A DNA stretch of 64,000 nt, taken from Diprion similis. Taxonomy: Eukaryota > Arthropoda > Insecta > Hymenoptera > Diprionidae. The position numbers and the translations under genes were made by a program. The notes beneath the pieces were generated by a model. That model did no database searches, had not been told where the DNA came from, and was given only the letters and a program-made list of their open reading frames with translations. The DNA is taken from NCBI RefSeq assembly GCF_021155765.1, contig NC_060106.1, positions 15,030,031 through 15,094,030 on the forward strand, in the 5' to 3' direction. Below, piece by piece: positions 1 through 64,000 of this stretch. Positions within the stretch are counted from its first letter, which is position 1, and each line of letters opens with the position of its first letter.

Positions 1-3000
1 ATCAGATACTTGACCCGGCCACAATGCAGACGACCGAAACCAAGTCCGTAACACCGTATGAAAAAGAAGTTTATGAGGATGTTATGGGGACGATAAAAAA
101 TATGGCGAGCTTGTACGAATTCCTTGGAGCGTCAACGGTGCCCCCCTTTACGGAAGTGACGATTCCATCACCAAACGCAGGCCACAATCCGGATGCAACG
201 AGTCCGAGGAACGTGAAAACATCGAATCGCGTTCCGATGCCGAATGGAAAAAGAGAGCAGAGTTTTTACTCGATGGGTGTAACGGCAAGCCCATCCGACG
301 AGAGTATCGTCGGTCTACTTCCGCCGCCTCAGCTCGTCAATAAACCCAAACTTCGGCCATATAGAACTACGAAAGTTTCGTACAACACTCGAGTCAGAAC
401 CGAGAGGCCGATGAGGGATGGCGACCAGAAGATTATCGGCTATTTCAGAACCGTTACGGTCCATAAACGGAGCCTGGATAATCGCCGTGGCAGTTCAGAT
501 GACTCGGAGATGAATGCCAGCAAATATAACGTGAAAGTACGGGGCAAGCGAAACGGAAATCCCGGTGATGTTCTCGCGACAACAGCGAGTCCAAGGCTTA
601 AACGAAAGCGGAAGACCAATCTTGCTGCCAGTGCAGCTACAACGACGACAACCACAGAAGAGCCTGTTACTCGTAAGAATAGACCTGCCTACGTTGTCAG
701 GACTAGATCGAGAAATTCAAAGGATGAAACAAGCACCGAAAGGCACGGAGAGTTTATCACTGCTCAACGAAACTCAGCAGTGATCGACGGTAGGAGAAAA
801 GAGCCAAGGTACACTGAAATCGTCAGAAGACGGACTCAAGCAGTGGCTTCTACCACGTCCACACCAAGCTCGGAACAATTGCCAGAATCTGAGAAGATCG
901 AGGCGCTGAAAAATCCTGATAGGATCGGAACTCTCTCGGAACAAGTGGCGAAGCCAGGTGAGATTCACGAGAGCGTTCATACAATGCCTCGAAAGAGGAA
1001 AACACGAGTTGGAAGTGCAGAATCTTCTGACGAGATCTACGAAGCTGGTACGACAGACCTTGAACCGGAACGAATAGAGGAAGATGACGAGAGTACGGAG
1101 AATTATGAGGAAGAAAACGCTACTGTTGAGCCGGAGAAAATGGTTAGAAAATATGATGTTCACGAAGATGTTCAGGAGGAAACGACGCCGAGTGTGATGG
1201 ACTTCGCAACACCAACCAAGACCTTCGGGCATGGGAATTTGGATAGTTTTTTCAAAACAGATGTTCCTCGATTCGACGATGGCTTTACCGTTAAGCCAAA
1301 ATCGGGCCGATCAGAGAGCGAGGCGAAGAATATTCGAGATGAGGAATCTAACGAGGAACAAGTTGTGGAGGAGGATAAGGATGAGGACCACGATGTAGAG
1401 CCGAAAAATGATTCCTACGAAGAAGAAGAAGAATCATCCGACGAAGAGAATCCTAAATATTCCAGTGATACGCAACCGAATTCAGACTCCTCGGACGAAA
1501 GTGAGGATGATTCTGAAAGTGAGGAGAAAAGTTCACCGCAAAAGGATCCTGAAATGACTTTTTTCAGATACAACAATCGCCCAAGTTCGCCGTTTGAGAG
1601 TTTTGAGGATGATAAATTTTCCGAGTTGGGACCTCGCATTAACAAGCCAGCATTTTATCATCCCCCTTTCCAGGCCATAAAAGACGAACGATATTTTTTC
1701 GATGATTTTGACGAAGATGAGAAAGATCAAGCTGATAAGAGTTCCGAGAACGGAAAATTCACGTTCGGAAGGTATCACGACGAAGAGGACGACGAAGAGG
1801 ATGCAGCAGAGGAAGATCACTCAGGCCATAGTTCAGAAAGATACGAATATCCTTGGGAGAAACGGGAAAGACTGGCCGAAGAGAGGCGAAAGGAACGCGA
1901 TATGTTGAGGAAAATGATAGGCTACAGTCCGATCTACGACGACGATGAATTCGACGAGAAAGAAAGAAAAACTTCGTCTTCAAAAAATAATGCAAGATTC
2001 ACGTACCCATGGGAGCGCTACAAAGTACCGAGTATAAGCTACAAGAAGAATTCGCGAAGGAATAAAGGACACGACAACGAGGAAGTGAGCTCAGAAAATC
2101 GGCCAGTTGCTAAATTCAGCAGTAAATACAGTTCCAATCAATTCAAATTGCCATTTTCTAATAGTGCGCCTATAACCACCGCCCAGCCTAAGGAAATAAG
2201 AGAATCGGTGTTGAAGTTTTTGAAGGAAGCCGATGAAGCATCTTCAATTGAGCCCACGGTTGCTTTTGAAACCGATATTCCGACCACCGGTGAACCTGCA
2301 CCTGCAATTATTACTCCAATTCCGACAACCGAAAAGATGGTATCGAGTGAACCGCTTCTCGCTGATTTGAAGAACACCAAACGGTTATCTAATCCGAAAA
2401 TTATTCCTGAAAATATCACAACGGCGCCAAGATTAGTTATTCGTTACAAAGCCACACCTGTCAGGGACCGGCCTACCCTCAGACCAAGTTTAAAATCTTT
2501 CACTGAAGCACCTGCAATATCAAAAACACAAACAACATCAACCTCGACGACGACGACGACACGAAGACCATTGAAACCGAAAGGTAGAGCCAATACCACT
2601 AGGCGGACACCTCTCTACAGGGCACAAGAACGCCAAATTACCACGAGTACGGTTCTTCCGAGGGTCCGATGGACATCCACGACCACGACCACAACTGAAA
2701 AACCTGGAATATTATTACCCAAAACATCGGGTAGGTTTGTCATACGGAAACGCGGTAACTCCAAAGATGCTCCAAACGTGTCTGAGACTCAGAAAGCTGC
2801 ACAGAAGTCAACGGCATCAGCGACTGTCTTGTCACGCCGAAGAAAACGACCGACTGTTGGTACTCGTACACCGACCAGAAGTAATATGGTCGAAAAAATC
2901 TTGGCTATAACCAAAAGGCCTTCAACGACTGTTGTCGAAGATCGTGATATTGAAGATCCCAAACCAACAAGTAGAACCTTTGAGCATCGCTCACGAGTGT

Positions 3001-4011
3001 CCAAGGAAGAGATCATCACGAAGACGTCCTTCCCGAATCAGGATGCCGCCTACGGAACCCATTCGAATAAAAATACGCCCAAAGCAAGTAACTTCGACAG
3101 TAACAATCTCAAGTTAAAGAAGCCTCACACGAGTGCGCCAGACCGTAAAAAAAACTCATCAGAAGTAACCAACTCGGAAGATGATTCTCTGGGAAAGAAT
3201 GAAAGCGTCGAAACGTTTTCAGAGACCATGGAAGAGACTCCGGAACACGTTTACCGGATGAAAGTAACGCTCGACAAGGATGGAAAGAAACGGACGTCCA
3301 TCTCAATCGTTCCCAAGGATGCGACCATCGGGCCATCGGCATTGGAGGACGAGCTCCACCTGAAGAGAGCCAAAATGGAAGAACTGAAGAGAAAAAAGAA
3401 TCAGGGATACGAAAAATTTGATGAGGTGAAAACGCAAAATGCCGAGTCGGACGCCGATATCGATAGCTCACCAAGGGACGATGTAAGTTATCTTAGCAGT
3501 CGTGAGGTCACCCGATTGACCGAGAATGTCTACCGAAAAATATTTACCTCTACCTCATGGATTGCAGACACCAACATTCACTGAAAGTGTAATTATCATT
3601 TTTGATAGTTTCTAGATAGAAATGAGAAACACCTAAAATTTATCCTGGTTACTCTGCAATCGCTGTCACCCTGAATGCCTTGATAAATGACCAAGTCCAT
3701 TTGCCATATGAAAATATTGTCAAGACAATATCTGCTTTATTTTTCAGAGCATCGTCATGGGCCATTTGCTTCTAAAAATGCCTCCGCAGTTGGGTCAAAT
3801 GAAGGAAATAGACAACAGAAGGAAAGAATATACAATCACTGAGGAAACTCCGAGTACAGAGTACGAAAATAGTTCCACTGAAAAGGAAAGGAGCAAACAG
3901 AATGAAGAAGATGACGAACCCGAGGAGGAAGAGGAGGTGAAACCTTTGACGGTGAACTATATAAGGGACCCAAGCCAGCGAAATTATTATTACATCGAGG
4001 ATAAAAAATGA
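1..4011 (+). CDS. Large acidic, low-complexity protein, 3' part of gene
   Basis: There are two exons: <1..3482 and 3748..4011. The first is open to the window edge, so it may be an internal exon. The Met codon at 24 has no signal peptide after it, and the true start is probably upstream. The donor GAT|GTAAGT at 3483 and the acceptor TTTTTCAG ending at 3747 are both phase 0, and the join continues the charged reading frame to a TGA at 4009-4011. Counted from the Met at 24 the protein is about 1,240 aa. It is dominated by Arg/Lys-rich and Thr-run segments (for example TTTTTT near 640-655 and 2545-2560), a long Asp/Glu/Ser block (about 1380-1540 and 1680-1820), and two copies of a YPWE motif (near 1846 and 2005). 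It looks intrinsically disordered. I recognise no domain and assign no function. A secreted or matrix-associated role is only a guess from the neighbouring genes. Confidence 0.75.
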
Positions 4012-6292
4012 TTGTAGTTATATATCAGAGCCCGTGTTGTTTTAAACAAATCTTTAAAGTCCGTGCCTAACACAATTTTCACAGCGTGACGTGGCCGTAA
4101 AATTTCGCCATTCGTGGATGTAAAGAAAAAGACATAATTAATTACTACAGCAGCGGTAGCAAGTATAAGGTACTATATCGATGTCGTTGCACCTTGAATA
4201 ATTTAAAATCGAGTCATTTCAGACTTTGTCAATCGTTATGCTAATCAAATTATAATACAGCTGTTATTGCGACTCCGTTATGCATTTCGTGATACCCATT
4301 TTGCACGGTTAAGCAATTGATATACCCTAACAATTATTCAATATCTCTCAAATATTCCGCCGTCAAACAATATGGTTCTAAATCCTGCTGTTGACGAGAA
4401 AAAAAATACGGTAAAAAGTTCGATAATGATCATATACACGCAGGTATGGGTTAATAGTTCTTATCCACCGCTGACTACCGCTGATCTAATCGTCATGCAA
4501 CATATACTGAGTTCGAGTTTCACCTGTTTTGTACACCATTCTACTCGTTACCGTTACACGTTTATTTATAATCTTGTACATAGAGAATTCTGTTTTGTTA
4601 TAATTAATAAAATACGTTACATAAACATCATTCTCATAGTCATGCATTTTCGAATTCAACATAACTGTTACGTAGATCGTCGGTTCGTTAATCTTCTGTC
4701 AACAGAGTCACAAACCGGAAATAGTTTTACGATTTCATTGAACCGATTAGGTTACCACTGCATGTAGTGTAAAATACTGTCAATCAATTTCCCGAATCTG
4801 TATAGCGTTCGATGAATCGAACAAAATTAAAAGTCATGTTTCCCAGGAAGCATGAATATTTGTTCAACTAGGTACTTCGCTTATTTGCCTAATAACATAA
4901 AAAAATCTCCGAAATTCTTGCAGATGCAAGACACTCGTTGAGTTTGGCTCCCTTACACAGTCAAGATCGAGGGTACATCCGGATCATTGACAATTTTTTT
5001 CATACGCTTCCCTGTTTAATACCGCAAATTCAGGTATTCGAATCATAAAAAAAAAAAAAAAAAAAACATTGTGCCACTGGTACCCTTAAAAATATATTCA
5101 GCATCAAATATAGCTATATCTACCGATCTTCGAAGATCCTGCGAACCTGAGAATATAGTCATAGGTGAGCCAACAGCGCGTGATTACTGCAATGAGATGT
5201 AATTATTAGGTAGTTAGAGAAGGTATTAATTCTTGCAGCAATGATGCAATTAGGCGACAGTCGTGACCAGCAGAAGGACTTGAATCACTGGACGTGGTAA
5301 GGCTTTTGTATGTTGCAAAAATTGATCCCCATGCAATGACCGCGGTTGCCGGTTTTGTCAGAGGTCACATTGTTGGCGAGAAATTTTGCGCATATTATAA
5401 AACCCAAGTTTTTATTAAATTTCTTTATTATTTTAATTGCATGCAAATTCCCGACTGGTACTAAGCGAGACAACGTCTACGTGCATATACCTAATTACGA
5501 TTCAAACAGTCGATCTCAATTTTGCTTGAAATCCCTGACCTGGTTTTTGACACTCGAGAAAATCATTAATCTAGTGCCAATATTTATGATGCGAGGTCGA
5601 AGTAAACTTTCGTCGGATATCCTGGTAAGACAGAAGTTCCTGGTCCAGAAGATGCAGGTTACCAAAACGAAGGTCAAGTATAATCTGGAACAACCACATG
5701 CAAATAATTTCGTGTAAAAACAAAGGTCACAAACACTTACATATAAATTCTCATTAGCACATTCTCACCGCAGGTGAACAAAAGGATCGATATTGCCATT
5801 ATCTCATTCAGCCATCAGATAAAAATATGTCGTTCCTACCATGTACGACCAGATGGTACGCCCAAAGGTAAATCCAAGAGCATTTCGTTTCTAGAAGAAT
5901 CCAACGAACAGTGAAGAGGCTGAAACTTCCACTTCATTTGCGTACATGGAGTGCAACGAGTTCGAGCTGACAGGATTAATATGAACCTGCCTGATTGGCT
6001 CTTTGGATTTCTTAAGTCAGTTAATTATCACCGCAGCCATATTGAGTGTCGAACGTAGAAGCCAACGCGTATACTCAGGTACAGCATACACGATCCAACG
6101 AGTCCTTGATACACACAGATGGCTATATTGGCAGCAGAAACCGAGTGTTAGACTTGTGAGAGGAACTGGGCCTGGCTCAAGGTCAAGGAGGCCGGCACAC
6201 TGTGCTGCGATAAAATTCTAAACCTATGAATAACACCTGATCTTGAAAAAAATTGCTTCACTTTGATTGGCTGATGTCATACGTTCAACTAG
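4012..6292. other. Intergenic: probable 3' UTR, A-tract, no gene seen
   Basis: The stretch after the stop at 4011 is AT-rich and probably begins with the 3' UTR of the acidic-protein gene. The first good AATAAA lies at 4606-4611. A run of 20 A lies at 5047-5066. The open frames here (4372-4767, and 5346-5717 from a TTG) have compositions typical of random AT-rich DNA and no splice-supported context, so I call no gene. Confidence 0.5.
4606..4611 (+). terminator. Possible polyadenylation signal AATAAA
   Basis: This is the first AATAAA after the stop of the acidic-protein gene, about 600 bases downstream. It would give a moderately long 3' UTR. The distance makes the assignment uncertain. Confidence 0.3.
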
Positions 6293-6299
6293 TATATAA
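6293..6299 (+). promoter_or_regulatory. TATA box of the 118-aa secreted protein gene
   Basis: TATATAA lies 72 bases upstream of the ATG at 6365. An initiator-like TCAGT is at 6337-6341. The same TATA-to-ATG layout recurs in the next two genes of the cluster. Confidence 0.5.
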
Positions 6300-6364
6300 T
6301 TCGGTTCATATTACCAGCTCGGGGTTTTACTCTTGCTCAGTCGTTCTGAACTTCGGTGTGAAGC

Positions 6365-7771
6365 ATGTCTCTCAACAAGGTAAGTGCAGCCAGCTCTTCG
6401 ATCATTCAACCACTTTATCAAATATTTGTACTAAGTCTCTCAATTCAACATGCAAACCCTTGCTACAGTGTTGTCAAATACAATTGCTGTTTTTTGAAGC
6501 AAGATTTGGGAAATGTCCATAGTAGGCTTTCGCAGACCAAGTTTGCAGCCTGGACTCTGCGAAACTGACACATAAACCATTGTTTTAGATTCTTATCCTG
6601 GTCACGGCATCCGCCATCCTGAACTTTGTAAATGCTCGACCAGACAGTGCTGGAATAGTGGAAATGACGAATGGACTTGCCTATGGTAAAGTATACAGAG
6701 CATCTGCTAGTTAGCTCGTGCAACTATATCGTGAAATCAGTTTACCTTGGGCCTTAGCAATGCTGCTGCAGCAGCTGTAATCCAAGAGAAATCTGCCAAC
6801 TCGGTTAAGCCGGTGTTTAGTAGCCGCCTTCTCCACTTCTTCAACAGAGATCGCTGCGTTCCTTTAATCCTTTCTCTCGAACAAGTATATTGCTTACGCA
6901 TATCGGCGTTCGGATGTGGATACAAGTACAAGTAAATCCACGTATTTAAACTCGCGGAGGGAATTTGTCCATCAATTGCCATGATCAAGTCCCCCGCAGG
7001 AAGGAAATAATTGTGCTTAAAATATTTTTTATTGTGTCTTGAAGTTAGAAAAAGAATCGTAATCAGGTTATTATTACAGATGTTTTAAGGCAAGACAATC
7101 GGATTGCAATAATACATCTGAAAAAAAGTTCATCCTTCTATTACCCGCAATTATTGATGCGTGATAGAAGATAGTTCGGTCATTGAGTGCAATAAAAAAT
7201 TGCACTCAAATTCCAGAAATAAACCGGCTTAGTGGGTCTCCGCGTTACTGTGACCGTAAAACTGGTGAAGTTTTTTCCCGCGTTTTCCTAATTAACGAAT
7301 CACGTGAGATGACGTGAGAGTTGCATTTCTTTTTTACTCTATTATTTGCGAAACAGCAGGAAATTCTAACGGAATTGTAGGGCAGAGACGGAAACTAGGC
7401 ATGTCGAGTGCCGATTGCGTGAAGGACGGTGACGACAATTATTATCGAAAGTTGTTGCATACATATTATAATCACAGACCACCGGATGACCGGTTATACT
7501 TACTTATATACATTTTTATGCTACAGGCGGAATACCGTACGGTAGCGTCAGCGGAATGGTGGCGAAATACGGAAACTCGAATGCCGGCCAAATCTCCAGC
7601 TACGCACCAGCCAATCCTCGCTCAGCACCGTCGCTGGTCATGAGTCAAAATTCGAGAAGACCATCGATCGTTCCGGCTCCGGGATCTGGAGCACCTGTGC
7701 AGATTTTCAGTCATCCGGGCGTCGTGGCGCCAGGCGTCGTCGGCATGATCCATTCAGTCGGTTATCAGTAG
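6365..7771 (+). CDS. Small secreted structural protein, 118 aa, three exons
   Basis: The coding exons are 6365..6379, 6589..6685 and 7527..7771, 357 nt in all. Exon 1 encodes only MSLNK and ends AAG|GTAAGT in phase 0. Exon 2 begins with the hydrophobic core ILILVTASAIL and ends in phase 1. Exon 3 runs to a TAG. The signal peptide is about residues 1-21, with likely cleavage after FVNA before RPDS. The mature protein is about 97 aa and rich in Gly, Ser, Pro and Val, with no cysteine. Its composition and gene structure resemble insect cuticle-type secreted proteins, but it lacks the chitin-binding Rebers-Riddiford consensus. AATAAA follows 20 bases after the stop. The cuticle role is inferred from composition and neighbours; the exon structure is well supported by phase and signal-peptide continuity. 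Confidence 0.85.
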
Positions 7772-7790
7772 TGTTTAATTTAAGTGATGA

Positions 7791-7796
7791 AATAAA
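7791..7796 (+). terminator. Polyadenylation signal AATAAA
   Basis: AATAAA lies 20 bases after the TAG of the 118-aa secreted protein gene, giving a very short 3' UTR. Confidence 0.6.
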
Positions 7797-9017
7797 TCCT
7801 TATTTATTATTTGCGAACACCACTTCCGATTTATTTTTTCTTTGACTTGGCGAATTTTTAATTGAAATATCACCGTGTTTACTGGCAGACATTTTGCCAC
7901 GCCAGTGATTCAATTGCTGTCGCAATTATTATGTATTATAAAGTTACGTAGTTTTCAGTCAACGCTGGTCACCTTATAATGTTTCTTGTACACGAAAGCA
8001 AAAAACATAAGGTGCAATTTATACGCTTTTCGATGAGCAAATTTTATTACCAATTATGATCTTTTATTTCTATATTGCAATTTACTGGGTTCTTGAATAG
8101 TTAGTTTCGTAATACCAGAGCTAATTTAGATTTTCGCAATTCGAACCAAAGTTCCCGTTCTGAGAAACCGTGAAGGTTGACTTGATCCACCTGTTCGCCC
8201 CAATAAAACCTCTCGGATTTTGGACCGACTTAGGTTTTTCTTTTTTGTGTTGAATGCAGATATAACAATTAGATTAAGTAAATGACAACCTTTTCGGTTG
8301 AAACTGTAGACCGGATAGCTTATACAGATTGTGACTAGGGTAAAACAGGTTTGTTTCGTAACATATCAGGGGCTTCAACAGTCCTACAGTAGCAACCGAC
8401 AGTTTGTTGAACTGACCGAGTGAACGATCATGAGGAATTATTTAACCCATCGAGTTCCTTGTTCACTTCCACGTTGTAAAAACTGGTCTCTTAGTACCCA
8501 AAAAAGCGATACTTTCGCAATTACTCTAGTCAAGAATAATGAATCAAAAATGTTTTTTGTAACTTTTGTGATAAAGATTCAAAGTATAAATTGGAAAAAC
8601 CAAGACGATGGTCTGATCTGCAACGTTTTCTTGCTTACGATCAAAGAAACGTACACTTGATAACTGATTTAGTCAAGTAACTCGCTTTCCGTTAATTGGT
8701 TGATTTCTGATAGTTATGCAGTAGTGTCGATTGACCAAATATCACAAGGACGTACGCTGATGAATTATCGACAGGGAACCAAAGAGTTCAATGCGTCTTT
8801 TCAGTCACAATGAGTATCTGGTGTTACATTTAATCCGTGATTCCTGGTGGCCCGCTAACACCCCGTATCTCCTCTATACCATGCCGCGTGTATATTGCAT
8901 GAACGCGTGCAATGGGAGGTAGAGAAGCAGGGAACTAACGACGAACGACATGCCATGTCTCCCCGTTCCTTAATCCAGATAGACGCATAAGGAGTCGGTA
9001 ACAATCAGGGGAGAAAG
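7797..9017. other. Intergenic, nothing recognised
   Basis: This is AT-rich spacer between two secreted-protein genes. I see no coding exon, RNA gene or repeat in it. The 76-aa frame at 8430-8660 has no signal peptide, no splice context and no recognisable features. Confidence 0.5.
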
Positions 9018-9023
9018 TATAAA
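9018..9023 (+). promoter_or_regulatory. TATA box of the 438-aa Pro/Tyr-rich gene
   Basis: TATAAA lies 55 bases before the ATG at 9073. A start site would be expected near 9048-9052, within a pyrimidine-rich TTTAGTCTTTCG stretch, leaving a 5' UTR of about 20-25 bases. Confidence 0.55.
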
Positions 9024-9072
9024 TGACATCTAGCGAGGAGTAAACCCTTTAGTCTTTCGTGGAGAGAGCACC

Positions 9073-10835
9073 ATGCAATACCCATCACAGGTGAGTAGCA
9101 GTGATCAATTTACTCAATTTCAATATCCGATTTGAATAAATCACCGGGGACATCATTGCACGTAGGAAGAAAGTGGCTATTTTTATTTAGTACATTGATT
9201 TGTAGTTAGTGTTTTGATGAGATAAAGATGCGTGCGCGTTGTGTAACTTATACTGACGATTTTCCCAATATTAAATGTATTTTAGTTTACACCCGTTGTA
9301 TAAAGTGGTACTAATCGTAGAAATTTCTGAAAGATGTGCACTGAAAATAGTATCATTTCTGCAATTAACAATAAGATTAGAGTTTTCTGAATATGAATAA
9401 AAATTAGTTGATAATTAAGATCGAATTTGTTTCTCTTACTTCAGATCCTGTTATGCATAACATTATGGCTGAGTGTCTTCTCGAGACATTCAGTAGCAAA
9501 GGAACCTCCCGGTAAGTTATCAAAACCAGTTTTACCACTGGCATACCATGACGTGAAATTGATCGATGACATAATTGAGACCCATTAATCTTTATATCTG
9601 CAGATTCTGAGCTGCTGAAAAAATACGCTAAAGACGTTGAGACGGTTCTGTCACCTACCCTCATTGAAGAACTCCAAGGCGCACAGTCGAACCGTTCGGC
9701 GGTCAACTTGGAACAAACGGTTCCGAGGACTCCAAATCAACCACAGAGCGTCAGTGGTAAAAGTCCGGAGATAAATTTCGATAATCAAGTTTATCCGTAC
9801 CACTACGAAAGGTCTTACCACTACCACTATCCTCCGAGCCCACAGGATGCAGTCTCAGGACCAGTCGGTTACTCTGACACTTTTTACGGACCTTCATTCA
9901 GGCCAAGGATCCGGGTGAGCGACATTCAGGATCCAGGTTATTACAGATCCGAGCTCTACAACCCGTTCCGATCCCCCTCGAGACAGAACGCCGGTGTACA
10001 AGCAACTTCGAGTGCGAAGGAAAATATTGAAGTTAATGGGGACGGTAAACAAACACCCGGAGCACAAGGACCTCCGGAGGTCTTTCATGGTCCAAATCCT
10101 CTGCCACCAAACGGCTTCGCACACCCTGAGATCTTGACGCAGTCACCACCCTCTAACCCGTTTCCTAGCATGGATTTTGACAGATACCGACATGCCGTTT
10201 TTGACAGACCGTTAGGACCCAGTAACTACTTCAGACCAGGTGGAGATATCGGACCACATCCGCATGATTTCAAGGAAAAAATCTCGCAGCCACTTCAAGA
10301 TAGACCCATGGATCCGTACCAGAATTTACCACCCTTGGATTATCAGGGGTATGGAGATAACCGCCCTCTGAGACCGCATCATCTGTCACCACCGTTTCTC
10401 GACCCCTTTTTCCCCGCGGGTTATCAACGACCTTTTTACAGCGGCTATCGTCCCTCTGAACACTTCCATAATCTCTTCAACGATACCTTTACGAGGAACT
10501 TTTCGCACAGACAGCCTTTCGGTGGATTCTATCCTAACCGTAATTACAACCCTCCACCACCCCCATCAGCTCCCCCGGCTCCTTCACCTCCACAGCCCCC
10601 TACACCTTCGTCAGCGCCAACAGAGAGCATGCAGGAATCGCCTTCTCCTGCGGCCTCTTTAAGTCAACCGACACCTGCTATCAGTCCAGAAAATCCCGCA
10701 GCACCTCTACCTGCTGCTTCAAATTCAATCTATGAAGTGAAGCTTTTCTTGCCGGCGATCGATAACGTAGATCATGAATTTCAGCCGAGCACATCGGAAG
10801 AATTTACATACACCAGTAAGAGTTTGAGGTTTTAA
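9073..10835 (+). CDS. Secreted Pro/Tyr/Ser-rich structural protein, 438 aa, three exons
   Basis: The exons are 9073..9090, 9445..9511 and 9604..10835, 1,317 nt in all. Exon 1 encodes MQYPSQ (phase 0 donor CAG|GTGAGT). Exon 2 carries the hydrophobic signal core ILLCITLWLSVF and ends in phase 1. Exon 3 is long and ends in TAA. Cleavage is likely after SVA, before KEPP, near residue 24. A short helical-looking segment (about residues 30-55, rich in Leu, Lys and Glu) comes first. After it the chain is disordered and rich in Pro, Tyr, His, Phe and Asn, with tyrosines next to histidines (YHYERSYHYHYPP). A Pro/Ala/Ser stretch lies near residues 345-400. There are no cysteines beyond the signal peptide. 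Two AATAAA signals follow closely. No known domain is visible. An extracellular matrix or cuticle role is inferred from composition and neighbours. Confidence 0.82.
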
Positions 10836-10862
10836 ATGAAATTTCTGATTTATCATTAATCC

Positions 10863-10884
10863 AATAAATTTAATTTATAATAAA
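10863..10884 (+). terminator. Polyadenylation signals, two AATAAA
   Basis: AATAAA occurs at 10863-10868 and again at 10879-10884, within 50 bases of the stop of the 438-aa gene. They support the stop at 10833-10835 as the true end rather than a further exon. Confidence 0.55.
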
Positions 10885-11628
10885 AAGATGAACAAACAAA
10901 GTTTGACAATAAATTTATTATTTAATATTACTCAATTTCATGTAAATACATTTATAATACATAATTTAATCAACCTTATCCTTTCGTGTACCTAGAATAA
11001 ATTTAACTCATAGCTGCTGCAGTGCCGGAAATGAGTTATACCTAAATACAGATACTTAAATACCAAGACTGTCATTCGACGTCTCTATTACATTGAAAAA
11101 TATTCTCTCACAGCAACTCCATGCGCAATGCAGGAAATGGATTGAAATTCATGCAAGACCTGATAGCTTGGCGACAAACTCTGTGACTAGAACTAATAAC
11201 GCATAGCGTTGGCAATTAGCTTGTGCATTGATTGCGCAACTAGCCACTAGCGTGGCACGTTATTGGTGACAGATGATGGTAATTTTCAAATGCCCCTAAA
11301 TCCATTAATAGCTAGTTACGTGAGCTGACATATGATTTCTATTGTGAAGAGAAATGACATGTAAGCAGGCATCGGTTAACAAGCGATTCCTCATTGAGTG
11401 CTGGGAAGATATTTGGATGTCAAGGCATTGGGCGGGGCAAGGCATCAGCGACCCCGACCAACTCCTCATGGTACTCTTGTATTCTTTCATAATGCACGCA
11501 TATTCACGTAACTTTTGCAACCACTAACAATGCATGCTGTTATTATCGCGGATATGCACAAGTACAAAGGAAGGAAAATTTTTTTTTCCACAGAGAACGG
11601 AGAGGGGCTTGAAGGATTTCATGAATAC
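10885..11628. other. Intergenic, nothing recognised
   Basis: Short AT-rich spacer between two secreted-protein genes. No exon, RNA gene or repeat is visible. Confidence 0.5.
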
Positions 11629-11634
11629 TATAAA
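11629..11634 (+). promoter_or_regulatory. TATA box of the Gly/Tyr/His-rich gene
   Basis: TATAAA lies 111 bases upstream of the ATG at 11740, with an initiator-like TCACT at 11659-11663 at the expected distance. This implies a 5' UTR of about 80 bases. Confidence 0.55.
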
Positions 11635-11739
11635 AGAACCTCACATTTTTCTTCTCTATCACTGGACACCCAAACCACGACTGTTGGTTCCGAGAAGAGT
11701 CATCTCATCAAGCATTGTGGTGAATCGCACGGGTTGAAC

Positions 11740-12251
11740 ATGGCTTCAAGTAAAATCGTAAGTACAATGACAATTGAAATACTACTTCGTAAAATTTCGC
11801 GCGAATGAAATTCTAACAATATCAATGTGAACGATTTTCCTTTACCAGTTCGCATTTCTTCTGCTGGCAACCATCATCGGCACGGTATTAGCTCGCCCTG
11901 GTCACAGCGGTTACATCGGATATTCACATCCTATAGTCTACAGCAGTTACAGTTACCCGAGCCATGGATACGGACATGGCTTATACTCGTCCTACAGTAA
12001 GTCATCATTTGTCTGATCCATGCATTATCAGAATTCGATTGTCGATTGAATGTCCTCTTCCTCTTTTCAATATTCCAATATACAAGTCTTCCAATATTTC
12101 ATCAGCCCATAATGCACTGCATACAAATACCCATTCATAACTTTTTTCAGGCTATCCATACTATGGCTATGGCCACGGATATGGATACGGTCATGGGTAT
12201 GGCTACGGTGGTTATGGCCATGGAAGTTTGCTTGGAGACTACTGGTGGTAA
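11740..12251 (+). CDS. Small secreted Gly/Tyr/His-rich protein, 88 aa, three exons
   Basis: The exons are 11740..11757, 11849..11996 and 12151..12251, 267 nt in all. Exon 1 encodes MASSKI and ends ATC|GTAAGT in phase 0. Exon 2 opens with FAFLLLATIIGTVLA and ends in phase 1. Exon 3 finishes at TAA. The signal peptide is about residues 1-21, cleaved before RPGH. The mature 67 residues are built from alternating aromatic, Gly and His residues: SYSYPSHGYGHG, then repeated GYG and GYGHG units, ending GDYWW. Gly/Tyr/His-rich peptides of this kind are known in insect cuticle, eggshell and silk-like matrices, where Tyr can be cross-linked and His can bind quinones or metal. Which of these applies here cannot be told from sequence. 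AATAAA is at 12395-12400. Confidence 0.85.
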
Positions 12252-12394
12252 AGATGAAATTTGATGTCTACTGGTTTCATTACTCTCTAATAATCGACTA
12301 CCCTGCTAGGCCCAAGGATGTATAACATATAAACTGCGGAAGCTACGGACGATCTTTTTGTATTATTAATTATATCTTTCACCATGTATACTTA

Positions 12395-12400
12395 AATAAA
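12395..12400 (+). terminator. Polyadenylation signal AATAAA
   Basis: AATAAA lies about 145 bases after the TAA of the Gly/Tyr/His-rich gene and is followed by a T-rich downstream element. Confidence 0.55.
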
Positions 12401-15400
12401 TACTTTTTTTTCTTAGATGTACTGTGATTGAACATGCACATCTCATCTCATTCGATTCCGAATCTACAACTGGCACTGCGAACTATCACCGTTGCACTTT
12501 TTAAGTATAAAAAATAACTGTCATGGAGTACGCAAAGTCCTTCACATGCCTGTAAAATCTTGAAGTAAGGATAAACAGGTTAGACTATTTTATTGCCGTT
12601 TTGATGATATACAAAGTAAGTTTATGGTGATTGCACATTCAAGTATGACGAAGAACTTATAGTTTAAGCATTTAAAACAAATTCTGGACTGAATTTGCAT
12701 TCACCGATCCTGATTTCTGAAAAATACAGGTAATCAAATTCAAGTTGAATTTCTTTCATGTATTTCCATCAATTCTGAAAGACTTGACGCCTGACAGTAG
12801 GCAAGTTGACTGGCACACATGCGAGACTGGTGTGTTAAGTTTGGGGGCCATCAGCGACAGGTTCAAGGCGCCAACAAGCGAAATACAAGGTAGTTCGGGT
12901 GCACGATTATGCCCCAGTGATTTCTGTGCAGTGTAATGTGCTGCGGTTTTAAGCAGTGAAGGCGGCAAAAATCAAAACCATTGTGCGTACTTTTTCGAAA
13001 TACTAAAAAAAATGCTGATATTACTTGACAGTCCGTCAGAGGATATTTTACAGGTGGATAAACAACGGAGGAAAGAAAGTGCCAATTACTGAAGAACGAT
13101 TGAATTGAAACAGCGTTATGGACTTAAAATCGTGATTAAAGACAGGATGTTTAAATTACACAAACTTTAACGCCCATAAAACTGTCCACATCTGCATCCA
13201 AGCATGCAGAGTTTTAACATTATGAAATCGCTGCAACGTTTAATTGGCATATTATTTGAGTAACAATCCATGCTTTACGTATCCGATGATTAAATGAATT
13301 ATATTTGTTTTCAATCGGTATATCATATGTGAGACGGTGTCTGTCCTTGTTTCTAGAAACTCATCCGTTCATGGTCATTCAAATATTTATGGTGTATATT
13401 ATTTATAAAAGCTAGTAGGTGCGAGAGAATAAGCGTATTGCGTCATAAAATCTATGGGTGAATTAAATCTGACCCAAACTAGCAAAATGAGGATAAATTT
13501 AACATGTTGTCTTGTTGCGAAGGGTATTAATTATTACCACGTCTGAACTTGCTGTCCGAAAATTGGTACTGATACATGTGGAAGAAACGCCTCGCCTCTA
13601 CATTATAGTTTAGACACGCAACCGGGATTCTCCTAGTTATCATTTAATTGCTCTTCTGCGCAATGTCTTGTTCTTAAGTATTATTATTATATCACAATTT
13701 AAATACCGCGTGTATAGTTTGGGCCTGAGACATACCCATAACGATGGTATAATTCGAGAGTGTGTATGAATCGATTCTGCAGTAGGAATACCGCATGGGT
13801 GAACGTACGTACGTGAAATCCCTGGGCTAAAACATTGCTCAATCAGTGGACAAAATAAATTAGTCGATTTCAAAACGCCCTCGCAGCTAACAAACATCAA
13901 ATGTATATTTTCATCATATTTATGTTTTGCGGCAAGGTACCAAGGCGAGCAGAATTTATTTACTGTGAAATTGATGTGGACGTTTGAATAATAAATTAGT
14001 CCTATGAGGTATACATGATAAGTTTAGATAATTAGCAAGAAATTTCTTACCTACTTTTTAAATTATCAAACTTCCATTTGTGGCCTTGAGCTATACTCGT
14101 GCAGATGATCTTCTAGGGTAGCATTGAACTCTCATTAAATACGCGTAAAAAAAACGGTGTTCAATTTTTTAGAGCCAGTTCATTTCTTCAATTTAAATAT
14201 TCATTTGCACCATGTTCAAACAGATTAGCGACCTGAATATTGGGTAAAAGGTGCGAAATGTAAAATCTATTACTAATGCGTCTATAAGGTGTTTCGAAAA
14301 CTGTATAAGGTTTTGCATCAACGAGCTCTATTCATACCTTGGCAGATAATCACCGGATCGAGTCAAGATTCTAAACATACCGCGAACTGAGTTACAGCCA
14401 AACATCATGGTCAAAAGATCGACAAGACGGCATTGTGTTTACCGCGCAATTTCAAAACTGAAACTGGTAACGAATCCCAGTTGCGGTATCATTCCAGTGG
14501 GTCAAGCAAGTGTTTAACACGACGGTGGCGCAGACGTAATGAATTAGCGCGTGTAATAATTACGATGTATGTGAATTGTGTGAAATAGTTCTGAGTCGAA
14601 ACGTTTGAATTCATTAGATGGTTTTCAGGCTTGTTGCCAATTGCATAATGCAAGTTTGTAAGCAAACAAATACACTCGTTTAGCACGTCACTTTCACCGT
14701 ATGTATGATCTACCTATAGATGTTTACATACATGCCGTAACGAAATGCGAAAAGTCGAGTTTACTGACTGTTCAAACGGTGCCAAAGGGTACTCGGATAA
14801 ATTGGTTTCCGACGCCTGGTAAAGACAAAAATTTAAATAATACAATTATAATAAATGTATTTACCTGTCAGTAATAATAGCAGTATCGAGTTCAATGAAA
14901 CGAAACATTGACAGGGGAAAGGACATCAAACAACGTTCTAACGCCGATCATTATGGAAGAATAATTCTCGAGCTCATATCCTATTAATTTGCAATTCTCT
15001 TTACACGTTTGTGTCGTAATGACTATACATATAGCGACACAAACGTTACAGAGAATTGAATTCACTTACTCGCGAGTTTTACTATAGAAAATATAGACTA
15101 CCTGGATTTTGATTTTGAATTTTCCGCTGATACCGTATTTTACGTTGTTAGCCAGCTAAATAGCACAGTTGAGAGTTAAAAGTTAAATGTCACAACTATT
15201 ATTTTTTAATTATAGTTTCGAAATGAAGAGAAACGAAAGTTCAACTTTTGATTGCCCAGTGTTCATGCATTGTAAATTCACAACATTAACCATACCCACA
15301 TTGATGATTGTTCGATCCTAACGAATCCTAACGAAAATTGGCAAACAGATGATTACATTATTGCGTCAGCTATAATCAATTTATGAATTTCTTCTGCCTT

Positions 15401-18208
15401 GAGATAATTAATAAACACAATATCGAAGAGTACAGTAATTAGAAGTACTACAAAAGTGAAAAATACATTCGTCAAATCCGACAGTGGATCCAAACAGCGA
15501 GTAATTCTTCGGCCATTAGCACACCTTAGAGTTACGCTTACCCAACAACGAAGTAACACGTATAATAAGCAAAGTAATAAATTCGTTATTTATCTTGCAG
15601 TGATAAATCTCTGAACAACTCAGAGCCATGTGTATTTCGCGTGTGAAGTGCGCAGTTGATCAGCTCCAGTCCGGTATACCTACCACGACCTACGATCAGA
15701 GCTCACCTTTTCAGGTCAAGTCTTCATAGCGGTATGTTGCAGCCGCAATCTACGATGCTCCCACAAGCCGTGTACTCAGTCTGCAAAGTGATTTGAAACG
15801 ATGGAATAATTAGCTCTCACAAGCACGGTAAGAACAATCAATGTTTTGTGAGCATTTCGATGACTGATCAAACGAAACCACAAGTCCTACCACAAAAACG
15901 TGGGTGTGACTTTGCTGCCCGGTGAAGTGAATTTCACAAACGGCGTATTTATATTCCGTTGCATTGGGTAATCGTTCGGTAGGAATGTCATGAAAATAAC
16001 ATCAGCCGTCTCGACGATATCTGTGTAATCAAACGTTCGTATGGGTGCACCTTAGGGAATATCTTGAGAAGCCGCAAAAAAAAATTTAAAAAAAAAAACT
16101 ATTAGGAAGTATAGAAAGGTACACATGCCGCATAGCTCACCTTGGCAAAAGTATTTGACGAACAAGCACCTTCTACCGAAGACATATAGAGAAAATAAAG
16201 GTTTTGACGATGTAAGTCATCTGGGAGAAGGCCAGTACGAACAAATCTGGTCAACTGCTAGACATGTTGAAACTATATAGTATTGATTAATTACATGGAT
16301 CTTTAATGCCGGTTCCAGTACTAAGATATTATATTTAAATCCAGGACTATGAAATGCCAAGCCATTGATGTTGCAATGTAGAAAATGGGGTACCGTGTTT
16401 GTTCGTTGGAAAACAAGAGAAATAGCCAATAAAATAACTCGAATTACAAATCTCTGTATTTATTATGCAACCATTTCAATAAATTTTATAGGTCACCAGA
16501 TAATTTTTGTTTTGAGTTGAAATGAAAAGAAAGAAATCGGCTTCCGGAGGACACCGACTATTTATAAATTCATGCATTCATCGATGATCGGATGCATCTC
16601 CAGAACATCGTGTTTAATCGCAGAACCGTAGTTTTGCATGGAAATGTCATGAGCTAATTATCACAGGTTGTGACTAGTCCGCGACCTTCGCGAAACGATA
16701 TAAGATAAATAAAAAAAATTTCCCAGTGATACAGCGGATGAAATAATCGATCATGAATCGGAATGCACGCTAAAAGATATGATAAAACAGTTTTTTTACA
16801 CAATATTTTGCATTTTACGGGTCTATGTCACATTGCTCGTTGCATAGGTATGAGAAATGGTTGCGATAAACCGACTGCCAGAATTACATCTCGTAAAGTT
16901 AACAATGTCAATTGCTCTTTCAAGGTTTCCACGCGCAATTCTCAAACCCTGACAACTACTGAAAGTAAATAGCGAAATGTCCTTTACAGTGATGATATGT
17001 ATTGAGTATATAATTGTAGGTATCTTATGATATTATAGTTAGAGCCAAAGCCAGCCAAAAAATGTTTCAGGCTCTCGGTCTGTTGATTTATCAAAACGGA
17101 ATAGCAAACACGGTTCGAATTCAAGGACTATCGATCCTGTAATTGGATCCACACGGCCAACAGAGAAAGGAATGCACACTATTCCTTCGTGCCAACTGTA
17201 AACCTTAATCGTCTATCCTTGAGAATACAAGAACGATTTTACTCACACCTACAATCGAGATGATCGGGCAGTGCTCAATGCATTTGGCACGAATTTTTTT
17301 CTTTTTGATCGGCTCACTGCCAAGAGAAAAAAGTGCGTTTGCTTTTGTCATCGCACTTGGACGGTGGCTCACAGAAATTGCTGTATTCTTCATTGGATAT
17401 GTCAAGAATACGTGAACGGTAAATGAAGACTGCATAACACATAAGTCTAAAAATAATATTCCCGCAGTAGAATCGATAAATAAACGCTACCGATTCTCGC
17501 AAAGTGCGTATACCGACAAACAAGTGTCTGAACCCGTAGCGCAAAATTTGCGATAAGCTTATGAGACGGCATTTATCTTCCTACGGTCATCACCGTGAGA
17601 AATTTAACAGCACGCGAATATTACATGAGGATTGGAATGAATATTACAGCAGCTGATTAATACCGTGCTAATAAAGCGATTACCGGCACGCTCGAAGCGC
17701 ACGCAAGTCAAACGCCTGAAATGATCTCTGCGATAATTTCGACACGGGGGTTAACGACAAAGTGAAGTCCTGACATTTGCACCTCTGAAGTGCGCGTCGT
17801 GCAATTATACATATTCGACACCAATAGCAATGATCCTTCGTCAATTTTGCCATTAACCATTGGGACCCTCAGGCCAATATACAACGCGACTTCCATTCGT
17901 TCATTGTAATAATTCCCATGTACAATCCATCATCGGGCCCAAGAAGATCATCGTGGGTGCAAGGATCCGTTCAACGTATGGAGCTGTGCCGCAGCCGATG
18001 GTCCTATCAGCATTTTAACTTCTTCGCCTGCAACTCTCTCGGTGCATGGATCGAGGGGCCTTCTTGTTGCAGCATCCACGAACGCCGGGGAGTCTGGCCT
18101 CCTCTACCGTAGGATGAATCTGCTGTTGGTCCATGTCCATCTCACACTCTGACCCCCTTCTCCCTGTCTAATTCGTCCCTTCCATTTACTCGCCGATTGG
18201 GTGAATCC
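12401..18208. other. Gene-poor spacer of about 5.8 kb
   Basis: I see no exon I can support. A TATAAAA at 13404-13410 is not followed by a convincing coding start. A near-perfect inverted repeat lies at 14992-15058 and is listed separately. The remainder is AT-rich DNA with short chance frames on both strands. Confidence 0.45.
14992..15058. repeat. Inverted repeat, 25-base arms and 18-base loop
   Basis: The left arm (14992-15016) and right arm (15035-15058) are reverse complements apart from a small internal mismatch/bulge near the TTACAC/GTTACA position. The 18-base loop is at 15017-15034. The size is compatible with a short hairpin RNA precursor, but equally with a small palindromic element. 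No transcription evidence is available. Confidence 0.55.
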
Positions 18209-18320
18209 TATAAATGCCTGACGATGTCGCATGAGAAGAAGTTTTAGCGCGGGGCAACTGGTCCCGCGATACGTCTTGTGTTTAAACCGATCTCCGTTAA
18301 TAGTGCGGCGAAAAACGATG
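18209..18320 (+). promoter_or_regulatory. Candidate promoter and ATG-only first exon of the Pro-rich gene (distal)
   Basis: TATAAA at 18209-18214 would place transcription start near 18240. The ATG at 18318-18320 is followed at once by a perfect donor, GTAAGT. Spliced in phase 0 to the exon at 23864 it gives M-WKLLWTATLVAAL, a good signal peptide. The intron would be 5,543 bases. The ATGs at about 18222 and 18231 would lie upstream of the start site. A second candidate is at 23579-23581. Confidence 0.4.
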
Positions 18321-21300
18321 GTAAGTTGAGTGCACAAGTGCGTATTTTACTGCGTGTGTGCGTGCGTGTCGATCGATTCTGGAGGTGTTGTTCTCTTGCG
18401 ATGCCGAATATGCGACGACAGGTGCAGCAGGATTCGTCCTTCATTCATAATTCGGGCATTTCGGTGATGCATTCGTGCGTGTTTTTGCACCAACACATTC
18501 GTTTATATGGCGAGGACATCTCTCTGCGATGATCTTTGATCGCAAAAATTTATGTCACGTTATGTTGTCATTTAAATACGTATCAACGGTTTCAGTGGTA
18601 AGGATTGCTCGAAGCAATCTCTTTGATATATAAGATGTCTTCCGAGGTACTGTTCATTCATTCGTTTCTAATTGACAATACACTTTCACTTAACACTAAT
18701 CTTTCCGAACTATCGACATACGTCAACACCTTACCGTCGTGGGAAAATTATAAGTTCAGTATGTATCATCGTTAGCTCATCACGATACTCCGAAGGCGCT
18801 AAAAGCATCTCATTATTCACGCGTAACTTTTCTCGTGAAGGTCCAATTAATACGAAATTTCTTTACACGAATGTCATTTCACAATTAGAGATTCATTTTA
18901 TGATTCAAGTGAACGTTAGATTGGAGTTTGCACACTCCGAGGCCACTACGTAGATCTCGTATATGGACTTCACCCTCATCTTCATTTCGCGAATTACTAT
19001 CAAGTGTCGAAATCCATTCAGAACTCAATGTGCTCAAGTGAAGAATCACTTGAAAAATACGCGTTTCAAAATTCAATATCACGGTGCAAATCGTGAAGAT
19101 ATTGTGTCACGGACATTTGGTTATTTCCATTTCCTAGAATAGCATGTTATTGAGAAATGTAACCGAGTGATTCGATCACTCTCCAGCGGTTGAGCGTTGG
19201 TTGAAAAGTGAAACTGTACATCCTGGTGACCTGAAAACTGCAATGTAAAATGATTATTACAAAGTGATTGACGGGTCGTGAACCTCAGTAAATAACGTGC
19301 AAGAGTACTATAGGCGTAAATGACATCATGCATTACAGAGTTTTTCCTTCATATTCAGCGGGGGTCTTTCACACTCTGTCTTCTCGAGGTGCGGCCCCTT
19401 TTCTAATCATAAAACGCGGATGCTCGCTCGGCACCTTTTGCAACGGGTCAGCAAATCTCTCGGTACTTGAATATGTTTGAAGAAGCGGCACATCGGCTGC
19501 TCCAAGCCGAAGCTTCTTATCCTAGGCACGACGTCACCTGAACCTTTGCGCAATCGTAACATTCTACACGTTCTACACGTACCTCTAACACCGCGAAGAA
19601 ACCTGTTTAAGAGTTGAGACGTCTTGTCGACGAGAAGATACAGAGAGTCTCCAGATTACACCCACCATCAGGATTTCTCGATCATATCTGGCAACATGCT
19701 CAACGGTGCCGTAATACCAAATTTTTGCGAGTTAAGCAACGTTTTACGCCCATAACGGAATCTTCCATACGTGAATTTTTTCCTTGTCTATATAAAAGTA
19801 AATTCTTGGAAATTTTACTTAGTGTTTGAATTTGTTGTACAAAACACATAAATTAGAAATCACGAATTTACATTTGCGCTTCAGGCGGTAGTAGCGCAGT
19901 TCAACAGAACTCATTGCAAATTTGATACTGCTTGATAGGAGAGACTTACGGAATATTTACATTGATTTGCCTTTGATGAGATCCACCCTCGTTGTCGTAC
20001 AGACGGATTCAGCAACGGAAAAAATCTCAAAGCTACGTAACTGCGGTGTTCACAATTATCATCACTTTATTATTATGTTTTACTTATTATTATAACTTGG
20101 CATTCCGAAACTGGAACCAAGATAAAAAAAATTCCATCTTTTTTTTATCCGGTGGGACGGGTAGGCGACGAGCTCGTCGAAGAGCGGTTTCTCATGTGCC
20201 AAATCAAGTGTGCTCACACACAAGGTCGTGATAGAATCGTAAAACCACAGGATAATGTGAGCCTAAAGATTATAGTTAAACAGCTTTCGATTTCTTTGGA
20301 AGCAAGTTTCGGCTCCTCTAAATTATTCAGAGCTGTTTCGAGTTAAGGTTCTTCGTCGATTATTCTCTTGCCAATGGTCCTAGACGGGTTCGTGCAAATA
20401 TCGCTAAATACATGAACGATGTATTCCAAAGTCATGCGATACTTCATCATCGGAAAAATTGAGCATCGTTGAATCGAAGGATGATGTCACGTTTCTGCAA
20501 TATACGACGAGCCAGATTCCAAGTCCACGTCCTTGGGGCGCTTTCACTCGGTGCAATTAAGGAGAACAATAAATATTGGCATTTCTGAAAAAATTTAAAT
20601 GACAAGAAGCCAAGCACGAGAAAAATTTATCCTTCATCTCTTCCGTTCTCGACCGCGTTTGGTAACGCAGTTTCAGTTTAAAACCGATAAGAATCAGCGG
20701 TTGGCAAATTTCGCCAATTAGCTTTTTTCTCCATCAATTTCAATACGCAGTGCGACCCATAATAAACGACCTGACACGTAAACTACACACAAAGCTGAAG
20801 CTCAAATTGGTCGAGTAATCCTCAATCGATATACGTCCTTTCGAAATCGTGATAAATACTGCCGCAGCATCTCGGTTCCTCTTGCTCGACGATTAACCGA
20901 CCAAAACTCGCAGTGTCCGCAATTTGTCTTACGTAAGGTTTCCCGTTTGTGGTTCGAAAACTTTTACCTTCAGCAAAACTGTTGTAACTGCAATCTACAG
21001 CTGATTATTTACATACGGAAATTCTCTGCCAAGGAAGTGTTAATTGAATACAATATCAGGCTGCTTAAGGAGTTATTATATGCAAGGAACATCGCAATCA
21101 CCATAATTTTTACATTGTTGTTGCCGCCTGCGGCCAATGCTGCGTAAGAGTCGCGTTACATGAAGCGAAAAAGTGCGAATTGTGTTCTACAACGAAGTAC
21201 TCACGGTAGTTTGGTTTGTTCGATAACACGAGATAATATGCCGGCTCACTTGTTGCGCGAGAAGGATGCAGGCATGTATGAATAACCGCTTGAAACTTGT

Positions 21301-21512
21301 ACGTTACACTCGTTGGAAGAAAGAAACGCTGTTTCATCATGGAGAACTTTCTTGTACCGCTTGGAGGCAATTGTTAACCAGTTTTTCCAACTGCATTTGG
21401 AATAATTTTGCATCACTGTTTCGATAATCAAGCAAATAGTTAGCAAATAGTGAAAAAATTTTTTTTCTCTTAATCACTCTAGCACTGAAGGAGCAAAAAA
21501 ACAAATCCACAG

Positions 21513-21749
21513 ATTCGCACAAAACGAAGGTTGAAAAGGCGTCGGACGCGTCATTTAATACCTCTTACCCGAGAACGCGATCCGCTTGTTAATGAAAGAA
21601 ATTCACGACCCGTTTACCCGAATTACAAGGATCTCATCAAAAGTTTCCTGGCCAACTCGTCTCGTTCAGGAGAATACAATTTCCCCAAAACGATTGCCAA
21701 ACAGGCTCCTCAGCGTCGTAATCGAATGAATGATTACAGCCTGGCATAA
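21513..21749 (+). CDS. Possible 3' exon of an unidentified gene
   Basis: After a CCACAG acceptor-like site the frame reads 78 codons to a TAA. The N-terminus is very basic (KRRLKRRRTRH). It is followed by a composition unlike random AT-rich DNA, including YPNYKDLIKSFLANS and a closing RRNRMNDYSLA. An in-frame TGA at 21486 limits the exon on the left. No partner exon, start codon or polyadenylation signal was found, and I recognise no family. It could be a nested gene's last exon, a relic, or chance. Confidence 0.25.
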   Translation: MRTKRRLKRRRTRHLIPLTRERDPLVNERNSRPVYPNYKDLIKSFLANSSRSGEYNFPKTIAKQAPQRRNRMNDYSLA

Positions 21750-23505
21750 GAATTCGAGCTGCAACACCTTTCTCCCTATCTCATATATATATATAATGTC
21801 TGCACGTTTCCAGCCGTTGTATCGTCACGGCGCCGCGCCGTCGTCGTTAAGAAAAGCTCGAAAGACAAAGTATAAAATAATAACGTAATTGTGCTATTTA
21901 CGTTATTATCATATCACGAATTGCTTTACGATATATCTAGAATCCGAAGGCCACCATCTTAGTCCTTAAACGGTCCTACAGAGTGAAAACAAATCAGACT
22001 ACACATGTATTCTCGTCCTAAAACGGTCCTGATTCTCACGACGGCGGTAAATCTCGAGAGTTGCATTGTGCAAGAGTAGAATTGACACCTTGGTTTACAA
22101 CCGCATTTAGCGTTAGTTGAGACAGGCTCCAAGTTAACAACCACACAGTGATATTGACTTCATACTATCAGCCGAGCGTCGTCGCTTTCTCTCGCACAGA
22201 TGCAAATGCGACATCATGTGCGGGAGCCGGTCGGAAAATAATTGGGCAACGTTGCATGATCGCACGTGTATTATCGCAAAATATATGCATAGTTCTTCGT
22301 ATTCTTGCGCGATGTAACGTGAAAATTATTGCAATGCTCCGCGGTATTTTATGTTATGACTGTATTAATTGTGGTGCTGGAATTACGTTGACGTAATGGG
22401 TATGCGCACCCGTTCACTGTTCGTAATCGCGACTTCCATGGCTACACCACCTGATCCAGACACATTCTCATTTTGTCAATAATACTTATCCTCCGACACA
22501 GCTGTGACAGCAGTACTCCCTGGATCATTGAGAGGTGAGATTAGCCAAATTAATAGGTTCATTAATTTCGATGTAGGAAGTTATGCTATATGCCAAGCCG
22601 AGTGGCCGTAGTAACGCACAAAAATTATTGCCTCATGTAGTAAATAACATTTTTATTATCCGGCATCCAAAGGTCTTGTGTAAGAACTCGACCTATCAAT
22701 AGCCAAGTTTATTCCATCGAAATTCCAAAATAATAATTTCAGTCATTTATCCCATACTTCGAGCCAGAATTGCCGAGTCTGTCGTTCATTTTTCATACTT
22801 TGTGTAGTGAAAAAACAAAAAGAATTGAAACTATTTCAATATACCTCTGGATACGTGACTAATTACATCCCGAAATATGTACCATGTATACCTCGTATCA
22901 GGCATCCGATTTCATCGTAACCGATGAAGCATAACGCAATTGGTAATAAGCAGTAGAATTACTCACAATTTTTCACCAGATCGCAAGAGTTATGAATCAC
23001 AGGCCGATTTAATTCGCTATTGCTAACGAATATATATGTACAATATAGTGTTTATTTACTCACATTGTTAACTAAATCTTGAAGTTGTGCAATCACATCA
23101 GAAGCATTTAAACTGTTATTCAAGTCGCAATACTGATCAGCGAATAATGTTAATCGTTAAATTCAAGGTCGTCCCGAAACTATAAATGTTATATGCATAA
23201 CGATGTCTCGTTCTGCCATGGGCAATTTACAGCATTGACGAATCATACACTTTCACGTAGTTGAACGTGACATAATGATAATAACGCAAGCGGTACCACC
23301 ATAGGCCCTAACCTTTCACATGACCATCGGTTACCTTCTTATTATTGCCAGTATCTTTCATATGAATTAAATCTAAATGTCAGTGAACGTTATTCCGAGT
23401 CAGAACTAACATCTCTGTGCGATCCCTCACATAACCGAATCATCGCTTTATTCTCTGAAGCTCCAGAATTCGATGGCTCACTAAAAAAAAAAAATTAACC
23501 ACAGG

Positions 23506-23581
23506 CATAAATTGTTTATCCTGATTCTGGGTGAATATTTTCAGTGAAGAACACTTTATAGTCAGAAGCGGATCCGTGATG
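23506..23581 (+). promoter_or_regulatory. Candidate proximal promoter and ATG-only first exon of the Pro-rich gene
   Basis: CATAAA at 23506-23511 is followed by an initiator-like TCAGTG at 23541 and an ATG at 23579-23581 that runs directly into a donor, GTAAAT. Splicing to 23864 would remove 282 bases and give the same protein as the distal candidate, because both first exons contribute only Met. The donor is weaker than the distal one, but the intron length is more ordinary. Confidence 0.35.
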
Positions 23582-23863
23582 GTAAATGATATTCCACCGT
23601 GACGTAAGCTGGTATGATTATGGGTGAGGCGTGAGATTATCCCACGGGATAGCGATGAGAGTTACGTGGGGTTACACACGTTGAATTTCTCGAGAATAAT
23701 TCCTGCGATCAAATGCCCTGCTTTCTTAACTCAGACAATAATACAATTTTATTTTAAAGTATTTCACATGCTACTGAATAGCAGTGTACATTGTATAATA
23801 TTCAGTTCAGAAACGAATTATTTAGCGTTGATCAATACCGAGTCATTTCTTTGCTTGTTATAG

Positions 23864-26800
23864 TGGAAGCTTCTGTGGACCGCCACGCTTGTGGCGGCCC
23901 TCTCAACGTGCCATGGGCACGAGAGAAGCAAAAGGGCAATATACGGTTATGCACAGCCTCAAGAAACGTTCGAAGGCTATGATTATTCCCCGCCGAAGAA
24001 CCCACTCGTTCTTCCAACCAGGTTAGTTGCAATTATACATGAAATATTAACCTCAGCCAAGTCTATTTCCGGTTTACATACACTCTGCTGTTTTTTGTCT
24101 CGTCTTCATATGTGGTCATTAAATTTTCAGTAACGAGCAAGTCACTGAAAAACCTGGAATACCTGAATACAACTATCCAACACCGATAAATCAAATCACG
24201 CTACCAACGAGGCCACCCCCACCACCGCCAACACCGTCACCGAGGCCACCGCAACCTCCGGTTCAAACAAGACCACCACCCCCGCCACCACCTCCACCAA
24301 CACCATCGCCAAGGCCACCACGACCACCGGTTCAGACGAGACCACCACCAACATCTCAAGTGACTGGATACGACTATCCAAAACCAGAAAAACCGTTTCC
24401 ACCACCACAAAGACCCACGCCACCACCGGTGATCCAGACGAGGCCAACGCCTCCACCTGTGATTCAAACGAGGCCCCCACCGCCACCACAGAGACCAGAA
24501 TATAATTACCCTCAACCAAATAACCCATTCCCGTTGCCAGTAAGACCAACATCACCACCTGTAATTCAAACACGACCACCACCGGTAATCCAGACAAGGC
24601 CAACGCCTCCGCCTGTAATTCAAACACGGCCACCACCACCTCGAGTACAGACTAGACCACCACCAATAAAAATACAATCAACCCCACAACCGATATCTGA
24701 AGTAACTGGATACAGCTATCCAAAACCGGAAATACCATTTCCACCACCACAAAGACCAACGCCACCACCGGTGATCCAGACGAGGCCAACACCTCCACCT
24801 GTGATTCAAACGAGGCCTCCACCGCCACCACAGAGACCAGAATATAATTACCCTCAACCAAATAACCCATTCCCGTTGCCAGTAAGACCAACATCACCAC
24901 CTGTAATTCAAACACGGCCACCACCGCCTCCAGTACAGACCAGACCACCACCGGTGATCCAGACGAGGCCACCACCTCCACCTGTGATTCAAACGAGGCC
25001 TCCACCACCTCAGAGACCAGAATACGAATACCCTCGACCAAATAACCCACTCCCGTTACCAGCAAGACCAACATCACCACCTGTAATTCAAACACGGCCA
25101 CCACCACCTCCGATACAGACCAGACCACCACCAATAAAAATACAATCAACTTCACCACCGACATCTGGAGTAACTGGATACAACTATCCAAAACCGGAAC
25201 AACCATTTCCGCTACCAGAGAGGCCAACGCCAGTACCGGTAATCCAAACAAGACCTCCTCCAAGGCCATCAACAGAAAAACCTGGGTACAGCTATCCAAC
25301 TCCACAGGAGCCATTCTCTTTTCCGAGCACAACCAGTAGGCCATACACTTATCAAACTCTAAGCACAACTAGTAGGCCATACACTTATCAAACTCCAAGC
25401 ACAACTAGTAGGCCATACACTTATCAAACTCCAAGCACAACTAGTAGGCCATACACTTATCAAACTCCAAGCACAACTAGTAGGCCATACACTTATCAAA
25501 CTCCAAGCACAACTAGTAGGCCATACACTTATCAAACTCCAAGCACAACTAGTAGGCCATACACTTATCAAACTCCAAGCACAACTAGTAGGCCATACAC
25601 TTATCAAACTCCGAGCACAACCAGTAGGCCATACACTTATCAAACTCCAAGCACAACTAGTAGGCCATATACTTATCAAACTCCAAGCACAACTAGTAGG
25701 CCATACACTTATCAAACTCCAAGCACAACTAGTAGGCCATACACTTATCAAACTCCGAGCACAACCAGTAGGCCATACACTTATCAAACTCCAAGCACAA
25801 CTAGTAGGCCATACACTTATCAAACTCCGAGCACAACCAGTAGGCCATACACTTATCAAACTCCAAGCACAACTAGTAGGCCATACACTTATCAAACTCC
25901 AAGCACAACTAGTAGGCCATACACTTATCAAACTCCAAGCACAACTAGTAGGCCATATACTTATCAAACTCCAAGCACAACTAGTAGGCCATACACTTAT
26001 CAAACTCCGAGCACAACCAGTAGGCCATACACTTATCAAACTCCAAGCACAACTAGTAGGCCATACACTTATCAAACTCCAAGCACAACTAGTAGGCCAT
26101 ATACTTATCAAACTCCAAGCACAACTAGTAGGCCATACACTTATCAAACTCCGAGCACAACCAGTAGGCCATACACTTATCAAACTCCAAGCACAACTAG
26201 TAGGCCATACACTTATCAAACTCCGAGCACAACCAGTAGGCCATACACTTATCAAACTCCAAGCACAACTAGTAGGCCATATACTTATCAAACTCCGAGC
26301 ACAACTATTAGACCATACACTTATCAAACTCCGAGTACAACCAGTAAGCCATTTACATATCAGCCGTCAAGTACACCAGCACCATTCCAAGGATCCACTT
26401 ATCTGCCTCCACTGGACACAACAAAGCCGCAACCGAAGCCATACCAGCCTCCGACCCCATCTCTACCACCATTCCGGCCTTCGTACCAACCGCCAACACG
26501 ACCACCCTATCAACCACCAACACCACCACCTTACCAACCACCAACACCAACACGACCACCTTACCAACCACCGACACAAACACCAACACGACCACCCTAT
26601 CAACCACCAACACCACCACCTTACCAACCACCAACCCCGACAAGACCCCCATATCAGCCGTCAACCTCAAGGCCATCTCCTTATCTACCTCCGAATCCAC
26701 CTCCGACGCCGTCACAACCTCCCTACCAGCCTCCAACGCCAACACAACCGCCTTACAAACCTCCAACTCCCACACGACCTCCCTATCAACCTCCAACGCC

Positions 26801-27125
26801 AACACGACCACCTTACCAACCCCCAACTCCGACCAGGCCTCCATATGTGCCTCCTTATCAGCCACCGACCCCGAACAAACCACCAACTCCCCAACAACCT
26901 GTTACAAGACCTCCACCATATTTACCTCCGTCCTCTGAAAGACCTGCTTACACAAGAATCGATGTCCCGCCAAATCCTACTGTACTTTACAGCATTACAC
27001 CTAGCACTACTAGCCCACGACCTGTGACAGGCAGTCCATATTCACCACCGACAATCCCTACACCCACATCGCCGAAAAATGATGGATATCACTACGCGAT
27101 TCCTGACATACCATTCGATTACTAA
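23864..27125 (+). CDS. Secreted extensin-like Pro-rich protein with 12-residue tandem repeats (about 1,051 aa)
   Basis: The exons are 23864..24021 and 24131..27125, preceded by an ATG-only first exon (candidates 18318 or 23579). The acceptor TTATAG before 23864 opens in phase 0 with the signal core WKLLWTATLVAAL. The chain then reads HERSKR|AIYG, a possible furin-type site. The donor at 24022 and acceptor at 24130 are phase 2. Three regions follow: residues about 55-450 with PPPVIQTRP tracts and long-period repeats; residues 453-800 with 28 copies plus one degenerate copy of STTSRPYTYQTP; and residues about 801-1051 with RPPYQPPTPT repeats. A motif of the form G/E-Y-x-Y-x-x-P-x-x-P-F/L recurs from the first residues (EGYDYSPPKNPL) to the last (DGYHYAIPDIPFDY). 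Cysteine is almost absent. An extracellular, possibly Tyr-cross-linked matrix role is inferred from composition. Confidence 0.85.
25326..26369 (+). repeat. In-frame minisatellite, 36-bp unit, 28 copies plus a degenerate end
   Basis: The unit codes for STTSRPYTYQTP and repeats every 36 bases from 25326. Copy 28 starts at 26298 and a diverged copy 29 at 26334 (STTSKPFTYQPS). Nearly all differences are synonymous: CCA/CCG before the unit linked to ACT/ACC within it, and TAC/TAT in the Tyr codon. These variants recur in clusters, which points to duplication of multi-unit blocks. One unit near the start has TL in place of TP, and one near the end has TTIRP. Confidence 0.97.
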
Positions 27126-27182
27126 AATTCGGAATTCAAGTAAGTTAGTACTATTGTTCGTATTGCAGTAGTTCGATACCAT

Positions 27183-27188
27183 AATAAA
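27183..27188 (+). terminator. Polyadenylation signal AATAAA
   Basis: AATAAA lies 58 bases after the stop of the Pro-rich gene, consistent with a short 3' UTR as in the other secreted-protein genes. Confidence 0.55.
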
Positions 27189-28214
27189 AATTCGTTTATA
27201 TAAACGGACGATACTTGTTTTTTAAGAAAACTATAGGAAAGTAATTGCTGTCGTCAAATGTATTCTCTAACAAGACAAACTCTTTTTATACCTTTATGTG
27301 CAATGTATGTTATTACGAAATGAATAAAACACATATCGTTAGTAACTTTTATATTCAGATATATATTAAGAAAATGATCTTATTTCAGTTTGTATTCCTC
27401 CTGAAAATTCCTACAGTCTTAACAGAGCTCCAAACTCCAGTATACAAGATGTACGACGAAGTGATTGGAGAGGTAATACAAATGACTAGTATTCCAGATT
27501 TAAAAGAAAATATTAGCGCTTAGAACTGAATGTGGAATTTTGGCTACCTTAAAATGATAGAGTTTGATCTTAATATTTCAAATACATCACATAGTAACTC
27601 TTCAAATTATAAATTTCATCAAGTTTTGGTATAAGTAAAGATTTCTCAGGAGATGTTAATTTTCAAATTTAGAATACATTAGATCCCTCTCCAATTTTTC
27701 AACCACCCCAATAAGTGAACATACTTTGTATCCGATCCGATTGGCGGTTGCAGAACTTTTGCTCATTCGAAATAAGTAGTCCATAAAGGCTTGCATTTCC
27801 CCTTCTTCAATTAAAGTCATGCAGCTACAACAATAGTCTGCGTTATATTCTGCCAACCAGGAGCTGCCCCACTGTGCGTCGAATAAGAAAATTCCTTCAC
27901 CCAAGATACAATCGCTGGAGAAAACATTCAGCGTGAGACAGAGCACTTTTTAGTCGTTCTAGGGACAATGAAAGAAGACTACCTAGAGTGAATTTGTAGT
28001 TGATGTCGAGTACGTTTGAAGAAACAGAAGTTTGTGGTTAAAAAAAAATACATTGTATATATATATGTCAGTGCAAATATTTCTCGTTGCGTGCTAAACG
28101 CGGATCTTTTCCAAAGTTATCCAAAATTAATAACGTACTAATGAATTATCTTATCATCTACAACGTTGTGACGGGATATTCTTGAATGCTGGTCTAAATT
28201 CCACGTATAAAATA
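27189..28214. other. Spacer with one weak minus-strand frame
   Basis: This AT-rich spacer contains the minus-strand frame 27656-27908, listed separately, and presumably the promoter and 5' UTR of the membrane-protein gene that starts at 28215. I see no clear TATA box at a suitable distance. TATAAA at 28205-28210 is too close to the ATG to be its promoter element. Confidence 0.4.
27656..27908 (-). CDS. Possible terminal exon or gene relic, unidentified
   Basis: On the minus strand a TTTTCTCCAG acceptor-like site opens a frame of roughly 80 codons to a TAA. The frame holds a Cys-rich stretch (YCCSC) and ends VEKLERDLMYSKFEN. The composition looks protein-like, but I found no upstream exon or start codon to the right and no family resemblance. 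It may be a relic or chance. Confidence 0.15.
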
Positions 28215-31200
28215 ATGTTCGAAACTGGTCGACGATCTGCAACAAGTACGTCTGAACTAGGGCTCTATTCTGATCGGAGTGATCATTATCATAGAAATCG
28301 CTACGGTATCGGTGTCCGAAAATACGTCATCGGTATAATGGTGGTCCTAGCCATCATTCTGGTAAGCATTCATTCAATCTATATCTTAATATTCACAGTA
28401 ATAGCCAAAACTCCCTGTACAAATCTCAATTATAAAAAAAACAGTGATATTGATAGGATTGATTGATGTTGCCCAATCGATTGAGCAATAAACACATAAT
28501 GATTGGTTACTATCGTCAATACCAGTAAAGAGCTAAAGCACACCTGCGCTTTCTTGGATCGTAGAAGAATAGTGAAAACAAGTACCATAAAATTAATGAT
28601 AGACATTAATAGCACATATCTTACGAGTAATGGCTAACAAACGATAGATACAGCAATTGAATTGACTATCGTGATAACTAATATGATTGGTTGCACAGAC
28701 TACGATGCACCATAAATTAAACAGTTTTTCCTTGTGGCTGGACTTCATCCTGCTAGGTGCTTAGATTATATGAGTCGAGTGAGTTTCGTATGAATGAAAC
28801 TTATGTGAAGTTCGTCAGTCTTTGGTGAGACACAATCATAAAATTGGAGCATCATTGGAATCTACAGAAATAACAATTAATTATTTACTTTAGCTTCTGA
28901 GAGTATTTGTCGATGAAAGAATTGGTTCTGGTAATAAACTGATTACGGCAAATTCACTTTTTCGTCTGGTCAAGTTTCACTTATTTGAGATTTGCTAATT
29001 GACTCGACTTTCTTCAGCAGTTGAATTTTACTTTTACATGGTCAGATTACGTGTTCATGTACCAAATGTGTTTGAATTATATTAATAATAAATACTCACG
29101 CTGCATACAAAATTTAATCATTTTCAAGTACAGGATAAGTATTATGAAATTAATTTCAAATCGTCTGTAATTTGGTAACTTCTGACTTGTCTCATTAGCA
29201 AGATTTATGCGTACGGCATTATGTGCTTATTACATTATGGATTTTTCGTCAAATATCTCTAAATGTAAAGTCGAAAATTAAATACAAAAATGTGAATAGT
29301 TATTTAGAACGTGCCAACGTAAAGATTCATTTCACTTTTCATCATATTTATTGCATCAGTATAACAAATGGTTGGAATTGCCATAAATTTTAAACGTTTT
29401 CTCTGCCGCTTAATGCAGAAGAAACAGTGGCATGGGGTATACGAACGAATGTGTGAATTAAAATTAAATTTTCTCCTTGTACTTGAAACACACGTAAACA
29501 ATCACGCTGCGCTATGCATACGGCATGCATGAGAGCTCAAGCATTACGAGTCAGGCCGCAGATTTCTACGTACTTCGCATATATGGAGCATTACAAACCT
29601 TTTGACATGGATTGTCCCTAGCGAGTGAAAGAACATAGCTATTAGCAACGCAATTAATGAACAAACAAGACTCTAATAACAAGTTGTATCTCATAGCGCT
29701 CTGATAATTGCTTTTTCACCTCAACTGTGTAGTGATTTTTAGCGTATTTCAAAACAGTAAGACAATCACTCACCGATCATCATTCGCCGTCAACTGGATT
29801 CTCTTCTTACCATAAATCAATCACTCTGCTACTGTAATAATAGTATAATGATCGTCCTCGACTAGAATTTCTATTCTCTATGCATGCTTCACACCAATGT
29901 TCTTGGCTATCAATTACAATTGTGTTTCAAAGGTAACTCAAAAAGAGGACAACGCCTTAATCTTTCGGCCTTGCGTTTTTGCAATATCTTTCAGGTCTCA
30001 TTCCTCTTTTACGACTTCACATCGGGAGCAACGATGCCCAACCAGGAAGCTAAGGAGACGAAACATATTTACATACTGCAAAATGCTCTAAAAAGGCCTG
30101 TAACTCCATACAGGAAAACCACTACCACCGTTAGTACACCTGTTCACGATAGTAGCAAGACGGATTTATTGAAGATGGAAGATCGGTCAGATCTTAATTA
30201 CGAGCGCGAAGATGTTACGGGTGATTCCGAAGAACTAAAAGATCAGATTGCCTCTGAAACGCGTTCCATAGCATTCACCAAACCGGATACAGAATTTCGA
30301 AGTCAAAACTTGGATAATTTTAATCTAAGGCAGAAGCTATTATCGATGGATCAAGATGAAAGTGTGGAGAAAGTCCAAGGGAAACAATTGTTCGACAATC
30401 ACGCGATGCTTTATCGACTGAGACGAAGGTGATATGTGTGTTTATATTATCAGACACAATAAAGGGAATTTATCATGTCCGTCCTTTCTTCCTTGAATAA
30501 CGAATTGTAAGCAGAGTGTATCACTTCGCATCTCGTTTTTGCAGACACAAACATCCGGCTTCTGACGAAGACGTCAGCTTCGAAGAATCACGACCGGCGC
30601 CGTTTCACTTCGAGTACAAAACTCCGGTTCCAACCTCTTTTAAACGGTCTAAATACCCACAGCTCTCGCAGTATCGATATCCTCACAACTCGAACAACAT
30701 CCAGGACATCATAAAGTACCTGACCAAAGACAGTGAGAAACCGAGTCGAGGAATCAAATTTTCAGGGGTCTACGTCAACCCGAAAAAATTGGAATTCTAT
30801 CCTGAGGTTGGCGAAATGATGGCAAACAGTGATAAATCTGAGGAAGAAAATCTCTCTCCGTTCGCCCACGGCTTTAGTGCAGATCCGTTCTATCAGTACA
30901 AACCAAAAAATCCATCTGACGTGAACCTGTTGGCCACGTCCAATGTCAGGTATGTACATTTGTCCACAAGCTCATTTCCCTTGCTCAAGCGTGTGTACAA
31001 TTTCGCAGATTTCCACCATCGGCTTTTCACAGACACGGCTTGAGCTACTATGACCAATACTACCAGAGACCACCGATAAACATAAATGCCCAATCGTCCT
31101 CTTCTTCCGAGTCGCAGTACGATAACTACGGCTCGCGGTCAACGGTGGCCTTTGGCAAAAAACGAAAGCCACAGCCATTCAGCGTAATGCTCGACATTTA

Positions 31201-32599
31201 TCCTATCCCGGATTCTACTGATCCTAGCCGTAAATCGGCGAGGCCAAGGTCTGGGCCAAATTACAACCATCAGAATCAGGCTTCACATGAAGAGTACGAC
31301 ACCAGGCGACCTCTTCCGCATAACAAGGGATTGACGTATTCTCACTTCGTTCCACCCCCGCAGCCAATTTCCTTGGTCGCGGTTCCTGGTTCGCAAGGCC
31401 CTCAGGATGACGAGGAGCGCCAGCAGATGATATTCCATTTGAATCTGTACCCCAAACGACGTAATAAAATAAACAGGTACTGATTAAAAACAACGTATAA
31501 TATTCTTTTCAAGCCGGGTTGAGTCTCTGTCATTCGGTAAGGTCAACGACAAATATAAGTTGACGGATTGCTTAATCAATCTTACACTTTGATTGACAGC
31601 TGTAGACACATATTAAGATTTAGAGTTAGACGGACGTTCCTGAGGTTTGACACGAGAACAAACTCACGCGCGAGGTCATCAAGATAAAACATTCCACGTG
31701 AATAATTTCCTTTCAATTATGTCGACACTACAGTTTTTTTTTTTTTTCTACACACATTTCTTAGTGAATCGGTATCTTCGATTACGCAAAGTAATTGATT
31801 GGAATGGTAGTGACCAAGTTCATAAATGCCCGTAGTCTTGAGATCATATGAAACTGAACTTAAAATGGTATTCAGAAGAAGCCTATTAAATTTATGCGTA
31901 GCTGCCAATTAATGCATGCGTAAATATTCCCTCCGGGGCCTCTTGTTATTTTAATCATTCCGTGTCTTCTTAAATTATGATTGTACACGATTAACGCGAG
32001 GCAGAGCCGTGTCCTTTGAGAATTAAATTTACACCATTATATGTATTATTCAATTCATCTTAATACTGTCCTTGGTGTATTGCAGGAATGACATAATCCC
32101 AAGATCTCAACGTACGGATCAAAGGAGCGAGGATTCCGTCGAGGAAAGCGTACCCCCGCCGTTTGACATCATTGCGAAACATTTGACCGATCACTCGGCA
32201 ATTCAAGCATCTAAATTTGAGGAGACTCAGCCTTCTGACAACGCTGATGCTTCTTCGATAGTTAATCGATACGAAGAAAGGGTTTTAGACAGAGGGAAAA
32301 AAGAAGAAGAAAGTTCATCTCACCGAGGAGGAGGTGCGAAAAAAGTTGGAAATACGAGATCGATTCCTGCCAATCATAGACCAGACTTTACGATTGAGAG
32401 TATTGCTGAAAAATTCTTAAACACGTCGAATGAAAACGTCGAGAACACATCGACGGAAACATGTGAAACTTTCAAGAACTTAGAGCCCACTAACGAAGAG
32501 TCAAAAGATGGTGAAACTGAAGAAACTGTAATATCCAAGGACATTGATACTGCGGAAGGATTTCAAAATTTTGCAGATGGCCTCTTAGCCACGGATTGA
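28215..32599 (+). CDS. Type II membrane protein of unknown function, about 650 aa, five exons
   Basis: The exons are 28215..28361, 29995..30428, 30545..30949, 31009..31476 and 32086..32599 (655 aa). Exon 4 can instead start at 31033, in frame, giving 647 aa. Junctions are phase 0, 2, 2 and 2, and every join restores an Arg or keeps the frame. A Ser/Arg-rich N-terminal tail of about 36 residues precedes a hydrophobic helix (about residues 37-55, YVIGIMVVLAIIL joined to VSFLFY across the first intron). There is no cleavable signal, so a signal-anchor with a lumenal or extracellular C-terminus is likely. The rest is polar and mostly disordered. Better-ordered islands are FSGVYVNPKKLEFYP, SADPFYQYKPKNPSDVNLL, and two similar short segments, FSVMLDIYPIPD and MIFHLNLYPKRRNK. 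The last exon is Glu/Ser/Thr-rich. I do not recognise a family. It converges with the cadherin gene. Confidence 0.8.
31009..31032 (+). other. Alternative 24-base exon extension (tandem acceptors)
   Basis: Two acceptors, TTTCGCAG ending at 31008 and TTTTCACAG ending at 31032, are 24 bases apart. Both keep the phase-2 codon (Arg) and the frame. Using the first adds eight residues (FPPSAFHR). The introns would be 59 or 83 bases. The sequence does not decide between them. Confidence 0.5.
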
Positions 32600-32615
32600 T
32601 TCTCAATACCGTAAA

Positions 32616-32625
32616 AATAAATAAA
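32616..32625 (+). terminator. Polyadenylation signals, overlapping AATAAA pair
   Basis: AATAAA occurs at 32616-32621 and 32620-32625, just after the stop of the type II membrane protein gene. Confidence 0.6.
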
Positions 32626-33567
32626 CCTGTTTAGATAAATCTATTATACCAAATTACTTCACTTGATTGTATAAATATTATTTTATTTCCCTATTATAAT
32701 ATTATTCTATTCCAACCTTATTTATCGTGTTTAGCAAACTTAATTATGAGGAGATATTTTTTGCTTCGCACTTAGTTACTCTGCATTTTTTATTGAAGAA
32801 TTGAGACATTAAATGAAGCTGCTTACCTGAGTCATACTTGAATTTTTATATTTCACCTTGACATTTTCATGTATCGCATAAAAACTTTTCAAGAGATTTT
32901 TTCGTATAAATCAAAGATTTGTTGAACACAGCTAAGATTACACAACTCTTAAACTTCATATAATATTGAATTGGCAAAATCTTACATTGGTTGAGAGACG
33001 CTGAAGAATACATTGGGGAATCTGTTTATTGGCATATTTCTGAAGCGGATTCATCTTGCGAAATCTGTGTACCCTCAGTTGTTAAATGCCCTGATTTGAT
33101 ATCAGGTTAGGGAAATAGAGTGTATGGAAATATTTTTAGTTTGTTAGAAATGAAGAAATTAAGGGAAAAAACATTAATTGTAAAACCAATATGATGTGAA
33201 AGTATTGTAAAATATAAACTTTTATTCATTAAAAATAATTTATATTACAAATGGGCTTAATTTAAGTCATATAACTATCATTATGATTATCGTCTGAGTA
33301 TGTAATCTCCACAGATGCTTAATATCAGTTTGGAGTAATTAAATAATCGAATGGCTTAAAACCCGTGATTTTGTTATATTCTATCGCATTAAGCGCTCCT
33401 TATGAGGTACTTTACAAAATGTGAATCATTCTTTTCATACAAACGTCTCGCAATATACATATAGGTTTTAAGTAACTAGTTTTCACCTTTGTTTTTATCT
33501 GAAATAAATAACATAATTCCCCTTTAAGTTGTATTCACAATACATTTGAGACTACAATATAGCACCG
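32626..33567. other. Spacer between convergent 3' ends
   Basis: AT-rich DNA between the plus-strand membrane-protein gene and the minus-strand cadherin gene. It holds the probable 3' UTRs and a second minus-strand AATAAA (TTTATT at 33221-33226). No exon was seen. Confidence 0.5.
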
Positions 33568-33573
33568 TTTATT
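33568..33573 (-). terminator. Polyadenylation signal (AATAAA on minus strand) of the cadherin gene
   Basis: TTTATT on the plus strand is AATAAA on the minus strand, about 130 bases past the cadherin stop at 33701-33703. A further candidate is at 33221-33226. Confidence 0.5.
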
Positions 33574-33700
33574 GAACATTTTTCTGTCTTTCGCTGACCA
33601 TAACTCTCCTACAATCAGAATCTCGATATCCATCAAATCCTACAACGCGGCTGATGCTTTTGGCGATTGGACAATCAATTCTTGATACCAGAAGGTCATT

Positions 33701-33911
33701 CTACGCTCTAGAGTTAAGTGTATTCGGATGATAGAGAGCGGCATCTGCTCCCCACTCGTAAGGCCCCTCGTGGGGACCCAGTGTGACCATGGTTCCTGGG
33801 CCCAAAGTTGTGTGGGACCCAGCATTGGTCATGCGTGGACCAGCCGAAACGTAGCTCAATGCTGGTCGCGGCTGTTCACGGAGGCGAGCGTGTTTCACAT
33901 GCTTCTTATAT
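33701..33911 (-). other. Last coding exon of the cadherin (cytoplasmic tail)
   Basis: On the minus strand TTGTTTTAG precedes one base (A) and then 70 codons ending in TAG. That base completes the AA left by the donor at 55184 to give a Lys codon. The translation continues YKKHVKHARLREQ, a basic juxtamembrane segment expected straight after the transmembrane helix. It then has a Gly/Pro/Thr-rich stretch and ends NTLNSRA. No other exon in the 21 kb between offers this phase and context. The link is inferred, not transcript-proven. Confidence 0.75.
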
Positions 33912-36900
33912 CTAAAACAAACGAATTGTGAGCATTGTTGTTCGGTTTTGCAATTGATTTAGAATATACGGTAGTAAAACTGATGTATTGGAATGATTAA
34001 ATATATAGTACGGAGGATATACACTCATTGTGCAATTCATAAGGTTTATCTGCTCTACATTTCACAACCGTATGAATATTGCGAAGTATGTCGTATACAA
34101 TATTTTGAATCATGAGGTAGGAGCTGAAGTTTTGAAATAGACGTGAAAATCAATACCTGAATGCATGAGGGAAAGAATAAATTGAATGACTGTCATATAT
34201 TGTCAGCATCAATGGTTATAAAACTTGAATAGGATTATTACCGCCTGTGTGTAACCCCCCCCCCCCCCCCCGCGCCGGCGCGCTGGAACGAACTATGAAA
34301 TAGATCATTTGTAGCAACTTTCGGTATCGTTTATTTTCAGCTTAGAGAATGCGGAGGGTATCGTTTATTTATGAGTATGGTTAACTTGATTTTTGAGTGA
34401 TTTTTGGGTCGGAAAAGTTCTCGTTTCAGATAAGGTGAGACGCACGGCAGAAAATTACAGATGAGCAACAAGCTGCGGAAAAATTAGAAAACAAGGTGTT
34501 TCGTTTTTCGGATGTAACTTTTGATGCGTTGCTCGCAGCTTATTGGGACTGCGCTCAATCGATTCCTCTCGCAAAATTACGTCGAGATAGTGCCTTACGG
34601 GATTGATTGCAGCGCTTTTCGAAATCGTCGAAATTTTCGCCAATAATCCAAAGGGGTTAGCCTTACTTTTTTGGTCATTTTTGAAGCCGAAAATCTTTTG
34701 TCTTGGATTCGATTTGCATGACCATTCCTAGAGTAATTCGACCCCAAGGAACTCAGAAAGCACGTGAAAAAGAGCGTCAGACCAACAGTGGAGAAATGAC
34801 GACGAAAATCTCTAGTTTTTTGGCTGTAACTTTTGATGCGTTGCTCGCAGCTTATTGGGACTGCGCTTAATCGATTCCTCTTGCAAAATTACGTCGGAAT
34901 AGGGCTTCACGGAATTGATTGCAGCGCTTTTCAAAATCGTCGAAATTTTCGCCAAAAATCCAAAGGGGTTAGCCTTGCTTTTTTGGTCATTTTTGAAGCC
35001 GAAAATCTTTTGTCTTGGAATCGAAATGCATGACCATTTCTAGAGTAATTCAACCCCAAGGAACTCAGAAAGCACGTGAAAAAAAGGGTCAGACCAACAG
35101 TGGAGAAATGACGACAAAAATCTCTAGTTTTTTGGCTGTAACTTTTGATGCGTTGCTCGCAGCTTATTGGGACTGCGCTTCATCGATTCCTCTTGCAAAA
35201 TTACGTCGGAATAGGGCTTCACGGAATTGATTGCAGCGCTTCTCAAAATCGGCGAAATTTTCGCCAAAAATCCAAAGGGGTTAGCCTTGCTTTTTTGGTC
35301 ATTTTTGAAGCCGAAAATCTTTTGTCTTGGAATCGATTTGCATGACCATTTCTAGAGTAATTCGACCCCAAGGAACTCAGAAAGCACGTAAAAAAGAGCG
35401 TCAGACCAACAGTGAAGAAATGACGACGAAAATCTCTAGTTTTTTGGCCGTAACTTTGGATGCGTTGCTCGCAGCTTCTTGGGACTGCGCTCAATCAATT
35501 CCTCTTGCAAAATTACGTCGGAATAGTGCCTCACGAAATTGATTGCAGCGCTTTCCAAAATCGTCGAAATTTTCGCCAAAAATCCAAAGGGGTTAGCCTT
35601 ACTTTTTTGGTCATTTTTGAAGCCGAAAATCTTTTGTCTTGAAATCGAAATGCATGACCATTTCTAGAGTAATTCGACCCCAAGGAACTCAGAAAGCACG
35701 TGAAAAAGAGCGTCAGACCAACAGTGGAGAAATGACGACGAAAATCTCTAGTTTTTCGGCTCTAACTTTTGATGCGTTGCTCGCAGCTTATTGGGACTGC
35801 GCTTGATCGATTCCTCTTGCAAAATTACGTCGGAATAGGGCTTCACGGAATTGATTGCGGCGCTTTTCAAAATCGTCGAAATTTTCGCCAAAAATCCAAA
35901 GGGGTTAGCCTTACTTTTTTGGTCATTTTTGAAGCCGAAAATCTTTTGTCTTGGAATCGATTTGCATGACCATTCCTAGAGTAATTCGACCCCAAGGAAC
36001 TCAGAAAGCACGTGAAAAAGAGCGTCAGACCAACAGTGGAGAAATGACGACGAAAATCTCTAGTTTTTTGGCTGTAACTTTTTTTGCGTTGCTCGCAGCT
36101 TATTGGGACTGCGCTTAATCGATTCCTCTTGCAAAATTACGTCGGAATAGGGCTTCACGGAATTGATTGCAGCGCTTTTCAAAATCGTCGAAATTTTCGC
36201 CAAAAATCCAAAGGGGTTAGCCTTGCTTTTTTGGTCATTTTTGAAGCCGAAAATCTTTTGTCTTGGAATCGATTTGCATGACCATTTCTAGAGTAATTCG
36301 ACCCCAAGGAACTCAGAAAGCACGTAAAAAAGAGCGTCAGACCAACAGTGGAGAAATGACGACGAAAATCTCTAGTTTTTTGGCTGTAACTTTTGATGCG
36401 TTGCTCGCAGCTTATTGGGACTGCGCTTAATCGATTCCTCTTGCAAAATTACGTCGGAATAGGGCTTCACGGAATTGATTGCAGCGCTTTTCAAAATCGT
36501 CGAAATTTTCGCCAAAAATCCAAAGGGGTTAGCCTTGCTTTTTTGGTCATTTTTGAAGCCGAAAATCTTTTGTCTTGGAATCGATTTGCATGACCATTTC
36601 TAGAGTAATTCGACCCCAAGGAACTCAGAAAGCACGTAAAAAAGAGCGTCAGACCAACAGTGAAGAAATGACGACGAAAATCTCTAGTTTTTTGGCCGTA
36701 ACTTTGGATGCGTTGCTCGCAGCTTCTTGGGACTGCGCTCAATCAATTCCTCTTGCAAAATTACGTCGGAATAGTGCCTCACGAAATTGGTTGCAGCGCT
36801 TTCCAAAATCGTCGAAATTTTCGCCAAAAATCCAAAGGGGTTAGCCTTACTTTTTTGGTCATTATTGAAGCCGAAAATCTTTTGTCTTGGAATCGATTTG

Positions 36901-39900
36901 CATGACCATTCCTAGAGTAATTCGACCCCAAGGAACTCAGAAAGCACGTCAAAAAGACCGTCAGACCAACAGTGGAGGAATGACGACGAAAATCCCTAGT
37001 TTTTTGGCTGTAACTTTTGATGCGTTGCTCGCAGCTTATTGGGACTGCGCTTGATCGATTCCTCTTGCAAAATTACGTCGGAATAGGGCTTCACGGAATT
37101 GATTGCGGCGCTTTTCAAAATCGTCGAAATTTTCGCCAAAAATCCAAAGGGGTTAGCCTTACTTTTTTGGTCATTTTTGAAGCCGAAAATCTTTTGTCTT
37201 GGAATCGATTTGCATGACCATTTCTAGAGTAATTCGACCCCAAGGAACTCAGAAAGCACGTGAAAAAGAGCGTCAGACCAACAGTGGAGAAATGACGACG
37301 AAAATCTCTAGTTTTTTGGCTGTAACTTTTTTTGCGTTGCTCGCAGCTTATTGGGACTGCGCTTAATCGATTCCTCTTGCAAAATTACGTCGAAATAGGG
37401 CTTCACGGAATTGATTGCAGCGCTTTTCAAAATCGTCGAAATTTTCGCCAAAAATCCAAAGGGGTTAGCCTTGCTTTTTTGGTCATTTTTGAAGCCGAAA
37501 ATCTTTTGTCTTGGAATCGATTTGCATGACCATTTCTAGAGTAATTCGACCCAAAGGAACTCAGAAAGCACGTAAAAAAGAGCGTCAGACCAACAGTGAA
37601 GAAATGACGACGAAAATCTCTAGTTTTTTGGCCGTAACTTTGGATGCGTTGCTCGCAGCTTCTTGGGACTGCGCTCAATCAATTCCTCTTGCAAAATTAC
37701 GTCGGAATAGTGCCTCACGAAATTGATTGCAGCGCTTTCCAAAATCGTCGAAATTTTCGCCAAAAATCCAAAGGGGTTAGCCTTACTTTTTTGGTCATTT
37801 TTGAAGCCGAAAATCTTTTGTCTTGGAATCGATTTGCATGACCATTTCTAGAGTAATTCGACCCCAAGGAACTCAGAAAGCACGTAAAAAAGAGCGTCAG
37901 ACCAACAGTGAAGAAATGACGACGAAAATCTCTAGTTTTTTGGCCGTAACTTTGGATGCGTTGCTCGCAGCTTCTTGGGACTGCGCTCAATCAATTCCTC
38001 TTGCAAAATTACGTCGGAATAGTGCCTCACGAAATTGATTGCAGCGCTTTCCAAAATCGTCGAAATTTTCGCCAAAAATCCAAAGGGGTTAGCCTTACTT
38101 TTTTGGTCATTTTTGAAGCCGAAAATCTTTTGTCTTGGAATCGAAACGCATGACCATTTCTAGAGTAATTCGACCCCAAGGAACTCAGAAAGCACGTGAA
38201 AAAGAGCGTCAGACCAACAGTGGAGAAATGACGACGAAAATCTCTAGTTTTTCGGCTGTAACTTTTGATGCGTTGCTCGCAGCTTATTGGGACTGCGCTT
38301 GATCGATTCCTCTTGCAAAATTACGTCGGAATAGGGCTTCACGGAATTGATTGCGGCGCTTTTCAAAATCGTCGAAATTTTCGCCAAAAATCCAAAGGGG
38401 TTAGCCTTACTTTTTTGGTCATTTTTGAAGCCGAAAATCTTTTGTCTTGGAATCGATTTGCATGACCATTCCTAGAGTAATTCGACCCCAAGGAACTCAG
38501 AAAGCACGTGAAAAAGAGCGTCAGACCAACAGTGGAGAAATGACGACGAAAATCTCTAGTTTTTTGGCTGTAACTTTTTTTGCGTTGCTCGCAGCTTATT
38601 GGGACTGCGCTTAATCGATTCCTCTTGCAAAATTACGTCGGAATAGGGCTTCACGGAATTGATTGCAGCGCTTTTCAAAATCGTCGAAATTTTCGCCAAA
38701 AATCCAAAGGGGTTAGCCTTGCTTTTTTGGTCATTTTTGAAGCCGAAAATCTTTTGTCTTGGAATCGATTTGCATGACCATTTCTAGAGTAATTCGACCC
38801 CAAGGAACTCAGAGAGCACGTAAAAAAGAGCGTCAGACCAACAGTGGAGAAATGACGACGAAAATCTCTAGTTTTTTGGCTGTAACTTTTGATGCGTTGC
38901 TCGCAGCTTATTGGGACTGCGCTTAATCGATTCCTCTTGCAAAATTACGTCGGAATAGGGCTTCACGGAATCGATTGCAGCGCTTTTCAAAATCGTCGAA
39001 ATTTTCGCCAAAAATCCAAAGGGGTTAGCCTTGCTTTTTTGGTCATTTTTGAAGCCGAAAATCTTTTGTCTTGGAATCGATTTGCATGACCATTTCTAGA
39101 GTAATTCGACCCCAAGGAACTCAGAAAGCACGTAAAAAAGAGCGTCAGACCAACAGTGAAGAAATGACGACGAAAATCTCTAGTTTTTTGGCCGTAACTT
39201 TGGATGCGTTGCTCGCAGCTTCTTGGGACTGCGCTCAATCCATTCCTCTTGCAAAATTACGTCGGAATAGTGCCTCACGAAATTGATTGCAGCGCTTTCC
39301 AAAATCGTCGAAATTTTCGCCAAAAATCCAAAGGGGTTAGCCTTACTTTTTTGGTCATTTTTGAAGCCGAAAATCTTTTGTCTTGGAATCGATTTGCATG
39401 ACCATTTCTAGAGTAATTCGACCCCAAGGAACTCAGAAAGCACGTAAAAAAGAGCGTCAGACCAACAGTGAAGAAATGACGACGAAAATCTCTAGTTTTT
39501 TGGCCGTAACTTTGGATGCGTTGCTCGCAGCTTCTTGGGACTGCGCTCAATCAATTCCTCTTGCAAAATTACGTCGGAATAGTGCCTCACGAAATTGATT
39601 GCAGCGCTTTCCAAAATCGTCGAAATTTTCGCCAAAAATCCAAAGGGGTTAGCCTTACTTTTTTGGTCATTTTTGAAGCCGAAAATCTTTTGTCTTGGAA
39701 TCGAAATGCATGACCATTTCTAGAGTAATTCGACCCCAAGGAACTCAGAAAGCACGTGAAAAAGAGCGTCAGACCAACAGTGGAGAAATGACGACGAAAA
39801 TCTCTAGTTTTTCGGCTGTAACTTTTGATGCGTTGCTCGCAGCTTCTTGGGACTGCGCTCAATCAATTCCTCTTGCAAAATTACGTCGGAATAGTGCCTC

Positions 39901-42900
39901 ACGAAATTGGTTGCAGCGCTTTCCAAAATCGTCGAAATTTTCGCCAAAAATCCAAAGGGGTTAGCCTTACTTTTTTGGTCATTATTGAAGCCGAAAATCT
40001 TTTGTCTTGGAATCGATTTGCATGACCATTCCTAGAGTAATTCGACCCCAAGGAACTCAGAAAGCACGTCAAAAAGACCGTCAGACCAACAGTGGAGGAA
40101 TGACGACGAAAATTCCTAGTTTTTTGGCTGTAACTTTTGATGCGTTGCTCGCAGCTTATTGGGACTGCGCTTGATCGATTCCTCTTGCAAAATTACGTCG
40201 GAATAGGGCTTCACGGAATTGATTGCGGCGCTTTTCAAAATCGTCGAAATTTTCGCCAAAAATCCAAAGGGGTTAGCCTTACTTTTTTGGTCATTTTTGA
40301 AGCCGAAAATCTTTTGTCTTGGAATCGATTTGCATGACCATTTCTAGAGTAATTCGACCCCAAGGAACTCAGAAAGCACGTGAAAAAGAGCGTCAGACCA
40401 ACAGTGGAGAAATGACGACGAAAATCTCTAGTTTTTTGGCTGTAACTTTTTTTGCGTTGCTCGCAGCTTATTGGGACTGCGCTTAATCGATTCCTCTTGC
40501 AAAATTACGTCGAAATAGGGCTTCACGGAATTGATTGCAGCGCTTTTCAAAATCGTCGAAATTTTCGCCAAAAATCCAAAGGGGTTAGCCTTGCTTTTTT
40601 GGTCATTTTTGAAGCCGAAAATCTTTTGTCTTGGAATCGATTTGCATGACCATTTCTAGAGTAATTCGACCCAAAGGAACTCAGAAAGCACGTAAAAAAG
40701 AGCGTCAGACCAACAGTGAAGAAATGACGACGAAAATCTCTAGTTTTTTGGCCGTAACTTTGGATGCGTTGCTCGCAGCTTCTTGGGACTGCGCTCAATC
40801 AATTCCTCTTGCAAAATTACGTCGGAATAGTGCCTCACGAAATTGATTGCAGCGCTTTCCAAAATCGTCGAAATTTTCGCCAAAAATCCAAAGGGGTTAG
40901 CCTTACTTTTTTGGTCATTTTTGAAGCCGAAAATCTTTTGTCTTGGAATCGATTTGCATGACCATTTCTAGAGTAATTCGACCCCAAGGAACTCAGAAAG
41001 CACGTAAAAAAGAGCGTCAGACCAACAGTGAAGAAATGACGACGAAAATCTCTAGTTTTTTGGCCGTAACTTTGGATGCGTTGCTCGCAGCTTCTTGGGA
41101 CTGCGCTCAATCAATTCCTCTTGCAAAATTACGTCGGAATAGTGCCTCACGAAATTGATTGCAGCGCTTTCCAAAATCGTCGAAATTTTCGCCAAAAATC
41201 CAAAGGGGTTAGCCTTACTTTTTTGGTCATTTTTGAAGCCGAAAATCTTTTGTCTTGGAATCGAAACGCATGACCATTTCTAGAGTAATTCGACCCCAAG
41301 GAACTCAGAAAGCACGTGAAAAAGAGCGTCAGACCAACAGTGGAGAAATGACGACGAAAATCTCTAGTTTTTCGGCTGTAACTTTTGATGCGTTGCTCGC
41401 AGCTTATTGGGACTGCGCTTGATCGATTCCTCTTGCAAAATTACGTCGGAATAGGGCTTCACGGAATTGATTGCGGCGCTTTTCAAAATCGTCGAAATTT
41501 TCGCCAAAAATCCAAAGGGGTTAGCCTTACTTTTTTGGTCATTTTTGAAGCCGAAAATCTTTTGTCTTGGAATCGATTTGCATGACCATTCCTAGAGTAA
41601 TTCGACCCCAAGGAACTCAGAAAGCACGTGAAAAAGAGCGTCAGACCAACAGTGGAGAAATGACGACGAAAATCTCTAGTTTTTTGGCTGTAACTTTTTT
41701 TGCGTTGCTCGCAGCTTATTGGGACTGCGCTTAATCGATTCCTCTTGCAAAATTACGTCGGAATAGGGCTTCACGGAATTGATTGCAGCGCTTTTCAAAA
41801 TCGTCGAAATTTTCGCCAAAAATCCAAAGGGGTTAGCCTTGCTTTTTTGGTCATTTTTGAAGCCGAAAATCTTTTGTCTTGGAATCGATTTGCATGACCA
41901 TTTCTAGAGTAATTCGACCCCAAGGAACTCAGAGAGCACGTAAAAAAGAGCGTCAGACCAACAGTGGAGAAATGACGACGAAAATCTCTAGTTTTTTGGC
42001 TGTAACTTTTGATGCGTTGCTCGCAGCTTATTGGGACTGCGCTTAATCGATTCCTCTTGCAAAATTACGTCGGAATAGGGCTTCACGGAATCGATTGCAG
42101 CGCTTTTCAAAATCGTCGAAATTTTCGCCAAAAATCCAAAGGGGTTAGCCTTGCTTTTTTGGTCATTTTTGAAGCCGAAAATCTTTTGTCTTGGAATCGA
42201 TTTGCATGACCATTTCTAGAGTAATTCGACCCCAAGGAACTCAGAAAGCACGTAAAAAAGAGCGTCAGACCAACAGTGAAGAAATGACGACGAAAATCTC
42301 TAGTTTTTTGGCCGTAACTTTGGATGCGTTGCTCGCAGCTTCTTGGGACTGCGCTCAATCCATTCCTCTTGCAAAATTACGTCGGAATAGTGCCTCACGA
42401 AATTGATTGCAGCGCTTTCCAAAATCGTCGAAATTTTCGCCAAAAATCCAAAGGGGTTAGCCTTACTTTTTTGGTCATTTTTGAAGCCGAAAATCTTTTG
42501 TCTTGGAATCGATTTGCATGACCATTTCTAGAGTAATTCGACCCCAAGGAACTCAGAAAGCACGTAAAAAAGAGCGTCAGACCAACAGTGAAGAAATGAC
42601 GACGAAAATCTCTAGTTTTTTGGCCGTAACTTTGGATGCGTTGCTCGCAGCTTCTTGGGACTGCGCTCAATCAATTCCTCTTGCAAAATTACGTCGGAAT
42701 AGTGCCTCACGAAATTGATTGCAGCGCTTTCCAAAATCGTCGAAATTTTCGCCAAAAATCCAAAGGGGTTAGCCTTACTTTTTTGGTCATTTTTGAAGCC
42801 GAAAATCTTTTGTCTTGGAATCGAAATGCATGACCATTTCTAGAGTAATTCGACCCCAAGGAACTCAGAAAGCACGTGAAAAAGAGCGTCAGACCAACAG

Positions 42901-45900
42901 TGGAGAAATGACGACGAAAATCTCTAGTTTTTCGGCTGTAACTTTTGATGCGTTGCTCGCAGCTTATTGGGACTGCGCTTGATCGATTCCTCTTGCAAAA
43001 TTACGTCGGAATAGGGCTTCACGGAATTGATTGCGGCGCTTTTCAAAATCGTCGAAATTTTCGCCAAAAATCCAAAGGGGTTAGCCTTACTTTTTTGGTC
43101 ATTTTTGAAGCCGAAAATCTTTTGTCTTGGAATCGATTTGCATGACCATTCCTAGAGTAATTCGACCCCAAGGAACTCAGAAAGCACGTGAAAAAGAGCG
43201 TCAGACCAACAGTGGAGAAATGACGACGAAAATCTCTAGTTTTTTGGCTGTAACTTTTTTTGCGTTGCTCGCAGCTTATTGGGACTGCGCTTAATCGATT
43301 CCTCTTGCAAAATTACGTCGGAATAGGGCTTCACGGAATTGATTGCAGCGCTTTTCAAAATCGTCGAAATTTTCGCCAAAAATCCAAAGGGGTTAGCCTT
43401 GCTTTTTTGGTCATTTTTGAAGCCGAAAATCTTTTGTCTTGGAATCGATTTGCATGACCATTTCTAGAGTAATTCGACCCCAAGGAACTCAGAGAGCACG
43501 TAAAAAAGAGCGTCAGACCAACAGTGGAGAAATGACGACGAAAATCTCTAGTTTTTTGGCTGTAACTTTTGATGCGTTGCTCGCAGCTTATTGGGACTGC
43601 GCTCAATCGATTCCTCTTGCAAAATTACGTCGGAATAGGGCTTCACGGAATTGATTGCAGCGCTTTTCAAAATCGTCAAAATTTTCGCCAAAAATCCAAA
43701 GGGGTTAGCCTTGCTTTTTTGGTCATTTTTGAAGCCGAAAATCTTTTGTCTTGGAATCGATTTGCATGACCATTTCTAGAGTAATTCGACCCCAAGGAAC
43801 TCAGAGAGCACGTAAAAAAGAGCGTCAGACCAACAGTGGAGAAATGACGACGAAAATCTCTAGTTTTTTGGCTGTAACTTTTGATGCGTTGCTCGCAGCT
43901 TATTGGGACTGCGCTTAATCGATTCCTCTTGCAAAATTACGTCGGAATAGGGCTTCACGGAATTGATTGCGGCGCTTTTCAAAATCGTCGAAATTTTCGC
44001 CAAAAATCCAAAGGGGTTAGCCTTACTTTTTTGGTCATTTTTGAAGCCGAAAATCTTTTGTCTTGGAATCGATTTGCATGACCATTTCTAGAGTAATTCG
44101 ACCCCAAGGAACTCAGAAAGCACGTGAAAAAGAGCGTCAGACCAACAGTGGAGAAATGACGACGAAAATCTCTAGTTTTTTGGCTGTAACTTTTTTTGCG
44201 TTGCTCGCAGCTTATTGGGACTGCGCTTAATCGATTCCTCTTGCAAAATTACGTCGAAATAGGGCTTCACGGAATTGATTGCAGCGCTTTTCAAAATCGT
44301 CGAAATTTTCGCCAAAAATCCAAAGGGGTTAGCCTTGCTTTTTTGGTCATTTTTGAAGCCGAAAATCTTTTGTCTTGGAATCGATTTGCATGACCATTTC
44401 TAGAGTAATTCGACCCCAAGGAACTCAGAAAGCACGTAAAAAAGAGCGTCAGACCAACAGTGAAGAAATGACGACGAAAATCTCTAGTTTTTTGGCCGTA
44501 ACTTTGGATGCGTTGCTCGCAGCTTCTTGGGACTGCGCTCAATCAATTCCTCTTGCAAAATTACGTCGGAATAGTGCCTCACGAAATTGATTGCAGCGCT
44601 TTCCAAAATCGTCGAAATTTTCGCCAAAAATCCAAAGGGGTTAGCCTTACTTTTTTGGTCATTTTTGAAGCCGAAAATCTTTTGTCTTGGAATCGATTTG
44701 CATGACCATTTCTAGAGTAATTCGACCCCAAGGAACTCAGAAAGCACGTGAAAAAGAGCGTCAGACCAACAGTGGAGAAATGACGACGAAAATCTCTAGT
44801 TTTTTGGCTGTAACTTTTTTTGCGTTGCTCGCAGCTTATTGGGACTGCGCTTAATCGATTCCTCTTGCAAAATTACGTCGGAATAGGGCTTCACGGAATT
44901 GATTGCAGCGCTTTTCAAAATCGTCGAAATTTTCGCCAAAAATCCAAAGGGGTTAGCCTTGCTTTTTTGGTCATTTTTGAAGCCGAAAATCTTTTGTCTT
45001 GGAATCGATTTGCATGACCATTTCTAGAGTAATTCGACCCCAAGGAACTCAGAAAGCACGTGAAAAAGAGCGTCAGACCAACAGTGGAGAAATGACGACG
45101 AAAATCTCTAGTTTTTCGGCTGTAACTTTTGATGCGTTGCTCGCAGCTTATTGGGACTGCGCTTGATCGATTCCTCTTGCAAAATTACGTCGGAATAGGG
45201 CTTCACGGAATTGATTGCGGCGCTTTTCAAAATCGTCGAAATTTTCGCCAAAAATCCAAAGGGGTTAGCCTTACTTTTTTGGTCATTTTTGAAGCCGAAA
45301 ATCTTTTGTCTTGGAATCGATTTGCATGACCATTCCTAGAGTAATTCGACCCCAAGGAACTCAGAAAGCACGTGAAAAAGAGCGTCAGACCAACAGTGGA
45401 GAAATGACGACGAAAATCTCTAGTTTTTTGGCTGTAACTTTTTTTGCGTTGCTCGCAGCTTATTGGGACTGCGCTTAATCGATTCCTCTTGCAAAATTAC
45501 GTCGGAATAGGGCTTCACGGAATTGATTGCAGCGCTTTTCAAAATCGTCGAAATTTTCGCCAAAAATCCAAAGGGGTTAGCCTTGCTTTTTTGGTCATTG
45601 TTGAAGCCGAAAATCTTTTGTCTTGGAATCGATTTGCATGACCATTTCTAGAGTAATTCGACCCCAAGGAACTCAGAAAGCACGTAAAAAAGAGCGTCAG
45701 ACCAACAGTGGAGAAATGACGACGAAAATCTCTAGTTTTTTGGCTGTAACTTTTGATGCGTTGCTCGCAGCTTATTGGGACTGCGCTTAATCGATTCCTC
45801 TTGCAAAATTACGTCGGAATAGGGCTTCACGGAATCGATTGCAGCGCTTTTCAAAATCGTCGAAATTTTCGCCAAAAATCCAAAGGGGTTAGCCTTGCTT

Positions 45901-48900
45901 TTTTGGTCATTTTTGAAGCCGAAAATCTTTTGTCTTGGAATCGATTTGCATGACCATTTCTAGAGTAATTCGACCCCAAGGAACTCAGAAAGCACGTAAA
46001 AAAGAGCGTCAGACCAACAGTGAAGAAATGACGACGAAAATCTCTAGTTTTTTGGCCGTAACTTTGGATGCGTTGCTCGCAGCTTCTTGGGACTGCGCTC
46101 AATCAATTCCTCTTGCAAAATTACGTCGGAATAGTGCCTCACGAAATTGATTGCAGCGCTTTCCAAAATCGTCGAAATTTTCGCCAAAAATCCAAAGGGG
46201 TTAGCCTTACTTTTTTGGTCATTTTTTAAGCCGAAAATCTTTTGTCTTGGAATCGAAATGCATGACCATTTCTAGAGTAATTCGACCCCAAGGAACTCAG
46301 AAAGCACGTGAAAAAGAGCGTCAGACCAACAGTGGAGAAATGACGACGAAAATCTCTAGTTTTTCGGCTGTAACTTTTGATGCGTTGCTCGCAGCTTATT
46401 GGGACTGCGCTTGATCGATTCCTCTTGCAAAATTACGTCGGAATAGGGCTTCACGGAATTGATTGCGGCGCTTTTCAAAATCGTCGAAATTTTCGCCAAA
46501 AATCCAAAGGGGTTAGCCTTACTTTTTTGGTCATTTTTGAAGCCGAAAATCTTTTGTCTTGGAATCGATTTGCATGACCATTCCTAGAGTAATTCGACCC
46601 CAAGGAACTCAGAAAGCACGTGAAAAAGAGCGTCAGACCAACAGTGGAGAAATGACGACGAAAATCTCTAGTTTTTTGGCTGTAACTTTTTTTGCGTTGC
46701 TCGCAGCTTATTGGGACTGCGCTTAATCGATTCCTCTTGCAAAATTACGTCGGAATAGGGCTTCACGGAATTGATTGCAGCGCTTTTCAAAATCGTCGAA
46801 ATTTTCGCCAAAAATCCAAAGGGGTTAGCCTTGCTTTTTTGGTCATTTTTGAAGCCGAAAATCTTTTGTCTTGGAATCGATTTGCATGACCATTTCTAGA
46901 GTAATTCGACCCCAAGGAACTCAGAGAGCACGTAAAAAAGAGCGTCAGACCAACAGTGGAGAAATGACGACGAAAATCTCTAGTTTTTTGGCTGTAACTT
47001 TTGATGCGTTGCTCGCAGCTTATTGGGACTGCGCTTAATCGATTCCTCTTGCAAAATTACGTCGGAATAGGGCTTCACGGAATCGATTGCAGCGCTTTTC
47101 AAAATCGTCGAAATTTTCGCCAAAAATCCAAAGGGGTTAGCCTTGCTTTTTTGGTCATTTTTGAAGCCGAAAATCTTTTGTCTTGGAATCGATTTGCATG
47201 ACCATTTCTAGAGTAATTCGACCCCAAGGAACTCAGAAAGCACGTAAAAAAGAGCGTCAGACCAACAGTGAAGAAATGACGACGAAAATCTCTAGTTTTT
47301 TGGCCGTAACTTTGGATGCGTTGCTCGCAGCTTCTTGGGACTGCGCTCAATCAATTCCTCTTGCAAAATTACGTCGGAATAGTGCCTGACGAAATTGATT
47401 GCAGCGCTTTCCAAAATCGTCGAAATTTTCGCCAAAAATCCAAAGGGGTTAGCCTTACTTTTTTGGTCATTTTTGAAGCCGAAAATCTTTTGTCTTGGAA
47501 TCGATTTGCATGACCATTTCTAGAGTAATTCGACCCCAAGAAACTCAGAAAGCACGTAAAAAAGAGCGTCAGACCAACAGTGAAGAAATGACGACGAAAA
47601 TCTCTAGTTTTTTGGCCGTAACTTTGGATGCGTTGCTCGCAGCTTCTTGGGACTGCGCTCAATCAATTCCTCTTGCAAAATTACGTCGGAATAGTGCCTC
47701 ACGAAATTGATTGCAGCGCTTTCCAAAATCGTCGAAATTTTCGCCAAAAATCCAAAGGGGTTAGCCTTACTTTTTTGGTCATTTTTGAAGCCGAAAATCT
47801 TTTGTCTTGGAATCGAAATGCATGACCATTTCTAGAGTAATTCGACCCCAAGGAACTCAGAAAGCACGTGAAAAAGAGCGTCAGACCAACAGTGGAGAAA
47901 TGACGACGAAAATCTCTAGTTTTTCGGCTGTAACTTTTGATGCGTTGCTCGCAGCTTATTGGGACTGCGCTTGATCGATTCCTCTTGCAAAATTACGTCG
48001 GAATAGGGCTTCACGGAATTGATTGCGGCGCTTTTCAAAATCGTCGAAATTTTCGCCAAAAATCCAAAGGGGTTAGCCTTACTTTTTTGGTCATTTTTGA
48101 AGCCGAAAATCTTTTGTCTTGGAATCGATTTGCATGACCATTCCTAGAGTAATTCGACCCCAAGGAACTCAGAGAGCACGTAAAAAAGAGCGTCAGACCA
48201 ACAGTGGAGAAATGACGACGAAAATCTCTAGTTTTTTGGCTGTAACTTTTGATGCGTTGCTCGCAGCTTATTGGGACTGCGCTCAATCGATTCCTCTTGC
48301 AAAATTACGTCGGAATAGGGCTTCACGGAATTGATTGCAGCGCTTTTCAAAATCGTCAAAATTTTCGCCAAAAATCCAAAGGGGTTAGCCTTGCTTTTTT
48401 GGTCATTTTTGAAGCCGAAAATCTTTTGTCTTGGAATCGATTTGCATGACCATTTCTAGAGTAATTCGACCCCAAGGAACTCAGAGAGCACGTAAAAAAG
48501 AGCGTCAGACCAACAGTGGAGAAATGACGACGAAAATCTCTAGTTTTTTGGCTGTAACTTTTGATGCGTTGCTCGCAGCTTATTGGGACTGCGCTTAATC
48601 GATTCCTCTTGCAAAATTACGTCGGAATAGGGCTTCACGGAATCGATTGCAGCGCTTTTCAAAATCGTCGAAATTTTCGCCAAAAATCCAAGGGGTTAGC
48701 CTTGCTTTTTTGGTCATTTTTGAAGCCGAAAATCTTTTGTCTTGGAATCGATTTGCATGACCATTTCTAGAGTAATTCGACCCCAAGGAACTCAGAAAGC
48801 ACGTAAAAAAGAGCGTCAGACCAACAGTGGAGAAATGACGACGAAAATCTCTAGTTTTTTGGCCGTAACTTTGGATGCGTTGCTCGCAGCTTCTTGGGAC

Positions 48901-51900
48901 TGCGCTCAATCAATTCCTCTTGCAAAATTACGTCGGAATAGTGCCTCACGAAATTGATTGCAGCGCTTTCCAAAATCGTCGAAATTTTCGCCAAAAATCC
49001 AAAGGGGTTAGCCTTACTTTTTTGGTCATTTTTGAAGCCGAAAATCTTTTGTCTTGGAATCGATTTGCATGACCATTTCTAGAGTAATTCGACCCCAAGG
49101 AACTCAGAAAGCACGTGAAAAAGAGCGTCAGACCAACAGTGGAGAAATGACGACGAAAATCTCTAGTTTTTTGGCTGTAACTTTTGATGCGTTGCTCGCA
49201 GCTTATTGGGACTCCGCTCAATCGATTCCTCTTGCAAAATTACGTCGGAATAGGGCTTCACGGAATTGATTGCAGCGCTTTTCAAAATCGTCAAAATTTT
49301 CGCCAAAAATCCAAAGGGGTTAGCCTTGCTTTTTTGGTCATTTTTGAAGCCGAAAATCTTTTGTCTTGGAATCGATTTGCATGACCATTTCTAGAGTAAT
49401 TCGACCCCAAGGAACTCAGAAAGCACGTGAAAAAGAGCGTCAGACCAACAGTGGAGAAATGACGACGAAAATCTCTAGTTTTTTGGCTGTAACTTTTGAT
49501 GCGTTGCTCGCAGCTTATTGGGACTGCGCTTAATCGATTCCTCTTGCAAAATTACGTCGGAATAGGGCTTCACGGAATTGATTGCAGCGCTTCTCAAAAT
49601 CGGCGAAATTTTCGCCAAAAATCCAAAGGGGTTAGCCTTGCTTTTTTGGTCATTTTTGAAGCCGAAAATCTTTTGTCTTGGAATCGATTTGCATGACCAT
49701 TTCTAGAGTAATTCGACCCCAAGGAACTCAGAAAGCACGTGAAAAAGAGCGTCAGACCAACAGTGGAGAAATGACGACGAAAATCTCTAGTTTTTCGGCT
49801 GTAACTTTTGATGCGTTGCTCGCAGCTTATTGGGACTGCGCTTGATCGATTCCTCTTGCAAAATTACGTCGGAATAGTGCCTCACGAAATTGATTGCAGC
49901 GCTTTCCAAAATCGTCGAAATTTTCGCCAAAAATCCAAAGGGGTTAGCCTTACTTTTTTGGTCATTTTTGAAGCCGAAAATCTTTTGTCTTGGAATCGAT
50001 TTGCATGACCATTTCTAGAGTAATTCGACCCCAAGGAACTCAGAAAGCACGTGAAAAAGAGCGTCAGACCAACAGTGGAGAAATGACGACGAAAATCTCT
50101 AGTTTTTTGGCTGTAACTTTTGATGCGTTGCTCGCAGCTTATTGGGACTTCGCTCAATCGATTCCTCTTGCAAAATTACGTCGGAATAGGGCTTCACGGA
50201 ATTGATTGCAGCGCTTTTCAAAATCGTCAAAATTTTCGCCAAAAATCCAAAGGGGTTAGCCTTGCTTTTTTGGTCATTTTTGAAGCCGAAAATCTTTTGT
50301 CTTGGAATCGATTTGCATGACCATTTCTAGAGTAATTCGACCCCAAGGAACTCAGAAAGCACGTGAAAAAGAGCGTCAGACCAACAGTGGAGAAATGACG
50401 ACGAAAATCTCTAGTTTTTTGGCTGTAACTTTTGATGCGTTGCTCGCAGCTTATTGGGACTGCGCTTAATCGATTCCTCTTGCAAAATTACGTCGGAATA
50501 GGGCTTCACGGAATTGATTGCAGCGCTTCTCAAAATCGGCGAAATTTTCGCCAAAAATCCAAAGGGGTTAGCCTTGCTTTTTTGGTCATTTTTGAAGCCG
50601 AAAATCTTTTGTCTTGGAATCGATTTGCATGACCATTTCTAGAGTAATTCGACCCCAAGGAACTCAGAAAGCACGTGAAAAAGAGCGTCAGACCAACAGT
50701 GGAGAAATGACGACGAAAATCTCTAGTTTTTCGGCTGTAACTTTTGATGCGTTGCTCGCAGCTTATTGGGACTGCGCTTGATCGATTCCTCTTGCAAAAT
50801 TACGTCGGAATAGGGCTTCACGGAATTGATTGCGGCGCTTTTCAAAATCGTCGAAATTTTCGCCAAAAATCCAAAGGGGTTAGCCTTACTTTTTTGGTCA
50901 TTTTTGAAGCCGAAAATCTTTTGTCTTGGAATCGATTTGCATGACCATTTCTAGAGTAATTCGACCCCAAGGAACTCAGAAAGCACGTGAAAAAGAGCGT
51001 CAGACCAACAGTGGAGAAATGACGACGAAAATCTCTAGTTTTTTGGCTGTAACTTTTTTTGCGTTGCTCGCAGCTTATTGGGACTGCGCTTAATCGATTC
51101 CTCTTGCAAAATTACGTCGGAATAGGGCTTCACGGAATTGATTGCAGCGCTTTTCAAAATCGTCGAAATTTTCGCCAAAAATCCAAAGGGGTTAGCCTTG
51201 CTTTTTTGGTCATTTTTGAAGCCGAAAATCTTTTGTCTTGGAATCGATTTGCATGACCATTTCTAGAGTAATTCGACCCCAAGGAACTCAGAAAGCACGT
51301 AAAAAAGAGCGTCAGACCAACAGTGGAGAAATGACGACGAAAATCTCTAGTTTTTTGGCTGTAACTTTTGATGCGTTGCTCGCAGCTTATTGGGACTGCG
51401 CTTAATCGATTCCTCTTGCAAAATTACGTCGGAATAGGGCTTCACGGAATCGATTGCAGCGCTTTTCAAAATCTTCGAAATTTTCGCCAAAAATCCAAAG
51501 GGGTTAGCCTTGCTTTTTTGGTCATTTTTGAAGCCGAAAATCTTTTGTCTTGGAATCGATTTGCATGACCATTTCTAGAGTAATTCGACCCCAAGGAACT
51601 CAGAACGCACGTGAAAAAGAGCGTCAGACCAACAGTGGAGAAATGACGACGAAAATCTCTAGTTTTTTGGCCGTAACTTTTGATGCGTTGCTCGCAGCTT
51701 ATTGGGACTGCGCCCAATCGATTCCTCTTGCAAAATTACGTCGGAATAGTGCCTTACGGAATTGATTGCAGCGCTTTTCAAAATCGTCGATATTTTCGCC
51801 AAAAATCCAAAGGGGTTAGCCTTACTTTTTAGGTCATTTTTGAAGCCGAAAATCTTTCGTCTTGGAATCGATTTGCATGACCATTCCTAGAGTAATTCGA

Positions 51901-54900
51901 CCCCAAGGAACTCAGAAAGCACGTCAAAAAGACCGTCAGACCAACAGTGGAGGAATGACGACGAAAATCTCTAGTTTTTTGGCTGTAACTTTTGATGCGT
52001 TGCTCGCAGCTTATTGGGACTGCGCTCAATCGATTCCTCTTGCAAAATTACGTCGGAATAGTGCCTTACGAAATTGATTGCAGCGCTTACCAAAATCGTC
52101 GAAATTTTCGCCAAAAATCCAAAGGGGTTAGCCTTCCTTTTTTGGTCATTTTCGAAGCCGAAAATCTTTTGTCTTGGAATCGAAATGCATGACCATTTCT
52201 AGAGTAATTCGACCCCAAGGAACTCAGAAAGCACGTGAAAAAGAGCGTCAGACCAACAGTGGAGAAATGACGACGAAAATCCCTAGTTTTTCGGCTGTAA
52301 CTTTTGATGCGTTGCTCGCAGCTTATTGGGACTGCGCTTGATCGATTCCTCTTGCAAAATTACGTCGGAAAAGGGCTTCACGGAATTGATTGCGGCGCTT
52401 TTCAAAATCGTCGAAATTTTCGCCAAAAATCCAAAGGGGTTAGCCTTACTTTTTTGGTCATTTTCGAAGCCGAAAATCTTTTGTCTTGGAATCGATTTGC
52501 ATGACCATTTCTAGAGTAATTCGACCCCAAGGAACTCAGAAAGCACGTAAAAAAGAGCGTCAGACCAACAGTGGATAGATGACGACGAAAATCTCTAGTT
52601 TTTTGGCTGTAACTTTTGATGCGATGCTCGCAGCTTATTGGGACTGCGCTCAATCGATTTCTCTTGCAAAATTACGTCGGAATAGTGCCTTACGAAATTG
52701 ATTGCAGCGCTTTCCAAAATCGTCGAAATTTTCGCCAAAAATCCAATGGGACTAGCCTTACTTTTTTGGACATTTTTGAAGCCGAAAATCTTTTGTCTTG
52801 GAATCGATTTGCATGACCATTTCTAGAGTAATTCGACCCCAAGGAACTCAGAAAGCACGTAAAAAAGAGCGTCAGACCAACAGTGGAGAAATGACGACGA
52901 AAATCTCTATTTTTCTGGCTGTCACTTTTGATGCGTTGCTCGCAGCTTCTTGGGACTGCGCTAAATCGATTCCTCTTGCAAAATTACGTCGGAATAGTGC
53001 CTTATGGAATTGATTGCAGCGCTTTCCAAAATCGTCGAAATTTTCGCCAAAAATACAAAGGGGTTAGCCTTACATTTTGGGTCATTTTTGGAGCCGAAAA
53101 TTCATATCACTCAACACTTAGCGGGGAAAACGGCTAAAGAAATACGAGCACATACTCATTCATTTATTTGTCGTCATCCAGGTTACAGAAAATAAATGGA
53201 ATTTAATATTATTATTTATACCTTGTCATTCATGTAACAAAGAATTGTAACACCGAAATATCATACAGAATACATCGTGTCCTGCGGCGGTGCCTTGTGC
53301 TTGTATGCAAGCCGGAATTTACACCATATCCACCAACTACAACAATGACGATCTGATTTCAATTCTGTCACATTCTGCTGGTGATAATGTTTATTGCACT
53401 TTTTTGTGTTCTCATAACCTGTATGATCACATACTGTTCAAGCATACTCTTGCATTTTCATTCTGTCTTTCATTTTATACTATTTGGAACTTGTCAAATT
53501 ACAATACACTGACACCCAAGCACTTGTTCTAGAATTAAGACATGTTGAATAAACGAAACTAGGTTTTTTTTCAATTTGTGATTTTTAATTTCCACCTTCT
53601 TCCAAACCCCGTGAAAGTTTTATGTATTCTTGCTCCAACTTCCAATCCGTTGCTCGCAGCGTATTTTGACTGCGTGCAATTGATCACTTCCGCAAAATTA
53701 CGTCGGAGTCGTGCAGAAAATAATCGTTCGTAGCATTTTCCAAATTAGCCGGCATTTCCACCAAAAATTTAAAGGGATTAGCTCAAGTTTTTTTTGGGCG
53801 GAAAAACCTTCTTTTCCGAAATCGAGTTGTACGTCTCTCTATAGACTAATTAGACTCTCAGGAACGCAGAAAACACCCCAAAAAGTATGTCAGACTAACA
53901 GCAGAGAAAATATGAAGAAAATCTCTTGTTCATCTGTCACTTATTCTTGATTCCTTACTCGAAGTGTATTCGACTACGGACAATTGATCCACGTTGCAAA
54001 ATTACGTCAATATTGTGCATGAAAAAATTGATTTTATTTTCATTCCAAATCGTCGAAATTTTTAGAGAAATCTGAAGCCTTTCTCCTCATCTGGAAACAT
54101 TTTTCCGTTTCAGAATCAAATTGTTTCACCCTTCCTAGACTGCTTAGACCCCCAGGATTTCGAAAGGGACCTCACGATCCCCGTAGGTCTAATAGCTGAG
54201 AAAATCGAGAAACATAGTGGCAAATTTTCTCGGTTTGTGTTATTACTTTTGAGTCGTTGCCCATACTAAATCAGAGCAATGTGCAATTTTACTTCCTCAC
54301 GAACTTGCGGTTCTTGGTACATCGTTGGCATAATCTAATTCCAGCGCTTTCAACGACGCTGCGTTTTTCTGGTCAAAAGCGCTGCAGTATCTCCGACTTC
54401 CCATCGATCGGATTTGACTACTCATCCGTGTCAGTAATATTCGGGTGTCTAAATTGGGTAACCACGGCTCCTCAACATGGGTAGGAGTACTTCGTCTTGG
54501 AAGTATTCTGTACAATGTTTGTCTATAAATTTTTCCGGTTTAAAGATTGAGTGACGAGTTATAGACAAACGTGTATCTCTTTTTTATATGGGGCTTAGAG
54601 TACAAAGAGAGATCACATACTCCTTTCTTTTTCTATGCTGGCTCGTCTACTTGCTAGATTACACGGTTGAGGGAAGTTATTTTTTTCTCAAGAAGAAAGT
54701 TACAAGTGGGTATCTAAAAAGGAAACATTGGAGGGAACGCTGGAAATCGCGTTTTTCATGCCCGTCATTTGGTTGCAAGTTCCTGTGAGTTTCAGATTCT
54801 CTCATCCAGCCGTATTCAAGATCATTACGGGAGTTCATAGTACAGACCGAAAAATCTATATCCAAACCCTCATTCCTCTAGAAAGCTGTTCTTCATATTC

Positions 54901-57900
54901 TATAGACCCGAAACCGAAATGATTCGTTAAAATTATAAAAATTAATTTTCTGCCGATACCAATGCTATTCTCATATCACCAAAGCTAATGGAAAGTAAAA
55001 ATGACGTTGAATTCATTCGAATAATAAGTTTCGTGCATTTGCAGAAGATTGCATTGTTACTTCGAAGCTTGAGGTACCTATCTAAGATTGTAAGTCTCAA
55101 ACGAAAGTTCTTGACTCATGTTTTCTTATTTCCACTTTGTACTAACGCGATGTAAAATGTTAATTCAAAAGTAATTTTACTCACTTTGCGTGCATGCAGC
55201 AGAGCGTACAGCTGGAAATAATCGCAGCGATCCCGACCAGAGCAGCGATGGCAAGTACCCACATCTGTGTCATAGAGGCATCGGCCCTTGCAACGAGAGC
55301 AGCACAGTGCTGAACCGTGCCAACGTTATACTGCTGATATACCCGCTTTAATTCCTCGTTTTTAGGGTCTGTTAACAAGGCTTTCATTTCGTTGAGATCA
55401 TAGGACTCCCTTCCAACCATTTGGAAGCATGAACTGGTCGACGAAAAGTCCAAGGAATTGTCTTCCTTCGAATAAAACTGTGTGTCGTAGACGTTAACCT
55501 CGACGGGAAGCGACAAGGCTTGTTGTACGGCCTGCTCAAAATTCTCCAACGATTTTCTCACCTCGGCTGGAGGCTTGGAGAAGACGAACTTAAGCATGTC
55601 TCGATCTCGTACTAGGAAAATCTTCACTGTGATGTTCGTCTCTCGTCCTGGCGTCGCAGAATTATTTGCCGATATTGGAACCTCCATGAAACCATCGGCG
55701 AATCCTGTCATTGAACTGGTTGTCCTTAGCTCTCCAGTTTCCGGGTTTAACGAAAAAACAGAGGTCATTTTCTCCCGAGATATCGATGGATCAACCACCG
55801 AAGTAAAAGACACGTCACCCATATTGTAGTTCATCGGCAAGGCGTCCGAATCTGCGTCCTTAGCTTCCAACGTCAAAAGGCTGGTATCAATTGGTACATT
55901 CAGTCGAACTCCCAGCGTGAAATTCCCCTTTTTAAACTTAGGTTTGTTATCATCAATATCCAATATCCTTATCAAGACTTGCCGCTCCGAAGGATCTTGC
56001 CGATTGTACGGCTTGGGTGTGAGCTCCGATTTTTTTACTGGAAACTTGAAGCACTTCACGGTGATAAGATGACGGTCGAATTGTTCACGATCCAATCGCC
56101 CTGTCGATTTTATTATACCAGAATTATTTTCGGATCTTTCTATAGAAAACAGGCCCGCTTCGTTTCCGTATATAATTACGTAATCGATCATCCCGTTCTC
56201 CTCGATGTCTTCGTCAATCGCTTCGACGACTCCGATATTTGTTCCGATTGGAAGTTCCTCATAAGTGCTTAGTTCCACGGGCGGACTGTCTAGGCTTCGC
56301 TTGAAGTGTGGCTTATGGTCATCAATATCGTCTACGATCACTTGAAGAATACGAGTCGCTTGCTGGGGGGGATCTCCAAGATCCTGAGCTACGAGGATCA
56401 GCGTGTAGCTGTCTTTGGTTTCACGGTCTAACAGTTTTTTCGTCGTTATTAACCCAGTCTCACTGTTAATGCTGAACGAACTTGCGTCGTTTCCGAAATT
56501 TCCCTCCTCAAGAAACTTGAAGGTTATCTTCCCGTTCGGTAAATTTGGATCATCTGGATCGGAAGCAACGACTTGAAAGACCGGGCTTCCGGTTGTCGAG
56601 TTCTCCGCGATGTGAGCTACCTCGTCCAGAGTTGGCCTGATGATAAGGGGAACACCGTCATTGCTGACAACGTCACCAATGTAAAGAACCAATGCAACGT
56701 CCGTAAAAAGGACAGGATCTCCTCCATCCTGAGCCCTGACACGCATGTTGTAAGGTTCCGTCCTTCCTTTGCCAGTCAGTTGCCCAGCAGAAGAGACTTC
56801 GCCAGTAGAGTGATTTATTTTGAAGAGACCTGTGCCGCATGATCACAAGACGTTAACAGTACTAGTAGCAAATCCAACTAATCAGTGCTCCAATAAACAC
56901 CTCGAATAAAATAATATCTACCATTAGCTTCTCCCTCGTCAATAATTTCAAAGTGAATCGTTCCTCCTTTGCCCTCGTCGGGATCAATTGCAGTAATGTT
57001 TACAACACTGATGCCTGCCGGTGCATTTTCAGGAACCACAGCAGTGTAAGACTCCTGAGGGAAGGCGGGGGCGTTGTCGTTCACATCTAGAATATCGACG
57101 GTAACTAATGCTCGACTCATTTTCTGCTCCGCACCACCCTGAGGCATATCTGTAGCGATAACGTAGAATCGCAGAACGGATTGTCTTTCTCGGTCAAGTG
57201 TTGTATTTGCTGCGATCTATGACAAGAATTGATTATCACAACAAGAAAACAGCCGATATTTTGACTACTGCGGTAAAGAAAATTGAAATCTAAACTATAC
57301 TTACGAGAATGTTTCCACTGATTGGATCGATTTCAAACAAATTTGCATTTTCACCGGTCAAAGCGTATCTGACTTCACCGAATCCTCTCTTCACTTCCTG
57401 ATCCGTATTCGAGCTGTCCATATCCGTAGCCTTGACATTTAGGATAATTTTAGATGCCGCGGACGATTCGAGTACGGAAATTTTATAATCTTTTTGATTG
57501 AAAATCGGGCTGTTGTCATTTATGTCGAGCACTGACACTATCACCTTAGCTTCCGACATGCTTCGACTTATTTCGTAATCTCTGGCCAAGGCTCGAACTT
57601 TGAAGCGAAGAATCTGATAAAAAAAATGACAAATTGATCACTTCTTTCATCCAAATAATGACGAACACATCGAAAACCATTTTTGGGTTGTACCTTGTCG
57701 CCTAGATTTTCATAATCCAGTCTCTTGCTCAAAACTACGTTCCCGCTTTGAACCCCAACGTTAACGTAACCTTCATCATCGTCATCGCGAATCAATTCGA
57801 ACGTTTCAACTGGTCGACCAGTCGCTGGTTCCCTGGCAGACAGCATCAGCAGAGTCGTTCCAACCGGTTGCTCTTCAGGAACTGACACGCGAATGACCGG

Positions 57901-60900
57901 ATTATTCGGCGACCATCCAGGATTCGTGAAAATCGGATTATCGTCACTGTAGGCTTGAACGTAAATCGTGACTTCAACTTCAGTGACCTGTTTCTCCTTG
58001 TCGACAACAGCGTTAAGGTCTCTGGCCTGAACCGTGAGAATAATTACCGCCGCAACTTGGTAATCCAGAACCTGATTAACTGTTATTAAACCGGTAGTAG
58101 AATTTATTTTAAACGCTGTTTTGTAATCGTACGGTGTTGTACTTTTCAGAGCAACTCCAGTCTTGTCAACGGCTCTTATCGGCTCGATCAAGGCATACTC
58201 AATGTTCGCATCAGAATCTGGATCAGTTGCGGTTACCCTCAGAACGGAATCACCTGTGATGGAAAATGCGCATTGAACGTAACAGTGATCCGATAATCGC
58301 AGATGTCTGATCACTGAAACTCGTACTCACCAATAGCGGCTCTCTCCGATACGTACATTAAATACGTCGAGTTGTTGAAAACAGGTGGCTTGTTATTAAC
58401 ATCGATAATGTTCACAGCTACCGTTGTAGTAGCCGTCTCTCTAACCGGTGTTCCGGAATCAACTGCATACACGATCACATTGTACTTGTCTCCACCAAAT
58501 TCCATATCCAGTCTAGCGTCCGGTGAAACCGTTATAATGCCGGAGCTGTGAAAAGTATTAAAAATTTCCCATCAAGTTTGAAACACCAGATTCAGCCCTT
58601 CAGATTTTATTTCAGAAGTTTAAAATTCAGAATGTTTTTAGGGCTCTTATACTTCTGGTTGATTACGAAGTTATCCTTCGCTCCACTAGCAATGTAATAC
58701 TGCAATAAGCTGTCTCTTCCATCAGGATCGTTCGCTGTCACTTTGACAACTTCTGTCCCAGGTGTAGCGTTTTCCAGTAGACGTGCCCGGTAAGTGTTGG
58801 GTCCTGGTGCTCCGGCTTTATAGTTACCCCGAAATATGGGCTTCTGATTACCAGGAACACCAACGCGGACAAAGAGCTTGGTTTCAGAGTACAGAGGTGG
58901 CTTTCCTTTGTCAGTTGCTCTGATGCTGAGCTCGTAGAGACCGCGTTCTGTATCGCCAGATCGCGCTGGCTTTTGCATTCCAACTTCACCTGTTTCTGGA
59001 TCAACCTGTCGATGTAAGATTAATAATCATTATATTGCTTTTGGTGGGAAAAAATTTCAGTCAGGAATCTTTGATACCTTAAAGACATTTTCCGTCATAC
59101 TGTTATGATGACCGATCGAGTACGTCACTTTTCCATCCCCCTGAGTTGGACCATCAACATCCGTAGCTCTGACGAATAGCTGCGGTTCAAAACTCATTGC
59201 TTCTTCACGGACAGTTCTCGAGTATTCTTTTTGTTCAAAGATGGGCTCGTTGTCGTTGACATCTTGGACCTCGATTAGAATGTTGACGGTTGAAACTTTG
59301 CCTCCGCCATCCCTAGCCTCCATTGTTAACGAGTAAGACTTTTGAACCTCGTAGTCGAGCGCCTTCGCAACAGAAAGCCCACCTCTCTTTGGGTCGGTTT
59401 TGAATTTGTCAGTACCAAAACCACGAAGATTGTAAGTTAGTTCTCCGAACTCTCCACTATCTTTGTCTACTGCAAATACTTCACCGAAATGAGTACCTGG
59501 GACTGCATCCTCAGGTACTGCCAGATTGTAGACTGATTGCGAAAACTCCGGACTGTGGTCATTCGCATCTACAAGCTCAATGTGTACTCTAGACGATGCA
59601 ACCTTTGAAAACATTTAAGGAAAGTTCAACAACGTTGATCCCACAGACAATAGTGGCCAATAAGTGATAAATTTTTCTTCGTAATCGAACATGACACATG
59701 GCAAATTCAAACAACTCACCACTTTACCAGCTACGGAAGCCGTGACGTCAAACTCTAATGTTCTTTTTGTTTCATCCTCAACATCGTAGTCTAACACCGA
59801 TTTATTATTCGCTCTTACGACGACAGGTACTCTTCCCTGAGCCTGTTGAGGATTGACTGAAAACGCCTGACTGATATTTGGATATCCAGGTGCGTCCCTC
59901 AAAGCCAAGGAAAACTTTGCATTGTCTCCAACGTCCCCATCGCTGACTACCATATTTAAACCTGTAAAATAATTAATAACAATCCTGATTCTCACGCACT
60001 TATATCAGAACTAAACTAAGTCCATTCAAATGAACAAAAGAACGGACCATTTAACACAATGCATTCTCTGACAAAGCATTACCTGGTAACGGTGTATCCA
60101 TTCCGATATCCTCTGAAATTTTTATCGAAAATGAATCCCTGTTAAAGACTGGCACAAGATCGTCGACATCTGTGACAACGATGGTAATAACTGAGGTAGC
60201 TGTATCGGCTGGAATCTCGTTATTTATCAGTTCAGTAGCTTTCACTGTGAACGTATAAATTCCTCCATTTTGCAAAATGTTCGGATCTTCACGATCTAGA
60301 AAGACACTGGTGGTGATTAACTTTCCGACACTGATGTTTCCCTCTCGCGTAACCACGAGTTCGAAATGCCCTGCATCGTCGTCCTCGAGGCTAAGCAGCA
60401 GAGGCCTCGGTTCTCCGGTGTCGCCATCCCGCGCTCTAACTGTCAGGACAGTGTGTCCTGCTGGGGTATTTTCAGGAAGAGCTGCACTGTATGGAGCGTT
60501 CAAGAATGTTGGTGGCTGATCCTGAACGACGACAGTAAAGGATAAGTCTCAAATTTGTGGAATATAGTCGCTCTGAGTCTGTGGCAGTTTGTAGATACTG
60601 CTCTGACAAAGACGATCGGTAGTATGATTGCGTCATAAATCATACCTGAACGTCTAGAACATCAACAGCAACAGTAGCTCTGGCATGTAGTCTTTTCGCT
60701 GGATCACTGGTTCCATCAACGGCGACAAGATTGATGAGATAAGAATTTCTTCTTTCGTAATCCAATGGACTCGCCAACGTTATGCGAACTTCATAGCGAC
60801 CTTCCGCTAACTGGAAGTAAAACACAATTCATTTGAATCTACGATTCCAGCAGCCTACTAGAATTAACTAAAAGGAATTTTTTTTTCATGCGTCAAACCT

Positions 60901-61777
60901 TATCCGTAGTCACATGGAAGACTTCGCAAACGTCGTCATCTCGGGACGATGCTGCACACCGTACAACAACGTCAGCATTGACACCTCCGTCTTCGTCAGT
61001 GACAGTTATGGTGCCCGGAGGAAGCAGGACACTACCTACTTTTGCACTCTCAGGAACCCTGGCAGCATACGGACGGCCATGGTAAACCGGTGGGTTATCG
61101 TTTTCGTCAAGAACGGCTATCTCTCGACGAAGCGATACTGTGTTAGGTTCAGAACCCGCAATACCTTCATCTAAAAGAAATTAAACGTTTATGACCTTAG
61201 AATAAATAAGTGTGACTGAGTGAGTGTTTGTTTCTGGAATTGAGTGCAAAGTAGCTCGCACGTTGTTCAAACAAGTGTCGAAACACCTTTGCCATTCAAT
61301 ACCGTATACCGCGTGAATTGACCAATAAAAATACTCTGCAGAACCAGACTCAGCACATGCCACCTGACATTCACCTGCAGAATCGCTTAGCTGTGGCCTG
61401 TTAAACTATACGCCACTGCTCGTGAGTTACACAGATAAAATGCATTTGTGACATAGTCGATAACGGTTCAATTTGGTACCAGTTATGCTAATGATGACTT
61501 CTATCAAATCCTGGGTCTCTCTGTCCAACGCTTTCCTGAGGATTACGACGCCAGTTTCTCTATCCACCGTGAAGTACTCCCCACTGATGGAATAGTGCAC
61601 TCGGGAATCCTCGGGGTCCTCACCCTGGAGAGTGTAGACCGGCGCTCCAGGTGGAGTACTCTCGGAGACGGCCAGACGAGCCATGTCTCCACCAGGTATG
61701 AAGTGCGGTGCTCTGTTCACCACTTGTCCTCGAATTGAGGAACTCGTGGCGACGAGCACGAGCAGAATTGTCAGCAT
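33701..61777 (-). CDS. Classical-type cadherin, about 14 EC repeats, 1,842 aa, 13 exons
   Basis: The exons, in order, are 61777..61480, 61170..60899, 60810..60646, 60521..60083, 59961..59720, 59602..59078, 59005..58653, 58545..58331, 58253..57694, 57613..57305, 57216..56922, 56829..55185 and 33911..33701 (5,529 nt; all phases agree). A signal peptide (about 1-17) precedes NRAPHF. About 14 cadherin repeats follow, marked by linkers such as DENDNPPVY, DVNDNEPIF, DINDNSPIF and DVNDNAPAF, with several degenerate ones (DVQDQPPTF, DVNNKPPVF). Calcium-bridged homo- or heterophilic adhesion is the family role. A non-repeat membrane-proximal domain (about residues 1600-1745) leads to a transmembrane helix (about 1747-1769). 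The tail is short, about 73 residues, basic at first, with no visible catenin-binding region. Size and layout match the insect Cad74A/Cad87A type, but I cannot choose between them. The last intron holds the satellite array. Confidence 0.85.
33912..34379. other. Start of the cadherin last intron (left of the array)
   Basis: Unique AT-rich intron sequence holding the C-run and GC palindrome (34255-34282). No exon was seen. Confidence 0.5.
34255..34282. repeat. 17-base C run joined to a GC palindrome
   Basis: C at 34255-34271 runs into CGCGCCGGCGCG (34271-34282), a perfect 12-base palindrome. It is surrounded by AT-rich DNA and lies about 100-230 bases before the satellite begins. Confidence 0.9.
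34380..34513. repeat. Divergent left edge of the satellite array
   Basis: TGATTTTTGGGTCGGAAAAG and GTGTTTCGTTTTTCGGATGT align loosely with the monomer segments TCATTTTTGAAGCCGAAAAT and AAAATCTCTAGTTTTTCGGCTGT. They look like a decayed partial monomer at the array boundary. Confidence 0.5.
34514..53098 (+). repeat. Satellite array, 312-bp monomer, about 60 copies
   Basis: A 312-base unit repeats head to tail across about 18.6 kb with very few indels; one single-base loss near 48690 shifts the phase by one. Landmarks in each unit are GATGCGTTGCTCGCAGCTT, CCAAAGGGGTTAGCCTT, GCATGACCATT and GACCCCAAGGAACTCAG. Monomers differ at a limited set of recurrent positions: TTGATG or TTTTTG before CGTTGC, TTAATCG, TTGATCG or CTCAATC, GGGCTTCACGG or GTGCCTCACGA, and others. 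These combine into higher-order units. Units at the left end (34514-35000) and right end (51700-53098) are the most diverged. 312 is divisible by three, so frames stay in register from unit to unit, but every frame has stops. The array lies within the cadherin's last intron. Confidence 0.98.
36710..42950 (+). repeat. Higher-order duplication in the array: two 3,120-bp (10-monomer) copies
   Basis: The segments from about 36710 to 39830 and from about 39830 to 42950 share rare variants at an offset of exactly 3,120 bases. Examples are TCATTATTGAAG (36859/39979), TTACGTCGAAATAG (37386/40506), GACCCAAAGG (37548/40668), TCGAAACGCA (38141/41261), CTCAGAGAGCACG (38808/41928) and CAATCCATTCC (39236/42356). 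The two copies are almost identical, so the duplication is recent. Outside it the 3,120-base match breaks. Confidence 0.85.
53099..53639. other. Unique sequence at the right end of the array
   Basis: The last recognisable monomer stops at GAGCCGAAAA near 53099 and unrelated AT-rich DNA follows. The 80-aa frame at 53290-53532 has no support as an exon. Confidence 0.5.
53640..54260 (+). repeat. Two strongly diverged satellite monomers
   Basis: Satellite landmarks reappear in decayed form: CCGTTGCTCGCAGCGTATTTTGACTGCG (given in parts: CCGTTGCTCGCAG at about 53648, then GACTGCG), AAAATTACGTCGGAG, AAAGGGATTAGC and CAGACTAACAGCAGAG. A second unit follows from about 53950 with AAAATTACGTCAATATTG, CCAAATCGTCGAAATTTT and CCTTCCTAGACTGCTTAGACCCCCAGGA. 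Both units keep roughly the 300-base spacing and the array's orientation. Confidence 0.8.
54261..55184. other. End of the cadherin last intron, nothing recognised
   Basis: Intron sequence between the decayed monomers and the donor at 55184-55183. Short frames occur on both strands (54257-54484 and 54297-54515) but none has splice or domain support. A further decayed monomer near 54240-54480 is possible but too weak to claim. Confidence 0.4.
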
Positions 61778-64000
61778 CCTGACCTGGTCGACAACAATTA
61801 AGCGTTAAATTTGCGGCCCATTGCGCATTGGTAGGAAATTGGATAGCGATGTTTGCTACTGAGAGCACGATCAGTACGTGCGTCTGAGAGTCTTTCCGTC
61901 GAAGCCATCGCCAACACGACCGTGGCAATGCCCGAGCGTGGGTGGCAACTGGCAAAACGTGATTCCCAGCCTGCTTCGTCCCACGTTTCGCGTTCGCGGT
62001 GCAACTGGAACATATACCTGGCGTCCAACTATTCGCTGGTTCTAGAGCGCCTGTATAAGGAATCGAACAGTGTGGTGAGGAGCACCCTCATACGTTACGT
62101 GCAGGCATCGCGAAGCCGTTAGAAATCGTTTTCCGTTTCAGGTCTGAAACGTTTTGCTCTAACTGGTCGTACCGTAAGGCTGGGATGTCGCTCGGTAAAC
62201 GAGAAGAAAAATACGTGTGTATAACTCATTAGGTGCTATTGCGACGCACTTTCTGTCCGCAGCTTTCTACCGGGTGGGTCTTAGGAGTATATCTGCTAAG
62301 AAAACGAGAAACTGAAATACGGATCGGGGGAGTTGCATGGTCGTTGCGAGATATTCATACCGTGGTGTAGTGCGCAATATGGTTATACGACACCACGAAA
62401 ATCTTTCGCAACGTAATCATTGTGCGCGAGATAATGTCCGGCAGTTTTCGCTCTTCTATTTAATGCTTCTTAAATCGAACTGCGCTACACGCCACTGCTG
62501 GAGCAACTCTCACTTTTCGTTTACCAGCCGATGTTTGAGATCAGTAACAGCGATTCTCAGACGTTCACGATCCTTAGATTGATTTCAAAAGTTGACAGCT
62601 TGTAAGTTTCGGTAGTAAGATCAGTAGAAATTCGTTGAATTCAAAATCTTCGAATAATTTAAACATTCCATGATTCGACCGCAGTGAGATCAACCACCAA
62701 ACGCTTGCTGCTACTGACAATCGCCGAGATTTTCTGTTTTGCGGTAAGAAGGAATTTAAAGACTGTTTTTACAAGTAGCGGGACTCTGGAAGCTTACGAT
62801 TAATATAACTATGGCTTATAATGTAGCTACTACGTATATATTTCCGCTTATATCAGTACCTCCTCGCACAATTATTGGCTGCTCGGAATACCCAAGAAAT
62901 CTTATAACCGATGAAAGAATCATCGAGTTGGTCAGGTGTGTATTGGGTACAGTAGTCGGATTGCACCGAAGGACGTCTATATCCTGTTCCGAGCATATTA
63001 ACAAAGGACCTTGTACGCGGCTATAGTCGCTGCTAAGTAAAAACTTGTTCGACACCTTGTCGCCGGTTGCATTTCGATTTAAAATCGTTCTATAGATACT
63101 GCAAGAAACGCTGAAAGTTTTATCCCACAAGTGAGATAACACTAGTCGCTTATTGTTATCGCACATTGAGCAGTTTCTCTATATTTATATATCTATGTAA
63201 TGTAACACTGAAACGCGGAAAGTTTGAGGCAAAGACCGTGACGAAGACCGTTGTACGTGTGAATATAAATCATGTTATGTCTCCTTTAACAACTTCAAAA
63301 CATGGGGAAATTCTTCTGGTATAAGTGCGTGCCGTACTGAAAATATGAGAGTTAAAAAGTCCCTTAAATCCCCGCCATCGCAGAGTTGCGTAAAACCAAT
63401 TTTACATCGCAATCAGCCTCTGGATTTGTCTATGAGTATACACTATAAAATTTATATAACTCGACGTTCGAGTAGGTATATATATACAGCGTGATATTCT
63501 CTCCAGATAAACTCTGAATGTCGACGTCGTTCGGCAGTATTATTCACGAACTCTTGTGGCTACCTTTCAAATTCAATCCCGGTGATTCAGTGTCACTCCT
63601 TCTCATGCCGTTACACGAGATCTTGAGGTTGGGAAACAAAGGTCACGATTTTAGGCCACGACAATCTGCAATGCATCCACTATTCTTAACGCTAGATAAT
63701 ATATTCAGCATCGCGAATTAGAAGAATTTAGCAAATCGGTTCAACACCGGATCCGTTGCGGACTGCGAGGCATTTCGTATTCCAGCGTTAAAATCTCCGA
63801 GTCTGAAACTTGTTTCCGCGCGCGATTTTAGTCCAGTCAGGACTGGAGTAAAAAAAGCACGTATCAGTTTACTGACCTCTAAAAAACAATCGTCTAAATC
63901 CCTGAATCCCCTACGGCTAAAAAATGACCCTGCATTTTCGTCTTCCGTCTGATAGTCGATATTCTTTGTTCCTGTGTTTTCCAAATTATTTTTTTTTTTA
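61778..64000. other. Cadherin 5' region and upstream spacer
   Basis: The cadherin ATG is at 61777-61775 on the minus strand. The 5' UTR lies to the right. A CCAG before the ATG (minus strand, near 61785) could be an acceptor for a non-coding first exon, and a weak TTATACA at about 62052 on the minus strand could be a TATA-like element. Neither is certain. From about 62100 to the window end I see no exon. The window closes in a T-run. Confidence 0.4.

Follow-up and report, generated by a model that had tools for sequence, protein, structure and literature searches.

A long homogeneous satellite array in the last intron of a cadherin gene: a probable passenger of transcription and splicing

Background

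Tandem repeats dispersed through the euchromatin of Tribolium castaneum are reportedly the subject of work by Volaric et al. (2024) and Pavlek et al. (2015). Excerpts of a report on TCAST and euchromatic tandem repeats of that species describe them as spread in euchromatin and over-represented in introns (PMC5844308). The 1.688 satellite of Drosophila has euchromatic and intronic insertions, among them insertions in introns of NetA and NetB, and excerpts of the account concerned count 572 intronic insertions in five species (PMC7642928). Euchromatic satellites of Drosophila are characterised, in the part of a review drawn on here, as dispersed short arrays (PMC10048060), and introns bearing satellites or transposons have been compared between Drosophila species, according to excerpts of a further paper (PMC7919458). 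Satellite introns are transcribed in the Drosophila Y genes kl-3 and kl-5, for which excerpts of the study also describe dedicated RNA-binding proteins in spermatocytes (PMC6508621).

The locus considered here lies in a window of 64,000 nucleotides (the whole stretch of DNA analysed), part of contig C2 in the 269-Mb, 60-contig assembly of Diprion similis. Like 1.688 as excerpted, the satellite family at this locus is scattered through gene-rich regions, with arrays close to genes and, in the window, inside an intron; 1.688 repeats of the same array are mostly unclustered in those excerpts, whereas the array in the window is private, forms one clade and is 18.6 kb long (PMC7642928). The likeness to Tribolium is that satellite-type repeats are dispersed through the genome and that the window array is intronic, but the euchromatic copies of TCAST are, in the excerpted account, mostly single and unclustered by place, in contrast to the long, locally homogenised arrays found here (PMC5844308). 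As in kl-3 and kl-5, a coding gene has a mostly satellite intron that must be transcribed; the excerpts describe megabases of simple satellite there, unlike the 18.6 kb of complex satellite here (PMC6508621). The satellite family is a dispersed, gene-proximal one whose mode of distribution resembles that of satellites in Drosophila and Tribolium. The window array is long and homogeneous for the intron of a compact gene, yet it is of a known kind, and we do not claim that the satellite is undescribed.

The cadherin gene and its last intron

The cadherin gene runs on the minus strand from 61777 to 33701 in 13 exons, whose splice sites were picked by eye and then checked by script. All 12 introns are of the GT-AG type with consistent phases, and the joined exons (5529 nt) encode 1842 residues and a stop, uninterrupted by any internal stop.

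61777-61480, 61170-60899, 60810-60646 and 60521-60083, minus strand: cadherin exons 1-4 (GT-AG, phase, open frame)
59961-59720, 59602-59078, 59005-58653 and 58545-58331, minus strand: cadherin exons 5-8 (same basis)
58253-57694, 57613-57305, 57216-56922 and 56829-55185, minus strand: cadherin exons 9-12 (same basis)
33912-55184, minus strand: intron 12, 21,273 bp, starting with GTGAGT and ending with TTTTAG
33701-33911, minus strand: exon 13 (gene model), with the last base of a Lys codon, a 69-residue cytoplasmic tail and the stop

Pfam finds the Cadherin family (PF00028) in 12 stretches of the protein (5.1e-159). Its most hydrophobic stretch, residues 1749-1767, lies directly ahead of the junction of exons 12 and 13, so that exon 12 ends at 55185 in phase 2 (AA/GTGAGT) right behind a transmembrane helix. 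The script-checked model thereby bears out the original prediction that 12 cadherin exons end at this point, and it reproduces the predicted intron length exactly. The protein belongs to the cadherin superfamily by its repeats in tandem, its membrane helix and, from the gene model, its cytoplasmic tail. Judged by its sequence, it would fall outside the classical, catenin-binding class: the whole protein yields six Pfam families at E 0.001, from which the cadherin cytoplasmic region is absent. It presumably resembles insect Cad87A.

Introns 1-11 are short, 72-309 bp each. The last is not, although it falls well below the megabase-sized satellite introns of intron gigantism.

34503-53101, minus strand: homogeneous 312-bp satellite array (TRF and monomer analysis)
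36995-42965, no strand assigned: recent internal duplication, in which 36995-39845 is exactly repeated (2851 bp) at 40115-42965, ten units apart
53105-53660, no strand assigned: dispersed repeat within the interval that separates the array from decayed units (genome search)
53624-54062, minus strand: decayed units of the same satellite family in the same orientation, about 68% identical (blastn with the monomer consensus)
54752-55003, no strand assigned: another dispersed repeat, which has matches at about 67-84% elsewhere

About 60 copies of a 312-bp satellite had been predicted in the last intron, and TRF confirms them: period 312, 59.6 copies, 96% matches, score 34209. The units are homogeneous and stand head to tail; of 58 landmark spacings, 57 are 312 bp and the remaining one is 311, and identity between pairs of the 58 monomers averages 0.967. 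The array (18,599 bp) makes up 87% of the intron and leaves 2,083 bp on the side of exon 12, which hold the decayed units and dispersed repeats, and 591 bp on the side of the tail, which match a single place in the genome and no second. Part of the stretch at 53105-53660 is matched at 66-85% in at least 39 other genomic places, among the 40 of 81 candidates that were scored. The duplication came from a scan confined to lags near multiples of 312 and to runs of at least 900 bp.

The terminal exon

The assignment of 33911-33701 to exon 12 was weighed against every AG acceptor from 55184 to 32600 after which a frame in compatible phase stays open for 20 residues or more. These 908 candidates were scored with codon preferences and acceptors taken from the same cadherin gene. 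The predicted tail exon fits in phase and ranks first, with a total of 11.4 against 7.6 for the runner-up; a check for an alternative last exon, which had been proposed with the original prediction, thus turns up none that outscores it in sequence scoring. Its coding score is 12.8, against 8.5 and 7.4 for the best other non-overlapping candidates shown, and of its six frames the expected one is the sole frame to score above zero. The acceptor at 33911 is the weakest of the gene: it scores -1.4, under all 11 others (-0.6 to 9.6). The tail has five Lys/Arg within the first 12 residues after the membrane helix, and the exon has a single match in a genome search. The tail by itself matches no Pfam family at E 0.01, and its three matches among solved structures are at chance level (E 1.1 or more). 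The list of open frames contains no other cadherin-like or long coding frame on the minus strand between exons 12 and 13; the sole minus-strand frame of at least 100 aa in that interval sits within the satellite array.

33568-33573, minus strand: likely poly(A) signal AATAAA, starting 128 bp beyond the stop codon (consensus match)

A neighbouring open frame at 32027-32599, on the opposite strand, fits convergent 3' ends.

The satellite family and its neighbourhoods

A 33-base piece of the monomer has 10,435 + 9,470 = 19,905 genome matches with up to three mismatches, and the reversed 33-mer has none. One 312-bp unit per match gives about 6.2 Mb, or about 2.3% of the 269-Mb genome, an estimate that assumes a full unit for each match, misses diverged units and would overcount lone fragments. 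The family occupies many separate loci: at least 26 can be told apart at a spacing of 100 kb or more, spread over 11 contigs (C1-C4, C6-C11 and C13), the window included. This count is a lower bound because three genome searches scored part of their candidates (21 of 2736, 8 of 2323 and 37 of 2389), and one locus, on C3 at 12.43 Mb, has a single listed pattern match as its basis. The window array is itself missing from the scored list of the search with 2736 candidates.

Nine sister arrays were sampled in part. Eight of the sampled pieces include some flank, that of C13 being entirely satellite, and those of C4 and C7 are satellite-free on one flank only. Five of the eight flank-bearing arrays have coding exons at distances of 0.9-4.4 kb, these five being the ones taken in by the Pfam scan of flanks, with both C2 arrays and that of C10 outside it. 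The genes concerned encode Sec61-alpha (SecY family), an Ost5 subunit, a homeodomain protein, an ankyrin protein and a SUN-domain protein. The C8 array at 23.9 Mb has the coding start of Sec61-alpha to one side, at a distance of 0.9 kb, with a first coding exon that would be 7 bases long. Near the C4 array one half of the homeodomain scores 22.0 bits against a Pfam cut-off of 22.9; the second half was matched separately and lies on the same side, in a gene that we take to be of the POU type. The SUN-domain gene is at the C7 array and the ankyrin gene, presumably TRP-like, is at the C8 array at 8.1 Mb. No sister array was found to be intronic in this partial look, in which the 5' ends of the last two genes were not located.

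The original prediction had seen an anomaly in a gene transcribed through a satellite of the kind usual in heterochromatin. The array is indeed in the intron; the paradox is weakened by the 19,905 genome matches of the 33-mer and by sister arrays that are near genes in five cases of eight. Since the family sits among genes, that one of its blocks should lie in an intron is not paradoxical.

Local homogenisation

A tree was built from 342 monomers of eight arrays, taking as a unit any landmark interval of 296-329 bp. That rule removed the split units of C8a, where 20 intervals measure 129 or 183, and of C8b, where 4 measure 133; C10 contributed two monomers. The 58 monomers of the window group together as a single clade (support 0.998), and five of the six other long arrays likewise have clades of their own (0.744-1.0); C8b has none under midpoint rooting, which the position of the root may explain. 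The window monomers have an identity of 0.967 with one another and of 0.863-0.875 with those of seven other arrays, and over sampled pairs the seven long arrays range from 0.950 to 0.979 within and from 0.859 to 0.913 between. That identity is higher within arrays than between them, and that arrays form clades, indicates that homogenisation is mostly local. The exact 2851-bp repeat points to recent unequal exchange, and it cautions that the assembled length of the array may be off. Taken together, local homogenisation and the exact 2.85-kb duplication make it probable that array length is variable. The decayed edges round a homogeneous core are consistent with an array that would have been resident in one place for long.

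Signals in the array and what they imply

On its sense strand the 18.6-kb array lacks all of 12 common poly(A) hexamers, as well as strong splice donors (GTAAGT, GTGAGT) and any YAG acceptor behind a polypyrimidine tract; the same strand does contain 38 GTAAG pentamers, possible weak donors. Selection acting through depletion of poly(A) signals was considered and rejected, because the independent sample amounts to about one founder monomer and, with the monomer as the sample, the absence is within chance: 68% of simulated 312-mers lack both strong signals. Of 68 distinct variants in the window array, one gives rise to a hexamer of the set of 12, where 2.3 would be expected, and none to a strong signal, where the expectation is 0.5. 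Sister arrays can be rich in AATAAA (54 in C13 and 23 in C4), and the C3 array has a strong poly(A) signal on neither strand.

These facts are best accommodated, with a probability of about 0.72, by an array that is transcribed and spliced out as a passenger, one block of a dispersed satellite within intron 12 of a cadherin gene that is itself intact. A few satellite units would have reached intron 12 long ago; a dispersed repeat would later have severed the edge units, which decayed, while the remaining units may have kept expanding and homogenising in place through unequal exchange. RNA polymerase would transcribe the 21 kb, and the array would be removed with an ordinary intron, in which case its length should be fairly free to vary. 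Its effect would be at most a modest one on the time taken to make the transcript; with elongation at about 1.5 kb per minute, the array would cost about 12 minutes. The passenger reading is favoured by the intact 13-exon gene, by canonical splice sites flanking the array, by a tail exon that leads all 908 candidates and matches the genome once, and by a sense strand that is free of strong splice or poly(A) signals within the array. The many loci of the family, the private sequence of the block, its exact duplication and the decayed units beyond it count in the same direction. The reading is weakened by the low acceptor score at 33911 and the 38 GTAAG pentamers, and because no intronic array was found among the sisters looked at.

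On a rival reading, polyadenylation ahead of the array would yield a tail-less cadherin, with slow passage through the satellite favouring the short form; that intron 12 works as such a tail switch is very unlikely. The first in-frame stop past exon 12 lies within its own donor (AAG TGA), so premature polyadenylation would indeed produce a membrane protein lacking a tail, and five AATAAA/ATTAAA signals lie between exon 12 and the array with none inside it. But five is what chance provides (4.6 expected), chance also covers their absence from the array, and the stop is automatic at any phase-2 AA/GTGA donor. Effects on splicing, transcription time or tail choice had been suggested with the original prediction; the sequence analysis lends them no support. 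To regard array copy number, which can change in steps of whole units, as a heritable dial on how often the cadherin is produced tail-less would be highly speculative. The array could instead tune the gene in cis, through a regulatory or chromatin role. Gene-modulatory roles have been proposed for some euchromatic satellites in Drosophila and Tribolium, according to excerpts of the two reports (PMC7642928, PMC5844308), and sister arrays do lie near genes; no signature of constraint was found in the window array, whose private sequence and recent duplication resemble free turnover, and we think such a role improbable.

There is little likelihood that exon 12 joins another terminal exon in place of 33911-33701, or that the tail belongs to another gene. 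The weak acceptor leaves room for this, as do a tail that has no Pfam relative and chance-level structural matches, and two other candidates, 34282-34216 (21 aa) and 54507-54297 (69 aa), reach 7.6 and 4.9 for acceptor plus coding. The predicted exon has the best total score, and its coding advantage, single positive frame and basic residues behind the membrane helix argue for the pairing, as does the strand between the exons, where no rival cadherin-like or long coding frame is listed outside the array. An assembly artefact that misplaced the array or gave it a wrong length is hardly credible: an assembler could have shortened or lengthened the sequence at the exact 2851-bp repeat, but the flanking exons are consistent in order, strand and phase, the flank on the tail side has its one genome match, and the window contains not a single N, all of which speaks to the position of the array, not to its exact length.

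Significance

In this assembly an otherwise compact, intact gene carries a long block of homogeneous satellite, from a family that is present at many loci. The cadherin locus allows one to test how large a satellite load a transcription unit can bear, and whether private homogenisation would lead to variation of intron length between individuals and, through it, to variation in the ratio of full to tail-less receptor.

Other features of the window

About 34253-34285: G run of about 18 G, inside intron 12
24123-27125 (+): proline-rich open frame of 1000 residues
25322-26352: coding minisatellite, 36-bp unit, 28.6 copies, 95% matches

The G run of intron 12 lies in GC-rich sequence and is possibly a length-variable or error-prone spot. 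The proline content of the open frame is very high, and the minisatellite forms part of its coding sequence.

Sister arrays of the 312-bp satellite

C2:15528603-15559908: sister array (edges L026 and L027)
C8:8078345-8094687: sister array with short landmark spacings
C8:23894940-23894946 (4941-4947 of L016, a fetched piece of C8): inferred first coding exon of Sec61-alpha

The C2 array, roughly 0.45 Mb away from the window, has spacings of 312-313 bp next to others of 342 bp, a hint that its unit may be mixed or of higher order. Landmark spacings of 129 (n=10) and 183 (n=10) are also present in the C8 array at 8078345-8094687, and suggest that its unit is rearranged. A further C8 array, 21 kb long, starts at C8:23895853, its edge 0.9 kb from the putative Sec61-alpha exon; given that exon assignment, a satellite stands beside a housekeeping gene, on its promoter side.
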